Source of the DNA: Tupaia tana | Lineage: Eukaryota; Chordata; Mammalia; Scandentia; Tupaiidae | Length of the DNA stretch: 64,000 nt | Direction of reading: 5' to 3' | NCBI GenBank assembly: GCA_026018925.1 | Contig: JAKSZU010000134.1 | Location: forward strand, 124,001 to 188,000 | Shown here: positions 1 to 64,000 of the stretch, in pieces | Layout of the letters: the number at the start of each line of letters is the position of its first letter | Position numbering within the stretch: position 1 is the stretch's first letter | Translations under genes and position numbers: made by a program | Notes under the pieces: model-generated | Seen by the model: only the letters and a program-made list of their open reading frames with translations | The model's database searches: none | Told to the model about the DNA's origin: nothing

Positions 1-86
1 GGGGGGTGATTTCTCGCTTTCTATCTCTCTGTCTCTCTCTGTCTGTCTGGCGAGCGCACGCGCCCTATAGCGAAAAACCTCTCAAA
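1..86 (+). mobile_element. 3' fragment of the tRNA-derived SINE (cut by window edge), copy 1
   Basis: Positions 1-86 match 4990-5075 of the whole SINE copy, with one visible substitution (GCGAAAAACC against GCGAGAAACC). The fragment begins in the GGGGGGTGATTTC stretch, then has the pyrimidine tract (TCTCTGTCTCTCTCTG), the GC-rich GGCGAGCGCACGCGCC segment, CTATAGCG and the A-rich end. It joins the satellite at the same point as the other copies, followed by A7-TCGT-A5 (87-102), which is the 3' side of the target duplication. The tRNA-like head lies outside the window. It belongs to the same amplified insertion as the copies at 4819 and 7926. Confidence 0.93.
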
Positions 87-102
87 AAAAAAATCGTAAA
101 AA
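87..102. repeat. Right target-site duplication of SINE copy 1
   Basis: A7-TCGT-A5 directly after the SINE fragment at the window start. Its left partner lies outside the window. It is in the same position relative to the SINE end as in the other two copies. Confidence 0.8.
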
Positions 103-210
103 GGAAAAATTACCAAAAAAAAAAATGAGGAGACAGGAGCAGAGAGAGACAGAGACCTCAGGGACACAGAGACAGAGATAGAAGGCCAGAGGGGCTCCCT
201 ACCACACTAA

Positions 211-214
211 TTTT
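211..214 (+). terminator. Candidate Pol III stop (TTTT) after SINE copy 1
   Basis: The first T4 run downstream of the SINE fragment, in CACTAATTTTGC. Most monomers have CACTAGCTTTGC here, with only three T. Weak call: T4 runs also occur by chance. Confidence 0.3.
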
Positions 215-3200
215 GCTTGCTGGAGGCTGAATTATGAGTAGAAAATCTTCATTTCTCCTGAGCCCTGAAATATATAGTTCCCAGTATCCATGTGGAATCT
301 TCTCAGAGAATGGCTCAACTCTCCTGCCTGGGAGAAAGGAGCAGAAGGGCTTATTAACAAAACAAAAGATGGAGCTGAGAGCCAGAGAGAAATTCTACCT
401 TTAAAAAAATCGTAAAAACGTAAAATTACCAAAAAAAAATGAGGAGACAGGAGCAGAGAGACACAGAGACCTTAGAGACACAGAGACAGAGATAGAAGGC
501 CAGAGGGGCTCCCTACCACACTAGCTTTGCTTGCTGGAGGCTGAATTATGAGTAGAAAATCTTCATTTATCTTGAGCCCTGAAATATCTAGTTCCCAGTA
601 TCCATGTGGAACCTTCTCAGAGATTGGCTCAACTCTCCTGCCTGGGAGAAAGGAGCAGAAGGGCTTATTAACAAAACAAAAGATGGAGCTGAGAGCCAGA
701 GAGAAATTCTACCTTTAAAAAAATCGTAAATAGAAAAATTACCAAAAAAAAAGTGTGGAGATAGGAGCAGAGAGAGACAGAGACCTCAGAGACACAGAGA
801 CAGAGATAGAAGGCCAGAGGGCCTCCCTACCACACTAGCTTTGCTTGCTGGAGGCTGAATTATGAGTAGAAAATCTGCATTTCTCCTGAGCCCTGAAATA
901 TCTAGTTCCCAGTATCCATGTGGAATCTTCTCAGAGAATGGCTCAACTCTCCTGCCTGGGAGAAAGGAGCAGAAGGGATTATTAACAAAACAAAAGATGG
1001 AGCTGAGAGCCAGAGGGAAATTCTAACTTTAAAAAAATCGTCACAAAGAAAAATTACCAAAAAAAATGAGGAGACAGGAGCAGAGAGAGACAGAGACCTC
1101 AGAGACACAGAGACAGAGATAGAAGGCCAGAGGGGCTCCCTACCACACTAGCTTTGCATGCTGGAGGCTGAATTATGAGTAGAAAATCTTCATTTCTCCT
1201 GAGCCCTGAAATATCTCGTTCCCAGTATCCATGAGGAAACTTCTCAGAGAATGGCTCAACTCTCCTGCCTGGGAGAAAGGAACAGAAGGGCTTATTAACA
1301 AAACAAAAGATGGAGTTGAAAGCCAGAGAGTAATTCTACATTTAAAAAAATCGCAAAAAGGAAAAATTACCAAAAAAAAATGAGGAGACAGGAGCAGAGA
1401 GACACAGAGACCTCAGAGACACAGAGACAGAGATAGAAGGCCAGAGGGGCTCCCTACCACACTAGCTTTGCTTGCTGGAGGCTGAATTATGAGTAGAAAA
1501 TCTTCATTTCTCTTGAGCCCTGAAATATCTAGTTCCCAGTATCCATGTGGAATCTTCTCAGAGAATGGCTCAACTCTCCTGCCTGGGAAAAAGGAGCAGA
1601 AGGGCTTATTAACAAAACAAAAGATGGAGCTGAGAGCCAGAGAGAAATTCTACCTTTAAAAAATCGTAAATAGAAAAATTACCAAAAAATAAAATGAGGA
1701 GACAGGAGCAGAGAGAGACAGAGACCTCAGAGACACAGAGACAGAGATAGAAGGCCAGAGGGGCTCCCAACCACACTAGCTTTGCTTGCTGGAGGCTGAA
1801 TTATGAGTAGAAAATCTTCATTTCTCCTGAGCCCTGAAATATCTCGTACCCAGTATCCATGAGGAAACTTCTCAGAGAATGGCTCAACTCTCTTGCCTGG
1901 GAGAAAAGAGCAGAAGGGCTTATTAACAAAACAAAAGATGGAGCTGAGAGCCAGAGAGAATTTCTACCTTTAAAAAAATCGTAAAAAGGAAAAATTACAA
2001 AAAAAAAATGAGGAGACAGGAGCAGTGAGAGACAGAGATCTCAGGGACACAGAGACAGAGATAGAAGGCCAGAGGGGCTCCCTACCACACTAGCTATGCT
2101 TGCTGGAGGCTGAATTATGAGTAGAAAATCTTCATTTCTCCTGAGCCCTGATATATCTAGTTCCCAGTATCCATGTGGAATCTTCTCAGAGAATGGCTCA
2201 TCTCTCCTGCCTGCGAGAAAGAGCAGAAGGGCTTATTAACAAAACAAAAGATGAAGCTGAGAGCCAGAGAGAAATTCTACCTTTAAAAAAATCGTAAAAA
2301 GGAAAAATTACCAAAAAAATTGAGGAGACAGGAGGAGAGAGACAGAGACCTCAGAGACACAGAGACAGAGATAGAAGGCCAGAGGGGCTCCCTACCACAC
2401 TAGCTTTGCTTGCTGGAGGCTGAATTATGAGTAGAAAATCTTCATTTCTCCTGAGCCCTGAAATATCTACTTCCCAGTATGCATGTGGAATCTTCTCAGA
2501 GAATGGCTCAACTCTCCTGCCTGGGAGAAAGGAGCAGAAGGGCTTATTAACAAAACAAAAGATGGAGCTGAGAGCCAGAGAGAAATTCTACCTTTAAAAA
2601 AATCGTAAAAAGGAAAAATTACCAAAAAAAAAAGTGAGGAGATAGGAGCAGAGAAAGACAGAGACCTCAGAGACACAGAGACAGAGATAGAAGGCCAGAG
2701 GGGCTCCCTACCACACTAATTTTGCTTGCTGGAGGCTGAATTATGAGTAGAAAATCTTCATTTCTCCTGAGTCCTGAAATATATAGTTCCCAGTATCCAT
2801 GTGGAATCTTCTCAGAGAATGGCTCAACTCTCCTGCATGGGAGAAAGGAGCAGAAGTGCTTATTAACAAAAAAAAGATGGAGCTGAGAGCCAGAGAGAAA
2901 TTCTACCTTTAAAAAAATCGTAAAAACGTAAAATTACCAAAAAATAAAATGAGGAGACAGGAGCAGAGAGAGACAGAGACCTCAGAGACACAGAGACAGG
3001 GATATAAGGCCAGAGGGGCTCCCTACCACACTAGCTTTGCCTGCTGGAGGCTGAATTATGAGTAGAAAATCTTCATTTCTCCTGAGCCCTGAAATATCTA
3101 CTTCCCAGTATGCATGTGGAATCTTCTCAGAGAATGGCTCAAATCTCCTGCCTGGGAGAAAGGAGCAGAAGGGCTTATTAACAAAACAAAAGACGGAGCT

Positions 3201-4802
3201 GAGAGCCAGAGAGAAATTCTACCTTTAAAACAATCGTAAAATGGAAAAATTAGCAAAAAAAAAAATGAGGAGGCAGGAGCAGGGAGAGACAGAGACCTCA
3301 GAGACACAGAGACAGAGATAGAAGTCCAGAGCGTCTCCCTACCTCACTAGCTTTGCTTGCTGGAGGCTGAATTATGAGGAGAAAATCTTCATTTCTCCTG
3401 AGCCCTGACATATCTAGTTCCCAGTATCCATGTGGAATCTTCTCAGAGAATGCCTCAACTCTCCTGCCTGGGAGAAAGGAGCAGAAGGGCTTATTAAAAA
3501 AAACAAAAGATGGAGCTGAGAGCCAGAGAGAAATTCTACCTTTAAAAAAATCGTAAAAATAAAAAATTACCAAAAAAAAATGAGGAGACAGGAGCAGAGA
3601 GAGACAGAGACCTCAGAGACACAGAGACAGAGATAGAAGGCCCGAGGGGCTCCCTACCACACTAGCTTTGCTTCCTGGAGGCTGAATTATGAGTAGAAAA
3701 TCTTCATTTCTCCTGAGCCCTGAAATATCTAGTTCCCAGTATCCATGTGGAATCTTCTCAGAGAATGGCTCAACTCTCTTACCTGGGAGAAAGGAGCAGA
3801 AGGGCTTATTAACAAAACAAAAGATGGAGCTGAGAGCCAGAGAGAAATTCTACCTTTAAAAAAATCGTAAAAATGAAAAATTACCAAAAAAAATGAGGAG
3901 ACAGGAGCAGAGAGAGACAGAGACCTCAGAGACACGGAGACAGAGAAAGAACGCCAGAGGGGCTCCCTACCACACTAGCTTTGCCTGCTGGAGGCTGAAT
4001 TATGAGTAGAAAATCTTCCTTTCTCCTGAGCCCTGAAATATCTAGTTCCCAGTATCCATGTGGAAACTTCTCAGAGAATGGCTCAACTCTCCTGCCTGGG
4101 AGGAAGGAGCAGAAGGGCTTATTAACAAAACAAAAGATGGAGCTGAGAGCCAGAGAGAAATTCTACTTTTTAAAAAATCATAAAAAGGAAAAATTACCAA
4201 AAAAAAACAGAGGAGACAGGAGCAGAGAGATACAGAGACCTCAGAGACACAGAGACATAGATAGAAGGCCAGAGGGGCTCCCTACCACACTAGCTTTGCT
4301 TGCTGGAGGCTCAATTATGAGTAGAAAATCTTCATTTCTCCTGAGCCCTGAAATATCTAGTTCCCAGTATCCATGTGGAATCTTCTCAGAGAATGGCTCA
4401 ACTCTCCTGCCTGGGAGAAAGGAGCAGAAGGGCTTATTAACAAAACAAAAGATGGAGCTGAGAGCCAGAGAGAAATTCTACCTTTAAAAAAAATCGTAAA
4501 AAGGAAAAATTACCAAAAAAAAAAATGAGGAGACAGGAGCAGAGAGAGACAGAGACCTCAGTGACACTGAGAGAGAAATAGAAGGTCAGAGTGGCTCCCT
4601 ACCACACTAGCTTTGCTTGCTGGAGGCTGAATTATGAGTAGAAAATCTTCATTTCTCCTGAGCCCTGAAATATCTAGTTCCCAGTATCCATGTGGAATCT
4701 TCTCAGAGAATGGCTCAACTCTCCTGCCTGGGAGAAAGGAGCAGAAGGGCTTATTAACAAAACAAAAGATGGAGCTGAGAGCCAGAGAGAAATTCTACCT
4801 TT

Positions 4803-4818
4803 AAAAAAATCGTAAAAA
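4803..4818. repeat. Left target-site duplication of SINE copy 2
   Basis: A7-TCGT-A5 (16 bp) is repeated exactly at 5076-5091. SINE-free monomers have this sequence once, so they serve as empty-site references. The duplication begins right after TT, giving TT/AAAA on the top strand, the usual LINE-1 endonuclease nick context. Confidence 0.9.
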
Positions 4819-5075
4819 TGGGAACCAGCAGTTAGCGTAATGGCTATGTCGCTGGACTCCCACGTAGTCGACCGCGGTTCGCGTCTCGGACCCGGTGGCT
4901 TACAACTCACGCTGGGCGCGTGTGCGTGCGTGCCCAGGATCCCGAGAGGAGAATGGAGGAGAAGGGGTTGCGGCGTGACCATCCCCCCTGGGGGGTGATT
5001 TCTCGCTTTCTATCTCTCTGTCTCTCTCTGTCTGTCTGGCGAGCGCACGCGCCCTATAGCGAGAAACCTCTCAAA
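4819..5075 (+). mobile_element. tRNA-derived SINE, whole copy 2
   Basis: A 257-bp insert interrupts a monomer at TCGTAAAAA. Seen in order: a tRNA-like head (about 4820-4896) with an A-box-like TAGCGTAATGG (4833-4843) and a B-box-like GGTTCGCGTCT (4876-4886), 43 bp apart as in a tRNA; a GC-rich body with alternating GCGCGTGTGCGTGCGTG; a GGAGGAGAAGGGG stretch; a palindromic CCCCCCTGGGGGG (4983-4995); a pyrimidine tract (about 5007-5038); GGCGAGCGCACGCGCC; CTATAGCGAG; and an A-rich end. A 16-bp direct repeat (4803-4818 and 5076-5091) flanks it. About 24 CpGs remain, so the source was young or unmethylated. The head aligns by eye best with an arginine tRNA, but this is weak. It encodes no protein and would move by borrowed LINE machinery. 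I do not recognise the family. Confidence 0.9.
4833..4886 (+). promoter_or_regulatory. Internal Pol III promoter (A and B boxes) of SINE copy 2
   Basis: TAGCGTAATGG (4833-4843) fits the tRNA A-box pattern TRGYNNANNNG. GGTTCGCGTCT (4876-4886) fits the B-box pattern GGTTCGANNCC except at its 3' part, where GCGTCT replaces GANTCC. The 43-bp start-to-start spacing is what a tRNA would have. Transcription would run rightward, through the SINE and into satellite. Activity is inferred only; an array of this kind is normally silenced. Confidence 0.72.
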
Positions 5076-5143
5076 AAAAAAATCGTAAAAAGGAAAAATT
5101 ACCAAAAAAAAAATGAGGAGACAGGAGCAGAGAGAGACAGAGA
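5015..5143. repeat. Inverted repeat between SINE pyrimidine tract and satellite purine tract
   Basis: TCTCTGTCTCTCTCTG (5015-5030, in the SINE) is the exact reverse complement of CAGAGAGAGACAGAGA (5128-5143, in the satellite), 16 bp each with 97 bp between. The match extends imperfectly on both sides because both tracts are low-complexity GA/CA repeats. RNA from this stretch could fold into a stem. The same arrangement follows in the other SINE copies. Confidence 0.75.
5076..5091. repeat. Right target-site duplication of SINE copy 2
   Basis: This is the second copy of the 16-bp A7-TCGT-A5 repeat. It merges with the A-rich SINE end (10 A in total at 5073-5082), so the exact element/duplication border inside the A-run is a choice. 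The normal monomer resumes with GGAAAAATTACC. Confidence 0.88.
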
Positions 5144-7909
5144 CCTCAGAGACACAGAGACAGAGATAGAAGGCCAGAGGGGCTCCCTACCACACTAATT
5201 TTGCTTGCTGGAGGCTGAATTATGAGTAGAAAATCTTCATTTCTCCTGAGCCCTGAAATATATAGTTCCCTGTATCCATGTGGAATCTTCTCAGAGAATG
5301 GCTCAACTCTCCTGCCTGGGAGAAAGGAGCAGAAGGGCTTATTAACAAAACAAAAGATGGAGCTGAGAGCCAGAGAGAAATTCTAACTTAAAAAAAATCG
5401 TAAAAAGTAACAATTACCAAAAATTAAAATGAGGAGACAGGAGCAGAGAGAGACAGAGACCTCAGAGACACAGAGACAGAGATAGAAGGCCAGAGGGGCT
5501 CTCTATCACACTAGGTTTGATTGCTGGAGGCTGAATTATGAGGAGAAAATCTTCATTTTTCCTGAGCCCTGAAATATCTAGTTCCCAGTATCCATGTGGA
5601 ATCTTCTCAGAGAATGGCTCAACTCTCCTGCATGGGAGAAAGGAGCAGAAGGGCTTATTAACAAAACAAAAGATGGAGCTGAGAGCCAGAGAAAAATTCT
5701 AACTTTAAAAAAATCGTAAAAAGGAACAATTACCAAAAATTAAAATGAGGAGACAGGAGCAGAGAGAGACAGAGACCTCAGAGACACAGAAACAGAGATA
5801 GAAAGCCAGAGGGGCTCTCTATCACACTAGGTTTGCTTGCTGGAGTCTGAATTCTGAGTAGAAAATCTTCATTTCTCCTGAGCCCTGAAATATCTAGTTC
5901 CCAGTATCCATGTGGAATCTTCTCAGAGAATGGCTCAACACTCCTGCATGGGAGAAAGGAGCAGAAGGGCTCATTAACAAAACAAAAGATGGAGCTGAGA
6001 GCCAGAGAAAAATTGTACCTTTAAAAAATCGTAAAAGTGAAAAATTACCAAAAAAAAAAATGAGGAGACAGGAGCAGAGAGAGACAGGGACCTCAGAGAC
6101 AGAGAGACAGAGATAGAAGGCCAGAGGGGCTCCCTACCACACTAGCTTTGCTTGCTGGAGGCTGAATTATGAGTAGAAAGTCTTCCTTTCTCCTGAGCTC
6201 TAAAATATCTAGTTCCCAGTATCCATGTGGAATCTTCTCATAGAATGGCTCAACTCTCCTGCCTGGGAGAAAGGAGCAGAAGGGCTTATTAACAAAACAA
6301 AAGATGGAGCTGAGAGCCAGAGAGAAATTCTACCTTTAAAAAAATCGTAAAAAGGAAAAATTACCAAAAAAAAATTAGGAGACAGGAGCAGAGAGATACA
6401 GAGACCTCAGGGACACAGAGACAGAGATAGAAGGCCAGAGGGGCTCCCTACCACACTAGCTTTGCTTGCTGGAGGCTGAATTATGAGTAGAAAATCTTCA
6501 TTTCTCCTGAGCCCTGAAATATCTAGTTCCCAGTATCCATGTGGAATCTTCTCAGAGAATGGCTCAACTCTCCTGCCTGGTAGAAAGGAGTAGAAGGGCT
6601 TATTAACAAAACAAAAGATGGAGCTGAGATCTAGAGAGAAATTCTACCTATAAAAAATCGTACAAAGGAAAAATTACCAAAAAAAAAAATGAGGAGACAG
6701 GAGCAGAGTGAGACAGAGACTTCTGAGACACAGAGACAGAGATAGAAGGCCAGAGGGGCTCCCTACCACTCTAGCTTTGCTTGCTGGAGGCTGAATTATG
6801 AGTAGAAAATCTTCATTTCTCCTGAGCCCTGAAATATCTAGTTCCCAGTATCCATGTGGAATCTTCTCAGAGAATGGCTCAACTCTCCTGCCTGGGAGAA
6901 AGAGCAGAAGGGCTTATTAACAAAACAAAAGATGGAGCTGAGATCTAGAGAGAAATTCTACCTTTAAAAAAATCGTACAAAGGAAAAATTACCAAAAAAA
7001 TATGAGGAGACAGGAGCAGAGTGAGACAGAGACTTCACAGACACAGAGACAGAGATAGAAGGCAAGAGGGGCTCCCTACCACTCTAGCTTTGCTTGCTGG
7101 AGGCTGAATTATGAGTAGAAAATCTTCATTTCTCCTGAGCCCTGAAATATCTAGTTCCCAGTATCCATGTGGAATCTTCTCAGAGAATGGCTCCACTCTC
7201 CTGCGTGGCAGAAAGGAGCAGAAGGGCTTATTAACAAAACAAAAGATGGAGCTGAGAGCCAGAGAGAAATTCTAACTTAAAAAAAATCGTAAAAAGTAAC
7301 AATTACCAAAAATTAAAATGAGGAGACAGGAGCAGAGAGAGACAGAGACCTCAGAGACACAGAGACAGAAATAGAAGGCCAGAGGGGCTCTCTATCACAC
7401 TAGGTTTGATTGCTGGAGGCTGAATTCTGAGTAGAAAATCTTCATATTTCCTGAGCCCTGAAATATCTAGTTCCCAGTATCCATGTGGAATCTTCTCAGA
7501 GAATGGCTCAACTCTCCTGCATGGGAGAATGGAGCAGAAGGGCTTATTAACAAAACAAAAGATGGAGCTGAGAGCCAGAGAAAAATTGTACCTTTAAAAA
7601 ATCGTAAAATTGAAAAATTACCAAAAAAAAAATGAGGAGACAGGAGCAGAGAGAGACAGAGACCTCAGAGACAGAGAGACAGAGATAGAAGGCCAGAGGG
7701 GCTCCCTACCATACTAGCTTTGCTTGCTGGAGGCTGAATTATGAGTAGAAAGTCTTCCTTTCTCCTGAGCTCTAAAATATCTAGTTCCCAGTATCCATGT
7801 GGAACCTTCTCAAAGAATGGCTCAACTCTCCTGCCTGGGAGAAAGGAGCAGAAGGGCTTATTAACAAAAGAAAAGATGGAGCTGAGAGCCAGAGAGAAAT
7901 TCTACCTTT
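5092..7909. repeat. Nine-monomer satellite stretch between SINE copies 2 and 3
   Basis: Landmarks 4691 and 7798 are 3107 bp apart: nine monomers plus 274 bp of SINE and duplication. Early units carry an AACAATTACCAAAAATTAAAATG-type A-tract end and CTATCACACTAGG. Later units carry GAGATCTAGAG in place of GAGAGCCAGAG (near 6628 and 6940). The first monomers (5092 to about 6340) are repeated almost unchanged after SINE copy 3. Confidence 0.85.
5199..5202 (+). terminator. Candidate Pol III stop (TTTT) after SINE copy 2
   Basis: The SINE body has no T4 on the top strand. The first one downstream is here, about 124 bp past the SINE end, created by the CACTAATTTTGC variant of the next monomer. A transcript starting near 4819 and stopping here would be about 385 nt and half satellite. 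Inference from sequence only. Confidence 0.35.
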
Positions 7910-7925
7910 AAAAAAATCGTAAAAA
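7910..7925. repeat. Left target-site duplication of SINE copy 3
   Basis: The same A7-TCGT-A5 repeat as at 4803-4818, matched by 8184-8199. That the duplication is identical in both copies is the main evidence that they descend from one insertion. Confidence 0.9.
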
Positions 7926-8183
7926 TGGGAACCAGCAGTTAGCGTAATGGCTATGTCGCTGGACTCCCACGTAGTCGACCGCGGTTCGCGTCTCGGACCC
8001 GGTGGCTTACAACTCACGCTGGGCGCGTGTGCGTGCGTGCCCAGGATCCCGAGAGGAGAATGGAGGAGAAGGGATTGCGGCGTGACCATCCCCCCTGGGG
8101 GGTGATTTCTCGCTTTCTATCTCTCTGTCTCTCTCTGTCTGTCTGGCGAGCGCACGCGCCCTATAGCGAGAAACCTCTCAAAA
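7926..8183 (+). mobile_element. tRNA-derived SINE, whole copy 3
   Basis: By eye this copy is identical to the one at 4819-5075 apart from one substitution (GAAGGGATTG for GAAGGGGTTG) and one extra A in the A-rich end. The A-box-like (7940-7950) and B-box-like (7983-7993) elements are unchanged. The flanking 16-bp repeats (7910-7925 and 8184-8199) are the same sequence at the same monomer position. The near-identity and shared target site mean it arose by duplication of satellite plus SINE. Downstream satellite to about 9447 closely matches that after copy 2, but the upstream satellite within the same monomer is of a different subtype, so one edge of the copied segment lies very close to the SINE 5' end. 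Confidence 0.9.
7940..7993 (+). promoter_or_regulatory. Internal Pol III promoter (A and B boxes) of SINE copy 3
   Basis: A-box-like TAGCGTAATGG (7940-7950) and B-box-like GGTTCGCGTCT (7983-7993), unchanged from copy 2. The same limits apply: the B box is imperfect and there is no evidence of use. Confidence 0.72.
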
Positions 8184-8199
8184 AAAAAAATCGTAAAAA
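8184..8199. repeat. Right target-site duplication of SINE copy 3
   Basis: Second copy of the 16-bp repeat, preceded by four further A residues of the SINE tail (11 A in total at 8180-8190). Confidence 0.88.
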
Positions 8200-9447
8200 G
8201 GAAAAATTACCAAAAAAAAAATGAGGAGACAGGAGCAGAGAGAGACAGAGACCTCAGAGACACAGAGACAGAGATAGAAGGCCAGAGGGGCTCCCTACCA
8301 CACTAATTTTGCTTGCTGGAGGCTGAATTATGAGTAGAAAATCTTCATTTCTCCTGAGCCCTGAAATATATAGTTCCCTGTATCCATGTGGAATCTTCTC
8401 AGAGAATGGCTCAACTCTCCTGCCTGGGAGAAAGGAGCAGAAGGGCTTATTAACAAAACAAAAGATGGAGCTGAGAGCCAGAGAGAAATTCTAACTTAAA
8501 AAAAATCGTAAAAAGTAACAATTACCAAAAATTAAAATGAGGAGACAGGAGCAGAGAGAGACAGAGACCTCAGAGACACAGAGACAGAGATAGAAGGCCA
8601 GAGGGGCTCTCTATCACACTAGGTTTGATTGCTGGAGGCTGAATTATGAGGAGAAAATCTTCATTTTTCCTGAGCCCTGAAATATCTAGTTCCCAGTATC
8701 CATGTGGAATCTTCTCAGAGAATGGCTCAACTCTCCTGCATGGGAGAAAGGAGCAGAAGGGCTTATTAACAAAACAAAAGATGGAGCTGAGAGCCAGAGA
8801 AAAATTCTAACTTTAAAAAAATCGTAAAAAGGAACAATTACCAAAAATTAAAATGAGGAGACAGGAGCAGAGAGAGACAGAGACCTCAGAGACACAGAAA
8901 CAGAGATAGAAAGCCAGAGGGGCTCTCTATCACACTAGGTTTGCTTGCTGGAGGCTGAATTCTGAGTAGAAAATCTTCATTTCTCCTGAGCCCTGAAATA
9001 TCTAGTTCCCAGTATCCATGTGGAATCTTCTCAGAGAATGGCTCAACACTCCTGCATGGGAGAAAGGAGCAGAAGGGCTCATTAACAAAACAAAAGATGG
9101 AGCTGAGAGCCAGAGAAAAATTGTACCTTTAAAAAATCGTAAAAGTGAAAAATTACCAAAAAAAAAAATGAGGAGACAGGAGCAGAGAGAGACAGGGACC
9201 TCAGAGACAGAGAGACAGAGATAGAAGGCCAGAGGGGCTCCCTACCACACTAGCTTTGCTTGCTGGAGGCTGAATTATGAGTAGAAAGTCTTCCTTTCTC
9301 CTGAGCTCTAAAATATCTAGTTCCCAGTATCCATGTGGAATCTTCTCAGAGAATGGCTCAACTCTCCTGCCTGGGAGAAAGGAGCAGAAGGGCTTATTAA
9401 CAAAACAAAAGATGGAGCTGAGAGCCTGAGAGAAATTCTACCTTTAA
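8200..9447. repeat. Satellite segment duplicated from 5092-6340, downstream of SINE copy 3
   Basis: About four monomers match 5092-6340 at an offset of 3107-3108 bp, including private changes: CCCTGTATCC (near 8376 and 5268), GGTTTGATTGC, TATGAGGAG and CTCCTGCATGGG. Small differences exist (for example GGAGTCTG near 5843 against GGAGGCTG near 8951). Similarity drops near 9440, where TTTAAGAAAATCGTAAAAGGG replaces the other copy's sequence. The copied unit is therefore SINE plus about 1.25 kb of satellite. Confidence 0.85.
8307..8310 (+). terminator. Candidate Pol III stop (TTTT) after SINE copy 3
   Basis: Same CACTAATTTTGC variant at the same distance from the SINE as after copy 2. The variant is shared because the segment was copied, not necessarily because it is selected. 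Confidence 0.35.
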
Positions 9448-12400
9448 GAAAATCGTAAAAGGGAAAAATTACAAAAAAAAAATGAGGAGACAGGAGCAGG
9501 GAGAGACAGAGACCTCAGAGACACAGAGACAGAGATAGAAGGCCAGAGGGGCTCCCTCCCACACTAGCTTTGCTTGCTGGAGGCTGAATTATGAGTAGAA
9601 AATCTTCATTTCTCCTGAGCCCTGAAATATCTAGTTCCCAGTATCCATGTGTAATCTTCTCAGAGAATGGCTCAACTCTCCTGCCTGGCAGAAAGGAGCA
9701 GAAGGACTTATTAACAAAACAAAAGATGGACCTGAGAGCCAGAGAGAAATTCTACCTTTAAAAATTCATAAAAAGGAAAAATTACCAAAAAAAAATGAGG
9801 AGACAGGAGCAGAGAGAGACAGAGACCTCAGAGACACAGAGACAGAGATAGAAGGCAAGAGGGGCTCCCTACCACACTAGCTATGCTTGCTGGAGGCTGA
9901 ATTATGAGTAGAAAATCTTCATTTCTCCTGAGCCCTGAAATATCTAGTTCCCAGTATACATGTGGAATCTTCTCAGAGAATGGCTCAACTCTCTTGCCTG
10001 GGAGAAAGGAGCAAAAGGGCTTATTAACAAAACAAAAGATGAAGCTGAGAGCCAGAGAGAAATTCTACCTTTAAAAAAATCGTACAAAGGAAAAATTACC
10101 AAAAAAAATGAGGAGACAGGAGCAGAGAGATACAGAGACCTCAGGGACACAGAGACAGAGATAGAAGGCCAGAGGGGCTCTCTATCACAGTAGGTTTGCT
10201 TGCTGGAGGCTGAATTCTGAGTAGAAAATCTTCATTTCTCCAGAGCCCAGAAATATCTAGTTCCCAGTATCCATGTGGAATCTTCTCAGAGAATGGCTCA
10301 ACTCTCCTGCCTGGGAGAAAGAGCAGAAGGGCTTATTAACAAAACAAAAGATGGAGCTGAGATCTAGAGAGAAATTCTACCTTTAAAAAAATCGTACAAA
10401 GGAAAAATTACCAAAAAATTATGAGGAGACAGGAGCAGAGTGAGACAGAGACTTCAGAGACACAGAGACAGAGATAGAAGGCCAGAGGGGCTCCCTACCA
10501 CTCTAGCTTTGCTTGCTGGAGGCTGAATTATGAGTAGAAAATCTTCATTTCTCCTGAGCCCTGAAATATCTAGTTCCCAGTATCCATGTGGAATCTTCTC
10601 AGAGAATGGCTCAACTCTCCTGCCTGGCAGAAAGGAGCAGAAGGGCTTATTAACAAAACAAAAGATGGAGCTGAGAGCCAGAGAGAAATTCTAACTTTAA
10701 AAAAATCGTAAAAAGGAACAATTACCAAAAATTAAAATGAGGAGACAGGAGCAGAGAGAGACAGAGACCTCAGAGACACAGAAACAGAGATAGAAAGCCA
10801 GAGGGGCTCTCTATCACACTAGGTTTGCTTGCTGGAGGCTGAATTCTGAGTAGAAAATCTTCATTTCTCCTGAGCCCTGAAATATCTAGTTCCCAGTATC
10901 CATGTGGAATCTTCTCAGAGAATGGCTCAACTCTCCTGCATGGGAGAAAGGAGCAGAAGGGCTCATTAACAAAACAAAAGATGGAGCTGAGAGCCAGAGA
11001 AAAATTGTACCTTTAAAAAATCGTAAAATTGAAAAATTACCAAAAAAAAAAATGAGGAGACAGGAGCAGAGAGAGACAGAGACCTCAGAGACAGAGAGAC
11101 AGAGATAGAAGGCCAGAGGGGCTCCCTACCATACTAGCTTTGCTTGCTGGAGGCTGAATTATGAGTAGAAAGTCTTCCTTTCTCCTGAGCTCTAAAATAT
11201 CTAGTTCCCAGTATCCATGTGGAATTTTCTCAGAGAATGGCTCAACTCTCCTGCCTGGGAGAAAGGAGCAGAAGGGCTTATTAACAAAACAAAAGATGGA
11301 GCTGAGAGCCAGAGAGAAATTCTACCTTTAAAAAAATCGTATAAATGAAAAATTACCAAAAAAAATGAGGAGACAGGAGCAGAGAGAGACAGAGACCTCA
11401 GAGACACAGGGACATAGATAGAAGGCCAGAGGGGCTCCCTACCACTCTAGCTTTGCTTGCTGGATGCTGAATTATGAGCAGAAAATCTTCATTTCTCCTG
11501 AGCCCTGAAATATCTAGTTCCCAGTATCCATGTGGAATCTTCTCAGAGAATGGCTCAACTCTCCTGCCTGGGAGAAAGGAGCAGAAGGGCTTATTAACAA
11601 AACAAAGATGGACCTGAGAGCCAGAGAGAAATTCTACCTTTAAAAAAATCGTAGAAAGGAAAAATTACCAAAAAAAAAAATGAGGAGACAGGAGCAGAGA
11701 GATACAGAGACCTCAGAGACACAGAGACAGAGACAGAAGGCCAGAGGGGCTCCCTACCACACCAGCTTTGCTTGCTGGTGGCTGAATTATGAGTAGAAAT
11801 TCTTCATTTCTCCTGAGCCCTGAAATATCTAGTTCCCAGTATACATGTGTAATCTTCTCAGAGAATGGCTCAACTCTCCAGCCTGGGAGAAAGGAGCAGA
11901 AGGGCTTATTAACAAAACAAAAGATGGACCTGAGAGCCAGAGAGAAATTCTACTTTTAAAAATTCATAAAAAGGAAAAATTACCAAAAAAAAATGAGGAG
12001 ACAGGAGCAGAGAGAGACAGAGACCTCAGAGACACAGAGACAGAGATAGAGGGCAAGAGGGGCTCCCTACCACACTAGCTATGCTTGCTGGAGGCTGAAT
12101 TATGCGTAGAAAATCTTCATTTCTCCTGAGCCATGAAATATCTAGTTCCCAGTATACATGTGGAAACTTCTCAGAGAATGGCTCAACTCTCTTGCCTGGG
12201 AGAAAGGAGCAAAAGGGCTTATTAACAAAACAAAAGATGAAGCTGAGAGCCAGAGAGAAATTCTACCTTTAAAAAAATCGTACAAAGGAAAAATTACCAA
12301 AAAATTATGAGGAGACAGGAGCAGAGTGAGACAGAGACTTCAGAGACACAGAGACAGAGATAGAAGGCCAGAGGGGCTCCCTACCACTCTAGCTTTGCTT

Positions 12401-15400
12401 GCTGGAGGCTGAATTATGAGTAGAAAATCTTCATTTCTCCTGAGCCCTGAAATATCTAGTTCCCAGTATCCATGTGGAATCTTCTCAGAGAATGGCTCAA
12501 CTCTCCTGCCTGGCAGAAAGGAGCAGAAGGGCTTATTAACAAAACAAAAGATGGAGCTGAGAGCCAGAGAGAAATTCTAACTTTAAAAAAATCGTAAAAA
12601 GGAACAATTACCAAAAATTAAAATGAGGAGACAGGAGCAGAGAGAGACAGAGACCTCAGAGACACAGAAACAGAGATAGAAAGCCAGAGGGGCTCTCTAT
12701 CACACTAGGTTTGCTTGCTGGAGGCTGAATTCTGAGTAGAAAATCTTCATTTCTCCTGAGCCCTGAAATATCTAGTTCCCAGTATCCATGTGGAATCTTC
12801 TCAGAGAATGGCTCAACTCTCCTGCATGGGAGAAAGGAGCAGAAGGGCTCATTAACAAAACAAAAGATGGAGCTGAGAGCAAGAGAAAAATTGTACCTTT
12901 AAAAAATCGTAAAATTGAAAAATTACCAAAAAAAAATGAGGAGACAGGAGCAGAGAGAGACAGAGACCTCAGAGACAGAGAGACAGAGATAGAAGGCCAG
13001 AGGGGCTCCCTACCACACTAGCTTTGCTTGCTGGAGGCTGAATTATGAGTAGAAAGTCTTCCTTTCTCCTGAGCTCTAAAATATCTAGTTCCCAGTATCC
13101 ATGTGGAAACTTCTCAGAGAATGGCTCAACTCTCCTGCCTGGGAGAAAGGAGCAGAAGGGCTTATTAACAAAACAAAAGATGGACCTGAGAGCCAGAGAG
13201 AAATTCTACCTTTAAAAAAATCGTAGAAAGGAAAAATTACCAAAAAAAAAATGAGGAGACAGGAGCAGAGAGATACAGAGACCTCAGAGACACAGAGACA
13301 GAGACAGAAGGCCAGAGGGGCTCCCTACCACACCAGCTTTGCTTGCTGGTGGCTGAATTATGAGTAGAAATTCTTCATTTCTCCTGAGCCCTGAAATATC
13401 TAGTTCCCAGTATACATGTGTAAACTTCTCAGAGAATGGCTCAACTCTCCAGCCTGGGAGAAAGGAGCAGAAGGGCTTATTAACAAAACAAAAATGGAGC
13501 TGAGAGCCAGAGAGAAATTCTACCTTTAAAAAAATGGTAAAAAGGAAAAATTACCAAAAAAATAAAATAAGGAGACAGGAGCAGACAGAGACAGAGACCT
13601 CAGAGACACAGAGACAGAGATAGAAGGCCAGAGGGGCTCCCTACCACACTAGCTTTGCTTGCTGGAGGCTGAATTATGAGTAGAAAATCTTCATTTCTCC
13701 TGAGCCCTGAAATATCTAGTTCCCAGTATCCATGTGAAATCTTCTCAGAGAATGGCTCAACTCTCCTGCCTGGGAGAAAGAGCAGAAGGGCTTATTAACA
13801 AAACAAAAGATGGAGCTGAGATCTAGAGAGAAATTCTACCTTTAAAAAAATCGTACAAAGGAAAAATTACCAAAAAAATATGAGGAGACAGGAGCAGAGT
13901 GAGACAGAGACTTCAGAGACACAGAGACAGAGATAGAAGGCAAGAGGGGCTCCCTACCACTCTAGCTTTGCTTGCTGGAGGCTGAATTATGAGTAGAAAA
14001 TCTTCATTTCTCCTGAGCCCTGAAATATCTAGTTCCCAGTATCCATGTGGAATCTTCTCAGAGAATGGCTCCACTCTCCTGCCTGGCAGAAAGGAGCAGA
14101 AGGGCTTATTAACAAAACAAAAGATGGAGCTGAGAGCCAGAGAGAAATTCTAACTTAAAAAAAATCGTAAAAAGTAACAATTACCAAAAATTAAAATGAG
14201 GAGACAGGAGCAGAGAGAGACAGAGACCTCAGAGACACAGAGACAGAGATAGAAGGCCAGAGGGGCTCTCTATCACACTAGGTTTGATTGCCGGAGGCTG
14301 AATTATGAGGAGAAAATCTTCATTTTTCCTGAGCCCTGAAATATCTAGTTCCCAGTATCCATGTGGAATCTTCTCAGAGAATGGCTCAACTCTCCTGCAT
14401 GGGAGAAAGGAGCAGAAGGGCTTATTAACAAAACAAAAGATGGAGCTGAGAGCCAGAGAAAAATTGTACCTTTAAAAAATCGTAAAATTGAAAAATTACC
14501 AAAAAAAAAATGAGGAGACAGGAGCAGAGAGAGACAGAGACCTCAGAGACAGAGAGACAGAGATAGAAGGCCAGAGGGGCTCCCTACCATACTAGCTTTG
14601 CTTGCTGGAGGCTGAATTATGAGTAGAAAGTCTTCCTTTCTCCTGAGCTCTAAAATATCTAGTTCCCAGTATCCATGTGGAATCTTCTCAGAGAATGGCT
14701 CAACTCTCCTGCCTGGGAGAAAGGAGCAGAAGGGCTTATTAACAAAACAAAAGATGGAGCTGAGTGCCAGAGAGAAATTCTTCCTTTAAAAAAATCGTAT
14801 AAAGGAAAAATTACCAAAAAAAATGAGGAGACAGGAGCAGAGAGAGACAGAGACCTCAGAGACACAGGGACAGAGATAGAAGGCCAGAGGGGCTCCCTTC
14901 CACACAAGCTTTCCTTGCTGGATGCTGAATTATGAGCAGAAAATCTTCATTTCTCCTGAGCCCTGAAATATCTAGTTCCCAGTATCCATGTGGAATCTTC
15001 TCAGAGAATGGCTCAACTCTCCTGCCTGGGAGAAAGGAGCAGAAGGGCTTATTAACAAAACAAAAGATGGAGCTGAGAGCCAGAGAGAAATTCTACCTTT
15101 AAGAAAATCGTAAAAGTGAAAAATTACAAAAAAAAAATGAGGAGACAGGAGCAGGGAGAGACAGAGACCTCAGAGACACAGAGACAGAGATAGAAGGCCA
15201 GAGGGGCTCCCTCCCACACTAGCTTTGCTTGCTGGAGGTTGAATTATGAGTAGAAAATCTTCACTTCTCCTGAGCCCTGAAATATCTAGTTCCCAGTATC
15301 CATGTGGAATCTTCTCAGAGAATGGCTCAACTCTCCTGCCTGGCAGAAAGGAGCAGAAGGGCTTATTAACAATACAAAAGATGGACCTGAGAGCCAGAGA

Positions 15401-18400
15401 GAAATTCTACCTTTAAAAATTCATAAAAAGGAAAAATTACCAAAAAAAAATGAGGAGACAGGAGCAGAGAGAGACAGAGACCTCAGAGACACAGAGACAG
15501 AGATAGAAGGCAAGAGGGGCTCCCTACCACACTAGCTATGCTTGCTGGAGGCTGAATTATGAGTAGAAAATCTTCATTTCTCCTGAGCCCTGAAATATCT
15601 AGTTCCCAGTATACATGTGGAATCTTCTCAGAGAATGGCTCAACTCTCTTGCCTGGGAGAAAGGAGCAAAAGGGCTTATTAACAAAACAAAAGATGAAGC
15701 TGAGAGCCAGAGAGAAATTATACCTTTAAAAAAATCGTACAAAGGAAAAATTACCAAAAAATTATGAGGAGACAGGAGCAGAGTGAGACAGAGACTTCAG
15801 AGACACAGAGACAGAGATAGAAGGACAGAGGGGCTCCCTACCACTCTAGCTTTGCTTGCTGGAGGCTGAATTATGAGTAGAAAATCTTCATTTCTCCTGA
15901 GCCCTGAAATATCTAGTTCCCAGTATCCATGTGGAATCTTCTCAGAGAATGGCTCAACTCTCCTGCCTGGCAGAAAGGAGCAGAAGGGCTTATTAACAAA
16001 ACAAAAGATGGAGCTGAGAGCCAGAGAGAAATTCTAACTTTAAAAAAATCGTAAAAAGGAACAATTACCAAAAATTAAAATGAGGAGACAGGAGCAGAGA
16101 GAGACAGAGACCTCAGAGACACAGAAACAGAGATAGAAAGCCAGAGGGGCTCTCTATCACACTAGGTTTGCTTGCTGGAGGCTGAATTCTGAGTAGAAAA
16201 TCTTCATTTCTCCTGAGCCCTGAAATATCTAGTTCCCAGTATCCATGTGGAATCTTCTCAGAGAATGGCTCAACTCTCCTGCATGGGAGAAAGGAGCAGA
16301 AGGGCTCATTAACAAAACAAAAGATGGAGCTGAGAGCAAGAGAAAAATTGTACCTTTAAAAAATCGTAAAATTGAAAAATTACCAAAAAAAAATGAGGAG
16401 ACAGGAGCAGAGAGAGACAGAGACCTCAGAGACAGAGAGACAGAGATAGAAGGCCAGAGGGGCTCCCTACCACACTAGCTTTGCTTGCTGGAGGCTGAAT
16501 TATGAGTAGAAAGTCTTCCTTTCTCCTGAGCTCTAAAATATCTAGTTCCCAGTATCCATGTGGAATCTTCTCAGAGAATGGCTCAACTCTCCTGCCTGGG
16601 AGAAAGGAGCAGAAGGGCTTATTAACAAAACAAAAGATGGAGCTGAGAACCAGAGAGAAATTCTACCTTTAAAAAAATCGTAAAAAGGAAAAATTACCAA
16701 AAAAAAATTTAGGAGACAGGAGCAGAGAGATACGGAGACCTCAGGGACAAGAGACAGAGATAGAAGGCCAGAGGGGCTCCCTACCACACTAGCTTTGCTT
16801 GCTGGAGGCTGAATTATGAGTAGAAAATCTTCATTTCTCCTGAGCCCTGAAATATCTAGTTCCCAGTATCCATGTGGAATCTTCTCAGAGAATGGCTCAA
16901 CTCTCCTGCCTGGGAGAAAGGAGTAGAAGGGCTTATTAACAAAACAAAAGATGGAGCTGAGATCTAGAGAGAAATTCTACCTTTAAAAAAATCGTACAAA
17001 GGAAAAATTACCAAAAAAAAAATGAGGAGACAGGAGCAGAGTGAGACAGAGACTTCAGAGACACAGAGACATAGATAGAAGGCCAGAGGGGCTCCCTACC
17101 ACTCTAGCTTTGCTTGCTGGAGGCTGAATTATGAGTAGAAAATCTTCATTTCTCCTGAGCCCTGAAATATCTAGTTCACAGTATCCATGTGGAATCTTCT
17201 CAGAGAATGGCTCAACTCTCCTGCCTGGGAGAAAGAGCAGAAGGGCTTATTAACAAAACAAAAGATGGAGCTGAGATCTAGAGAGAAATTCTACCTTTAA
17301 AAATATCGTACAAAGGAAAAATTACCAAAAAAATATGAGGAGACAGGAGCAGAGTGAGACAGAGACTTCAGAGACACAGAGACAGAGATAGAAGGCCAGA
17401 GGGGCTCCCTTCCACTCTAGCTTTGCTTGCTGGAGGCTGAATTATGAGTAGAAAATCTTCATTTCTCCTGAGCCCTGAAATATCTAGTTCCCAGTATCCA
17501 TGTGGAATCTTCTCAGAGAATGGCTCCACTCTCCTGCCTGGCAGAAAGGAGCACAAGGGCTTATTAACAAAACAAAAGATGGAGCTGAGAGCCAGAGAGA
17601 AATTCTAACTTAAAAAAAATCGTAAGAAGTAACAATTACCAAAAATTAAAATGAGGAGAAAGGAGCAGAGAGAGACAGAGACCTCAGAGACACAGAGACA
17701 GAGATAGAAGGCCAGAGGGGCTCTCTATCACACTAGGTTTGATTGCTGGAGGCTGAATTCTGAGTAGAAAATCTTCATTTTTCCTGAGCCCTGAAATATC
17801 TAGTTCCCAGTATCCATGTGGAATCTTCTCAGAGAATGGCTCAACTCTCCTGCATGGGAGAAAGGAGCAGAAGGGCTTATTAACAAAACAAAAGATGGAG
17901 CTGAGAGCCAGAGAAAAATTGTACCTTTAAAAAATCGTAAAATTGAAAAATTACCAAAAAAAAAATGAGGAGACAGGAGCAGAGAGAGACAGAGACCTCA
18001 GAGACAGAGAGACAGAGATAGAAGGCCAGAGGGGCTCCCTACCATACAAGCTTTGCTTGCTGGAGGTTGAATTATGAGTAGAAAGTCTTCCTTTCTCCTG
18101 AGCTCTAAAATATCTAGTTCCCAGTATCCATGTGGAATCTTCTCAGAGAATGGCTCAACTCTCCTGCCTGGGAGAAAGGAGCAGAAGGGCTTATTAACAA
18201 AACAAAAGATGGAGCTGAGAGCCAGAGAGAAATTCTACCTTTAAAAAAATCGTATAAATGAAAAATTACCAAAAAAAATGAGGAGACAGGAGCAGAGAGA
18301 GACAGAGACCTCAGAGACACAGGGACAGAGATAGAAGGCCAGAGGGGCTCCCTACCACTCTAGCTTTGCTTGCTGGATGCTGAATTACGAGCAGAAAATC
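9448..18400. repeat. Mosaic satellite block with 5+6 = 11-monomer spacing
   Basis: Monomers with CTGAGCTCTAAAATAT have landmark positions 9334, 11218, 13102, 14676, 16559 and 18131, separated by 6, 6, 5, 6 and 5 monomers. The same family (6226, 7798) occurs upstream. Consequently 11218, 14676 and 18131 are 3458 and 3455 bp apart, and near-identical stretches recur at 3457 bp (12788 and 16245; 11845 and 15302). The repeat is not a clean higher-order unit: after several matching monomers the order changes. Other local variants are GATGGACCTGAG and ATTGAAAAATTACC. No genes are seen here. Confidence 0.8.
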
Positions 18401-20940
18401 TTCATTTCTCCTGAGCCCTGAAATATCTAGTTCCCAGTATCCATGTGGAATCTTCTCAGAGAATGGCTCAACTCTCCTGCCTGGGAGAAAGGAGCAGAAG
18501 GGCTTATTAACAAATCAAAAGATGGACCTGAGAGCCAGAGAGAAATTCTACCTTTAAAAAAATCGTAGAAAGGAAAAATTACCAAAAAAAAAATGAGGAG
18601 ACAGGAGCAGAGAGATACAGAGACCTCAGAGACACAGAGACAGAGACAGAAGGCCAGAGGGGCTCCCTACCACACCAGCTTTGCTTGCTGGTGGCTGAAT
18701 TATGAGTAGAAATTCTTCATTTCTCCTGAGCCCTGAAATATCTAGTTCCCAGTATACATGTGTAATCTTCTCAGAGAATGGCTCAACTCTCCAGCCTGGG
18801 AGAAAGGAGCAGAAGGGCTTATTAACAAAACAAAAGATGGAGCTGAGAGCCAGAGAGAAATTCTACCTTTAAAAAAATGGTAAAAAGGAAAAATTACCAA
18901 AAAAATAAAATAAGGAGACAGGAGCAGAGAGAGACAGAGACCTCAGAGACACAGAGACAGAGATAGAAGGCCAGAGGGGCTCCCTACCACACTAGCTTTG
19001 CTTGCTGGAGGCTGAATTATGAGTAGAAAATCTTCATTTCTCCTGAGCCCTGAAATATCTAGTTCCCAGTATCCATGTGGAATCTTCTCAGAGAATGGCT
19101 CAACTCTCCTGCCTGGGAGGAAGGAGCAGAAGGGCTTATTAACAAAACAGAAGATGGAGCTGAGAGCCAGATAGAAATTCTACCTTTTAAAAAATCGTAA
19201 AATTGAAAAATTACCAAAAAAAAAAATGAGGAGACAGGAGCAGAGAGAGACAGAGACCTCAGAGACACAGAGACAGAGACAGAAGCCAGAGGGGCTCCCT
19301 ACCACACTAGCTTTGCTTGCTGGAGGCTGAATTATGAGTAGAAAATCTTCATTTCTCCAGATCCCTGAAATATGTTGTTCCAGTATCCATGTGGAATCTT
19401 CTCAGAGAATGGCTCAACTCTCCTGCCTGGCAGAAAGGAGCAGAAGGGCTTATTAACAAAACAAAAGATGGAGCTGAGAGCCAGAGAGAAATTCTACCTT
19501 TAAAAAAATCGTAAAAAGGAAAAATTACCCAAAATTAAAATGAGGAGACAGGAGCAGAGAGAGACAGAGACCTCAGAGACACAGAGACAGAGACAGAAGG
19601 CCAGAGGGGCTCCATACCACACTAGGTTTGCTTGCTGGAGGCTGAATTCTGAGTAGAAAATCTTCATTTCTCCTGAGCCCTGAAATATCTGGTTCCCAGT
19701 ATCCATGTGGAAACTTCTCAGAGAATGGCTCAACTCTCCTGCATGGGAGAAAGGAGCAGAAGGGCTTATTAACAAAACAAAAGATGGAGCTGAGAGCCAG
19801 AGAAAAATTCTACCTTTAAAAAATCGTAAAATTGAAAAATTACCAAAAAAAAAATGAGGAGACAGGAACAGAGAGAGACAGAGACCTCAGAGACAGAGAG
19901 ACAGAGATAGAAGGCCAGAGGGGCTCCCTACCACACTAGTTTTGCTTGCTGGAGGCTGAATTATGAGTAGAAAATCTTCATTTCTCCTTAGCCCTGAAAT
20001 ATCTAGTTCACAGTATCCATGTGGAATCTTCTCAGAGAATGGCTCAAGTCTCCTGCCTGGGAGAAAGAGCAGAAGGGCTTATTAACAAAACAAAAGACGG
20101 AGCTGAGATCTAGAGAGAAATTCTACCTTTAAAAAAATCGTACAAAAGAAAAATTACCAAAAAAAATGATGAGACAGGAGCAGAGAGAGACAGAGACTTC
20201 AGAGACACAGAGACATAGATAGAAGGCCAGAGGGGCTCCCTACCACTCTACCTTTGCTTGCTGGATTCTGAATTATGAGTAGAAAATCTTCATTTCTCCT
20301 GAGCCCTGAAATATCTAGTTCCCAGTATCCATGTGTAATCTTCGCAGAGAATGGCTCAACTCTCCTGCCTGGGAGAAAGGATCAGAAGGGCTTATTAACA
20401 AAACAAAAGATGGAGCTGAGAGCCAGAGAGAAATTCTACCTTAAAAAAAATCGTAAAAAGTAAAAATTACCAAAAAAATAAAATAAGGAGACAGGAGCAG
20501 AGAGAGACAGAGACCTCAGAGACACAGAGACAGAGATAGAAGGCCAGAGGGGCTCCCTACCACACTAGCTTTGCTTGCTGGAGGCTGAATTATGAGTAGA
20601 AAATCTTCATTTCTCCTGAGCCCTGAAATATCTAGTTCCCAGTATCCATGTGGAAACTTCTCAGAGAATGGCTCAACTCTCCTGCCTGGGAGAAAGGAGC
20701 AGAAGGGCTTATTAACAAAACAAAAGATGGAGCTGAGAGCCAGAGAGAAATTCTACCTTTAAAAAAAATCGTATAAAGGAAAAATTAACAAAAAAAATGA
20801 GGAGACAGGAGCAGAGAGAGACAGAGACCTCAGAGTCACAGAGAGAGATAGAAGTCCAGAGGGGCTCCCTACCACACTAGCTTTGCTTGCTGGATGCTGA
20901 ATTATGAGCAGAAAATCTTCATTTCTCCTGAGCCCTGAAA
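18401..20940. repeat. Satellite segment, left partner of a 23-monomer (7.23-kb) duplication
   Basis: A run of about eight monomers recurs at about 25640-28150. Matched points include the GATGGACCTGAG / TCGTAGAAAGG monomer (near 18525 and 25757), the CTCCAGATCCCTG variant (19360 and 26591, offset 7231), GACGGAGCTGAGATCTAG (near 20098 and 27328) and the CTGGATGCTG monomer (near 20893 and 28125). The left copy has private decay in one unit (ATATGTTGTTCCAG near 19372). Confidence 0.75.
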
Positions 20941-23900
20941 TATCTAGTTCCCAGTATCCATGTGGAATCTTCTCAGAGAATGGCTCAACTCTCCTGCCTG
21001 GGAGAAAGGAGCAGAAGGGCTTATTAACAAAACAAAAGATGGACCTGAGAGCCAGAGAGAAATTCTACCTTTAAAAAAATCGTAGAAAGGAAAAATTACC
21101 AAAAAAAAAAATGAGGAGACAGGAGCAGAGAGATACAGAGACCTCAGAGACACAGAGACAGAGACAGAAGGCCAGAGGGGCTCCCTACCACACCAGCTTT
21201 GCTTGCTGGAGGCTGAATTATGAGTAGAAATTCTTCATTTCTCCTGAGCCCTGAAATATCTAGTTCCCAGTATACATGTGTAATCTTCTCAGAGAATGGC
21301 TCAACTCTCCAGCCTGGGAGAAAGGAGCAGAAGGGCTTATTAACTAAACAAAAGATGGAGCTGAGAGCCAGAGAGAAATTCTACCTTTAAAAAAATGGTA
21401 AAAAGGAAAACTTACCAAAAAAATAAAATAAGGAGACAGGAGCAGAGAGAGACAGAGACCTCAGAGACACAGAGGCAGAGATAGAAGGCCAGAGGGGCTC
21501 CCTACCACACTAGCTTTGCTTGCTGGAGGCTGAATTATGAGTAGAAAATCTTCATTTCTCCTGAGCCCTGAAATATCTAGTTCCCAGTATCCATGTGGAA
21601 TCTTCTCAGAGAATGGCTCATCTCTCCTGCATGGGAGAAAGGAGCAGAAGGGCTTATTCACAAAACAAAAGATGGAGCTGAGAGCCAGAGAAAAGTTGTA
21701 CCTTTAAAAAATCGTAAAATTGAAAAATTACCAAAAAAAAAATGAGGAGACAGGAGCAGAGAGAGACAGAGACCTCAGAGACAGAGAGACAGATATAGAA
21801 GGCCAGAGGGGCTCCCTACCACACTAGCTTTGCTTGCTGGAGGCTGAATTATGAGTAGAAAGTCTTCCTTTCTCCTGAGCTCTAAAATATCTAGTTCCCA
21901 GTATCCATGTGGAATCTTCTCAGAGAATGGCTCAACTCTCCTGCCTGGGGGAAAGGAGCAGAAGGGCTTATTAACAAAACAAAAGATGGAGCTGAGAGCC
22001 AGAGAGAAATTCTACCTTTAAAAAAATCGTATAAAGGAAAAATTACCAAAAAAAATGAGGAGACAGGAGCAGAGAGAGACAGAGACCTCAGAGACACAGG
22101 GACAGAGATAGAAGGCCAGAGGGGCTCCCTACCACACTAGCTTTGCTTGCTGGATGCTGAATTATGAGCAGAAAATCTTCATTTCTCCTGAGCCCTGAAA
22201 TATCTAGTTCCCAGTATCCATGTGGAACCTTCTCAGAGAATGGCTCAACTCTCCTGCCTGGGAGAAAGGAGCAGAAGGGCTTATTAACAAAACAAAAGAT
22301 GGAGCTGAGAGCCAGAGAGAAATTCTACCTTTAAAAAAATCGTAAAAGGGAAAAATTACAAAAAAATATGAGGAGACAGGAGCAGGGAGAGACAGAGACC
22401 TCAGAGACACAGAGACAGAGACAGAAGGCCAGAGGGCTCCCTACCACACTAGCTTTGCTTGCTGGAGGCTGAATTATGAGTAGAAAATCTTCATTTCTCC
22501 TGAGCCCTGAAATATCTAGTTCCCAGTATCCATGTGGAATCTTCTCAGAGAATGGCTCAACTCTCCTGCCTGGCAGAAAGGAGCAGAAGGGCTTATTAAC
22601 AAAACAAAAGATGGACCTGAGAGCCAGAGAGAAATTCTACCTTTAAAAATTCATAAAAAGGAAAAATTACCAAAAAAAAATGAGGAGACAGGAGCAGAGA
22701 GAGACAGAGACCTCAGAGATACAGAGACAGAGATAGAAGGCAAGAGGGGCTCCCTACCACACTAGCTTTGCTTGCTGGAGGCTGAATTATGAGTAGAAAA
22801 TCTTCATTTCTCCTGAGCCCTGAAATATCTAGTTCCCAGTATACATGTGGAATCTTCTCAGAGAATGGCTCAACTCTCTTGCCTGGGAGAAAGGAGCAAA
22901 AGGGCTTATTAACAAAACAAAAGATGAAGCTGAGAGCCAGAGAGAAATTCTAGTTTTAAAAAAATCGTAAAAAGGAAAAATTACCAAAAAAAATGAGGAG
23001 ACAGGAGCAGAGAGATACAGAGACCTCAGGGACACAGAGACAGAGATAGAAGGCCAGAGGGGCTCTCTATCACAGAAAGTTTGCTTGCTGGAGGCTGAAT
23101 TCTGAGTAGAAAATCTTCATTTCTCCTGAGCCCTGAAATATCTAGTTCCCAGTATCCATGTGGAAACTTCTCAGAGAATGGCTCAACTCTCCTGCATGGG
23201 AGAAAGGAGCAGAAGGGCTTATTAACAAAACAAAAGATGGAGCTGAGATCTAGAGAGAAATTCTACCTTTAAAAAAATCGTACAAAGGAAAAATTACCAA
23301 AAAAAAATGAGGAGACAGGAGCAGAGTGAGACAGAGACTTCAGAGACACAGAGACAGAGATATAAGGCCAGAGGGGCTCCCTACCACTCTAGCTTTGCTT
23401 GCTGGAGGCTGAATTATGAGTAGAAAATCTTCATTTCTCCTGAGCCCTGAAATATATAGTTCCCAGTATCCATGTGGAATCTTCTCAGAGAATGGCTCAA
23501 CTCTCCTGCCTGGCAGAAAGGAGCAGAAGGGCTTATTAACAAAACAAAGATGGAGCTGAGAGCCAGAGAGAAATTCTACCTTCAAAAAAATCGTAAAAAG
23601 GAACAATTACCAAAAATTAAAATGAGGAGACAGGAGCAGAGAGAGACAGAGACCTCAGAGACACAGAGACAGAGATAGAAGGCCAGAGGGGCTCTCTATC
23701 ACACTAGGTTTGCTTGCTGGATGCTGAATTCTGAGTAGAAAATCTTCATTTCTCCTGAGCCCTGAAATATCTAGTTCCCAGTATCCATGTGGAAACTTCT
23801 CAGAGAATGGCTCAACTCTCCTGCATGGGAGAAAGGAGCAGAAGGGCTTATTAACAAAACAAAAGATGGAGCTGAGAGCCAGAGAAAAATTGTACCTTTA

Positions 23901-25639
23901 AAAACTCATAAAATTGAAAAATTACCAAAAAAAAATGAGGAGACAGGAGCAGAGAGAGACAGAGACCTCAGAGACACAGAGACAGAGATAGAAGGCCAGA
24001 GGGGCTCCCTACCACACTAGCTTTGCTTGCTGGAGGCTGAATTATGAGTAGAAAGTCTTCCTTTCTCCTGAGCTCTAAAATATCTAGTTCCCAGTATCCA
24101 TGTGGAATCTTCTCAGAGAATGGCTCAACTCTCCTGCCTGGGAGAAAGGAGCAGAAGGGCTTATTAACAAAACAAAAGATGGAGCTGAGAGCCAGAGAGA
24201 AATTCTACCTTTAAAAAAATCGTATAAAGGAAAAATTACCAAAAAAAAATGAGGAGACAGGAGCAGAGAGAGACAGAGACCTCAGAGACACAGGGACAGA
24301 GATAGAAGTCCAGAGGGGCTCCCTACCACACTAGCTTTGCTTGCTGGATGCTGAATTATGAGCAGAAAATCTTCATTTCTCCTGAGCCCTGAAATATCTA
24401 CTTCCCAGTATCCATGTGGAATCTTCTCAGAGAATGGCTCAACTCTCCTGCCTGGGAGAAAGGAGCAGAAGGGCTTATTAACAAAACAAAAGATGGAGCT
24501 GAGAGCCAGAGAGAAGTTCTACCTTTAAAAAAATCGTAAAAGGGAAAAATTACAAAAATAAAATGAGGAGACAGGAGCAGGGAGAGACAGAGACCTCAGA
24601 GACACAGAGACCGAGATAGAAGGCCAGAGGGGCTCCCTACCACACTAGCTTTGCTTGCTGGAGGCTGAATTATGAGTAGAAAACCTTCATTTCTCCTGAG
24701 CCCTGAAATATCTAGTTCCCAGTATCCATGTGGAATCTTCTCAGAGAATGGCTCAACTCTCCTGCCTGGGAGAAAGAGCAGAAGGGCTTATTAACAAAAC
24801 AAATGATGGAGCTGAGATCTAGAGAGAAATTCTACCTTTAAAAAAAACGTACAAAGGAAAAATTACCAAAAAAAAATGAGGAGACAGGAGCAGAGTGAGA
24901 CAGAGACTTCAGAGACACAGAGACAGAGATAGAAGGCCAGAGGGGCTCCCTACCACTCTAGCTTTGCTTGCTGGAGGCTGAATTATGAGAAGAAAATCTT
25001 CATTTCTCCTGAGCCCTGAAATATCTAGTTCCCAGTATCCATGTGTAATCTTCTCAGAGAATGGCTCAACTCTCCTGCCTGGGAGAATGGATCAGAAGGG
25101 CTTATTAACAAAACAAAAGATGGAGCTGAGAGCCAGAGAGAAATTCTACCTTTAAAAAAATCGTAAAGAGGAAAAATTACCAAAAAAATAAAATAAGGAG
25201 ACAGGAGCAGAGAGATACAGAGACCTCAGAGACACAGAGACAGAGATAGAAGGCCAGAGGGGCTCCCTACCACACTAGCTTTGCTTGCTGGAGACTGAAT
25301 TATGAGAAGAAAATCTTCATTTCTCCTGAGCCCTGAAATATCTAGTTCCCAGTATCCATGTGGAATCTTCTCAGAGAATGGCTCAACTCTCTTGCCTGGG
25401 AGAAAGGAGCAGAAGGGCTTATTAACAAAACAAAAGATGGAGCTGAGAGCCAGAGAGAAATTCTACCTTTAAAAAAATCGTAACAAGGAAAAATTACCAA
25501 AAAGAAAAATGAGGATACAGGAGCAGAGAGAGACAGAGACCTCAGAGACACAGAGACAGAGATAGAAGGCCAGAGGGGCTCCCTACCACACTAGCTTTGC
25601 TTGCTGGAGGCTGAATTATGAGTAGAAAATCTTCATTTC
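20941..25639. repeat. Satellite between the two 23-monomer partners
   Basis: About 15 monomers continue the mosaic of the preceding blocks. GAGCTC-type units have landmarks at 21908 and 24111. ATACATGTGTAATC units (near 21272) match others near 18752 and 25988. The GATGAAGCTGAG monomer at 22846 matches 15616 at 7230 bp. No insert, gene or array edge is seen. Confidence 0.8.
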
Positions 25640-28150
25640 TCCTGAGCCCTGAAATATCTAGTTCCCAGTATCCATGTGGAATCTTCTCAGAGAATGGCTC
25701 AACTCTCCTGCCTGGGAGAAAGGAGCAGAAGGGCTTATTAACAAAACAAAAGATGGACCTGAGAGCCAGAGAGAAATTCTACCTTTAAAAAAATCGTAGA
25801 AAGGAAAAATTACCAAAAAAAAAATGAGGAGACAGGAGCAGAGAGATACAGAGACCTCAGAGACACAGAGACAGAGACAGAAGGCCAGAGGGGCTCCCTA
25901 CCACACCAGCTTTGCTTGCTGGAGGCTGAATTATGAGTAAAAATTCTTCATTTCTCCTGAGCCCTGAAATATCTAGTTCCCAGTATACATGTGTAATCTT
26001 CTCAGAGAATGGCTCAACTCTCCAGCCTGGGAGAAAGGAGCAGAAGGGCTTATTAACTAAACAAAAGATGGAGCTGACAGCCAGAGAGAAATTCTACCTT
26101 TAAAAAAATGGTAAAAAGGAAAAATTACCAAAAAAATAAAATAAGGAGACAGGAGCAGAGAGAGACAGAGACCTCAGAGACACAGAGACAGAGATAGAAG
26201 GCCAGAGGGGCTCCCTACCACACTAGCTTTGCTTGCTGGAGGCTGAATTATGAGTAGAAAATCTTCATTTCTCCTGAGCCCTGAAATATCTAGTTCCCAG
26301 TATCCATGTGGAATCTTCTCAGAGAATGGCTCAACTCTCCTGCCTGGGAGAAAGGAGCAGAAGGGCTTATTAACAAAACAGAAGATGGAGCTGAGAGCCG
26401 GATAGAAATTCTACCTTTCAAAAAATCGTAAAATGGAAAAATTACCAAAAAAAAAATGAGGAGACAGGAGCAGAGAGAGACAGAGACCTCAGAGACACAG
26501 AGACAGAGACAGAAGGCCAGAGGGGCTCCCTACCACACTAGCTTTGCTTGCTGGAGGCTGAATTATGAGTAGAAAATCTTCATTTCTCCAGATCCCTGAA
26601 ATATCTAGTTCCCAGTATCCATGTGGAATCTTCTCAGAGAATGGCTCAACTCTCCTGCCTGGCAGAAAGGAGCAGAAGGGCTTATTAACAAAACAAAAGA
26701 TCGAGCTGAGAGCCAGAGAGAAATTCTACCTTTAAAAAAATCGTAAAAAGGAAAAATTACCAAAAATTAAAATGAGGAGACAGAAGCACAGAGAGACAGA
26801 GACCTCAGAGGCACAGAGAGAGAGACAGAAGGCCAGAGGGGCTCCCTACCACACTAGGTTTGCTTGCTGGAGGCTGAATTCTGAGTAGAAAATCTTCATT
26901 TCTCCTGAGCCCTGAAATATCTTGTTCCCAGTATCCATGTGGAAACTTCTCAGAGAATGGCTCACTCTCCTGCATGGGAGAAAGGAGCAGAAGGGCTTAT
27001 TAACAAAACAAAAGATGGAGCTGAGAGCCAGAGAAAAATTCTACCTTTAAAAAATCGTAAAATTGAAAAATTACCAAAAAAATAATGAGGAGACAGGAAC
27101 AGAGAGAGACAGAGACCTCAGAGACAGAGAGACAGAGATAGAAGGCCAGAAGGGCTCCCTACCACACTAGTTTTGCTTGCTGGAGGCTGAATTATGAGTA
27201 GAAAATCTTCATTTCTCCTGAGCCCTGAAATATATAGTTCACAGTATCCATGTGGAATCTTCTCAGAGAATGGCTCAACTCTCCTGCCTGGGAGAAAGAG
27301 CAGAAGGGCTTATTAACAAAACAAAAGACGGAGCTGAGATCTAGAGAGAAATTCTACCTTTAAAAAAATCGTACAAAGGAAAAATTACCAAAAAAAAATG
27401 ATGAGACAGGAGCAGAGAGAGACAGAGACTTCAGAGACACAGAGACATAGATAGAAGGCCAGAGGGGCTCCCTACCACTCTAGCTTTGCTTGCTGGATTC
27501 TGAATTATGAGTAGAAAATCTTCATTTCTCCTGAGCCCTGAAATATCTAGTTCCCAGTATGCATGTGTAATCTTCTCAGAGAATGGCTCAACTCTCCTGC
27601 CTGGGAGAAAGGATCAGAAGGGCTTATTAACAAAACAAAAGATGGAACTGAGAGCCAGAGAGAAATTCTACCTTTAAAAAAATCGTAAAAAGGATAAATT
27701 ACCAAAAAAATAAAATAAGGAGACAGGAGCAGAGAGAGACAGAGACCTCAGAGACACAGAGACAAAGATAGAAGGCCAGAGGGGCTCCCTACCCCACTAG
27801 CTTTGCTTGCTGTAGGCTGAATTATGAGTAGAAAATCTTCATTTCTCCTGAGCCCTGAAATATCTAGTTCCCAGTATCCATGTGGAAACTTCTCAGAGAA
27901 TGGCTCAACTCTCCTGCCTGGGAGAAAGGAGCAGAAGGGCTTATTAACAAAACAAAAGATGGAGCTGAGAGCCAGAGAGAAATTCTACCTTTAAAAAAAA
28001 TCGTAAAGAGGAAAAATTACCAAAAAAAATGAGGAGACAGGAGCAGAGAGAGACAGAGACCTCAGAGACACAGAGAGAGATAGAAGTCCAGAGGGGCTCC
28101 CTACCACACTAGCTTTGCTTGCTGGATGCTGAATTATGAGCAGAAAATCT
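25640..28150. repeat. Satellite segment, right partner of the 23-monomer duplication
   Basis: Matches 18401-20940 at about 7231 bp, and in addition part of it (26.3-28.1 kb) recurs at 3457 bp (29.8-31.6 kb): the CAGATCCCTG variant lies at 26591 and 30048. It therefore belongs to two nested duplications, one older and more diverged, one fresher. Confidence 0.75.
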
Positions 28151-31100
28151 TCATTTATCCTGAGCCCTGAAATATCAAATTCCCAGTATCCATGTGGAAT
28201 CTTCTCAGAGAATGGCTCAACTCTCCTGCCTGGGAGAAAGGAGCAGAAATGCTTATTAACAAAACCATGGATGGAGCTGAGAGCCAGAGAGAAATTCTAC
28301 CTTTAAAAAAATCGTAAAAAGGAAAAATTACCAAAAAAAAAATGAGGAGACAGGTGCAGAGAGATACAGAGACCTCAGAGACACAGAGACAGAGATAGAA
28401 GGCCAGAGGGGCTCCCTGCCACACTAGCTTTGCTTGCTGGAGGCTGAATTATGAGTAGAAAATCTTCATTTCTCCTGAGCCCTGAAATATCTAGTTCCCA
28501 GTATGCATGTGGAATCTTAGAGAATGGCTCAACTCTCCTGCCTGGGAGAAAGGAGCAGAAGGGCTTATTAACAAAACAGAAGATGGAGCTGAGAGCCAGA
28601 TAGAAATTCTACCTTTAAAAAAATCGTAAAAAGGAAAAATTACCAAAATAAAAAAATGAGGAGACAGGAGCAGAGAGAGACAGAGACCTCAGGGACACAG
28701 AGACAGAGATAGAAGGCCAGAGGGGCTCCCTACCACACTAGCTTTGCTTGCTGAATACTGAATGATGAGCAGAAAATCATTTTTCCTGAGCCCTGAAATA
28801 TCTAGTTCCCAGTATCCATGTGGAATCTTCTCAGAGAATGGCTTAACTCTCCTGCCTGGGAGAAAGGAGCAGAAGGGCTTATTAACAAAACAAAAGACGG
28901 AGCTGAGAGCCAGAGAGAAATTCTACCTTTAAAAATATCGTAAAAAGGAAAAATTACCAAAAAAAAATGAGGAGACAGGAGCAGAGAGAGACAGAGACCT
29001 TAGAGACACAGAGACAGAGATAGAAGGCCAGAGGGGCTCCATACCACACTAGTTTTGCTTGGTGCAGGCTGAATTATGAGTAGAAAATCTTCATTTCTCC
29101 TGAGCCCTGAAATATCTAGTTCCCACTATCCATGTGGAATCTTCTCAGAGAATGGCTCAACTCTCCTGCCTGGGAGAAAGGAGCAGAAGGGCTTATTAAC
29201 AAAACAAAAGATGGAGCTGAGAGCCAGAGAGAAATTGTACATTTAAAAAAATCGTAAAAAGGAAAAATTACCAAAAAGAAAAATGAGGAGACACGAGCAG
29301 AGAGAGACAGAGACTTCAGAGACACAGAGACAGAGATAGAAGGCCAGAGGGGCTCCCTACCACACTAGGTTTGCTTGCTGGAGCCTGAATTATGAGTAGA
29401 AAATCTTCATTTCTCCTGAGCCCTGAAATATCTAGTTCCCAGTATCCGTGTGGAATCTTCTCAGAGAATGGCTCAACTCTCCAGCCTGGGAGAAAGGAGC
29501 AGAAGGGCTTATTAAGAAAACAAAAGATGGAGCTGAGAGCCAGAGAGAAATTCTACCTTTAAAAAAATGGTAGAAAGGAAAAATTACCAAAAAAACAATG
29601 AGGAGACAGGAGCAGAGAGAGACAGAGACCTCAGAGACACAGAGACAGAGACAGAAGGCCAGAGGGGCTCCCTACCACACTAGCTTTGCTTGCTGGAGGC
29701 TGAATTATGAGTAGAAAATCTTCATTTCTCCTGAGCCCTGAAATATCTAGTTCCCAGTATCCATGTGGAATCTTCTCAGAGAATGGCTCAACTCTCCTGC
29801 CTGGGAGAAAGGAGCAGAAGGGCTTATTAACAAAACAGAAGATGGAGCTGAGAGCCGGATAGAAATTCTACCTTTCAAAAAATCGTAAAATGGAAAAATT
29901 ACCAAAAAAAAAATGAGAAGACAGGAGCAGAGAGAGACAGAGACCTCAGAGACACAGAGACAGAGACAGAAGGCCAGAGGGGCTCCCTACCACACTAGCT
30001 TTGCTTGCTGGAGGCTGAATTATGAGTAGAAAATCTTCATTTCTCCAGATCCCTGAAATATCTAGTTCCCAGTATCCATGTGGAATCTTCTCAGAGAATG
30101 GCTCAACTCTCCTGCCTGGCAGAAAGGAGCAGAAGGGCTTATTAACAAAACAAAAGATGGAGCTGAGAGCCAGAGAGAAATTCTACCTTTAAAAAAATCG
30201 TAAAAAGGAAAAATTACCAAAAATTAAAATGAGGATACAGAAGCACAGAGAGACAGAGACCTCAGAGGCACAGAGACAGAGACAGAAGGCCAGAGGGGCT
30301 CCCTACCACACTAGGTTTGCTTGCTGGAGGCTGAATTCTGAGTAGAAAATCTTCATTTCTCCTGAGCCCTGAAATATCTGGTTCCCAGTATCCATGTGGA
30401 AACTTCTCAGAGAATGGCTCAACTCTCCTGCATGGGAGAAAGGAGCAGAAGGGCTTATTAACAAAACAAAAGATGGAGCTGAGAGCCAGAGAAAAATTCT
30501 ACCTTTAAAAAATCGTAAAATTGAAAAATTACCAAAAAAATAATGAGGAGACAGGAGAAGAGAGAGACAGAGACCTCAGAGACAGAGAGACAGAGATAGA
30601 AGGCCAGAAGGGCTCCCTACCACACTAGTTTTGCTTGCTGGAGGCTGAATTATGAGTAGAAAATCTTCATTTCTCCTGAGCCCTGAAATATATAGTTCAC
30701 AGTATCCATGTGGAATCTTCTCAGAGAATGGCTCAACTCTCCTGCCTGGGAGAAAGAGCAGAAGGGCTTATTAACAAAACAAAAGACGGAGCTGAGATCT
30801 AGAGAGAAATTCTACCTTTAAAAAAATCGTAGAAAGGAAAAATTACCAAAAAAAATGATGAGACAGGAGCAGAGAGAGACAGAGACTTCAGAGACACAGA
30901 GACATAGATAGAAGGCCAGAGGGGCTCCCTACCACTCTAGCTTTGCTTGCTGGATTCTGAATTATGAGTAGAAAATCTTCATTTCTCCTGAGCCCTGAAA
31001 TATCTAGTTCCCAGTATGCATGTGTAATCTTCTCAGAGAATGGCTCAACTCTCATGCCTGGGAGAAAGGATCAGAAGGGCTTATTAACAAAACAAAAGAT

Positions 31101-32364
31101 GGAGCTGAGAGCCAGAGAGAAATTCTACCTTTAAAAAAATCGTAAAAAGGATAAATTACCAAAAAAATAAAATAAGGAGACAGGAGCAGAGAGAGACAGA
31201 GACCTCAGAGACACAGAGACAGAGATAGAAGGCCAGAGGGGCTCCCTACCACACTAGCTTTGCTTGCTGGAGGCTGAATTATGAGTAGAAAATCTTCATT
31301 TCTCCTGAGCCCTGAAATATCTAGTTCCCAGTATCCATGTGGAAACTTCTCAGAGAATGGCTCAACTCTCCTGCCTGGGAGAAAGGAGCAGAAGGGCTTA
31401 TTAACAAAACAAAAGATGGAGCTGAGAGCCAGAGAGAAATTCTACCTTTAAAAAAAATCGTATAAAGGAAAAATTACGAAAAAAAATGAGGAGACAGGAG
31501 CAGAGAGAGACAGAGACCTCAGAGACACAGAGAGAGATAGAAGTCCAGAGGGGCTCCCTACCACACTAGCTTTGCTTGCTGGATGCTGAATTATGAGCAG
31601 AAAATCTTCATTTATCCTGAGCCCTGAAATATCAAATTCCCAGTATCCATGTGGAATCTTCTCAGAGAATGGCTCAACTCTCCTGCCTGGGAGAAAGGAG
31701 CAGAAATGCTTATTAACAAAACAATGGATGGAGCTGAGAGCCAGAGAGAAATTCTACCTTTAAAAAAATCGTAAAAAGGAAAAATTACCAAAAAAAAAAT
31801 GAGGAGACAGGTGCAGAGAGATACAGAGACCTCAGAGACACAGAGACAGAGATAGAAGGCCAGAGGGGCTCCCTGCCACACTAGCTTTGCTTGCTGGAGG
31901 CTGAATTATGAGTAGAAAATCTTCATTTCTCCTGAGCCCTGAAATATCTAGTTCCCAGTATCCGTGTGGAATCTTCTCAGAGAATGGCTCAACTCTCCTG
32001 CCTGGGAGAAAGGAGCAGAAGGGCTTATTAAGAAAACAAAAGATGGAGCTGAGAGCCAGAGAGAAATTCTACCTTTAAAAAAATGGTAGAAAGGAAAAAT
32101 TACCAAAAAAACAATGAGGAGACAGGAGCAGAGAGAGACAGAGACCTCAGAGACACAGAGACAGAGACAGAAGGCCAGCGGGGCTCCCTACCACACTAGC
32201 TTTGCTTGCTGGAGGCTGAATTATGAGTAGAAAATCTTCATTTCTCCTGAGCCCTGAAATATCTAGTTCCCAGTATCCATGTGGAATCTTCTCAGAGAAT
32301 GGCTCAAATCTCCTGCCTGGCAGAAAGGAGCAGAAGGGCTTATTAACAAAACAAAAGATGGAGC
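27335..32364. repeat. Higher-order repeat, 16 monomers (5.03 kb), copy A
   Basis: Starts at a GAGATCTAGAG monomer and matches copy B at 5028-5030 bp throughout. Matched points are CTAGAGAG 27341 and 32371; a monomer lacking CTC in CTTCTCAG (28517 and 33545); the shortened AGAAAATCATTTTTCC monomer (near 28772 and 33801); a CCCACTATCC monomer (near 29124 and 34152); GTATCCGTGTGG (near 29444 and 34472); and CAGATCCCTG (30048 and 35077). Inside it, an 11-monomer relation (28155 and 31612, 3457 bp) shows an earlier duplication, with three monomers missing from the second internal copy after 31960. Confidence 0.85.
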
Positions 32365-35300
32365 TGAGATCTAGAGAGAAATTCTACCTTTAAAAAAATC
32401 GTACAAAGGAAAAATTACCAAAAAAAATGATGAGACAGGAGCAGAGAGAGACAGAGACTTCAGAGACACAGAGACATAGATAGAAGGCCAGAGGGGCTCC
32501 CTACCACTCTAGCTTTGCTTGCTGGATTCTGAATTATGAGTAGAAAATCTTCATTTCTCCTGAGCCCTGAAATATCTAGTTCCCAGTATGCATGTGTAAT
32601 CTTCTCAGAGAATGGCTCAACTCTCCTGCCTGGGAGAAAGGATCAGAAGGGCTTATTAACAAAACAAAAGATGGAGCTGAGAGCCAGAGAGAAATTCTAC
32701 CTTTAAAAAAATCGTAAAAAGGATAAATTACCAAAAAAATAAAATAAGGAGACAGGAGCAGAGACAGACAGAGACCTCAGAGACACAGAGACAGAGATAG
32801 AAGGCCAGAGGGGCTCCCTACCACACTAGCTTTGCTTGCTGGAGGCTGAATTATGAGTAGAAAATCTTCATTTCTCCTGAGCCTTGAAATATCTAGTTCC
32901 CAGTATCCATGTGGAAACTTCTCAGAGAATGGCTCAACTCTCCTGCCTGGGAGAAAGGAGCAGAAGGGCTTATTAACAAAACAAAAGATGGAGCTGAGAG
33001 CCAGAGAGAAATTCTACCTTTAAAAAAAATCGTATAAAGGAAAAATTAACAAAAAAAATGAGGAGACAGGAGCAGAGAGAGACAGAGACCTCAGAGACAC
33101 AGAGAGAGATAGAAGTCCAGAGGGGCTCCCTACCACACTAGCTTTGCTTGCTGGATGCTGAATTATGAGCAGAAAATCTTCATTTATCCTGAGCCCTGAA
33201 ATATCAAATTCCCAGTATCCATGTGGAATCTTCTCTGAGAATGGCTCAACTCTCCTGCCTGGGAGAAAGGAGCAGAAATGCTTATTAACAAAACAATGGA
33301 TGGAGCTGAGAGCCAGAGAGAAATTCTACCTTTAAAAAAATCGTAAAAAGGAAAAATTACCAAAAAAAAAATGAGGAGACAGGTGCAGAGAGATACAGAG
33401 ACCTCAGAGACACAGAGACAGAGATAGAATGCCAGAGGGGCTCCCTGCCACACTAGCTTTGCTTGCTGGAGGCTGAATTATGAGTAGAAAATCTTCATTT
33501 CTCCTGAGCCCTGAAATATCTAGTTCCCAGTATGCATGTGGAATCTTAGAGAATGGCTCAACTCTCCTGCCTTGGAGAAAGGAGCAGAAGGGCTTATTAA
33601 CAAAACAGAAGATGGAGCTGAGAGCCAGATAGAAATTCTACCTTTAAAAAAATCGTAAAAAGGAAAAATTACCAAAATAAAAAAATGAGGAGACAGGAGC
33701 AGAGAGAGATCGAGACCTCAGGGACACAGAGACAGAGATAGAAGGCCAGAGGGGCTCCCTACCACACTAGCTTTGCTTGCTGAATACTGAATGATGAGCA
33801 GAAAATCATTTTTCCTGAGCCCTGAAATATCTAGTTCCCAGTATCCATGTGGAATCTTCTCAGAGAATGGCTTAACTCTCCTGCCTGGGAGAAAGGAGCA
33901 GAAGGGCTTATTAACAAAACAAAAGATGGAGCTGAGAGCCAGAGAGAAATTCTACCTTTAAAAATATCGTAAAAAGGAAAAATTACCAAAAAAAATGAGG
34001 AGACAGGAGCAGAGAGAGACAGAGACCTTAGAGACACAGAGACAGAGATAGAAGGCCAGAGGGGCTCCATACCACACTAGTATTGCTTGGTGGAGGCTGA
34101 ATTATGAGTAGAAAATCTTCATTTCTCCTGAGCCCTGAAATATCTAGTTCCCACTATCCATGTGGAATCTTCTCAGAGAATGGCTCAACTCTCCTGCCTG
34201 GGAGAAAGGAGCAGAAGGGCTTATTAACAAAACAAAAGATGGAGCTGAGAGCCAGAGAGAAATTGTACATTTAAAAAAATCGTAAAAAGGAAAAATTACC
34301 AAAAAGAAAAATGAGGAGACACGAGCAGAGAGAGACAGAGACTTCAGAGACACAGAGACAGAGAAAGAAGGCCAGAGGGGCTCCCTACCACACTAGCTTT
34401 GCTTGCTGGTGCCTGAATTATGAGTAGAAAATCTTCATTTCTCCTGAGCCCTGAAATATCTAGTTCCCAGTATCCGTGTGGAACCTTCTCAGAGAATGGC
34501 TCATCTCTCCTGCCTGGGAGAAAGGAGCAGAAGGGCTTATTAAGAAAACAAAAGATGGAGCTGAGAGCCAGAGAGTAATTCTACCTTTAAAAAAATGGTA
34601 GAAAGGAAAAATTACCAAAAAAACAATGAGGAGACAGGAGCAGAGAGAGACAGAGACCTCAGAGACACAGAGACAGAGACAGAAGGCCAGAGGGGCTCCC
34701 TACCACACTAGCTTTGCTTGCTGGAGGCTGAATTATGAGTAGAAAATCTTCATTTCTCCTGAGCCCTGAAATATCTAGTTCCCAGTATCCATGTGGAATC
34801 TTCTCAGAGAATGGCTCAACTCTCCTGCCTGGGAGAAAGGAGCAGAAGGGCTTAATAACAAAACAGAAGATGGAGCTGAGAGCCGGATAGAAATTCTACC
34901 TTTCAAAAAATCGTAAAATGGAAAAATTACCAAAAAAAAAAATGAGGAGACAGGAGCAGAGAGAGACAGAGACCTCAGAGACACAGAGACAGAGACAGAA
35001 GGCCAGAGGGGCTCCCTACCACACTAGCTTTGCTTGCTGGAGGCTGAATTATGAGTAGAAAATCTTCATTTCTCCAGATCCCTGAAATATCTAGTTCCCA
35101 GTATCCATGTGGAATCTTCTCAGAGAATGGCTCAACTCTCCTGCCTGGCAGAAAGGAGCAGAAGGGCTTATTAACAAAACAAAAGATGGAGCTGAGAGCC
35201 AGAGAGAAATTCTACCTTTAAAAAAATCGTAAAAAGGAAAAATTACCAAAAATTAAAATGAGGAGACAGAAGCACAGAGAGACAGAGACCTCAGAGGCAC

Positions 35301-37400
35301 AGAGACAGAGACAGAAGGCCAGAGGGGCTCCCTACCACACTAGGTTTGCTTTCTGGAGGCTGAATTCTGAGTAGAAAATCTTCATTTCTCCTGAGCCCTG
35401 AAATATCTGGTTCCCAGTATCCATGTGGAAACTTCTCAGAGAATGGCTCAACTCTCCTGCATGGGAGAAAGGAGCAGAAGGGCTTATTAACAAAACAAAA
35501 GATGGAGCTGAGAGCCAGAGAAAAATTCTACCTTTAAAAAATCGTAAAATTGAAAAATAACCAAAAAAATAATGAGGAGACAGGAACAGAGAGAGACAGA
35601 GACCTCAGAGACAGAGAGTCAGAGATAGAAGGCCAGAAGGGCTCCCTACCACACTAGTTTTGCTTGCTGGAGGCTGAATTATGAGTAGAAAATCTTCATT
35701 TCTCCTGAGCCCTGAAATATCTAGTTCACAGTATCCATGTGGAATCTTCTCAGAGAATGGCTCAACTCTCCTGCCTGGGAGAAAGAGCAGAAGGGCTTAT
35801 TAACAAAACAAAAGACGGAGCTGAGATCTAGAGAGAAATTCTACCTTTAAAAAAATCGTACAAAGGAAAAATTACCAAAAAAAAATGATGAGACAGGAGC
35901 AGAGAGAGACAGAGACTTCAGAGACACAGAGACATAGATAGAAGGCCAGAGGGGCTCCCTACCACTCTAGCTTTGCTTGCTGGATTCTGAATTATGAGTA
36001 GAAAATCTTCATTTCTCCTGAGCCCTGAAATATCTAGTTCCCAGTATGCATGTGTAATCTTCTCAGAGAATGGCTCAACTCTCCTGCCTGGGAGAAAGGA
36101 TCAGAAGGGCTTATTAACAAAACAAAAGATGGAGCTGAGAGCCAGAGAGAAATTCTACCTTTAAAAAAATCGTAAAAAGGATAAATTACCAAAAAAATAA
36201 AATAAGGAGACAGGAGCAGAGAGAGACAGAGACCTCAGAGACACAGAGACAGAGATAGAAGGCCAGAGGGGCTCCCTACCACACTAGCTTTGCTTGCTGG
36301 AGGCTGAAATATGAGTAGAAAATCTTCATTTCTCCTGAGCCCTGAAATATCTAGTTCCCAGTATCCATGTGGAAACTTCTCAGAGAATGGCTCAACTCTC
36401 CTGCCTGGGAGAAAGGAGCAGAAGGGCTTATTAACAAAACAAAAGATGGAGCTGAGAGCCAGAGAGAAATTCTACCTTTAAAAAAAATCGTATAAAGGAA
36501 AAATTAACAAAAAAAATGAGGAGACAGGAGCAGAGAGAGACAGAGACCTCAGAGACACAGAGAGAGATAGAAGTCCAGAGGGGCTCCCTACCACACTAGC
36601 TTTGCTTGCTGGATGCTGAATTATGAGCAGAAAATCTTCATTTATCCTGAGCCCTGAAATATCAAATTCCCAGTATCCATGTGGAATCTTCTCAGAGAAT
36701 GGCTCAACTCTCCTGCCTGGGAGAAAGGAGCAGAAATGCTTATTAACAAAACAATGGATGGAGCTGAGAGCCAGAGAGAAATTCTACCTTTAAAAAAATC
36801 GTAAAAAGGAAAAATTACCAAAAAAAAAATGAGGAGACAGGTGCAGAGAGATACAGAGACCTCAGAGACACAGAGACAGAGATAGAAGGCCAGAGGGGCT
36901 CCCTGCCACACTAGCTTTGCTTGCTGGAGGCTGAATTATGAGTAGAAAATCTTCATTTCTCCTGAGCCCTGAAATATCTAGTTCCCAGTATCCGTGTGGA
37001 ATCTTCTCAGAGAATGGCTCAACTCTCCTGCCTGGGAGAAAGGAGCAGAAGGGCTTATTAAGAAAACAAAAGATGGAGCTGAGAGCCAGAGAGAAATTCT
37101 ACCTTTAAAAAAATGGTAGAAAGGAAAAATTACCAAAAAAACAATGAGGAGACAGGAGCAGAGAGAGACAGAGACCTCAGAGACACAGAGACAGAGACAG
37201 AAGGCCAGCGGGGCTCCCTACCACACTAGCTTTGCTTGCTGGAGGCTGAATTATGAGTAGAAAATCTTCATTTCTCCTGAGCCCTGAAATATCTAGTTCC
37301 CAGTATCCATGTGGAATCTTCTCAGAGAATGGCTCAAATCTCCTGCCTGGCAGAAAGGAGCAGAAGGGCTTATTAACAAAACAAAAGATGGAGCTGATAG
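32365..37400. repeat. Higher-order repeat, 16 monomers (5.03 kb), copy B
   Basis: Follows copy A directly, head to tail, and repeats its internal order: the AATGCTTATTAACAAAACAATGG monomers near 33277 and 36735 match 28247 and 31705. The match runs out near 37390, where GCTGATAGCCAGAG replaces GCTGAGATCTAG. Differences from copy A are scattered single bases (for example CTCTGAGAATGG near 33233, GATCGAG near 33708). Confidence 0.85.
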
Positions 37401-40400
37401 CCAGAGAGAAATTCTACCTTTAAAAAAATCGTAAAAAGGAAAAATTACCAAAAATTAAAATGAGGAGACAGGAGCAGAGAGAGACAGAGACCTCAGAGAC
37501 ACAGAGACAGAGACAGAAGGCCAGAGGCGCTCCCTACCACACTAGGTTTGCTTGCTGGAGGCTGAATTCTGAGTAGAAAATCTTCATTTCTCCTGAGCCC
37601 TGAAATATCTAGTTCCCAGTATCCATGTGGAATCTTCTCAGAGAATGGCTCAACTCTCCTGCATGGGAGAAAGGAGCAGAAGGGCTTATTAACAAAACAA
37701 AAGATGGAGCTGAGAGATAGAGAGAAATTCTACCTCTAAAAAAATCGTAAAAAGGAAAAATTACCAAAAAAAAATGAGGAGACAGGAGCAGAGAGAGACA
37801 GAGACCTCAGAAACACAGAGACAGAGATAGAAGGCCAGAGGGGCTCCCTACCACACTAGCTTTGCTTGCTGGAGGCTGAATTATGAGTAGAAAATCTTCA
37901 TTTCTCCTGAGCCCTGAAATATCTAGTTCCCAGAATCCATGTGGAACCTTCTCAGAGAATGGCTCAACTCTCCTGCCTGGGAGAAAGGAGAAGAAGGGCT
38001 TATTAACAAAACAAAAGATGGAGCTGAGAGCCAGAGAGAAATTCTACCTTTAAAAAAATCGTAAAAAGGAAAAATTACCAAAAAGAAAAATGAGGAGACA
38101 GGAGCAGAGAGAGACAGAGACCTCAGAGACACAGAGACAGAGATAGAAGGCCAGAGGGGCTCCCTACCACAGTAGCTTTGCTTGCTGGAGGCTGAATTAT
38201 GAGTAGAAAATCTTCATTTCTCCTGAGCCCTGAAATATCTAGTTCCCAGTATCCATGTGGAACCTTCTCAGAGAATGGCTCAACTCTCCTGCCTGGGAGA
38301 AAGGAGCAGAAGGGCTTATTAACAAAACAAAAGATGGAGCTGAGAGCCAGAGAGAAATTCTACCTTTTAAAAAATCATAAGAAGGAAAAATTACCAAAAA
38401 AATATGAGGAGACAGCAGCAGAGAGAGACAGAGACCTCAGAGGCACAGAGACAGAGATAGAAGGCCAGAGGGGCTCCGTACTACACTAGCTTTGCTTGCT
38501 GGAGACTGAATTATGAGCAGAAAATAATTTTTTCTTAGCCCTGAAATATATAGTTCCCAGTATGCATGTGGAATCTTCTCAGAGAATGGCTCAACTCTCC
38601 TGCCTGGGAGAAAGGAGCAGAAGGGCTTATTAACAAAAAAAAAAGATGGAGCTGAGAGCCAGAGAGAAATTCTACCTTTGAAAAAATTGTAAAAAGGAAA
38701 AATTACCAAAAAAAATGAGGAGACAGGAGCAGAGAGAGACAGAGACCTCAGAGACACAGAGATAGAGATAGAAGGCCAGAGGGGCTCTCTACCACACTAG
38801 CTTTGCTTGCTGGAGGCTGAATTATGAGTAGAAAATCTTCATTTCTCCTGGGCCCTGAAATATCTAGTTCCAAGTATCCATGTGGAATCTTCTCAGAGAA
38901 TGGCTCAACTCTCCTGCCTGGGAGAAAGGAGCAGAAAGGCTTATTAACAAAACAATGGATGGAGCTGAGAGCCAGAGAGAAATTCTACCTTTAAAAATAT
39001 CGTAAAAAGGAAAAATTACCAAAAAAAATGAGGAGACAGGAGCAGAGAGAGACAGAGACCTCAGAGACACAGAGACAGAGATAGAAGGCCAGAGGGGCTC
39101 CCTACCACACTAGTTTTGCTTGGTGGAGGCTGAATTATGAGTAGAAAATCTTCATTTCTCCTGAGCCCTGAAATATCTAGTTTCCACTATCCATGTGGAA
39201 CCTTCTCAGAGAATGGCTCAACTCTCCTGCCTGGGAGAAAGGAGCAGAAGGGCTTATTAACAAAACAAAAGATGGAGCTGAGAGCCAGAGAGAAATTCTA
39301 CCTTTAAAAAAATCGTAAAAAGGAAAAATTACCAAAAAGAAAAATGAGGAGACCCGAGCAGAGAGAGACAGAGACCTCAGAGACACAGAGACAGAGATAG
39401 AAGGCCAGAGGGGCTCCCTACCACACTAGCTTTGCTTGCTGGAGACTGAATTATGAGCAGAAAATCATTTTTCCTGAGCCCTGAAATATCTAGTTCCCAG
39501 TATCCATGTGGAAACTTCTCAGAGAATGGCTCAACTCTCCTGCCTGGGAGAAAGGAGCAGAAGGGCTTATTAACAAAACAAAAGATGGAGCTGAGAGCCA
39601 GAGAGAAATTCTACCTTTAAAAATATCGTAAAAAGGAAAAATTACCAAAAAAAAAATGAGGAGACAGGAGCAGAGAGAGACAGAGACCTCAGAGACACAG
39701 AGACAGAGATAGAAGTCCAGACGGGCTCCCTACCACACTAGTTTTGCTTGGAGGAGGCTGAATTATGAGTAGAAAATCTTCATTTCTCCTGAGCCCTGAA
39801 ATATCTTGTTCCCACTATCCATGTGGAATCTTCTCAGAGAATGGCTCAACTCTCCTGCCTGGGAGAAAGGAGGAGAAGGGCTTATTAACAAAACAAAAGA
39901 TGGAGCTGAGAGCCAGATTGAAATTCTACCTTTAAAAAAATCGTAAAAAGGAAAAATTACCAAAAAGAAAAATGAGGAGACAGGAGCAGAGAGAGACAGA
40001 GACCTCAGAGACACAGAGACAGAGATAGAAGGCCAGAGGGGCTCCCTACCACACTAGCTTTGCTTGCTGGTGCCTTAATTATGAGTAGAAAATCTTCATT
40101 TCTCCTGAGCCCTGAAATATCTAGTTCCCAGTATCCATGTGGAATCTTCTCAGAGAATGGCTCAACTCTCCTGCCTGGGAGAAAGGAGCAAAAGGGCTTA
40201 TTAACAAAACAAAAGATGGAGCTGAGAGCCAGAGAGAAATTCTACCTTTCAAAAAATCGTAAAATGGAAAAATTACCAAAAAAAAAATGAGGAGACAGGA
40301 GCAGAGAGAGACAGAGACCTCGGAGACACAGAGACAGAGACAGAAGGCCAGAGGCGCTCCCTACCACACTAGGTTTGCTTGCTGGAGGCTGAATTCTGAG

Positions 40401-43400
40401 TAGAAAATCTTCATTTCTCCTGAGCCCTGAAATATCTAGTTCCCAGTATCCATGTGGAATCTTCTCAGAGAATGGCTCAACTCTCCTGCATGGGAGAAGG
40501 GAGCAGAAGGGCTTATTAACAAAACAAAAGATGGAGCTGAGAGCCAGAGAGAAATTCTACCTTTAAAAATATCGTAAAAAGGAAAAATTACCAATAAAAA
40601 AATGAGGAGACAGGAGCAGAGAGAGACAGAGATCTCAGAGACACAGAGACAGAGATAGAAGGCCAGAAGGGCTCCCTACCACACTAGCTTTGCTTGCTGG
40701 AGGCTGAATTATGAGTAGAAAATCTTCATTTCTCCTGAGCCCTGAAATATCTAGTTCCCAGTATCCATGTGGAATCCTCTCAGAGAATGACTCAACACTC
40801 CTGCCTGGGAGAAGGGAGCAGAAGGGCTCATTAACAAAACAAAAGATGGAGCTGAGAGCCAGAGAGAAATTCTACCTTTAAAAATATCGTAAAAAGGAAA
40901 AATTACCAATAAAAAAATGAGGAGACAGGAGCAGAGAGAGACAGAGATCTCAGAGACACAGAGACAGAGATAGAAGGCCAGAAGGGCTCCCTACCACACT
41001 AGCTTTGCTTGCTGGAGGCTGAATTATGAGTAGAAAATCTTCATTTCTCCTGAGCCCTGAAATATCTAGTTCCCAGTATCCATGTGGAACCTTCTCAGAG
41101 AATGGCTCAACTCTCCTGCCTGGGAGAAAGGAGCAGAAGGGCTTATTAACAAAAAAAAAGATGGAGCTGAGAGCCAGAGAGAAATTCTACCTTTAAAAAA
41201 ATCATAAGAAGGAAAAATTACCAAAAAAATATGAGGAGACAGCAGCAGAGAGAGACAGAGACCTCAGAGGCACAGAGACAGAGATAGAAGGCCAGAGGGG
41301 CTCCGTACCACACTAGCTTTGCTTGCTGGAGACTGAATTATGAGCAGAAAATAATTTTTTCTGAGCCCTGAAATATCTAGTTCCCAGTATGCATTTGGAA
41401 TCTTCTCAGAGAATGGCTCAAGTCTCCTGCCTGGGAGAAAGGAGCAGAAGGGCTTATTAACAAAAAAAAAAAGATGGAGCTGAGAGCCAGAGAGAAATTC
41501 TACCTTTGAAAAAATTGTAAAAAGGAAAAATTACCAAAAAAAATGAGGAGACAGGAGCAGAGAGAGACAGAGACCTCAGAGACACAGAGACAGAGATAGA
41601 AGGCCAGAGGTGCTCCCTGCCACACTAGCTTTGCTTGCTGGAGGCTGAATTATGAGTAGAAGATCTTCATTTCTCTTGAGCCCTGAAATATCTAGTTCCC
41701 AGTATGCATGTGGAATCTTAGAGAATGGCTCAGCTCTCCTGCCTGGGAGAAAGGAGCAGAAGGGCTTATTAACAAAACAGAAGATGGAGCTGAGAGCCAG
41801 ATAGAAATTCTACCTTTCAAAAAATCGTAAAATGGAAAAATTACCAAAAAAAAAAATGAGGAGACAGGAGCAGAGAGAGACAGAGACCTCAGAGACACAG
41901 AGACAGAGATAGAAGGCAAGGGTGGCTCCCTCCCACACTAGCTTTGCTTGCTGGAGGCTGAATTATGAGTAGAAAATCTTCATTTCTCCTGACCCCTGAA
42001 ATATCTAGTTCCCAGTATCCATGTGGAATCTTCTCAGAGAATGGCTCAACTCTCTTGCCTTGGAGAAAGGAGCAAAAGGGCTTATTAACAAAACAAAAGA
42101 TGAAGCTGAGAGCCAGAGAGAAAGTCTACCTTTAAAAAAATCGTAAAAAGGAATAATTACCAAAAAAAAAATGAGGAGACAGGAGCAGAGAGAGACAGAG
42201 ACCTCAGGGACACAGAGACAGAGATAGAAGGCCAGAGGGGCTCCCTACCACACTAGCTTTGCTTGCTGGAGACTGAATTATGAGCAGAAAATCATTTTTC
42301 CTGAGCCCTGAAATATCTAGTTCCCAGTATCCATGTGGAATCTTCTCAGAGAATGGCTCAACTCTCCTGCCTGGGAGAAAGGAGCAGAAGGGCTTATTAA
42401 CAAAACAAAAGATGGAGCTGAGATCCAGAGAGAAATTCTACCTTTAAAAATATCGTAAAAAGGAAAAATTACCAAAAAAAATGAGGAGACAGGAGCAGAG
42501 AGAGACAGAGACCTCAGAGACACAGAGACAGAGATAGAAGGCCAGAGGGGCTCCCTACCACACTAGTTTTGCTTGGTGGAGCCTGAATTATGAGTAGAAA
42601 ATCTTCATTTCTCCTGAGCCCTGAAATATCTAGTTCCCACTATCCATGTGGACCCTTCTCAGAGAATGGCTCAACTCTCCTGCATGGGAGAAGGGAGCAG
42701 AAGGGCTTATTAACAAAACAAAAGATGGAGCTGAGAGCCAGAGAGAAATTCTACCTTTAAAAATATCGTAAAAAGGAAAAATTACCAATAAAAAAATGAG
42801 GAGACAGGAGCAGAGAGAGACAGAGATCTCAGAGACACAGAGACAGAGATAGAAGGCCAGAAGGGCTCCCTACCACACTAGCTTTGCTTGCTGGAGGATG
42901 AATTATGAGTAGAAAATCTTCATTTCTCCTGAGCCCTGAAATATCTAGTTCCCAGTATCCATGTGGAATCCTCTCAGAGAATGACTCAACACTCCTGCCT
43001 GGGAGAAGGGAGCAGAAGGGCTCATTAACAAAACAAAAGATGGAGCTGAGAGCCAGAGAGAAATTCTACCTTTAAAAATATCGTAAAAAGGAAAAATTAC
43101 CAATAAAAAATGAGGAGACAGGAGCAGAGAGAGACAGAGATCTCAGAGACACAGAGACAGAGATAGAAGGCCAGAAGGGCTCCCTACCATACTAGCTTTG
43201 CTTGCTGGAGGCTGAATTATGAGTAGAAAATCTTCATTTCTCCTGAGCCCTGAAATATCTAGTTCCCAGTATCCATGTGGAACCTTCTCAGAGAATGGCT
43301 CAACTCTCCTGCCTGGGAGAAAGGAGCAGAAGGGCTTATTAACAAAACAAAAGATGGAGCTGAGAGCCAGAGAGAAATTCTACCTTTAAAAAAATCATAA

Positions 43401-44800
43401 GAAGGAAAAATTACCAAAAAAATATGAGGAGACAGCAGCAGAGAGAGACAAGGACCTCAGAGGCACAGAGACAGAGATAGAAGGCCAGAGGGGCTCCGTA
43501 CCACACTAGCTTTGCTTGCTGGAGACTGAATTATGAGCAGAAAATAATTTTTTCTGAGCCCTGAAATATCTAGTTCCCAGTATGCATGTGGAATCTTCTC
43601 AGAGAATGGCTCAACTCTCCTGCCTGGGAGAAAGGAGCAGAAGGGCTTATTAACAAAAAAAAAAGATGGAGCTGAGAGCCAGAGAGAAATTCTACCTTTG
43701 AAAAAATTGTAAAAAGGAAAAATAACCAAAAAAAATGAGGAGACACGAGCAGAGAGAGACAGAGACCTCAGAGACACAGAGATAGAGATAGAAGGCCAGA
43801 GGGGCTCCCTACCACACTAGCTTTGCTTGCTGGAGGCTGAATTATGAGTAGAAAATCTTCATTTCTCCTGGGCCCTGAAATATCTTGTTCCAAGTATCCA
43901 TGTGGAATCTTCTCAGAGAATGGCTCAACTCTCCTGCCTGGGAGAAAGGAGCAGAAAGGCTTATTAACAAAACAATGGATGGAGCTGAGAGCCAGAGAGA
44001 AATTCTACCTTTAAAAAAATCGTGAAAAGGAAAAATTACCAAAAAAATATGAGGAGACAGGAGCAGAGAGATACAGAGACCTCAGAGACACAGAGACAGA
44101 GATAGAAGGCCAGAGGTGCTCCCTGCCACACTAGCTTTGCTTGCTGGAGGCTGAATTATGAGTAGAAGATCTTCATTTCTCTTGAGCCCTGAAATATCTA
44201 GTTCCCATTATGCATGTGGAATCTTAGAGAATGGCTCAGCTCTCCTGCCTGGGAGAAAGGAGCAGAAGGGCTTATTAACAAAACAGAAGATGGAGCTGAG
44301 AGCCAGATAGAAATTCTACCTTTCAAAAAATCGTAAAATGGAAAAATTACCAAAAAAAAAAATGAGGAGACAGGAGCAGAGAGAGACAGAGACCTCAGAG
44401 ACACAGAGACAGAGATAGAAGGCAAGGGTGGCTCCCTCCCACACTAGCTTTGCTTGCTGGAGGCTGAATTATGAGTAGAAAATCTTCATTTCTCCTGACC
44501 CCTGAAATATCTAGTTCCCAGTATCCATGTGGAATCTTCTCAGAGAATGGCTCAACTCTCCTGCCTGGGAGAAAGGAGCAGAAGGGCTTATTAACAAAAC
44601 AAAAGATGGAGCTGAGAGCCAGAGAGAAATTCTACCTTTAAAAAAATCTTAAAAAGAAAAATTACCAAAAAAAAATGAGGAGACAGGAACAGAGAGAGAC
44701 AGAGAACTCAGAGACACAGAGACAGAGATAAAAGGCCAGAGGGGCTCCCTACCACACAATCTTTGCTTGCTGGAGACTGAATTATGAGCAGAAAATCTTC
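37401..44800. repeat. Satellite block with decayed 16-monomer period and 7/8/9-monomer relations
   Basis: The CCACTATCC monomer of the previous unit recurs once more (landmark near 39192, 5033 bp after 34144-type), so the 16-monomer rhythm continues in eroded form. AGAAAATAATTTTTTC monomers lie at 38521, 41348 and 43541 (2827, 2193 and, overall, 5020 bp). CCAATAAA monomers come in pairs at 40591/40906 and 42785/43100 (both 2194 bp). Units with TTGTAAAAAGG or TCATAAGAAGG show the two forms expected from loss of the single CpG. No non-satellite sequence is seen. Confidence 0.8.
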
Positions 44801-47800
44801 ATCTCTCCTGAGCCCTGAAATATCTAGATCCCAGTATCCATGTGGAATCTTCTCAGAGAATAGCTCAACTCTCCTGCCTGGGAGAAAGGAGCAGAAGGGC
44901 TTATTAACAAAACAAAAGATGGAGCTGAGAGCCAGAGAGAAATTCTACCTTTAAAAAAATCGTAAAAAGGAAAAATTACCCAAAAAGAAAATGAGGAGAC
45001 AGGAGCAGATATAAACAGACACCTCAGAGACACAGAGACAGAGATAGAAGGCAAGAGAGGCTCCCTACCACACTAGCTTTGTTTGCTGGTGGCTGAATTA
45101 TGAGTAGAAAATCTGCATTTCTCCTGAGCCCTGAAATATCCAGTTCCCAGTATCCATGTGGAATCTTCTCAGAGAATTGCTCAACTCTCTTGCCTGGAGA
45201 AAGGAGCAAAAGGGCTTATTAACAAAACAAAAGATGGAGCTGAGAGCCAGAGAGAAATTCTACCTTTAAAAAAATCGTAAAAAGGAAAAATTACCAAAAA
45301 AAAAATGAGGAGACAGGAGCAGAGAGAGACAGAGCCCTCAGAGACACAGAGACAGAGATAGAAGGCCGGAGGGGCTCCCTACCACACTAGCTTTGCTTGC
45401 TGGAGGCTGAATTATGAGTAGAAAATCTTCATTTCTCCTCAGCCCTGAAATATCTAGTTCCCAGTATCCATGTGGAATCTTCTCAGAGAATGGCTCAACT
45501 CTCCTGCCTCGGAGAAAGGAGCAGAAGGGCTTATTAACAAAACAAAAGATGGAGCTGAGAGCCAGAGAGAAATTCTACCTTTAAAAAATTCTTAAAAAGA
45601 AAAATTACCAAAATAAATATGAGGAGACAGGAGCAGAGAGAGACAGAGAACTCAGAGACACAGAGACAGAGATAGAAGGCCAGAGGGGCTCTCTACCACA
45701 CTAGCTTTGCTTGCTGGAGACTGAATTATGAGCAGAAAATCTTCATTTCTCCTGAGCCCTGAAATATCTAGTTCCCAGTATCCATGGGGAATCTTCTCAG
45801 AGAATGGCTCAACTCTCCTGCCTGGGAGAAAGGAGCAGAAGGGCTTATTAACAAAACAAAAGATTGAGCTGAGAGCTAGACCGAAATTCTACCTTTAAAA
45901 AAATCGTAAAAAGGAAAAATTACAAAAAAAAAATAAATGAGGAGACAGGAGCAGAGAGAGACAGAGACCTCAGAGACACAGCGACAGAGATAGAAGGCCA
46001 GAGGGGCTCCCGACCACACTAGCTTTGCTTGCTGGAGGCTGAATTATGAGTAGAAAATCTTCATTTCTCCTGAGCCCTGAAATATCTAGTTCCCAGTATC
46101 CATGTGGAATCTTCTCAGAGAATGGCTCAACTCTCCTGCCTGGGAGAAAGGAGCAGAAGGGCTTATTAACAAAACAAAAGATGGAGCTGAGAGCCAGAGA
46201 GAAATTCTACCTTTAAAAAAATCTTAAAAAGAAAAATTACCAAAATAAAAATGCGGAGACAGGAGCAGAGAGAGACAGAGAACTCAGAGACACAGAGACA
46301 GAGATAAAAGGCCAGAGGGGCTCCCTACCACACTAGCTTTGCTTGCTGGAGACTGAATTATGAGCAGAAAATCTTCATTTCTCCTGAGCCCTGAAATATC
46401 TAGTTCCCAGTATCCATGTGGAATCTTCTCAGAGAATGGCTCAACTCTCCTGCCTGGGAGAAAGGAGCAGAAGGGCTTATTAACAAAACAAAAGATGGAG
46501 CTGAGAGCTAGACCGAAATTCTACCTTTAAAAAAATCGTAAAAAGGAAACATTACCAAAAAAAAATGAGGAGACAGGAGCAGAGAGAGACAGAGACCTCA
46601 GCGACACAGAGACAGAGATAGAAGGCCAGAGGGGCTCCCTACCACACTAGCTTTGCTTGCTGGAGGCTGAATTATGAGTAGAAAATCTTCATTTCTCCTG
46701 AGCCCTGAAATATCTAGTTCCGAGTATCCATGTGGAATCTTCTCAGAGAATGGCTCAACTCTCCTGGCTGGGAGAAAGAAGCAGAAGGGCTTATTAACAA
46801 AACAAAAGATGGAGCTGAGAGCTAGATAGAAATTCTACCTTTAAAAAAATCGTAAAAAGGAAAAATTACCAAAAAAATAAATGAGGAGACAGGAGCAGAG
46901 AGAGACAGAGACCTCAGAGACACAGCGACAGAGATAGAAGCCCAGAGGGGCTCCCGACCACACTAGCTTTGCTTGCTGGAGGCTGAATTATGAGTAGAAA
47001 ATCTTCATTTCTCCTGAGCCCTGAAATATCTAGTTCCCAGTATCCATGTGGAATCTTCTCAGAGAATGGCTCAACTCTCCTGCCTGGGAGAAAGGAGCAG
47101 AAGGGCTTATTAACAAAACAAAAGATGGAGCTGAGAGCCAGAGAGAAATTCTACCTTTCAAAAAATCTTAAAAAGAAAAATTACCAAAAAAAATGAGGAG
47201 ACAGGAGCAGAGAGAGACAGAGAACTCAGAGACACAGAGACAGAGATAAAAGGCCAGAGGGGCTCCCTACCACACTAGCTTTGCTTGCTGGAGACTGAAT
47301 TATGAGCATAAAATCTTCATCTCTCCTGAGCCCTGAAATATCTAGTTCCCAGTATCCATGTGGAATGTTCTCAGAGAATGGCTCAACTCTCCTGCCTGGG
47401 AGAAAGGAGCAGAAGGGCTTATTAACAAAACAAAAGATGGAGCTGAGAGCCAGAGAAAAATTCTACCTTTAAAAAAATCGTAAAAATGAAAAATTACCCA
47501 AAAAGAAAATGAGGAGACAGGAGCAGAGATAAACAGAGACCTCAGAGACACAGAGACAGAGATAGAAGGCCAGAGGGGCTACCTACCACACTAGCCTTGC
47601 TTGCTGGAGGCTGAATTATGAGTAAAAATCTTCATTTCTCCTGAGCCCTGAAATATCTAGTTCCCAGTATCCATGTGGAATCTTCTCAGAGAATGGCTCA
47701 ACTCTCCTGCCTGGGAGAAAGAAGCAGAAGGACTTATTAAAAAACAAAAGATGGAGCTGAGAGCTAGAGAGAAATTCTACCTTTAAAAAAATCGTAAAAA

Positions 47801-50800
47801 GGAAAAATTACCAAAAAAATAAATGAGGAGACAGGAGCAGAGAGAGACAGAGACCTCAGAGACACAGAGACAGAGATAGAAGGCCAGAGGGGCTCCCTAC
47901 CACACTAGCTTTGCTTGCTGGAGGTTGAATTATGAGTAGAAAATCTTCATTTCTCCTGAGCCCTGAAATATCTAGTTCCCAGTATCCATGTGGAATCTTC
48001 TCAGAGAATGGCTCAACTCTCCTGCCTGGGAGAAAGGAGCAGAAGGCCTTATTAACAAAACAAAAGATGGAGCTGAGAGCCAGAGAGAAATTCTACCTTT
48101 AAAAAAATCTTAAAAAGGAAAAATTACCAAAAAAAATAAATGAGGAGACAGGAGCAGAGTGAGACAGAGACCTCAGAGACACAGAGACAGAGATAGAAGT
48201 CCAGAGGGGCTCCCTTCCACACTAGCTTTGCTTGCTGGAGGCTGAATTATGAGTAGAAAATCTTCATTTCTCCTGAGCCCTGAAATATCTAGTTCCCAGT
48301 ATCCATGTGGAATCTTCTCAGAGAATGGCTCAACTCTCCTGCCTGGGAGAAAGGAGCAGAAGGGCTTATTAACAAAACAATAGATGGAGCTGAGAGCCAG
48401 AGAGAAATTCTACCTTTAAAAAAACCGTAAAAAGTAAAAATTACCAAAAAAATATGAGGAGACAGGAGCAGAGAGAGACAGAGACCTCAGAGACACAGAG
48501 ACAGAGATAGAAGGCCAGAGGGGCTCCCTACCACACTAGCTTTGCTTGCAGGAGGCTGAATTATGAGTAGAAAACCTTCATTTCTCCTGAGCCCTGAAAT
48601 ATCTAGTTCCCAGTATCCATGTGGAAACTTCTCAGAGAATGGCTCAACTCTCCTGCCTGGGAGAAAGGAGCAGAAGGCCTTATTAACAAAACAAAAGATG
48701 GAGCTGAGAGCCAGAGAGAAATTCTACCTTTAAAAAATCGTATAAAGAAAAATTACCAAAAAAAAATGAGGAGACAGGAGCAGAGAGAGACAGAGAACTC
48801 AGAGACACAGAGACAGAAATAAAAGGCCAGAGGAGCTCCCTACCACACTAGCTTTGCTTGCTGGAGACTCAATTATGAGCAGAAAATCTTCATCTCTCCT
48901 GAGCCCTGAAATATCCAGTTCCCAGTATCCATGTGGAATCTTCTCAGAGAATGGCTCAACTCTCCTGCCTGGGAGAAAGGAGCAGAAGGGCTTATTAACA
49001 AAACAAAAGATGGAGCTGAGAGCCAGAGTGAAATTCTACCTTTAAAAACATCGTAAAAAGGAAAAATTACTAAAAAATAAAATGAGGAGACAGGAGCAGA
49101 GAGAGACAGAGACCTTAGAGACACAGAGACAGAGATAGAAGGCCAGAGGGGCTCCCTACCACACTAGCTTTGCTTGCTGGAGACTGAATTATGAGTAGAA
49201 AATCTTCATTTCTCCTGAGCCCTGAAATATCTAGTTCCCAGTATCCATGTGGAATCTTCTCAGAGAATGGCTCAACTCTCCTGCCTGGGAGAAAGGAGCA
49301 GAAGGGCTTATTAACAAAACAAAAGATGGAGCTGAGAGCCCGAGAGAAATTGTACCTTTAAAAAAATCGTAAAAAGGAAAAATTACCCAAAAAGAAAATG
49401 AGGAGACAGGAGCAGAGATAAACAGAGACCTCAGAAACACAGAGACAGAGATAGAAGGCAAGAGGGGCTCCCTACCACACTAGCTTTGCTTGCTGGAGGC
49501 TGAATTATGAGTAGAAAATCTGCATTTCTCCGGAGCCCTGAAATATCCAGTTCCCAGTATCCATGTGGAATCTTCTCAGAGAATGGCTCAACTCTCTTGC
49601 CTGGGAGAAAGGACCAAAAGGGCTTATTAACAAAACAAATGATGGAGCTGAGAGCCAGAGAGAAATTCTACCTTTAAAAAAATCGTAAAAAGGAAAAATT
49701 ACCAAAAAAATAAATGAGGAGACAGGAGCAGAGAGAGACAGAGACCTCAGAGACACAGAGACAGAGACAGAAGGCCAGAGGCGCTCCCTACCACACTAGG
49801 TTTGCTTGCTGGAGGCTGAATTCTGAGTAGAAAATCTTCATTTCTCCTGAGCCCTAAAATATCTAGTTTCCAGTATCCAAGTGGAATTTTCTCAGAGAAT
49901 GGCTCAACTCTCCTGCCTGGGAGAAAGGAGCAGAAGGGCTTATTAACAAAACAAAAGATGGAGCTGAGAGCTAGAGAGAAATTCTACCTTTAAAAATATC
50001 GTAAAAAGGAAAAATTACCAATAAAAAATGAGGAGACAGGAGCAGAAAGAGACAGAGATCTCAGAGACACAGATACAGAGATAGAAGGCCAGAGGGACTC
50101 CCTAACACAATAGCTTTGCTTGCTGGAGGCTGAATTATGAGTAGAAAATCTTCATTTCTCCTGAGCCGTGAAATATCTAGTTCCCAGTATGCATGTGGAA
50201 TCTTCTCAGAGAATGGCTCAACTCTCCTGCCTGGGAGAAAGGAGCAGAAGGGCTTATTAACAAAACAAAAGATGGAGCTGAGAGCCAGAGAGAAATTCTA
50301 CCTTTAAAAAAATCATAAAAAGGAAAAATTACCAAAAAAAATGAGGAGACTGGAGCAGGGAGAGACAGAGACCTCAGAGACACAGAGACAGAGATAGAAG
50401 GCAAGGGGGGCTCCCTACCACACTAGCTTTGCTTGCTGGAGGCTGAATTATGAGTTGAAAATCTTCATTTCTCCTGAGCCCTGAAATATCTAGTTCCCAG
50501 TATACATGTGGAACCTTCTCAGAGAATGGCTCAACTCTCCTGCCTGGGAGAAAGGAGCAGAAGGGCTTATTAACAAAACAAAAGATGGAGCTGAGAGCCA
50601 GAGAAAAACTCTACCTTTAAAAAAATCGTAAAATGGAAAAATTACCAAAAAAAAAAATGAGGAGACAGGAGCAGAGAGAGACAGAGACCTCAGAGACAGA
50701 GAGACAGAGATAGAAGGACAGAGGGGCTCCCTACCACACTAGCTTTGCTTGCTGGAGGCTGAATTATGAGTAGAAAGTATTCATTTCTCCTGAGCCCTAA

Positions 50801-53800
50801 AATATCTAGTTCACAGTATCCAAGTGGAAACTTCTCTGAGAATGGCTCAACTCTCCTGCCTGGGAGAAAGGAGCAGAAGGGCTTATTAACAAAACAAAAG
50901 ATGGAGCTGAGAGCCAGAGAGAAATTCTACCTTTAAAAAAATCGTAGAAAGGAAAAATTACCAAAAAAAAATGAGGAGACAGGAACAGAGAGAGACAGAG
51001 ACCTCAGAGACACAGAGACAGAGATAGAAGGCCAGAGGGGCTCCCTACCACACTAGCTTTGCTTGCTGGAGGCTGAATTATGAGTAGAAAATCTGCATTT
51101 CTCCTGAGCCCTGAAATATCTAGTTCCCAGTATACATGTGGAATCTTCTCAGAGAATGGCTCAACTCTCCTGCCTGGGAGAAAGGAGCAGAAGGGCTTAT
51201 TAACAAAACAAAAGATGGAGCTGAGAGCCAGAGAGAAATTCTACCTTAAAAAAATCGTCAAATGGAAAAAGTACCAAAAAGAAAAATGATGAGACAGGAG
51301 CAGAGAGAGATTCAGAGACCTCAGAGACACAGAGACAGAGATAGAAGGCCAGAGGTGCTCCCTACCACACTAGCTTTGCTTGGTGGAGGCTGAATTATGA
51401 GTAGAAAATCTTCATTTCTCCTGAGCCCTGAAATATCTAGTTCCCAGTATCCATGTGGAAGCTTCTCAGAGAATGGCTCAACTCTCCTGCCTCGGAGAAA
51501 GGAGCAGAAGGGCTTATTAACAAAATAAAAGATGGAGCTGAGAGCCAGAGAGAAATTCTACCTTTAAAAAATTCTTAAAAAGAAAAATTACCAAAAAAAA
51601 AATGAGGAGACAGGAGAAGAGAGAGACAGAGAACTCAGAGACACAGAGACAGAGATAGAAGGCCAGAGGGGCTCTCTACCACACTAGCTTTGCTTGCTGG
51701 AGACTGAATTATGAGCAGAAAATCTTCATTTCTCCTGAGCCCTGAAATATCTAGTTCCCAGTATCCATCTGGAATCTTCTCAGAGAATGGCTCAACTCTC
51801 CTGCCTGGGAGAAAGGAGCAGAAGGGCTTATTAACAAAACAAAAGATGGAGCTGAGAGCTAGACCGAAATTCTACCTTTAAAAAAATCGTAAAAATGAAA
51901 CATTACCAAAAAAAAATGAGGAGACAGGAGCAGAGAGAGACAGAGACCTCAGCGACACAGAGACAGAGATAGAAGGCCAGAGGGGCTCCCTACCACACTA
52001 GCTTTGCTTGCTGGAGGCTGAATTATGAGTAGAAAATCTTCAGTTCTCCTGAGTCCTGAAATATCTAGTTCCCAGTATCCATGTGGAATCTTCTCAGAGA
52101 ATGGCTCAAATCTCCTGCCTGGGAGAAAGGAGCAGAAGGCCTTATTAACAAAACAAAAGATGGAGCTGAGAGCCAGAGAGAAATTCTACCTTTAAAAAAA
52201 TCGTAAAAAGGAAAAATTACCAAAAAAAAATGAGGAGACAGGAGCAGAGAGAGACAGACACCTCAGAGACACAGAGACAGAGATAGAAAGCTAGAGGGGC
52301 TCCCTACCACACTAGCTTTGCTTGCTGGAGGCTGAATTATGAGTAGAAAATCTTCATTTCTCCTGAGCCCTAAAATATCTAGTTCCCAGTATCCATGTGG
52401 AATCTTCTCAGAGAATGGCTCAACTCTCCTGCCTGGGAGAAAGAAGCAGAAGGGCTTATTAACAAAACAAAAGATGGAGCTGAGAGCTAGATAGAAATTC
52501 TACCTTTAAAAAAATCGTAAAAAGGAAAAATTACCAAAAAAATAAATGAGGAGACAGGAGCAGAGAGAGACAGAGACCTCAGAGACACAGCGACAGAGAT
52601 AGAAGGCCAGAGGGGCTCCCGACCACACTAGCTTTGCTTGCTGGAGGCTGAATTATGAGTAGAAAATCTTCATTTCTCCTGAGCCCTGAAATATCTAGTT
52701 CCCAGTATCCATGTGGAATCTTCTCAGAGAATGGCTCAACTCTCCTGCCTGGGAGAAAGGAGCAGAAGGGCTTATTAACAAAACAAAAGATGGAGCTGAG
52801 AGCCAGAGAGAAATTCTACCTTTAAAAAAATCTTAAAAAGAAAAATTACCAAAAAAAAGAGGAGACAGGAACAGAGAGAGACAGAGAACTCAGAGACACA
52901 GAGACTGAGATAAAAGGCCAGAGGGGCTCCCTACCACACTATCTTTGCTTGCTGGAGACTGAATTATGAGCAGAAAATCTTCATCTCTCCTGAGCCCTGA
53001 AATATCTATTTCCCAGTATCCATGTGGAATCTTCTCAGAGAATAGCTCAACTCTCCTGCCTGGGAGAAAGGAGCAGAAGGGCTTATTAACAAAACAAAAG
53101 ATGGAGCTGAGAGCCAGAGAGAAATTCTACCTTTAAAAAAATCGTAAAAAGGAAAAATTACCCAAAAAGGAAATGAGGAGACAGGAGCAGTGATAAACAG
53201 AGACCTCAGAGACACAGAGACAGAGATAGAAGGCTAGAGGGGCTCCCTACCACACTAGCTTTGCTTGCTGGAGGCTGAATTATCAGTAGAAAATCTGCAT
53301 TTCTCCGGAGCCCTGAAATATCCAGTTCCCAGTATCCATGTGGAATCTTCTCAGAGAATGGCTCAACTCTCTTGCCTGGAGAAAGGAGCAAAAGGGCTTA
53401 TTAACAAAACAAAAGATGGAGCTGAGAGCCAGAGAGAAATTCTACCTTTAAAAAAATCGTAAAAAGGAAAAATTACCAAAAAAAAAATGAGGAGACAGGA
53501 GCAGAGAGAGACAGAGCCCTCAGAGACACAGAGACAGAGATAGAAGGCCGGAGGCGCTCCCTACCACACTAGCTTTGCTTGCTGGAGGCTGAATTATGAG
53601 TAGAAAATCTTCATTTCTCGTCAGCCCTGAAATATCTAGTTCCCAGTATCCATGTGGAATTTTCTCAGAGAATGGCTCAACTCTCCTGCCTCGGAGAAAG
53701 GAGCAGAAGGGCTTATTAACAAAACAAAAGATGGAGCTGAGAGCTAGACCGAAATTCTACCTTTAAAAAAATCGTAAAAAGGAAACATTACCAAAAAAAA

Positions 53801-56800
53801 ATGAGGAGACAGGAGCAGAGAGAGACAGAGACCTCAGCGACACAGAGACAGAGATAGAAGGCCAGAGGGGCTTCCTACCACACTAGCTTTGCTTGCTGGA
53901 GGCTGAATTATGAGTAGAAAATCTTCATTTCTCCAGATCCCTGAAATATCTAGTTCCGAGTATCCATGTGGAATCTTCTCAGAGAATGGCTCAGCTCTCC
54001 TGCCTGGGAGAAAGAAGCAGAAGGGCTTATTAACAAAACAAAAGATGGAGCTGAGAGCTAGATAGAAATTCTACCTTAAAAAAAATCGTAAAAAGGAAAA
54101 ATTACCAAAAAAATAAATGAGGAGACAGGAGCAGAGAGAGACAGAGACCTCAGAGACACAGCGACAGAGATAGAAGGCCAGAGGGGCTCCCGACCACACT
54201 AGCTTTGCTTGCTGGAGGCTGAATTATGAGTAGAAAATCTTCATTTCTCCTGAGCCCTGAAATATCTAGTTCCCAGTATCCATGTGGAAACTTCTCAGAG
54301 AATGGCTCAACTCTCCTGCCTGGGAGAAAGGAGCAGAAGGGCTTATTAAAAAAACAAAAGATGGAGCTGAGAGCCAGAGAGAAATTCTACCTTTCAAAAA
54401 ATCTTAAAAAGAAAAATTACCAAAAAAAAATGAGGAGACAGGAGCAGAGAGAGACAGAGAACTCAGAGACACAGAGACAGAGATAAAAGGCCAGAGGGGC
54501 TCCCTACCACACTAGCTTTGCTTGCTGGAGACTGAATTATGAGCATAAAATCTTCATCTCTCCTGAGCCCTGAAATATCTAGTTCCCAGTATCCATGTGG
54601 AATGTTCTCAGAGAATGGCTCAACTCTCCTGCCTGGGAGAAAGGAGCAGAAGGGCTTATTAACAAAACAAAAGATGGAGCTGAGAGCCAGAGAGAAATTC
54701 TACCTTTAAAAAAATCGTAAAAATGAAAAATTACCCAAAAAGAAAATGAGGAGACAGGAGTAGAGAGAGACAGAGACCTCAGAGACACAGAGACAGAGAT
54801 AGAAGGCCAGAGGGGCTCCCTACCACACTAGCTTTGCTTGCTGGAGGCTGAATTATGAGTAGAAAATCTGCATTTCTCCGGAGCCCTGAAATATCCAGTT
54901 CCCAGTATCCATGTGGAATCTTCTCAGAAAATGGCTCAACTCTCTTGCCTGGGAGAAAGGAGCATAAGGGCTTATTAACAAAACAAATGATGGAGCTGAG
55001 AGCCAGAGAGAAATTCTACCTTTAAAAAAATCGTAAAAAGGAAAAATTACCAAAAAAATAAATGTGGAGACAGGAGCAGAGAGAGACAGAGACCTCAGAG
55101 ACACAGAGACAGAGATAGAAGGCCGGAGGGGCTCCCTACCACACTAGCTTTGCTTGCTTGAGGCTGAATTATGAGTAGAAAATCTTCATTTCTCCTCAGC
55201 CCTGAAATATCTAGTTCCCAGTATCCATGTGGAATCTTCTCAGAGAATGGCTCAACTCTCCTGCCTGGGAGAAAGGAGCAGAAGGGCTTATTAACAAAAC
55301 AAAAGATGGAGCTGAGAGCCAGGGAGAAATTCTACCTTTAAAAAAATCGTAAAAAGGGAAAATTACCAAAAAAACAAATGAGGAGACAGGAGCAGAGAGA
55401 TACAGAGACCTCAGAGACACAGAGACAGAGATAGAAAGCCAGAGGGGCTCCCTACCACACTAGCTTTGCTTGCTGGAGGCTGAATTATGACTAGAAAATC
55501 TTCATTTCTCCAGATCCCTGAAATATCTAGTTCCCAGTATCCATGGGGAATCTTCTCAGAGAATGGCTCAACTCTCCTGCCTGGGAGAAAGGAGCAGAAG
55601 GGCTTATTAACAAAACAAAAGATGGAGCTGAAGGCCAGAGAGAAATTCTACCTTTAAAAAAATCGTGAAAAGGAAAAATTACCAAAAAAAAATGAGGAGA
55701 CAGGAGTAGAGAGAGACAGAGACCTCAGAGACACAGAGACAGAGATTGAAGGCTAGAGGGGCTCCCTACCACACTAGCTTTGCTTGCTGGAGGCTGAATT
55801 ATGAGTAGAAAATCTTCATTTCTCCTGAGCCCTGAAATATCTAGTTCCCAGTATCCATGTGGAACCTTCTCAGGTAATGGCTCAACTCTCCAGCCTGGGA
55901 GAAAGGAGCAGAAGGGCTTATTTACAAAACAAAAGATGGAGCTGAGAGCCAGAGAGAAATTCTACCTTTAAAAAAATCGTAAAAAGGAAAAATTACCAAA
56001 AAATAAAATTAGGAGACAGGAGCAGAGAGAGACAGAGACCTCAGAGACACAGAGACAGAGATATAAGGCCAGAGGGGCTACCTACCACACTAGCCTTGCT
56101 TTCTGGAGGCTGAATTATGAGTAAAAATCTTCATTTCTCCTGAGCCCTGAAATATCTAGTTCCCAGTATCCATGTGGAATCTTCTCAGAGAATGGCTCAA
56201 CTCTCCTGCCTGGGAGAAAGGAGCAGAAGGGCTTATTAACAAAACTAAAGATGGAGCTGAGAGCCAGAGAGAAATTCTACCTTTAAAAAAATCGTAAAAA
56301 GGGAAAATTACCAAAAAAAACAAATGAGGAGACAGGAGCAGAGAGAGACAGAGACCTCAGAGACACAGAGACAGAGATAGAAAGCCAGAGGGGCTCCCTA
56401 CCACACTAGCTTTGCTTGCTGGAGGCTGAATTATGACTAGAAAATCTTCATTTCTCCAGATCCCTGAAATATCTAGTTCCCAGTATCCATGGGGAATCTT
56501 CTCAGAGAACGGCTCAACTCTCCTGCCTGGGAGAAAGGAGCAGAAGGGCTTATTAACAAAACAAAAGATGGAGCTGAGAGCTAGACCGAAATTCTACCTT
56601 TAAAAAAATCGTAAAAAAGAAAAATTACCAAAAAAAAATTAGGAGACAGGAGCAGAGAGAGACAGAGACCTCAGCGACACAGAGACAGAGATAGAAGTCT
56701 AGAGGGGCTCCCGACCACACTAGCTTTGCTTGCTGGAGGCTGAATTATGAGTAGAAAATCTTCATTTCTCCTGAGCCCTGAAATATCTAGTTCCCAGTAT

Positions 56801-57000
56801 CCATGTGGAATCTTCTCAGATAATGGCTCAACACTCCTGCCAGGGAGAAAGGAGCAGAAGTGCTTATTAACAAAACAAAAGATGGAGCTGAGAGCCAGAG
56901 AGAAATTCTACCTTTAAAAAAATCGTCAAAAGGAAAAATTACCAAAAAGAAAAATGAGGAGACAGGAACAGAGAGAGACAGAGACCTCAGAGACACAGAG
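44801..57000. repeat. Satellite block with GCTAGACCG-type monomers and 19/23/26-monomer relations
   Basis: A different monomer set dominates. GAGAGCTAGACCG occurs near 45871, 46503, 51854, 53739 and 56577, GCTAGATAG near 46819, 52487 and 54058, and TCTTAAAAAGAAAAATT A-tract ends are common. Long-range matches: 44824 and 53006 (8182 bp, 26 monomers); CTGCCTCGGAG at 45509 and 53691 (8182 bp); CTAGACCG at 45876 and 51859 (5983 bp, 19 monomers); 46990 and 54226, and 47342 and 54579 (7236-7237 bp, 23 monomers). The change from 8182 to 7236 marks loss or gain of three monomers. No gene is seen. Confidence 0.8.
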
Positions 57001-60000
57001 GCAGAGATAGAAGGCCAGAGGTGCTCCCTACCACACTAGCCTTGCTTGCTAGAGGCTGAATTATGAGTAAAAATCTTCATTTCTCCTGAACCCTGAAATA
57101 TCTACTTCCCAGTATCCATGTGGAATCTTCTCAGATTATGGCTCAACTCTCCTGCCTGGGAGAAAAAGGAGAAGGGCTTATTAAAAAACAAAAGATGAAG
57201 CTGAGAGCTAGAGAGAAATTCTACCTTTAAAAAAATCGTAAAAATGAAAAATTACCAAAAAAATTAATGAGGAGACAGGAGCAGAGAGAGACAGAGACCT
57301 CAGAGACACAGAGACAGAGATAGAAGGCCAGAGGGGCTCCCTACCACACTAGCTTTGCTTGCTGGAAGCTGAATTATGAGTAGAAAATCTTCATTTCTCC
57401 TGAGCCCTGAAATATCTAGTTCCCAGTATCCATGAGGAAACTTCTCAGAGAATGGCTCAACTCTCCTGCCTGGGAGAAAGGAGCAGAAGGCCTTATTAAC
57501 AAAACAAAAGATGGAGCTGAGAGCCAGAGAGAAATTCTACCTTTAAAAAAATCGTAAAAAGGAAAAATTACCAAAAAAAGAAAAAGAAGGAGACAGGAGC
57601 AGAGAGAGACAGAGACCTCAGAGACACAGAGACAGAGATAGAAGGCCAGAGGGGCTCCCTACCACACTAGCTTAGCTTGCTGGAGGCTGAATTATGAGTA
57701 GAAAATCTTCATTTCTATTTAGCTCTGAAATATCTAGTTCCCAGTATCCATGTGGAATCTTCTCAGAGAATGGCTCAACTCTCCTGCCTGGGAGAAAGGA
57801 GCAGAAGGGCTTATTAACAAAACAGAAGATGGAGCTGAGAGCCAGATAGAAACTCTACCTTTAAAAAAATCGTAAAAAGGAAAAATTACCAAAAAAAAAA
57901 TGAGGAGACAGGAGCAGAGAGAGACAGAGACCTCAGAGACACAGAGACAGAGATAGAAGGCGAGAGGGGCTCCCTACCACACTAGCTTTGCTTGCTGGAG
58001 GCTGAATTATGAGTAGAAAATCTTCATTTCTCCTCAGCCCTGAAATATCTAGTTCCCAGTATCCTTGTGGAATCTTCTCAGAGAATGGCTCAACTCTCCT
58101 GCCTGGGAGAAAGGAGCAGAAGGGCTTATTAACAAAACAAAAGATGGAGCTGAGAGCCAGAGAGAAATACTACCTTTAAAAAAATCGTAAAAAGGAAAAA
58201 TTGCCCAAAAAGAAAATTAGGAGACAGGAGCAGAGATAAACAGAGACCTCAGAGACACAGAGACAGAGATAGAAGGCAAGAGGGTCTCCCTACCACACTA
58301 GCTTTGCTTGCTGGAGGCTGAATTATGAGTAGAAAATCTGCATTTCTCCGGAGCCCTGAAATATCCACTTCCCAGTATCCATGTGGAATCTTCTCAGAGA
58401 ATGGCTCAACTCTCTTGCCTGGGAGAAAGGAGCAGAAGGGCTTATTAACAAAACAAAAGATGGAGCTGAGAGCCAGAGAGAAATTCTACCTTTAAAAAAA
58501 TCGTCAAAAGGAAAAATTAACAAAAAATAAAATTAGGAGACAGGAGCAGAGAGAGACAGAGACCTCAGAGACACAGAGGCAGAGATAGAAGGCCAGAGGG
58601 GCTACCTACCACACTAGCCTTGCTTGCTGGAGGCTGAATTATGAGTAAAAATCTTCATTTCTCCTGAGACCTGAAATATCTAGTTCCCAGTATCCATGTG
58701 GAATCTTCTCAAATTATGGCTCAACTCTCCTGCCTGGGAGAAAAAGCAGAAGGGCTTATTAAAAAACAAAAGATGGAGCTGAGAGCTAGAGAGAAATTCT
58801 ACCTTTAAAAAAATCGTAAAAAGGAAAAATTACCAAAAAAATTAATGAGGAGAAAGGAGCAGAGAGAGACAGAGATCTCAGATACACAGAGACAGAGATA
58901 GAAGGCCAGAGGGGCTCCCTACCACACTAGCTTTGCTTGCTGGAAGCTGAATTATGAGTAGAAAATCTTCATTTCTCCTGAGCCCTGAAATATCTAGTTC
59001 CCAGTATCCATGAGGAATCTTCTCAGAGAATGGCTCAACTCTCCTGCCTGGGAGAAAGGAGCAGAAGGCCTTATTAACAAAACAAAAGATGGAGCTGAGA
59101 ACCAGAGAGAAATTCTACCTTTAAAAAAATCGTAAAAAGGAAAAATTAGCAAAAAAAGAAAAAGAAGGAGACAGCAGCAGAGAGAGACAGAGACCTCAGA
59201 GACACAGAGACAGAGATAGAAGGCCAGAGGGGCTCCCTACCACACTAGCTTTGCTTGCTGGAGGCTGAATTATGAGTAGAAAATCTTCATTTCTCCTGAG
59301 CCCTGAAATATCTAGTTCCCAGTATCCATGTGTAAACTTCTCAGAGAATGGCTCAACTCTCCTGCCTGGGAGAAAGGAGCAGAAGGGCTTATTAACAAAA
59401 CAAAAGATGGAGCTGAGAGCCAGAAAGAAATTCTACCTTTAAAAAAACCGGAAAAAGTAAAAATTACCAAAAAAAAATGAGGAGACAGGAGCAGAGAGAG
59501 ACAGAGAACTCAGAGACACAGAGACAGAGATAGAAGGCCAGAGGGGCTCCCTACCACACTAGCTTTGCTTGCTGGAGGCTGAATTATGAGTAGAAAATCT
59601 TCATTTCTCCTGAGCCCTGAAATATCTAGTTCCCAGTATCCATGTGGAATCTTCTCAGAGAATGGCTCAACTCTCCTGCCTGGGAGAAAGGAGCAGAAGG
59701 GCTTATTAACAAAACAAAAGATGGAGCTGAGAGCCAGAGAGAAATTCTACCTTTAAAAAAAACGTAAAATGGAAAAATTACCAAAAAAAAATGAGGAGAC
59801 AGGAGCAGAGAGAGACAGAGACCTCAGAGACACAGAGACAGAGATAGAAGGCTAGAGGGGCTACCTACCACACTAGCCTTGCTTGCTGGAGGCTGAATTA
59901 TGAGTAAAAATCTTCATTTCTCCTGAGACCTGAAATATCTAGTTCCCAGTATCCATGTGGAATCTTCTCAAATTATGGCTCAACTCTCCTGCCTGGGAGA

Positions 60001-60280
60001 AAAAGCAGAAGGGCTTATTAAAAAACAAAAGATGGAGCTGAGAGCTAGAGAGAAATTCTACCTTTAAAAAAATCGTAAAAAGGAAAAATTACCAAAAAAA
60101 TTAATGAGGAGACAGGAGCAGAGAGAGACAGAGATCTCAGATACACAGAGACAGAGATAGAAGGCCAGAGGGGCTCCCTACCACACTAGCTTTGCTTGCT
60201 GGAAGCTGAATTATGAGTAGAAAATCTTCATTTCTCCTGAGCCCTGAAATATCTAGTTCCCAGTATCCATGTGGAATCTT
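57001..60280. repeat. Satellite block with local 4-monomer duplication
   Basis: A three-part signature (GGCTACCTACC, GAGTAAAAATCTTC, then CTCAAATTATGG) occurs near 58600-58720 and 59860-59980, with the AATTATGG points at 58712 and 59971: 1259 bp, four monomers. A related, less complete form lies near 57010-57140 (TCAGATTATGG). Downstream units in both share TTAATGAGG, TCAGATACACAG and GGAAGCTG. Confidence 0.75.
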
Positions 60281-63200
60281 CTCAGAGAATGGCTCAACTC
60301 TCCTGCCTGGGAGAAAAGAGCAGAAGGGCTTATTAACAAAACAAAAGATGGAACTGAGAGCTAGACCGAAATTCTACCTTTAAAAAAATCGTAAAAAGGA
60401 AAAATTACCAAAAAAAAAATGAGGATACAGGAGCAGAGAGAGACAGAGACCTCAGAGACACAGAGACAGAGAGAGAATAGCAGAGGGGCTCCCTGCCAAA
60501 CTAGCTTTGCTTGCTGGAGGCTGAATTATGAGTAGAAAATCTTCATTTCTCCTGAGCCCTGAAATATCTAGTTCCCAGTATCCATGTGGAATCTTCTCAG
60601 AGAATGGCTCAACTCTCCTGCCTGGGAGAAAGGAGCAGAAGGGCTTATTAACAAAACAAAAGATGGAGCTTAGAGCCAGAGAGAAATTCTACCTTTAAAA
60701 AAATCGTAAAAAGGGAAAATTACCAAAAAAAAAAATGAGGAGACAGGAGCAGAGAGAGACAGAGACCTCAGAGACACAGAGACAGAGATAGAAGGCCAGA
60801 GGGGCTCCCTACCACACTAGCTTTGCTTGCTGGAGGCTGAATTATGAGTAGAAAATCTTCATTTCTCCTGAGCCCTGAAATATCTAGTTCCCAGTATCCA
60901 TGTGGAATCTTCTCAGAGAATGGCTCAACTCTCCTGCCTGGGAGAAAGGAGCAGAAGGGCTTATTAACAAAACAAAAGATGGAGCTGAGAGCCAGAGAGA
61001 AATTCTACCTTTAAAAAAACGTAAAAAGTAAAAATTACAAAAAAAAAAAATGAGGAGACAGGAGCAGAGAGAGACAGAGACCTCAGAGACACAGAGACAG
61101 AGATAGAAGGCTAGAGGGGCTCCCTACCACACTAGCTTTGCTTGCTGGAGGCTGAATTATGAGTAGAAAATCTTCATTTCTTCTGAGCCCTGAAATATCT
61201 AGTTCCCAGTGTCCATGTGGAACCTTCTCAGAGAATGGCTCAACTCTCCTGCCTGGGAGAAAGGAGCAGAAGGGCTTATTAACAAAACAAAAGATGGAGC
61301 TGAGAGCTAGACCGAAATTCTACCTTTAAAAAAATCGTAAAAAAGAAAAATTACCAAAAAAAAATTAGGAGACAGGAGCAGAGAGAGACAGAGACCTCAG
61401 CGACACAGAGACAGAGATATAAGGCCAGAGGGGCTCCCTACCACACTAGCTTTGCTTTCTGGAGGCTGAATTATGAGTAGAAAATCTTCAGTTCTCCTGA
61501 GTCCTGAAATATCTAGTTCCCAGTATCCATGTTGAATCTTCTCAGAGAATGGCTCAACTCTCCAGCCTGGGAGAAAGGAGCAGAAGGGTTATTAACAAAA
61601 CTAAAGATGGAGCTGAGAGCCAGAGAGAAATTCTAACTTTAAAAAAATCGTAAAAAGGAATAATTACCAAAAAAAAAATGAGGAGACAGGAGCAGAGAGA
61701 GTCAGAGACCTCAGAGACACAGAGACAGAGATAGAAGGCCAGAGGTGCTCCCTACCACACTAGCTTTGCTTGCTGGAGGATGAATTCTGAGTAGAAAATC
61801 TTCATTTCTCCTGAGCCCTGAAATATCTAGTTCCCAGTATCCATGTGGAACCTTCTCAGAGAATGGCTCAACTCTCCTGCCTGGGAGAAAGGAGCAGAAG
61901 GGCTTATTAACAAAACAAAAGATGGAGCTGAGAGCCAGAGAGTAATTCTACCTTTAAAAAAATCGTAAAAAGGAAAAATTACCAAAAAAAATATGAGGAG
62001 ACAGGAGCACAGAGAGACAGAGACCTCAGAGACACAGAGACAGAGATAGAAGGCCAGAGGGGCTCCCTACCACACTAGCTTTGCTTGCTGGAGGCGGAAT
62101 TATGGGTAGAAAATCTTCATTTATCCTGAGCCCTGAAATATCTAGTTCCCAGTATCCATATGGAATCTTCTCAGAGAATGGCTCAACTCTCCTGCCTGGG
62201 AGAAAGGAGCAGAAGTGCTTATTAACAAAACAAAAGATGGAGCTGAGAGCCAGAGAGAAATTCTACCTTTAAAAAAATCGTAAAAAGGAAAAATTACCAA
62301 AAAAAAAATGAGGAGACAGGAGCAGAGAGAGACAGAGACCTCAGAGACACAGAGACAGAGATAGAAGGCCAGAGGGGCTCCCTACCACACTAGCTTTGCT
62401 TGCTGGAGGATGAATTCTGAGTAGAAAATCTTCATTTCTCTTGAGCCCTGAAATATCTAGTTCCCAGTATCCATGTGGAATCTTCTCAGAGAATGGCTCA
62501 AATCTCCTGCCTGGGAGAAAGGAGCAGAAGGGCTTATTAACAAAACAAAGATGGAGCTGAGAGCCAGAGAGAAATTCTACCTTTAAAAAAATCGTAAAAA
62601 GGAAAAATTACAAAAAAAAAATGAGACAGGAGCAGAGAGAGACAGAGACCTCAGAGACACAGAGAAAGAGATAGAAGGCTAGAGGGGCTCCTTACCACAC
62701 TAGCTTTGCTTGCTGGAGGCTGAATTATGAGTAGAAAATCTTCATTTCTCCTGAGCCCTGAAATATCTAGTTCCCAGTATCCATGTGGAACCTTCTCAGA
62801 GAATGGCTCAACTCTCCTGCCTGGGAGAAAGGAGCAGAAGGGCTTATTAACAAAGCAAAAGATGGAGCTGAGAGCCAGAGAGAAATTCTACCTTTAAAAA
62901 AATCGTAAAAAGGGAAAATTAACAAAAAAATGAGGAGACAGGAGCAGAGAGATACAGAGACCTCAGACACAGAGACAGGGATAGAAGGCCAGAGGGGCTC
63001 CCTACCACATTAGCTTTGCTTGCTGGAGGCTGAATTATGAGTCGAAAATCTTCATTTCGCCTGTGCCCTGAAATATCTAGTTCCCAGTATCCATGTGGAA
63101 TCTTCTCAGAGAATGGCTCAACTCTCCTGCCTGGGAGAAAAGAGCAGAAGGGCTTATTAACAAAACAAAAGATGGAACTGAGAGCTAGACCGAAATTCTA

Positions 63201-64000
63201 CCTTTAAAAAAATCGTAAAAAGGAAAAATTACCAAAAAAAAAATGAGGATACAGGAGCAGAGAGAGACAGAGACCTCAGAGACACAGAGACAGAGAGAGA
63301 ATAGCAGAGGGGCTCCCTGCCACACTAGCTTTGCTTGCTGGAGGCTGAATTATGAGTAGAAAATCTTCATTTCTCCTGAGCCCTGAAATATCTAGTTCCC
63401 AGTATCCATGTGGAATCTTCTCAGAGAATGGCTCAACTCTCCTGCCTGGGAGAAAGGAGCAGAAGGGCTTATTAACAAAACAAAAGATGGAGCTTAGAGC
63501 CAGAGAGAAATTCTACCTTTAAAAAAATCGTAAAAAGGGAAAATTACCAAAAAAAAAAAAATGAGGAGACCGGAGCAGAGAGAGACAGAGACCTCAGAGA
63601 CACAGAGACAGAGATAGAAGGCCAGAGGGGCTCCCTACCACACTAGCTTTGCTTGCTGGAGGCTGAATTATGAGTAGAAAATCTTCATTTCTCCTGAGCC
63701 CTGAAATATCTAGTTCCCAGTATCCATGTGGAATCTTCTCAGAGAATGGCTCAACTCTCCTGCCTGGGAGAAAGGAGCAGAAGGGCTTATTAACAAAACA
63801 AAAGATGGAGCTGAGAGCCAGAGAGAAATTCTACCTTTAAAAAAATCGTAAAAAGGAAAAATTACCAAAAAAAAAATGAGGAGACAGGAGCAGAGAGAGA
63901 CAGAGACCTCAGAGACACAGAGACAGAGATAGAAGGCCAGAGGGGCTCCCTACCACACTAGCTTTGCTTGCTGGAGGATGAATTCTGAGTAGAAAATCTT
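60281..64000. repeat. Satellite block with 9-monomer duplication; array continues past window end
   Basis: About 0.75 kb (60.28-61.01 kb) recurs at 63.10-63.84 kb with an offset of 2824 bp (nine monomers). It is marked by GATGGAACTGAG plus CTAGACCG (60361 and 63185), GAGAGAATAGCAG (60471 and 63295) and GGAGCTTAGAG. CTGGAGGATGAATTCTGAG monomers occur near 61774, 62404 and 63972. One unit near 62622 lacks GAGGA at the start of the purine tract. The array has no edge here; the last base is mid-monomer. Confidence 0.8.
63563..63877. repeat. Representative satellite monomer (315 bp, near consensus)
   Basis: This is one unit close to the array consensus, phased to begin at GAGGAGAC. In order it holds: a purine-rich tract of GAGACA/CAGAGA subrepeats (first about 75 bp, with one private change, GACCGG for GACAGG); CTCCCTACCACACTAGC; a mixed central half with CTGAGCCCTGAAATATC, CCAGTATCCATGTGG and CTCCTGCCTGGGAG; TTATTAACAAAACAAAAG; and an A-tract end with A7, TCGT, A5, GG, A5, TTACC and A9-10. 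The consensus has a single CpG, in TCGTAAAA. I see no CENP-B-box-like TTCGNNNNANNCGGG in it. The phase is arbitrary because no array boundary lies in the window. Confidence 0.93.

Follow-up and report, generated by a model that had tools for sequence, protein, structure and literature searches.

It is highly probable that the array filling the window (the whole 64,000-nucleotide stretch of Tupaia tana DNA analyzed here) is built of L1 monomers, that these monomers offer SINEs a favored insertion base, that a single insertion at this base was amplified along contig C236, and that independent insertions took place at the same base elsewhere. With somewhat less assurance, it is likely that a monomer of the L1 5'UTR has turned into an extensive satellite, each unit of which contains an L1-endonuclease site and acts as a fixed-base landing pad, used repeatedly by SINEs, and that this satellite has several times made an insertion into a composite repeat, once as the 5'UTR of an L1 itself. 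Three processes would be joined in this way: the conversion of an L1 5'UTR unit into a satellite, repeated landing of SINEs on a base that the sequence of the unit determines, and amplification into composite repeats.

The window corresponds to C236:124001-188000, within a 546-kb contig of which 264 kb, including the window, was read; the assembly searched amounts to 2.95 Gb. At positions 84..64000, ~315-bp monomers follow one another in tandem except where SINEs interrupt them, and the (-) strand is the L1 sense strand of this array. The monomers run head-to-tail through the window at a mean pairwise divergence of 5.4%, and the 199 anchors, giving 200 intervals once two were filled in, bear out the roughly 200 monomers of the first-pass annotation. 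Over the 264 kb of C236 the monomers keep a single orientation in 835 intervals, forming the long head-to-tail array by which satellite DNA is recognized, and their spacing continues all through this stretch, in which no L1 body is present. A gap of 100 N lies at C236:283905-284004. Positions 27179-37200 of the window are a tandem duplication of 16 monomers at 0.86% divergence, and a 26-monomer repeat at C236:66687 and 74547, at 0.28% divergence, is a very recent duplication. Paired 125-bp anchor spacings at C236:89004, 104339, 108369 and 267912 are perhaps short internal repeats formed by part of the monomer.

The array unit is a tandem 5'UTR monomer of L1. At three loci, L057, L058 and L059, the monomer and a common linker lie upstream of an L1 ORF1 frame with matching direction. 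The ORF1p of L058 was identified by a PDB sequence search as LINE-1 ORF1P (E 2.6e-8), and L057 and L059 match the L058 ORF1 stretch at 86-90%; when two L1 ORF1 fragments were run against Pfam, the only matches were three weak coiled-coil ones, below cut-off, in one fragment. A query joining linker and monomer was matched over 258-261 of its 261 bases, at 94-100%, in all 40 places scored out of 1450 candidates, and these 40 places are spread over 19 contigs and both strands, the top one being the query's own locus. Four of them were fetched as stretches of 1.7 kb each; every one contained more than one monomer length and one contained more than five units, and no SINE was present in these four L1 5' ends. 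As in other L1 5'UTRs with tandem monomers, the unit sits upstream of ORF1 in the L1 sense, is repeated in tandem and varies in number among dispersed L1s. Since L058 is an older L1 with the same layout, its monomer being 80-84% like the consensus, we infer that the L1 5'UTR gave rise to the satellite and not the reverse. An LTR origin of the monomer was dropped once L1 ORF1 was found adjoining. Some L1 5' ends (L060, L061, L063) have a longer monomer variant beside or replacing the 315-bp unit; in L063 it measures ~437 bp, and position 241 jumps back to 108. A second SINE is present at L057:2080-2326, between the L1 linker and ORF1.

Three SINE copies are found in the window, all within its first 8.2 kb and all, with their flanking features, on the (+) strand. 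The window edge truncates copy 1, leaving only its 3' part (1..83) and 3' junction; the contig has the complete element (C236:123831-124084), which occupies the same monomer base as the others, and its 3' target-site duplication, A7-TCGT-A5, lies at 87..102, with a start that is ambiguous inside an A run. Copy 2 is full length (4820..5072), is preceded by a T at 4819, has a tail of three A ahead of the duplication, and stands between 5' and 3' target-site duplications of A7-TCGT-A5 at 4803..4818 and 5076..5091. Copy 3, also full length (7927..8179), has four A ahead of the duplication, which is again A7-TCGT-A5 at 7910..7925 (5') and 8184..8199 (3'). Copies 2 and 3 are alike in orientation and monomer phase; all that distinguishes them is a substitution (4967 G, 8074 A) and an extra tail A. 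The three copies are separated by one SINE plus 15 monomers and one SINE plus 9 monomers. The first-pass annotation was accurate in all these respects, having reported that the copies break the monomer at the same base, that an identical 16-bp duplication flanks both whole copies, that these are distinguished by a single substitution and a single A, and that the spacing is 15 and 9 monomers. No tRNA was found in the SINE by ARAGORN or Rfam (also run on L057), and box-like A and B motifs were seen by eye only.

The shared base has a plausible cause in the monomer. Among dispersed copies of the SINE, 23 insertions with a duplication found display the features of SINEs mobilized by L1, namely a TT/AAAA-like motif, duplications of 11-18 bp and an A tail. 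A matrix made from these 23 insertions places the observed base at rank 1 of 630 monomer positions on both strands, with a predicted share of insertions of 60% using all 16 matrix columns and 28-33% using the core columns (bootstrap 8-90%). Each intact monomer appears to contain a single strong target like that of the L1 endonuclease (bottom strand, 5'-TTTTTTT/AAAGG), and SINEs using the L1 machinery would tend toward the same base through a presumed endonuclease step. Because the target is favored, separate insertions would often give the same base and the same duplication, and the two together are weak evidence for one insertion. The same base alone was accordingly rejected as proof of a single insertion, given the favored target and the different SINE subfamilies at that base. 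The first-pass annotation had considered independent hits on one base very unlikely, an argument that does not survive the rank of this base and the presence of other subfamilies there. The warning is a general one: a common insertion site in a satellite does not prove a common insertion.

What argues for a single insertion in the C236 array is the DNA on either side of the SINEs. The 264 kb contains nine full SINEs at one shared monomer base, a T precedes all nine, and they form one clade with support of 97/90 in a tree with 29 array SINEs and a weaker 80/86 in a tree with 25. A rare upstream monomer variant, GAGAGAGAAATAGAAGGTCAGAGTGG, found at 4569..4594 (+), 251 bp upstream of copy 2, occurs six times in the 264 kb, each time exactly 251 bp before a SINE. 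The downstream variant CTAATTTTG occurs 17 times and adjoins a SINE in only six cases, so that SINE-less relatives of the insertion site remain; one such empty-site relative is at 2412..3042 (+), where monomers with CTAATTTTG (2716), AATATATAGTTCCC (2778) and CGTAAAAACGTAAAATTACC (2919) present the 3'-flank variants of copy 1 and no SINE. Two SINE-bearing tracts of ~1.55 kb, 4764..6318 and 7871..9426 (both +; the end near 6318 is approximate), each with a SINE and about four monomers, are separated by 4 differences, with dense differences beyond both ends, including 28 in the 463 bp directly upstream (4301-4763). Correspondingly, monomers m15-m17 beside copy 2 match m24-m26 beside copy 3 at 0, 0 and 0.3% divergence, against the mean of 5.4%. 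Copy 1 and its left neighbor (C236:118534) lie inside a duplication of 15 monomers with a 5.3-kb offset and 0.47% divergence, and 18 monomers around C236:118534 match a stretch around 278389, 160 kb away, at 0.55%. Shared tracts of such differing length and offset suggest that several exchanges of different size copied the SINE. The upstream variant is missing at three of the nine C236 SINEs and the downstream variant at three of nine; at 111658 and 298513 neither is present. Later exchanges with breakpoints close to the SINE would give this pattern. From these shared flanks, the C236 SINEs are read as one insertion amplified together with its surroundings: a single SINE would have landed, and unequal exchange together with local tract transfer would have copied it with neighboring monomers until nine stood in 264 kb.

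The same junction is present on other contigs. The first-pass annotation had proposed that many junctions with the same target site elsewhere in the array would speak for continued amplification, and, in addition to the nine same-site SINEs in C236, a pattern for the SINE-satellite junction (at most 2 mismatches) gave 166 matches in the assembly (133 + 33) vs 3 for the reversed control; among the 100 of the 166 that were listed, ten contigs account for 98 and C111 for the other two. The search was for this one junction, and sampled sites are thus chosen by base, so that when all 16 short stretches fetched outside C236 have their SINE at this base, this concerns places picked by that junction. 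SINEs of different subfamilies occupy this base on other contigs: those of C199 have old-subfamily states shared with dispersed copies, and that of C531, with its long A tail, is 2 differences away from the dispersed consensus. An AU test rejects a single clade of all array SINEs (p 0.0008 with 25 SINEs, p 0.0046 with 29). Among six two-group unions, C236 with C243/C323 is the sole rejection (p 0.019); those not rejected are C236 with C199 (0.095), C236 with C852/C506 (0.34), C243/C323 with C199 (0.35), C243/C323 with C852/C506 (0.088) and C236 with the C1197 composite (0.63), the tree constrained to this last union scoring even 2.8 higher. In the tree with 29 array SINEs the five C1197 composite SINEs are not one clade (4 changes); bootstrap is unsettled in both trees, and gene conversion among SINEs could blur them. 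The 26 dispersed SINEs in the trees come from 17 loci and comprise hits to a C236 SINE used as query and bystander copies there, a sample that favors relatives of C236, and BLAST pieces covering <225 query bases are omitted, including the second, cut-off SINE of L056. Most array SINEs are nearer to a dispersed SINE than to any in the arrays of other contigs. This does not apply to two pairs of contigs, C243/C323 and C852/C506, whose SINEs are closer to each other (down to 0.4%), nor to one of the five C1197 composite SINEs, which is slightly nearer C236 (3.9 vs 4.0%). In the single L1 loci L057 and L058 the hosts differ by 10-12% and the SINEs by 6.3% (5.3% outside CpG); insertion of the SINEs most likely postdates the split between the hosts. 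The evidence supports at least two independent SINE insertions at the same base, and there were probably more, the tree with 29 array SINEs having 11 label changes. The first-pass claim of one amplified insertion holds up for this array, by its clade, the six of six upstream variants and the 1.55-kb tract.

Other histories for these copies are less probable in varying degree. The strongest competitor, itself improbable, is a single ancient insertion behind all SINE-bearing arrays, with differences that arose later or came by gene conversion from dispersed SINEs. It would account for the same base in every sampled array, although these were found by that junction, and five of the six pairwise unions are not rejected; it conflicts with the AU rejection of an all-array clade on both trees, with the old states of C199 set against a C531 SINE near the dispersed consensus and bearing a long A tail, and with the L1 hosts of L057 and L058, which differ more than their SINEs. 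There is little to recommend the view that SINEs spread by L1 retrotransposition of SINE-bearing 5'UTRs and not by recombination within arrays. L057, L058 and L059 are indeed L1 5' ends with a SINE inside the monomer, but C236 has multi-monomer runs in common that lie 5.3 kb and 160 kb apart, all in one orientation, and single L1 copies show discordant divergence of SINE and host.

Duplication in the assembly, which could be suspected from the 100-N gap in C236 and from the difficulty of assembling arrays, is equally hard to sustain: flanks and SINE variants are not the same from copy to copy, copies 1-3 of the window are far from the gap, and other contigs have this junction too. Least credible of all is that closely related SINEs inserted separately at a favored base to give the C236 copies. 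The base is a favored target and recurs elsewhere in the genome, and young dispersed SINEs are near-identical among themselves; however, the six of six rare 5' variants and the identical downstream monomers are shared flanks, the nested SINE variants are tied to flank variants, and the T stands before all nine. One insertion amplified in C236, with independent insertions in other arrays, is the reading that we prefer.

In other arrays, SINEs would have landed independently at the same base and been amplified too, in C199 into a regular repeat. Many junction spacings approximate the length of one SINE and an integral number of monomers; others, mostly long, do not. Among those listed for C199, 7 of 16 intervals measure 2150-2157 bp, which is one SINE plus six monomers. 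At L059 (C1197:107430000-107433500) five SINEs in 3.5 kb alternate strictly with single monomers beside L1 ORF1. No regular SINE-bearing higher-order repeat is present in the window, and spacing in C236 is irregular; the first-pass statement that the SINE unit had not entered such a repeat is correct for the window and does not extend to the genome, as C199 demonstrates. Its description of a satellite that made a SINE into a repeated component likewise agrees with amplification of the SINE with the array and was incomplete, as the array unit is an L1 5'UTR monomer. The stages are found in one genome, namely an L1 with one SINE, the scattered copies of C236, the regular ones of C199 and the alternating ones of C1197, and the steps in the birth of a composite satellite become directly comparable.

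Parallels with known elements and satellites are instructive. The 5'UTRs of mouse L1 (Tf, Gf and A) consist of tandem monomers of ~200 bp; the Tupaia tana unit is similarly tandem, upstream of ORF1 and variable in number per element, whereas it measures ~315 bp and is found in long arrays as well, 264 kb of which contain no L1 body. In its TT/AAAA-like target, duplications of 11-18 bp and A tail, the SINE described here resembles mammalian SINEs mobilized by L1; it has no tRNA match in Rfam. The common cetacean satellite derives from the 3' end of L1 and PROsat of Phodopus from ORF2 (PMC9659126, PMC6947457). These are also cases of L1 sequence become satellite DNA, and differ from the present one in that the source here is a 5'UTR monomer, which the element itself already carries in tandem. 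The portion of the satellite table examined holds no L1 5'UTR case (PMC9659126). In a literature search covering titles and abstract openings, with subscription journals mostly outside it, there was neither a satellite from L1 5'UTR monomers nor recurrent same-base SINE insertion in a satellite. Bovine 1.711b has an insert inside the satellite. A mariner sits in a satellite of Messor (PMC9659126). The arrays of T. tana resemble both in harboring a mobile element within a satellite, and are unlike them in that the element is a SINE, located at one base, which seems to have inserted on more than one occasion and to have been amplified in separate arrays.
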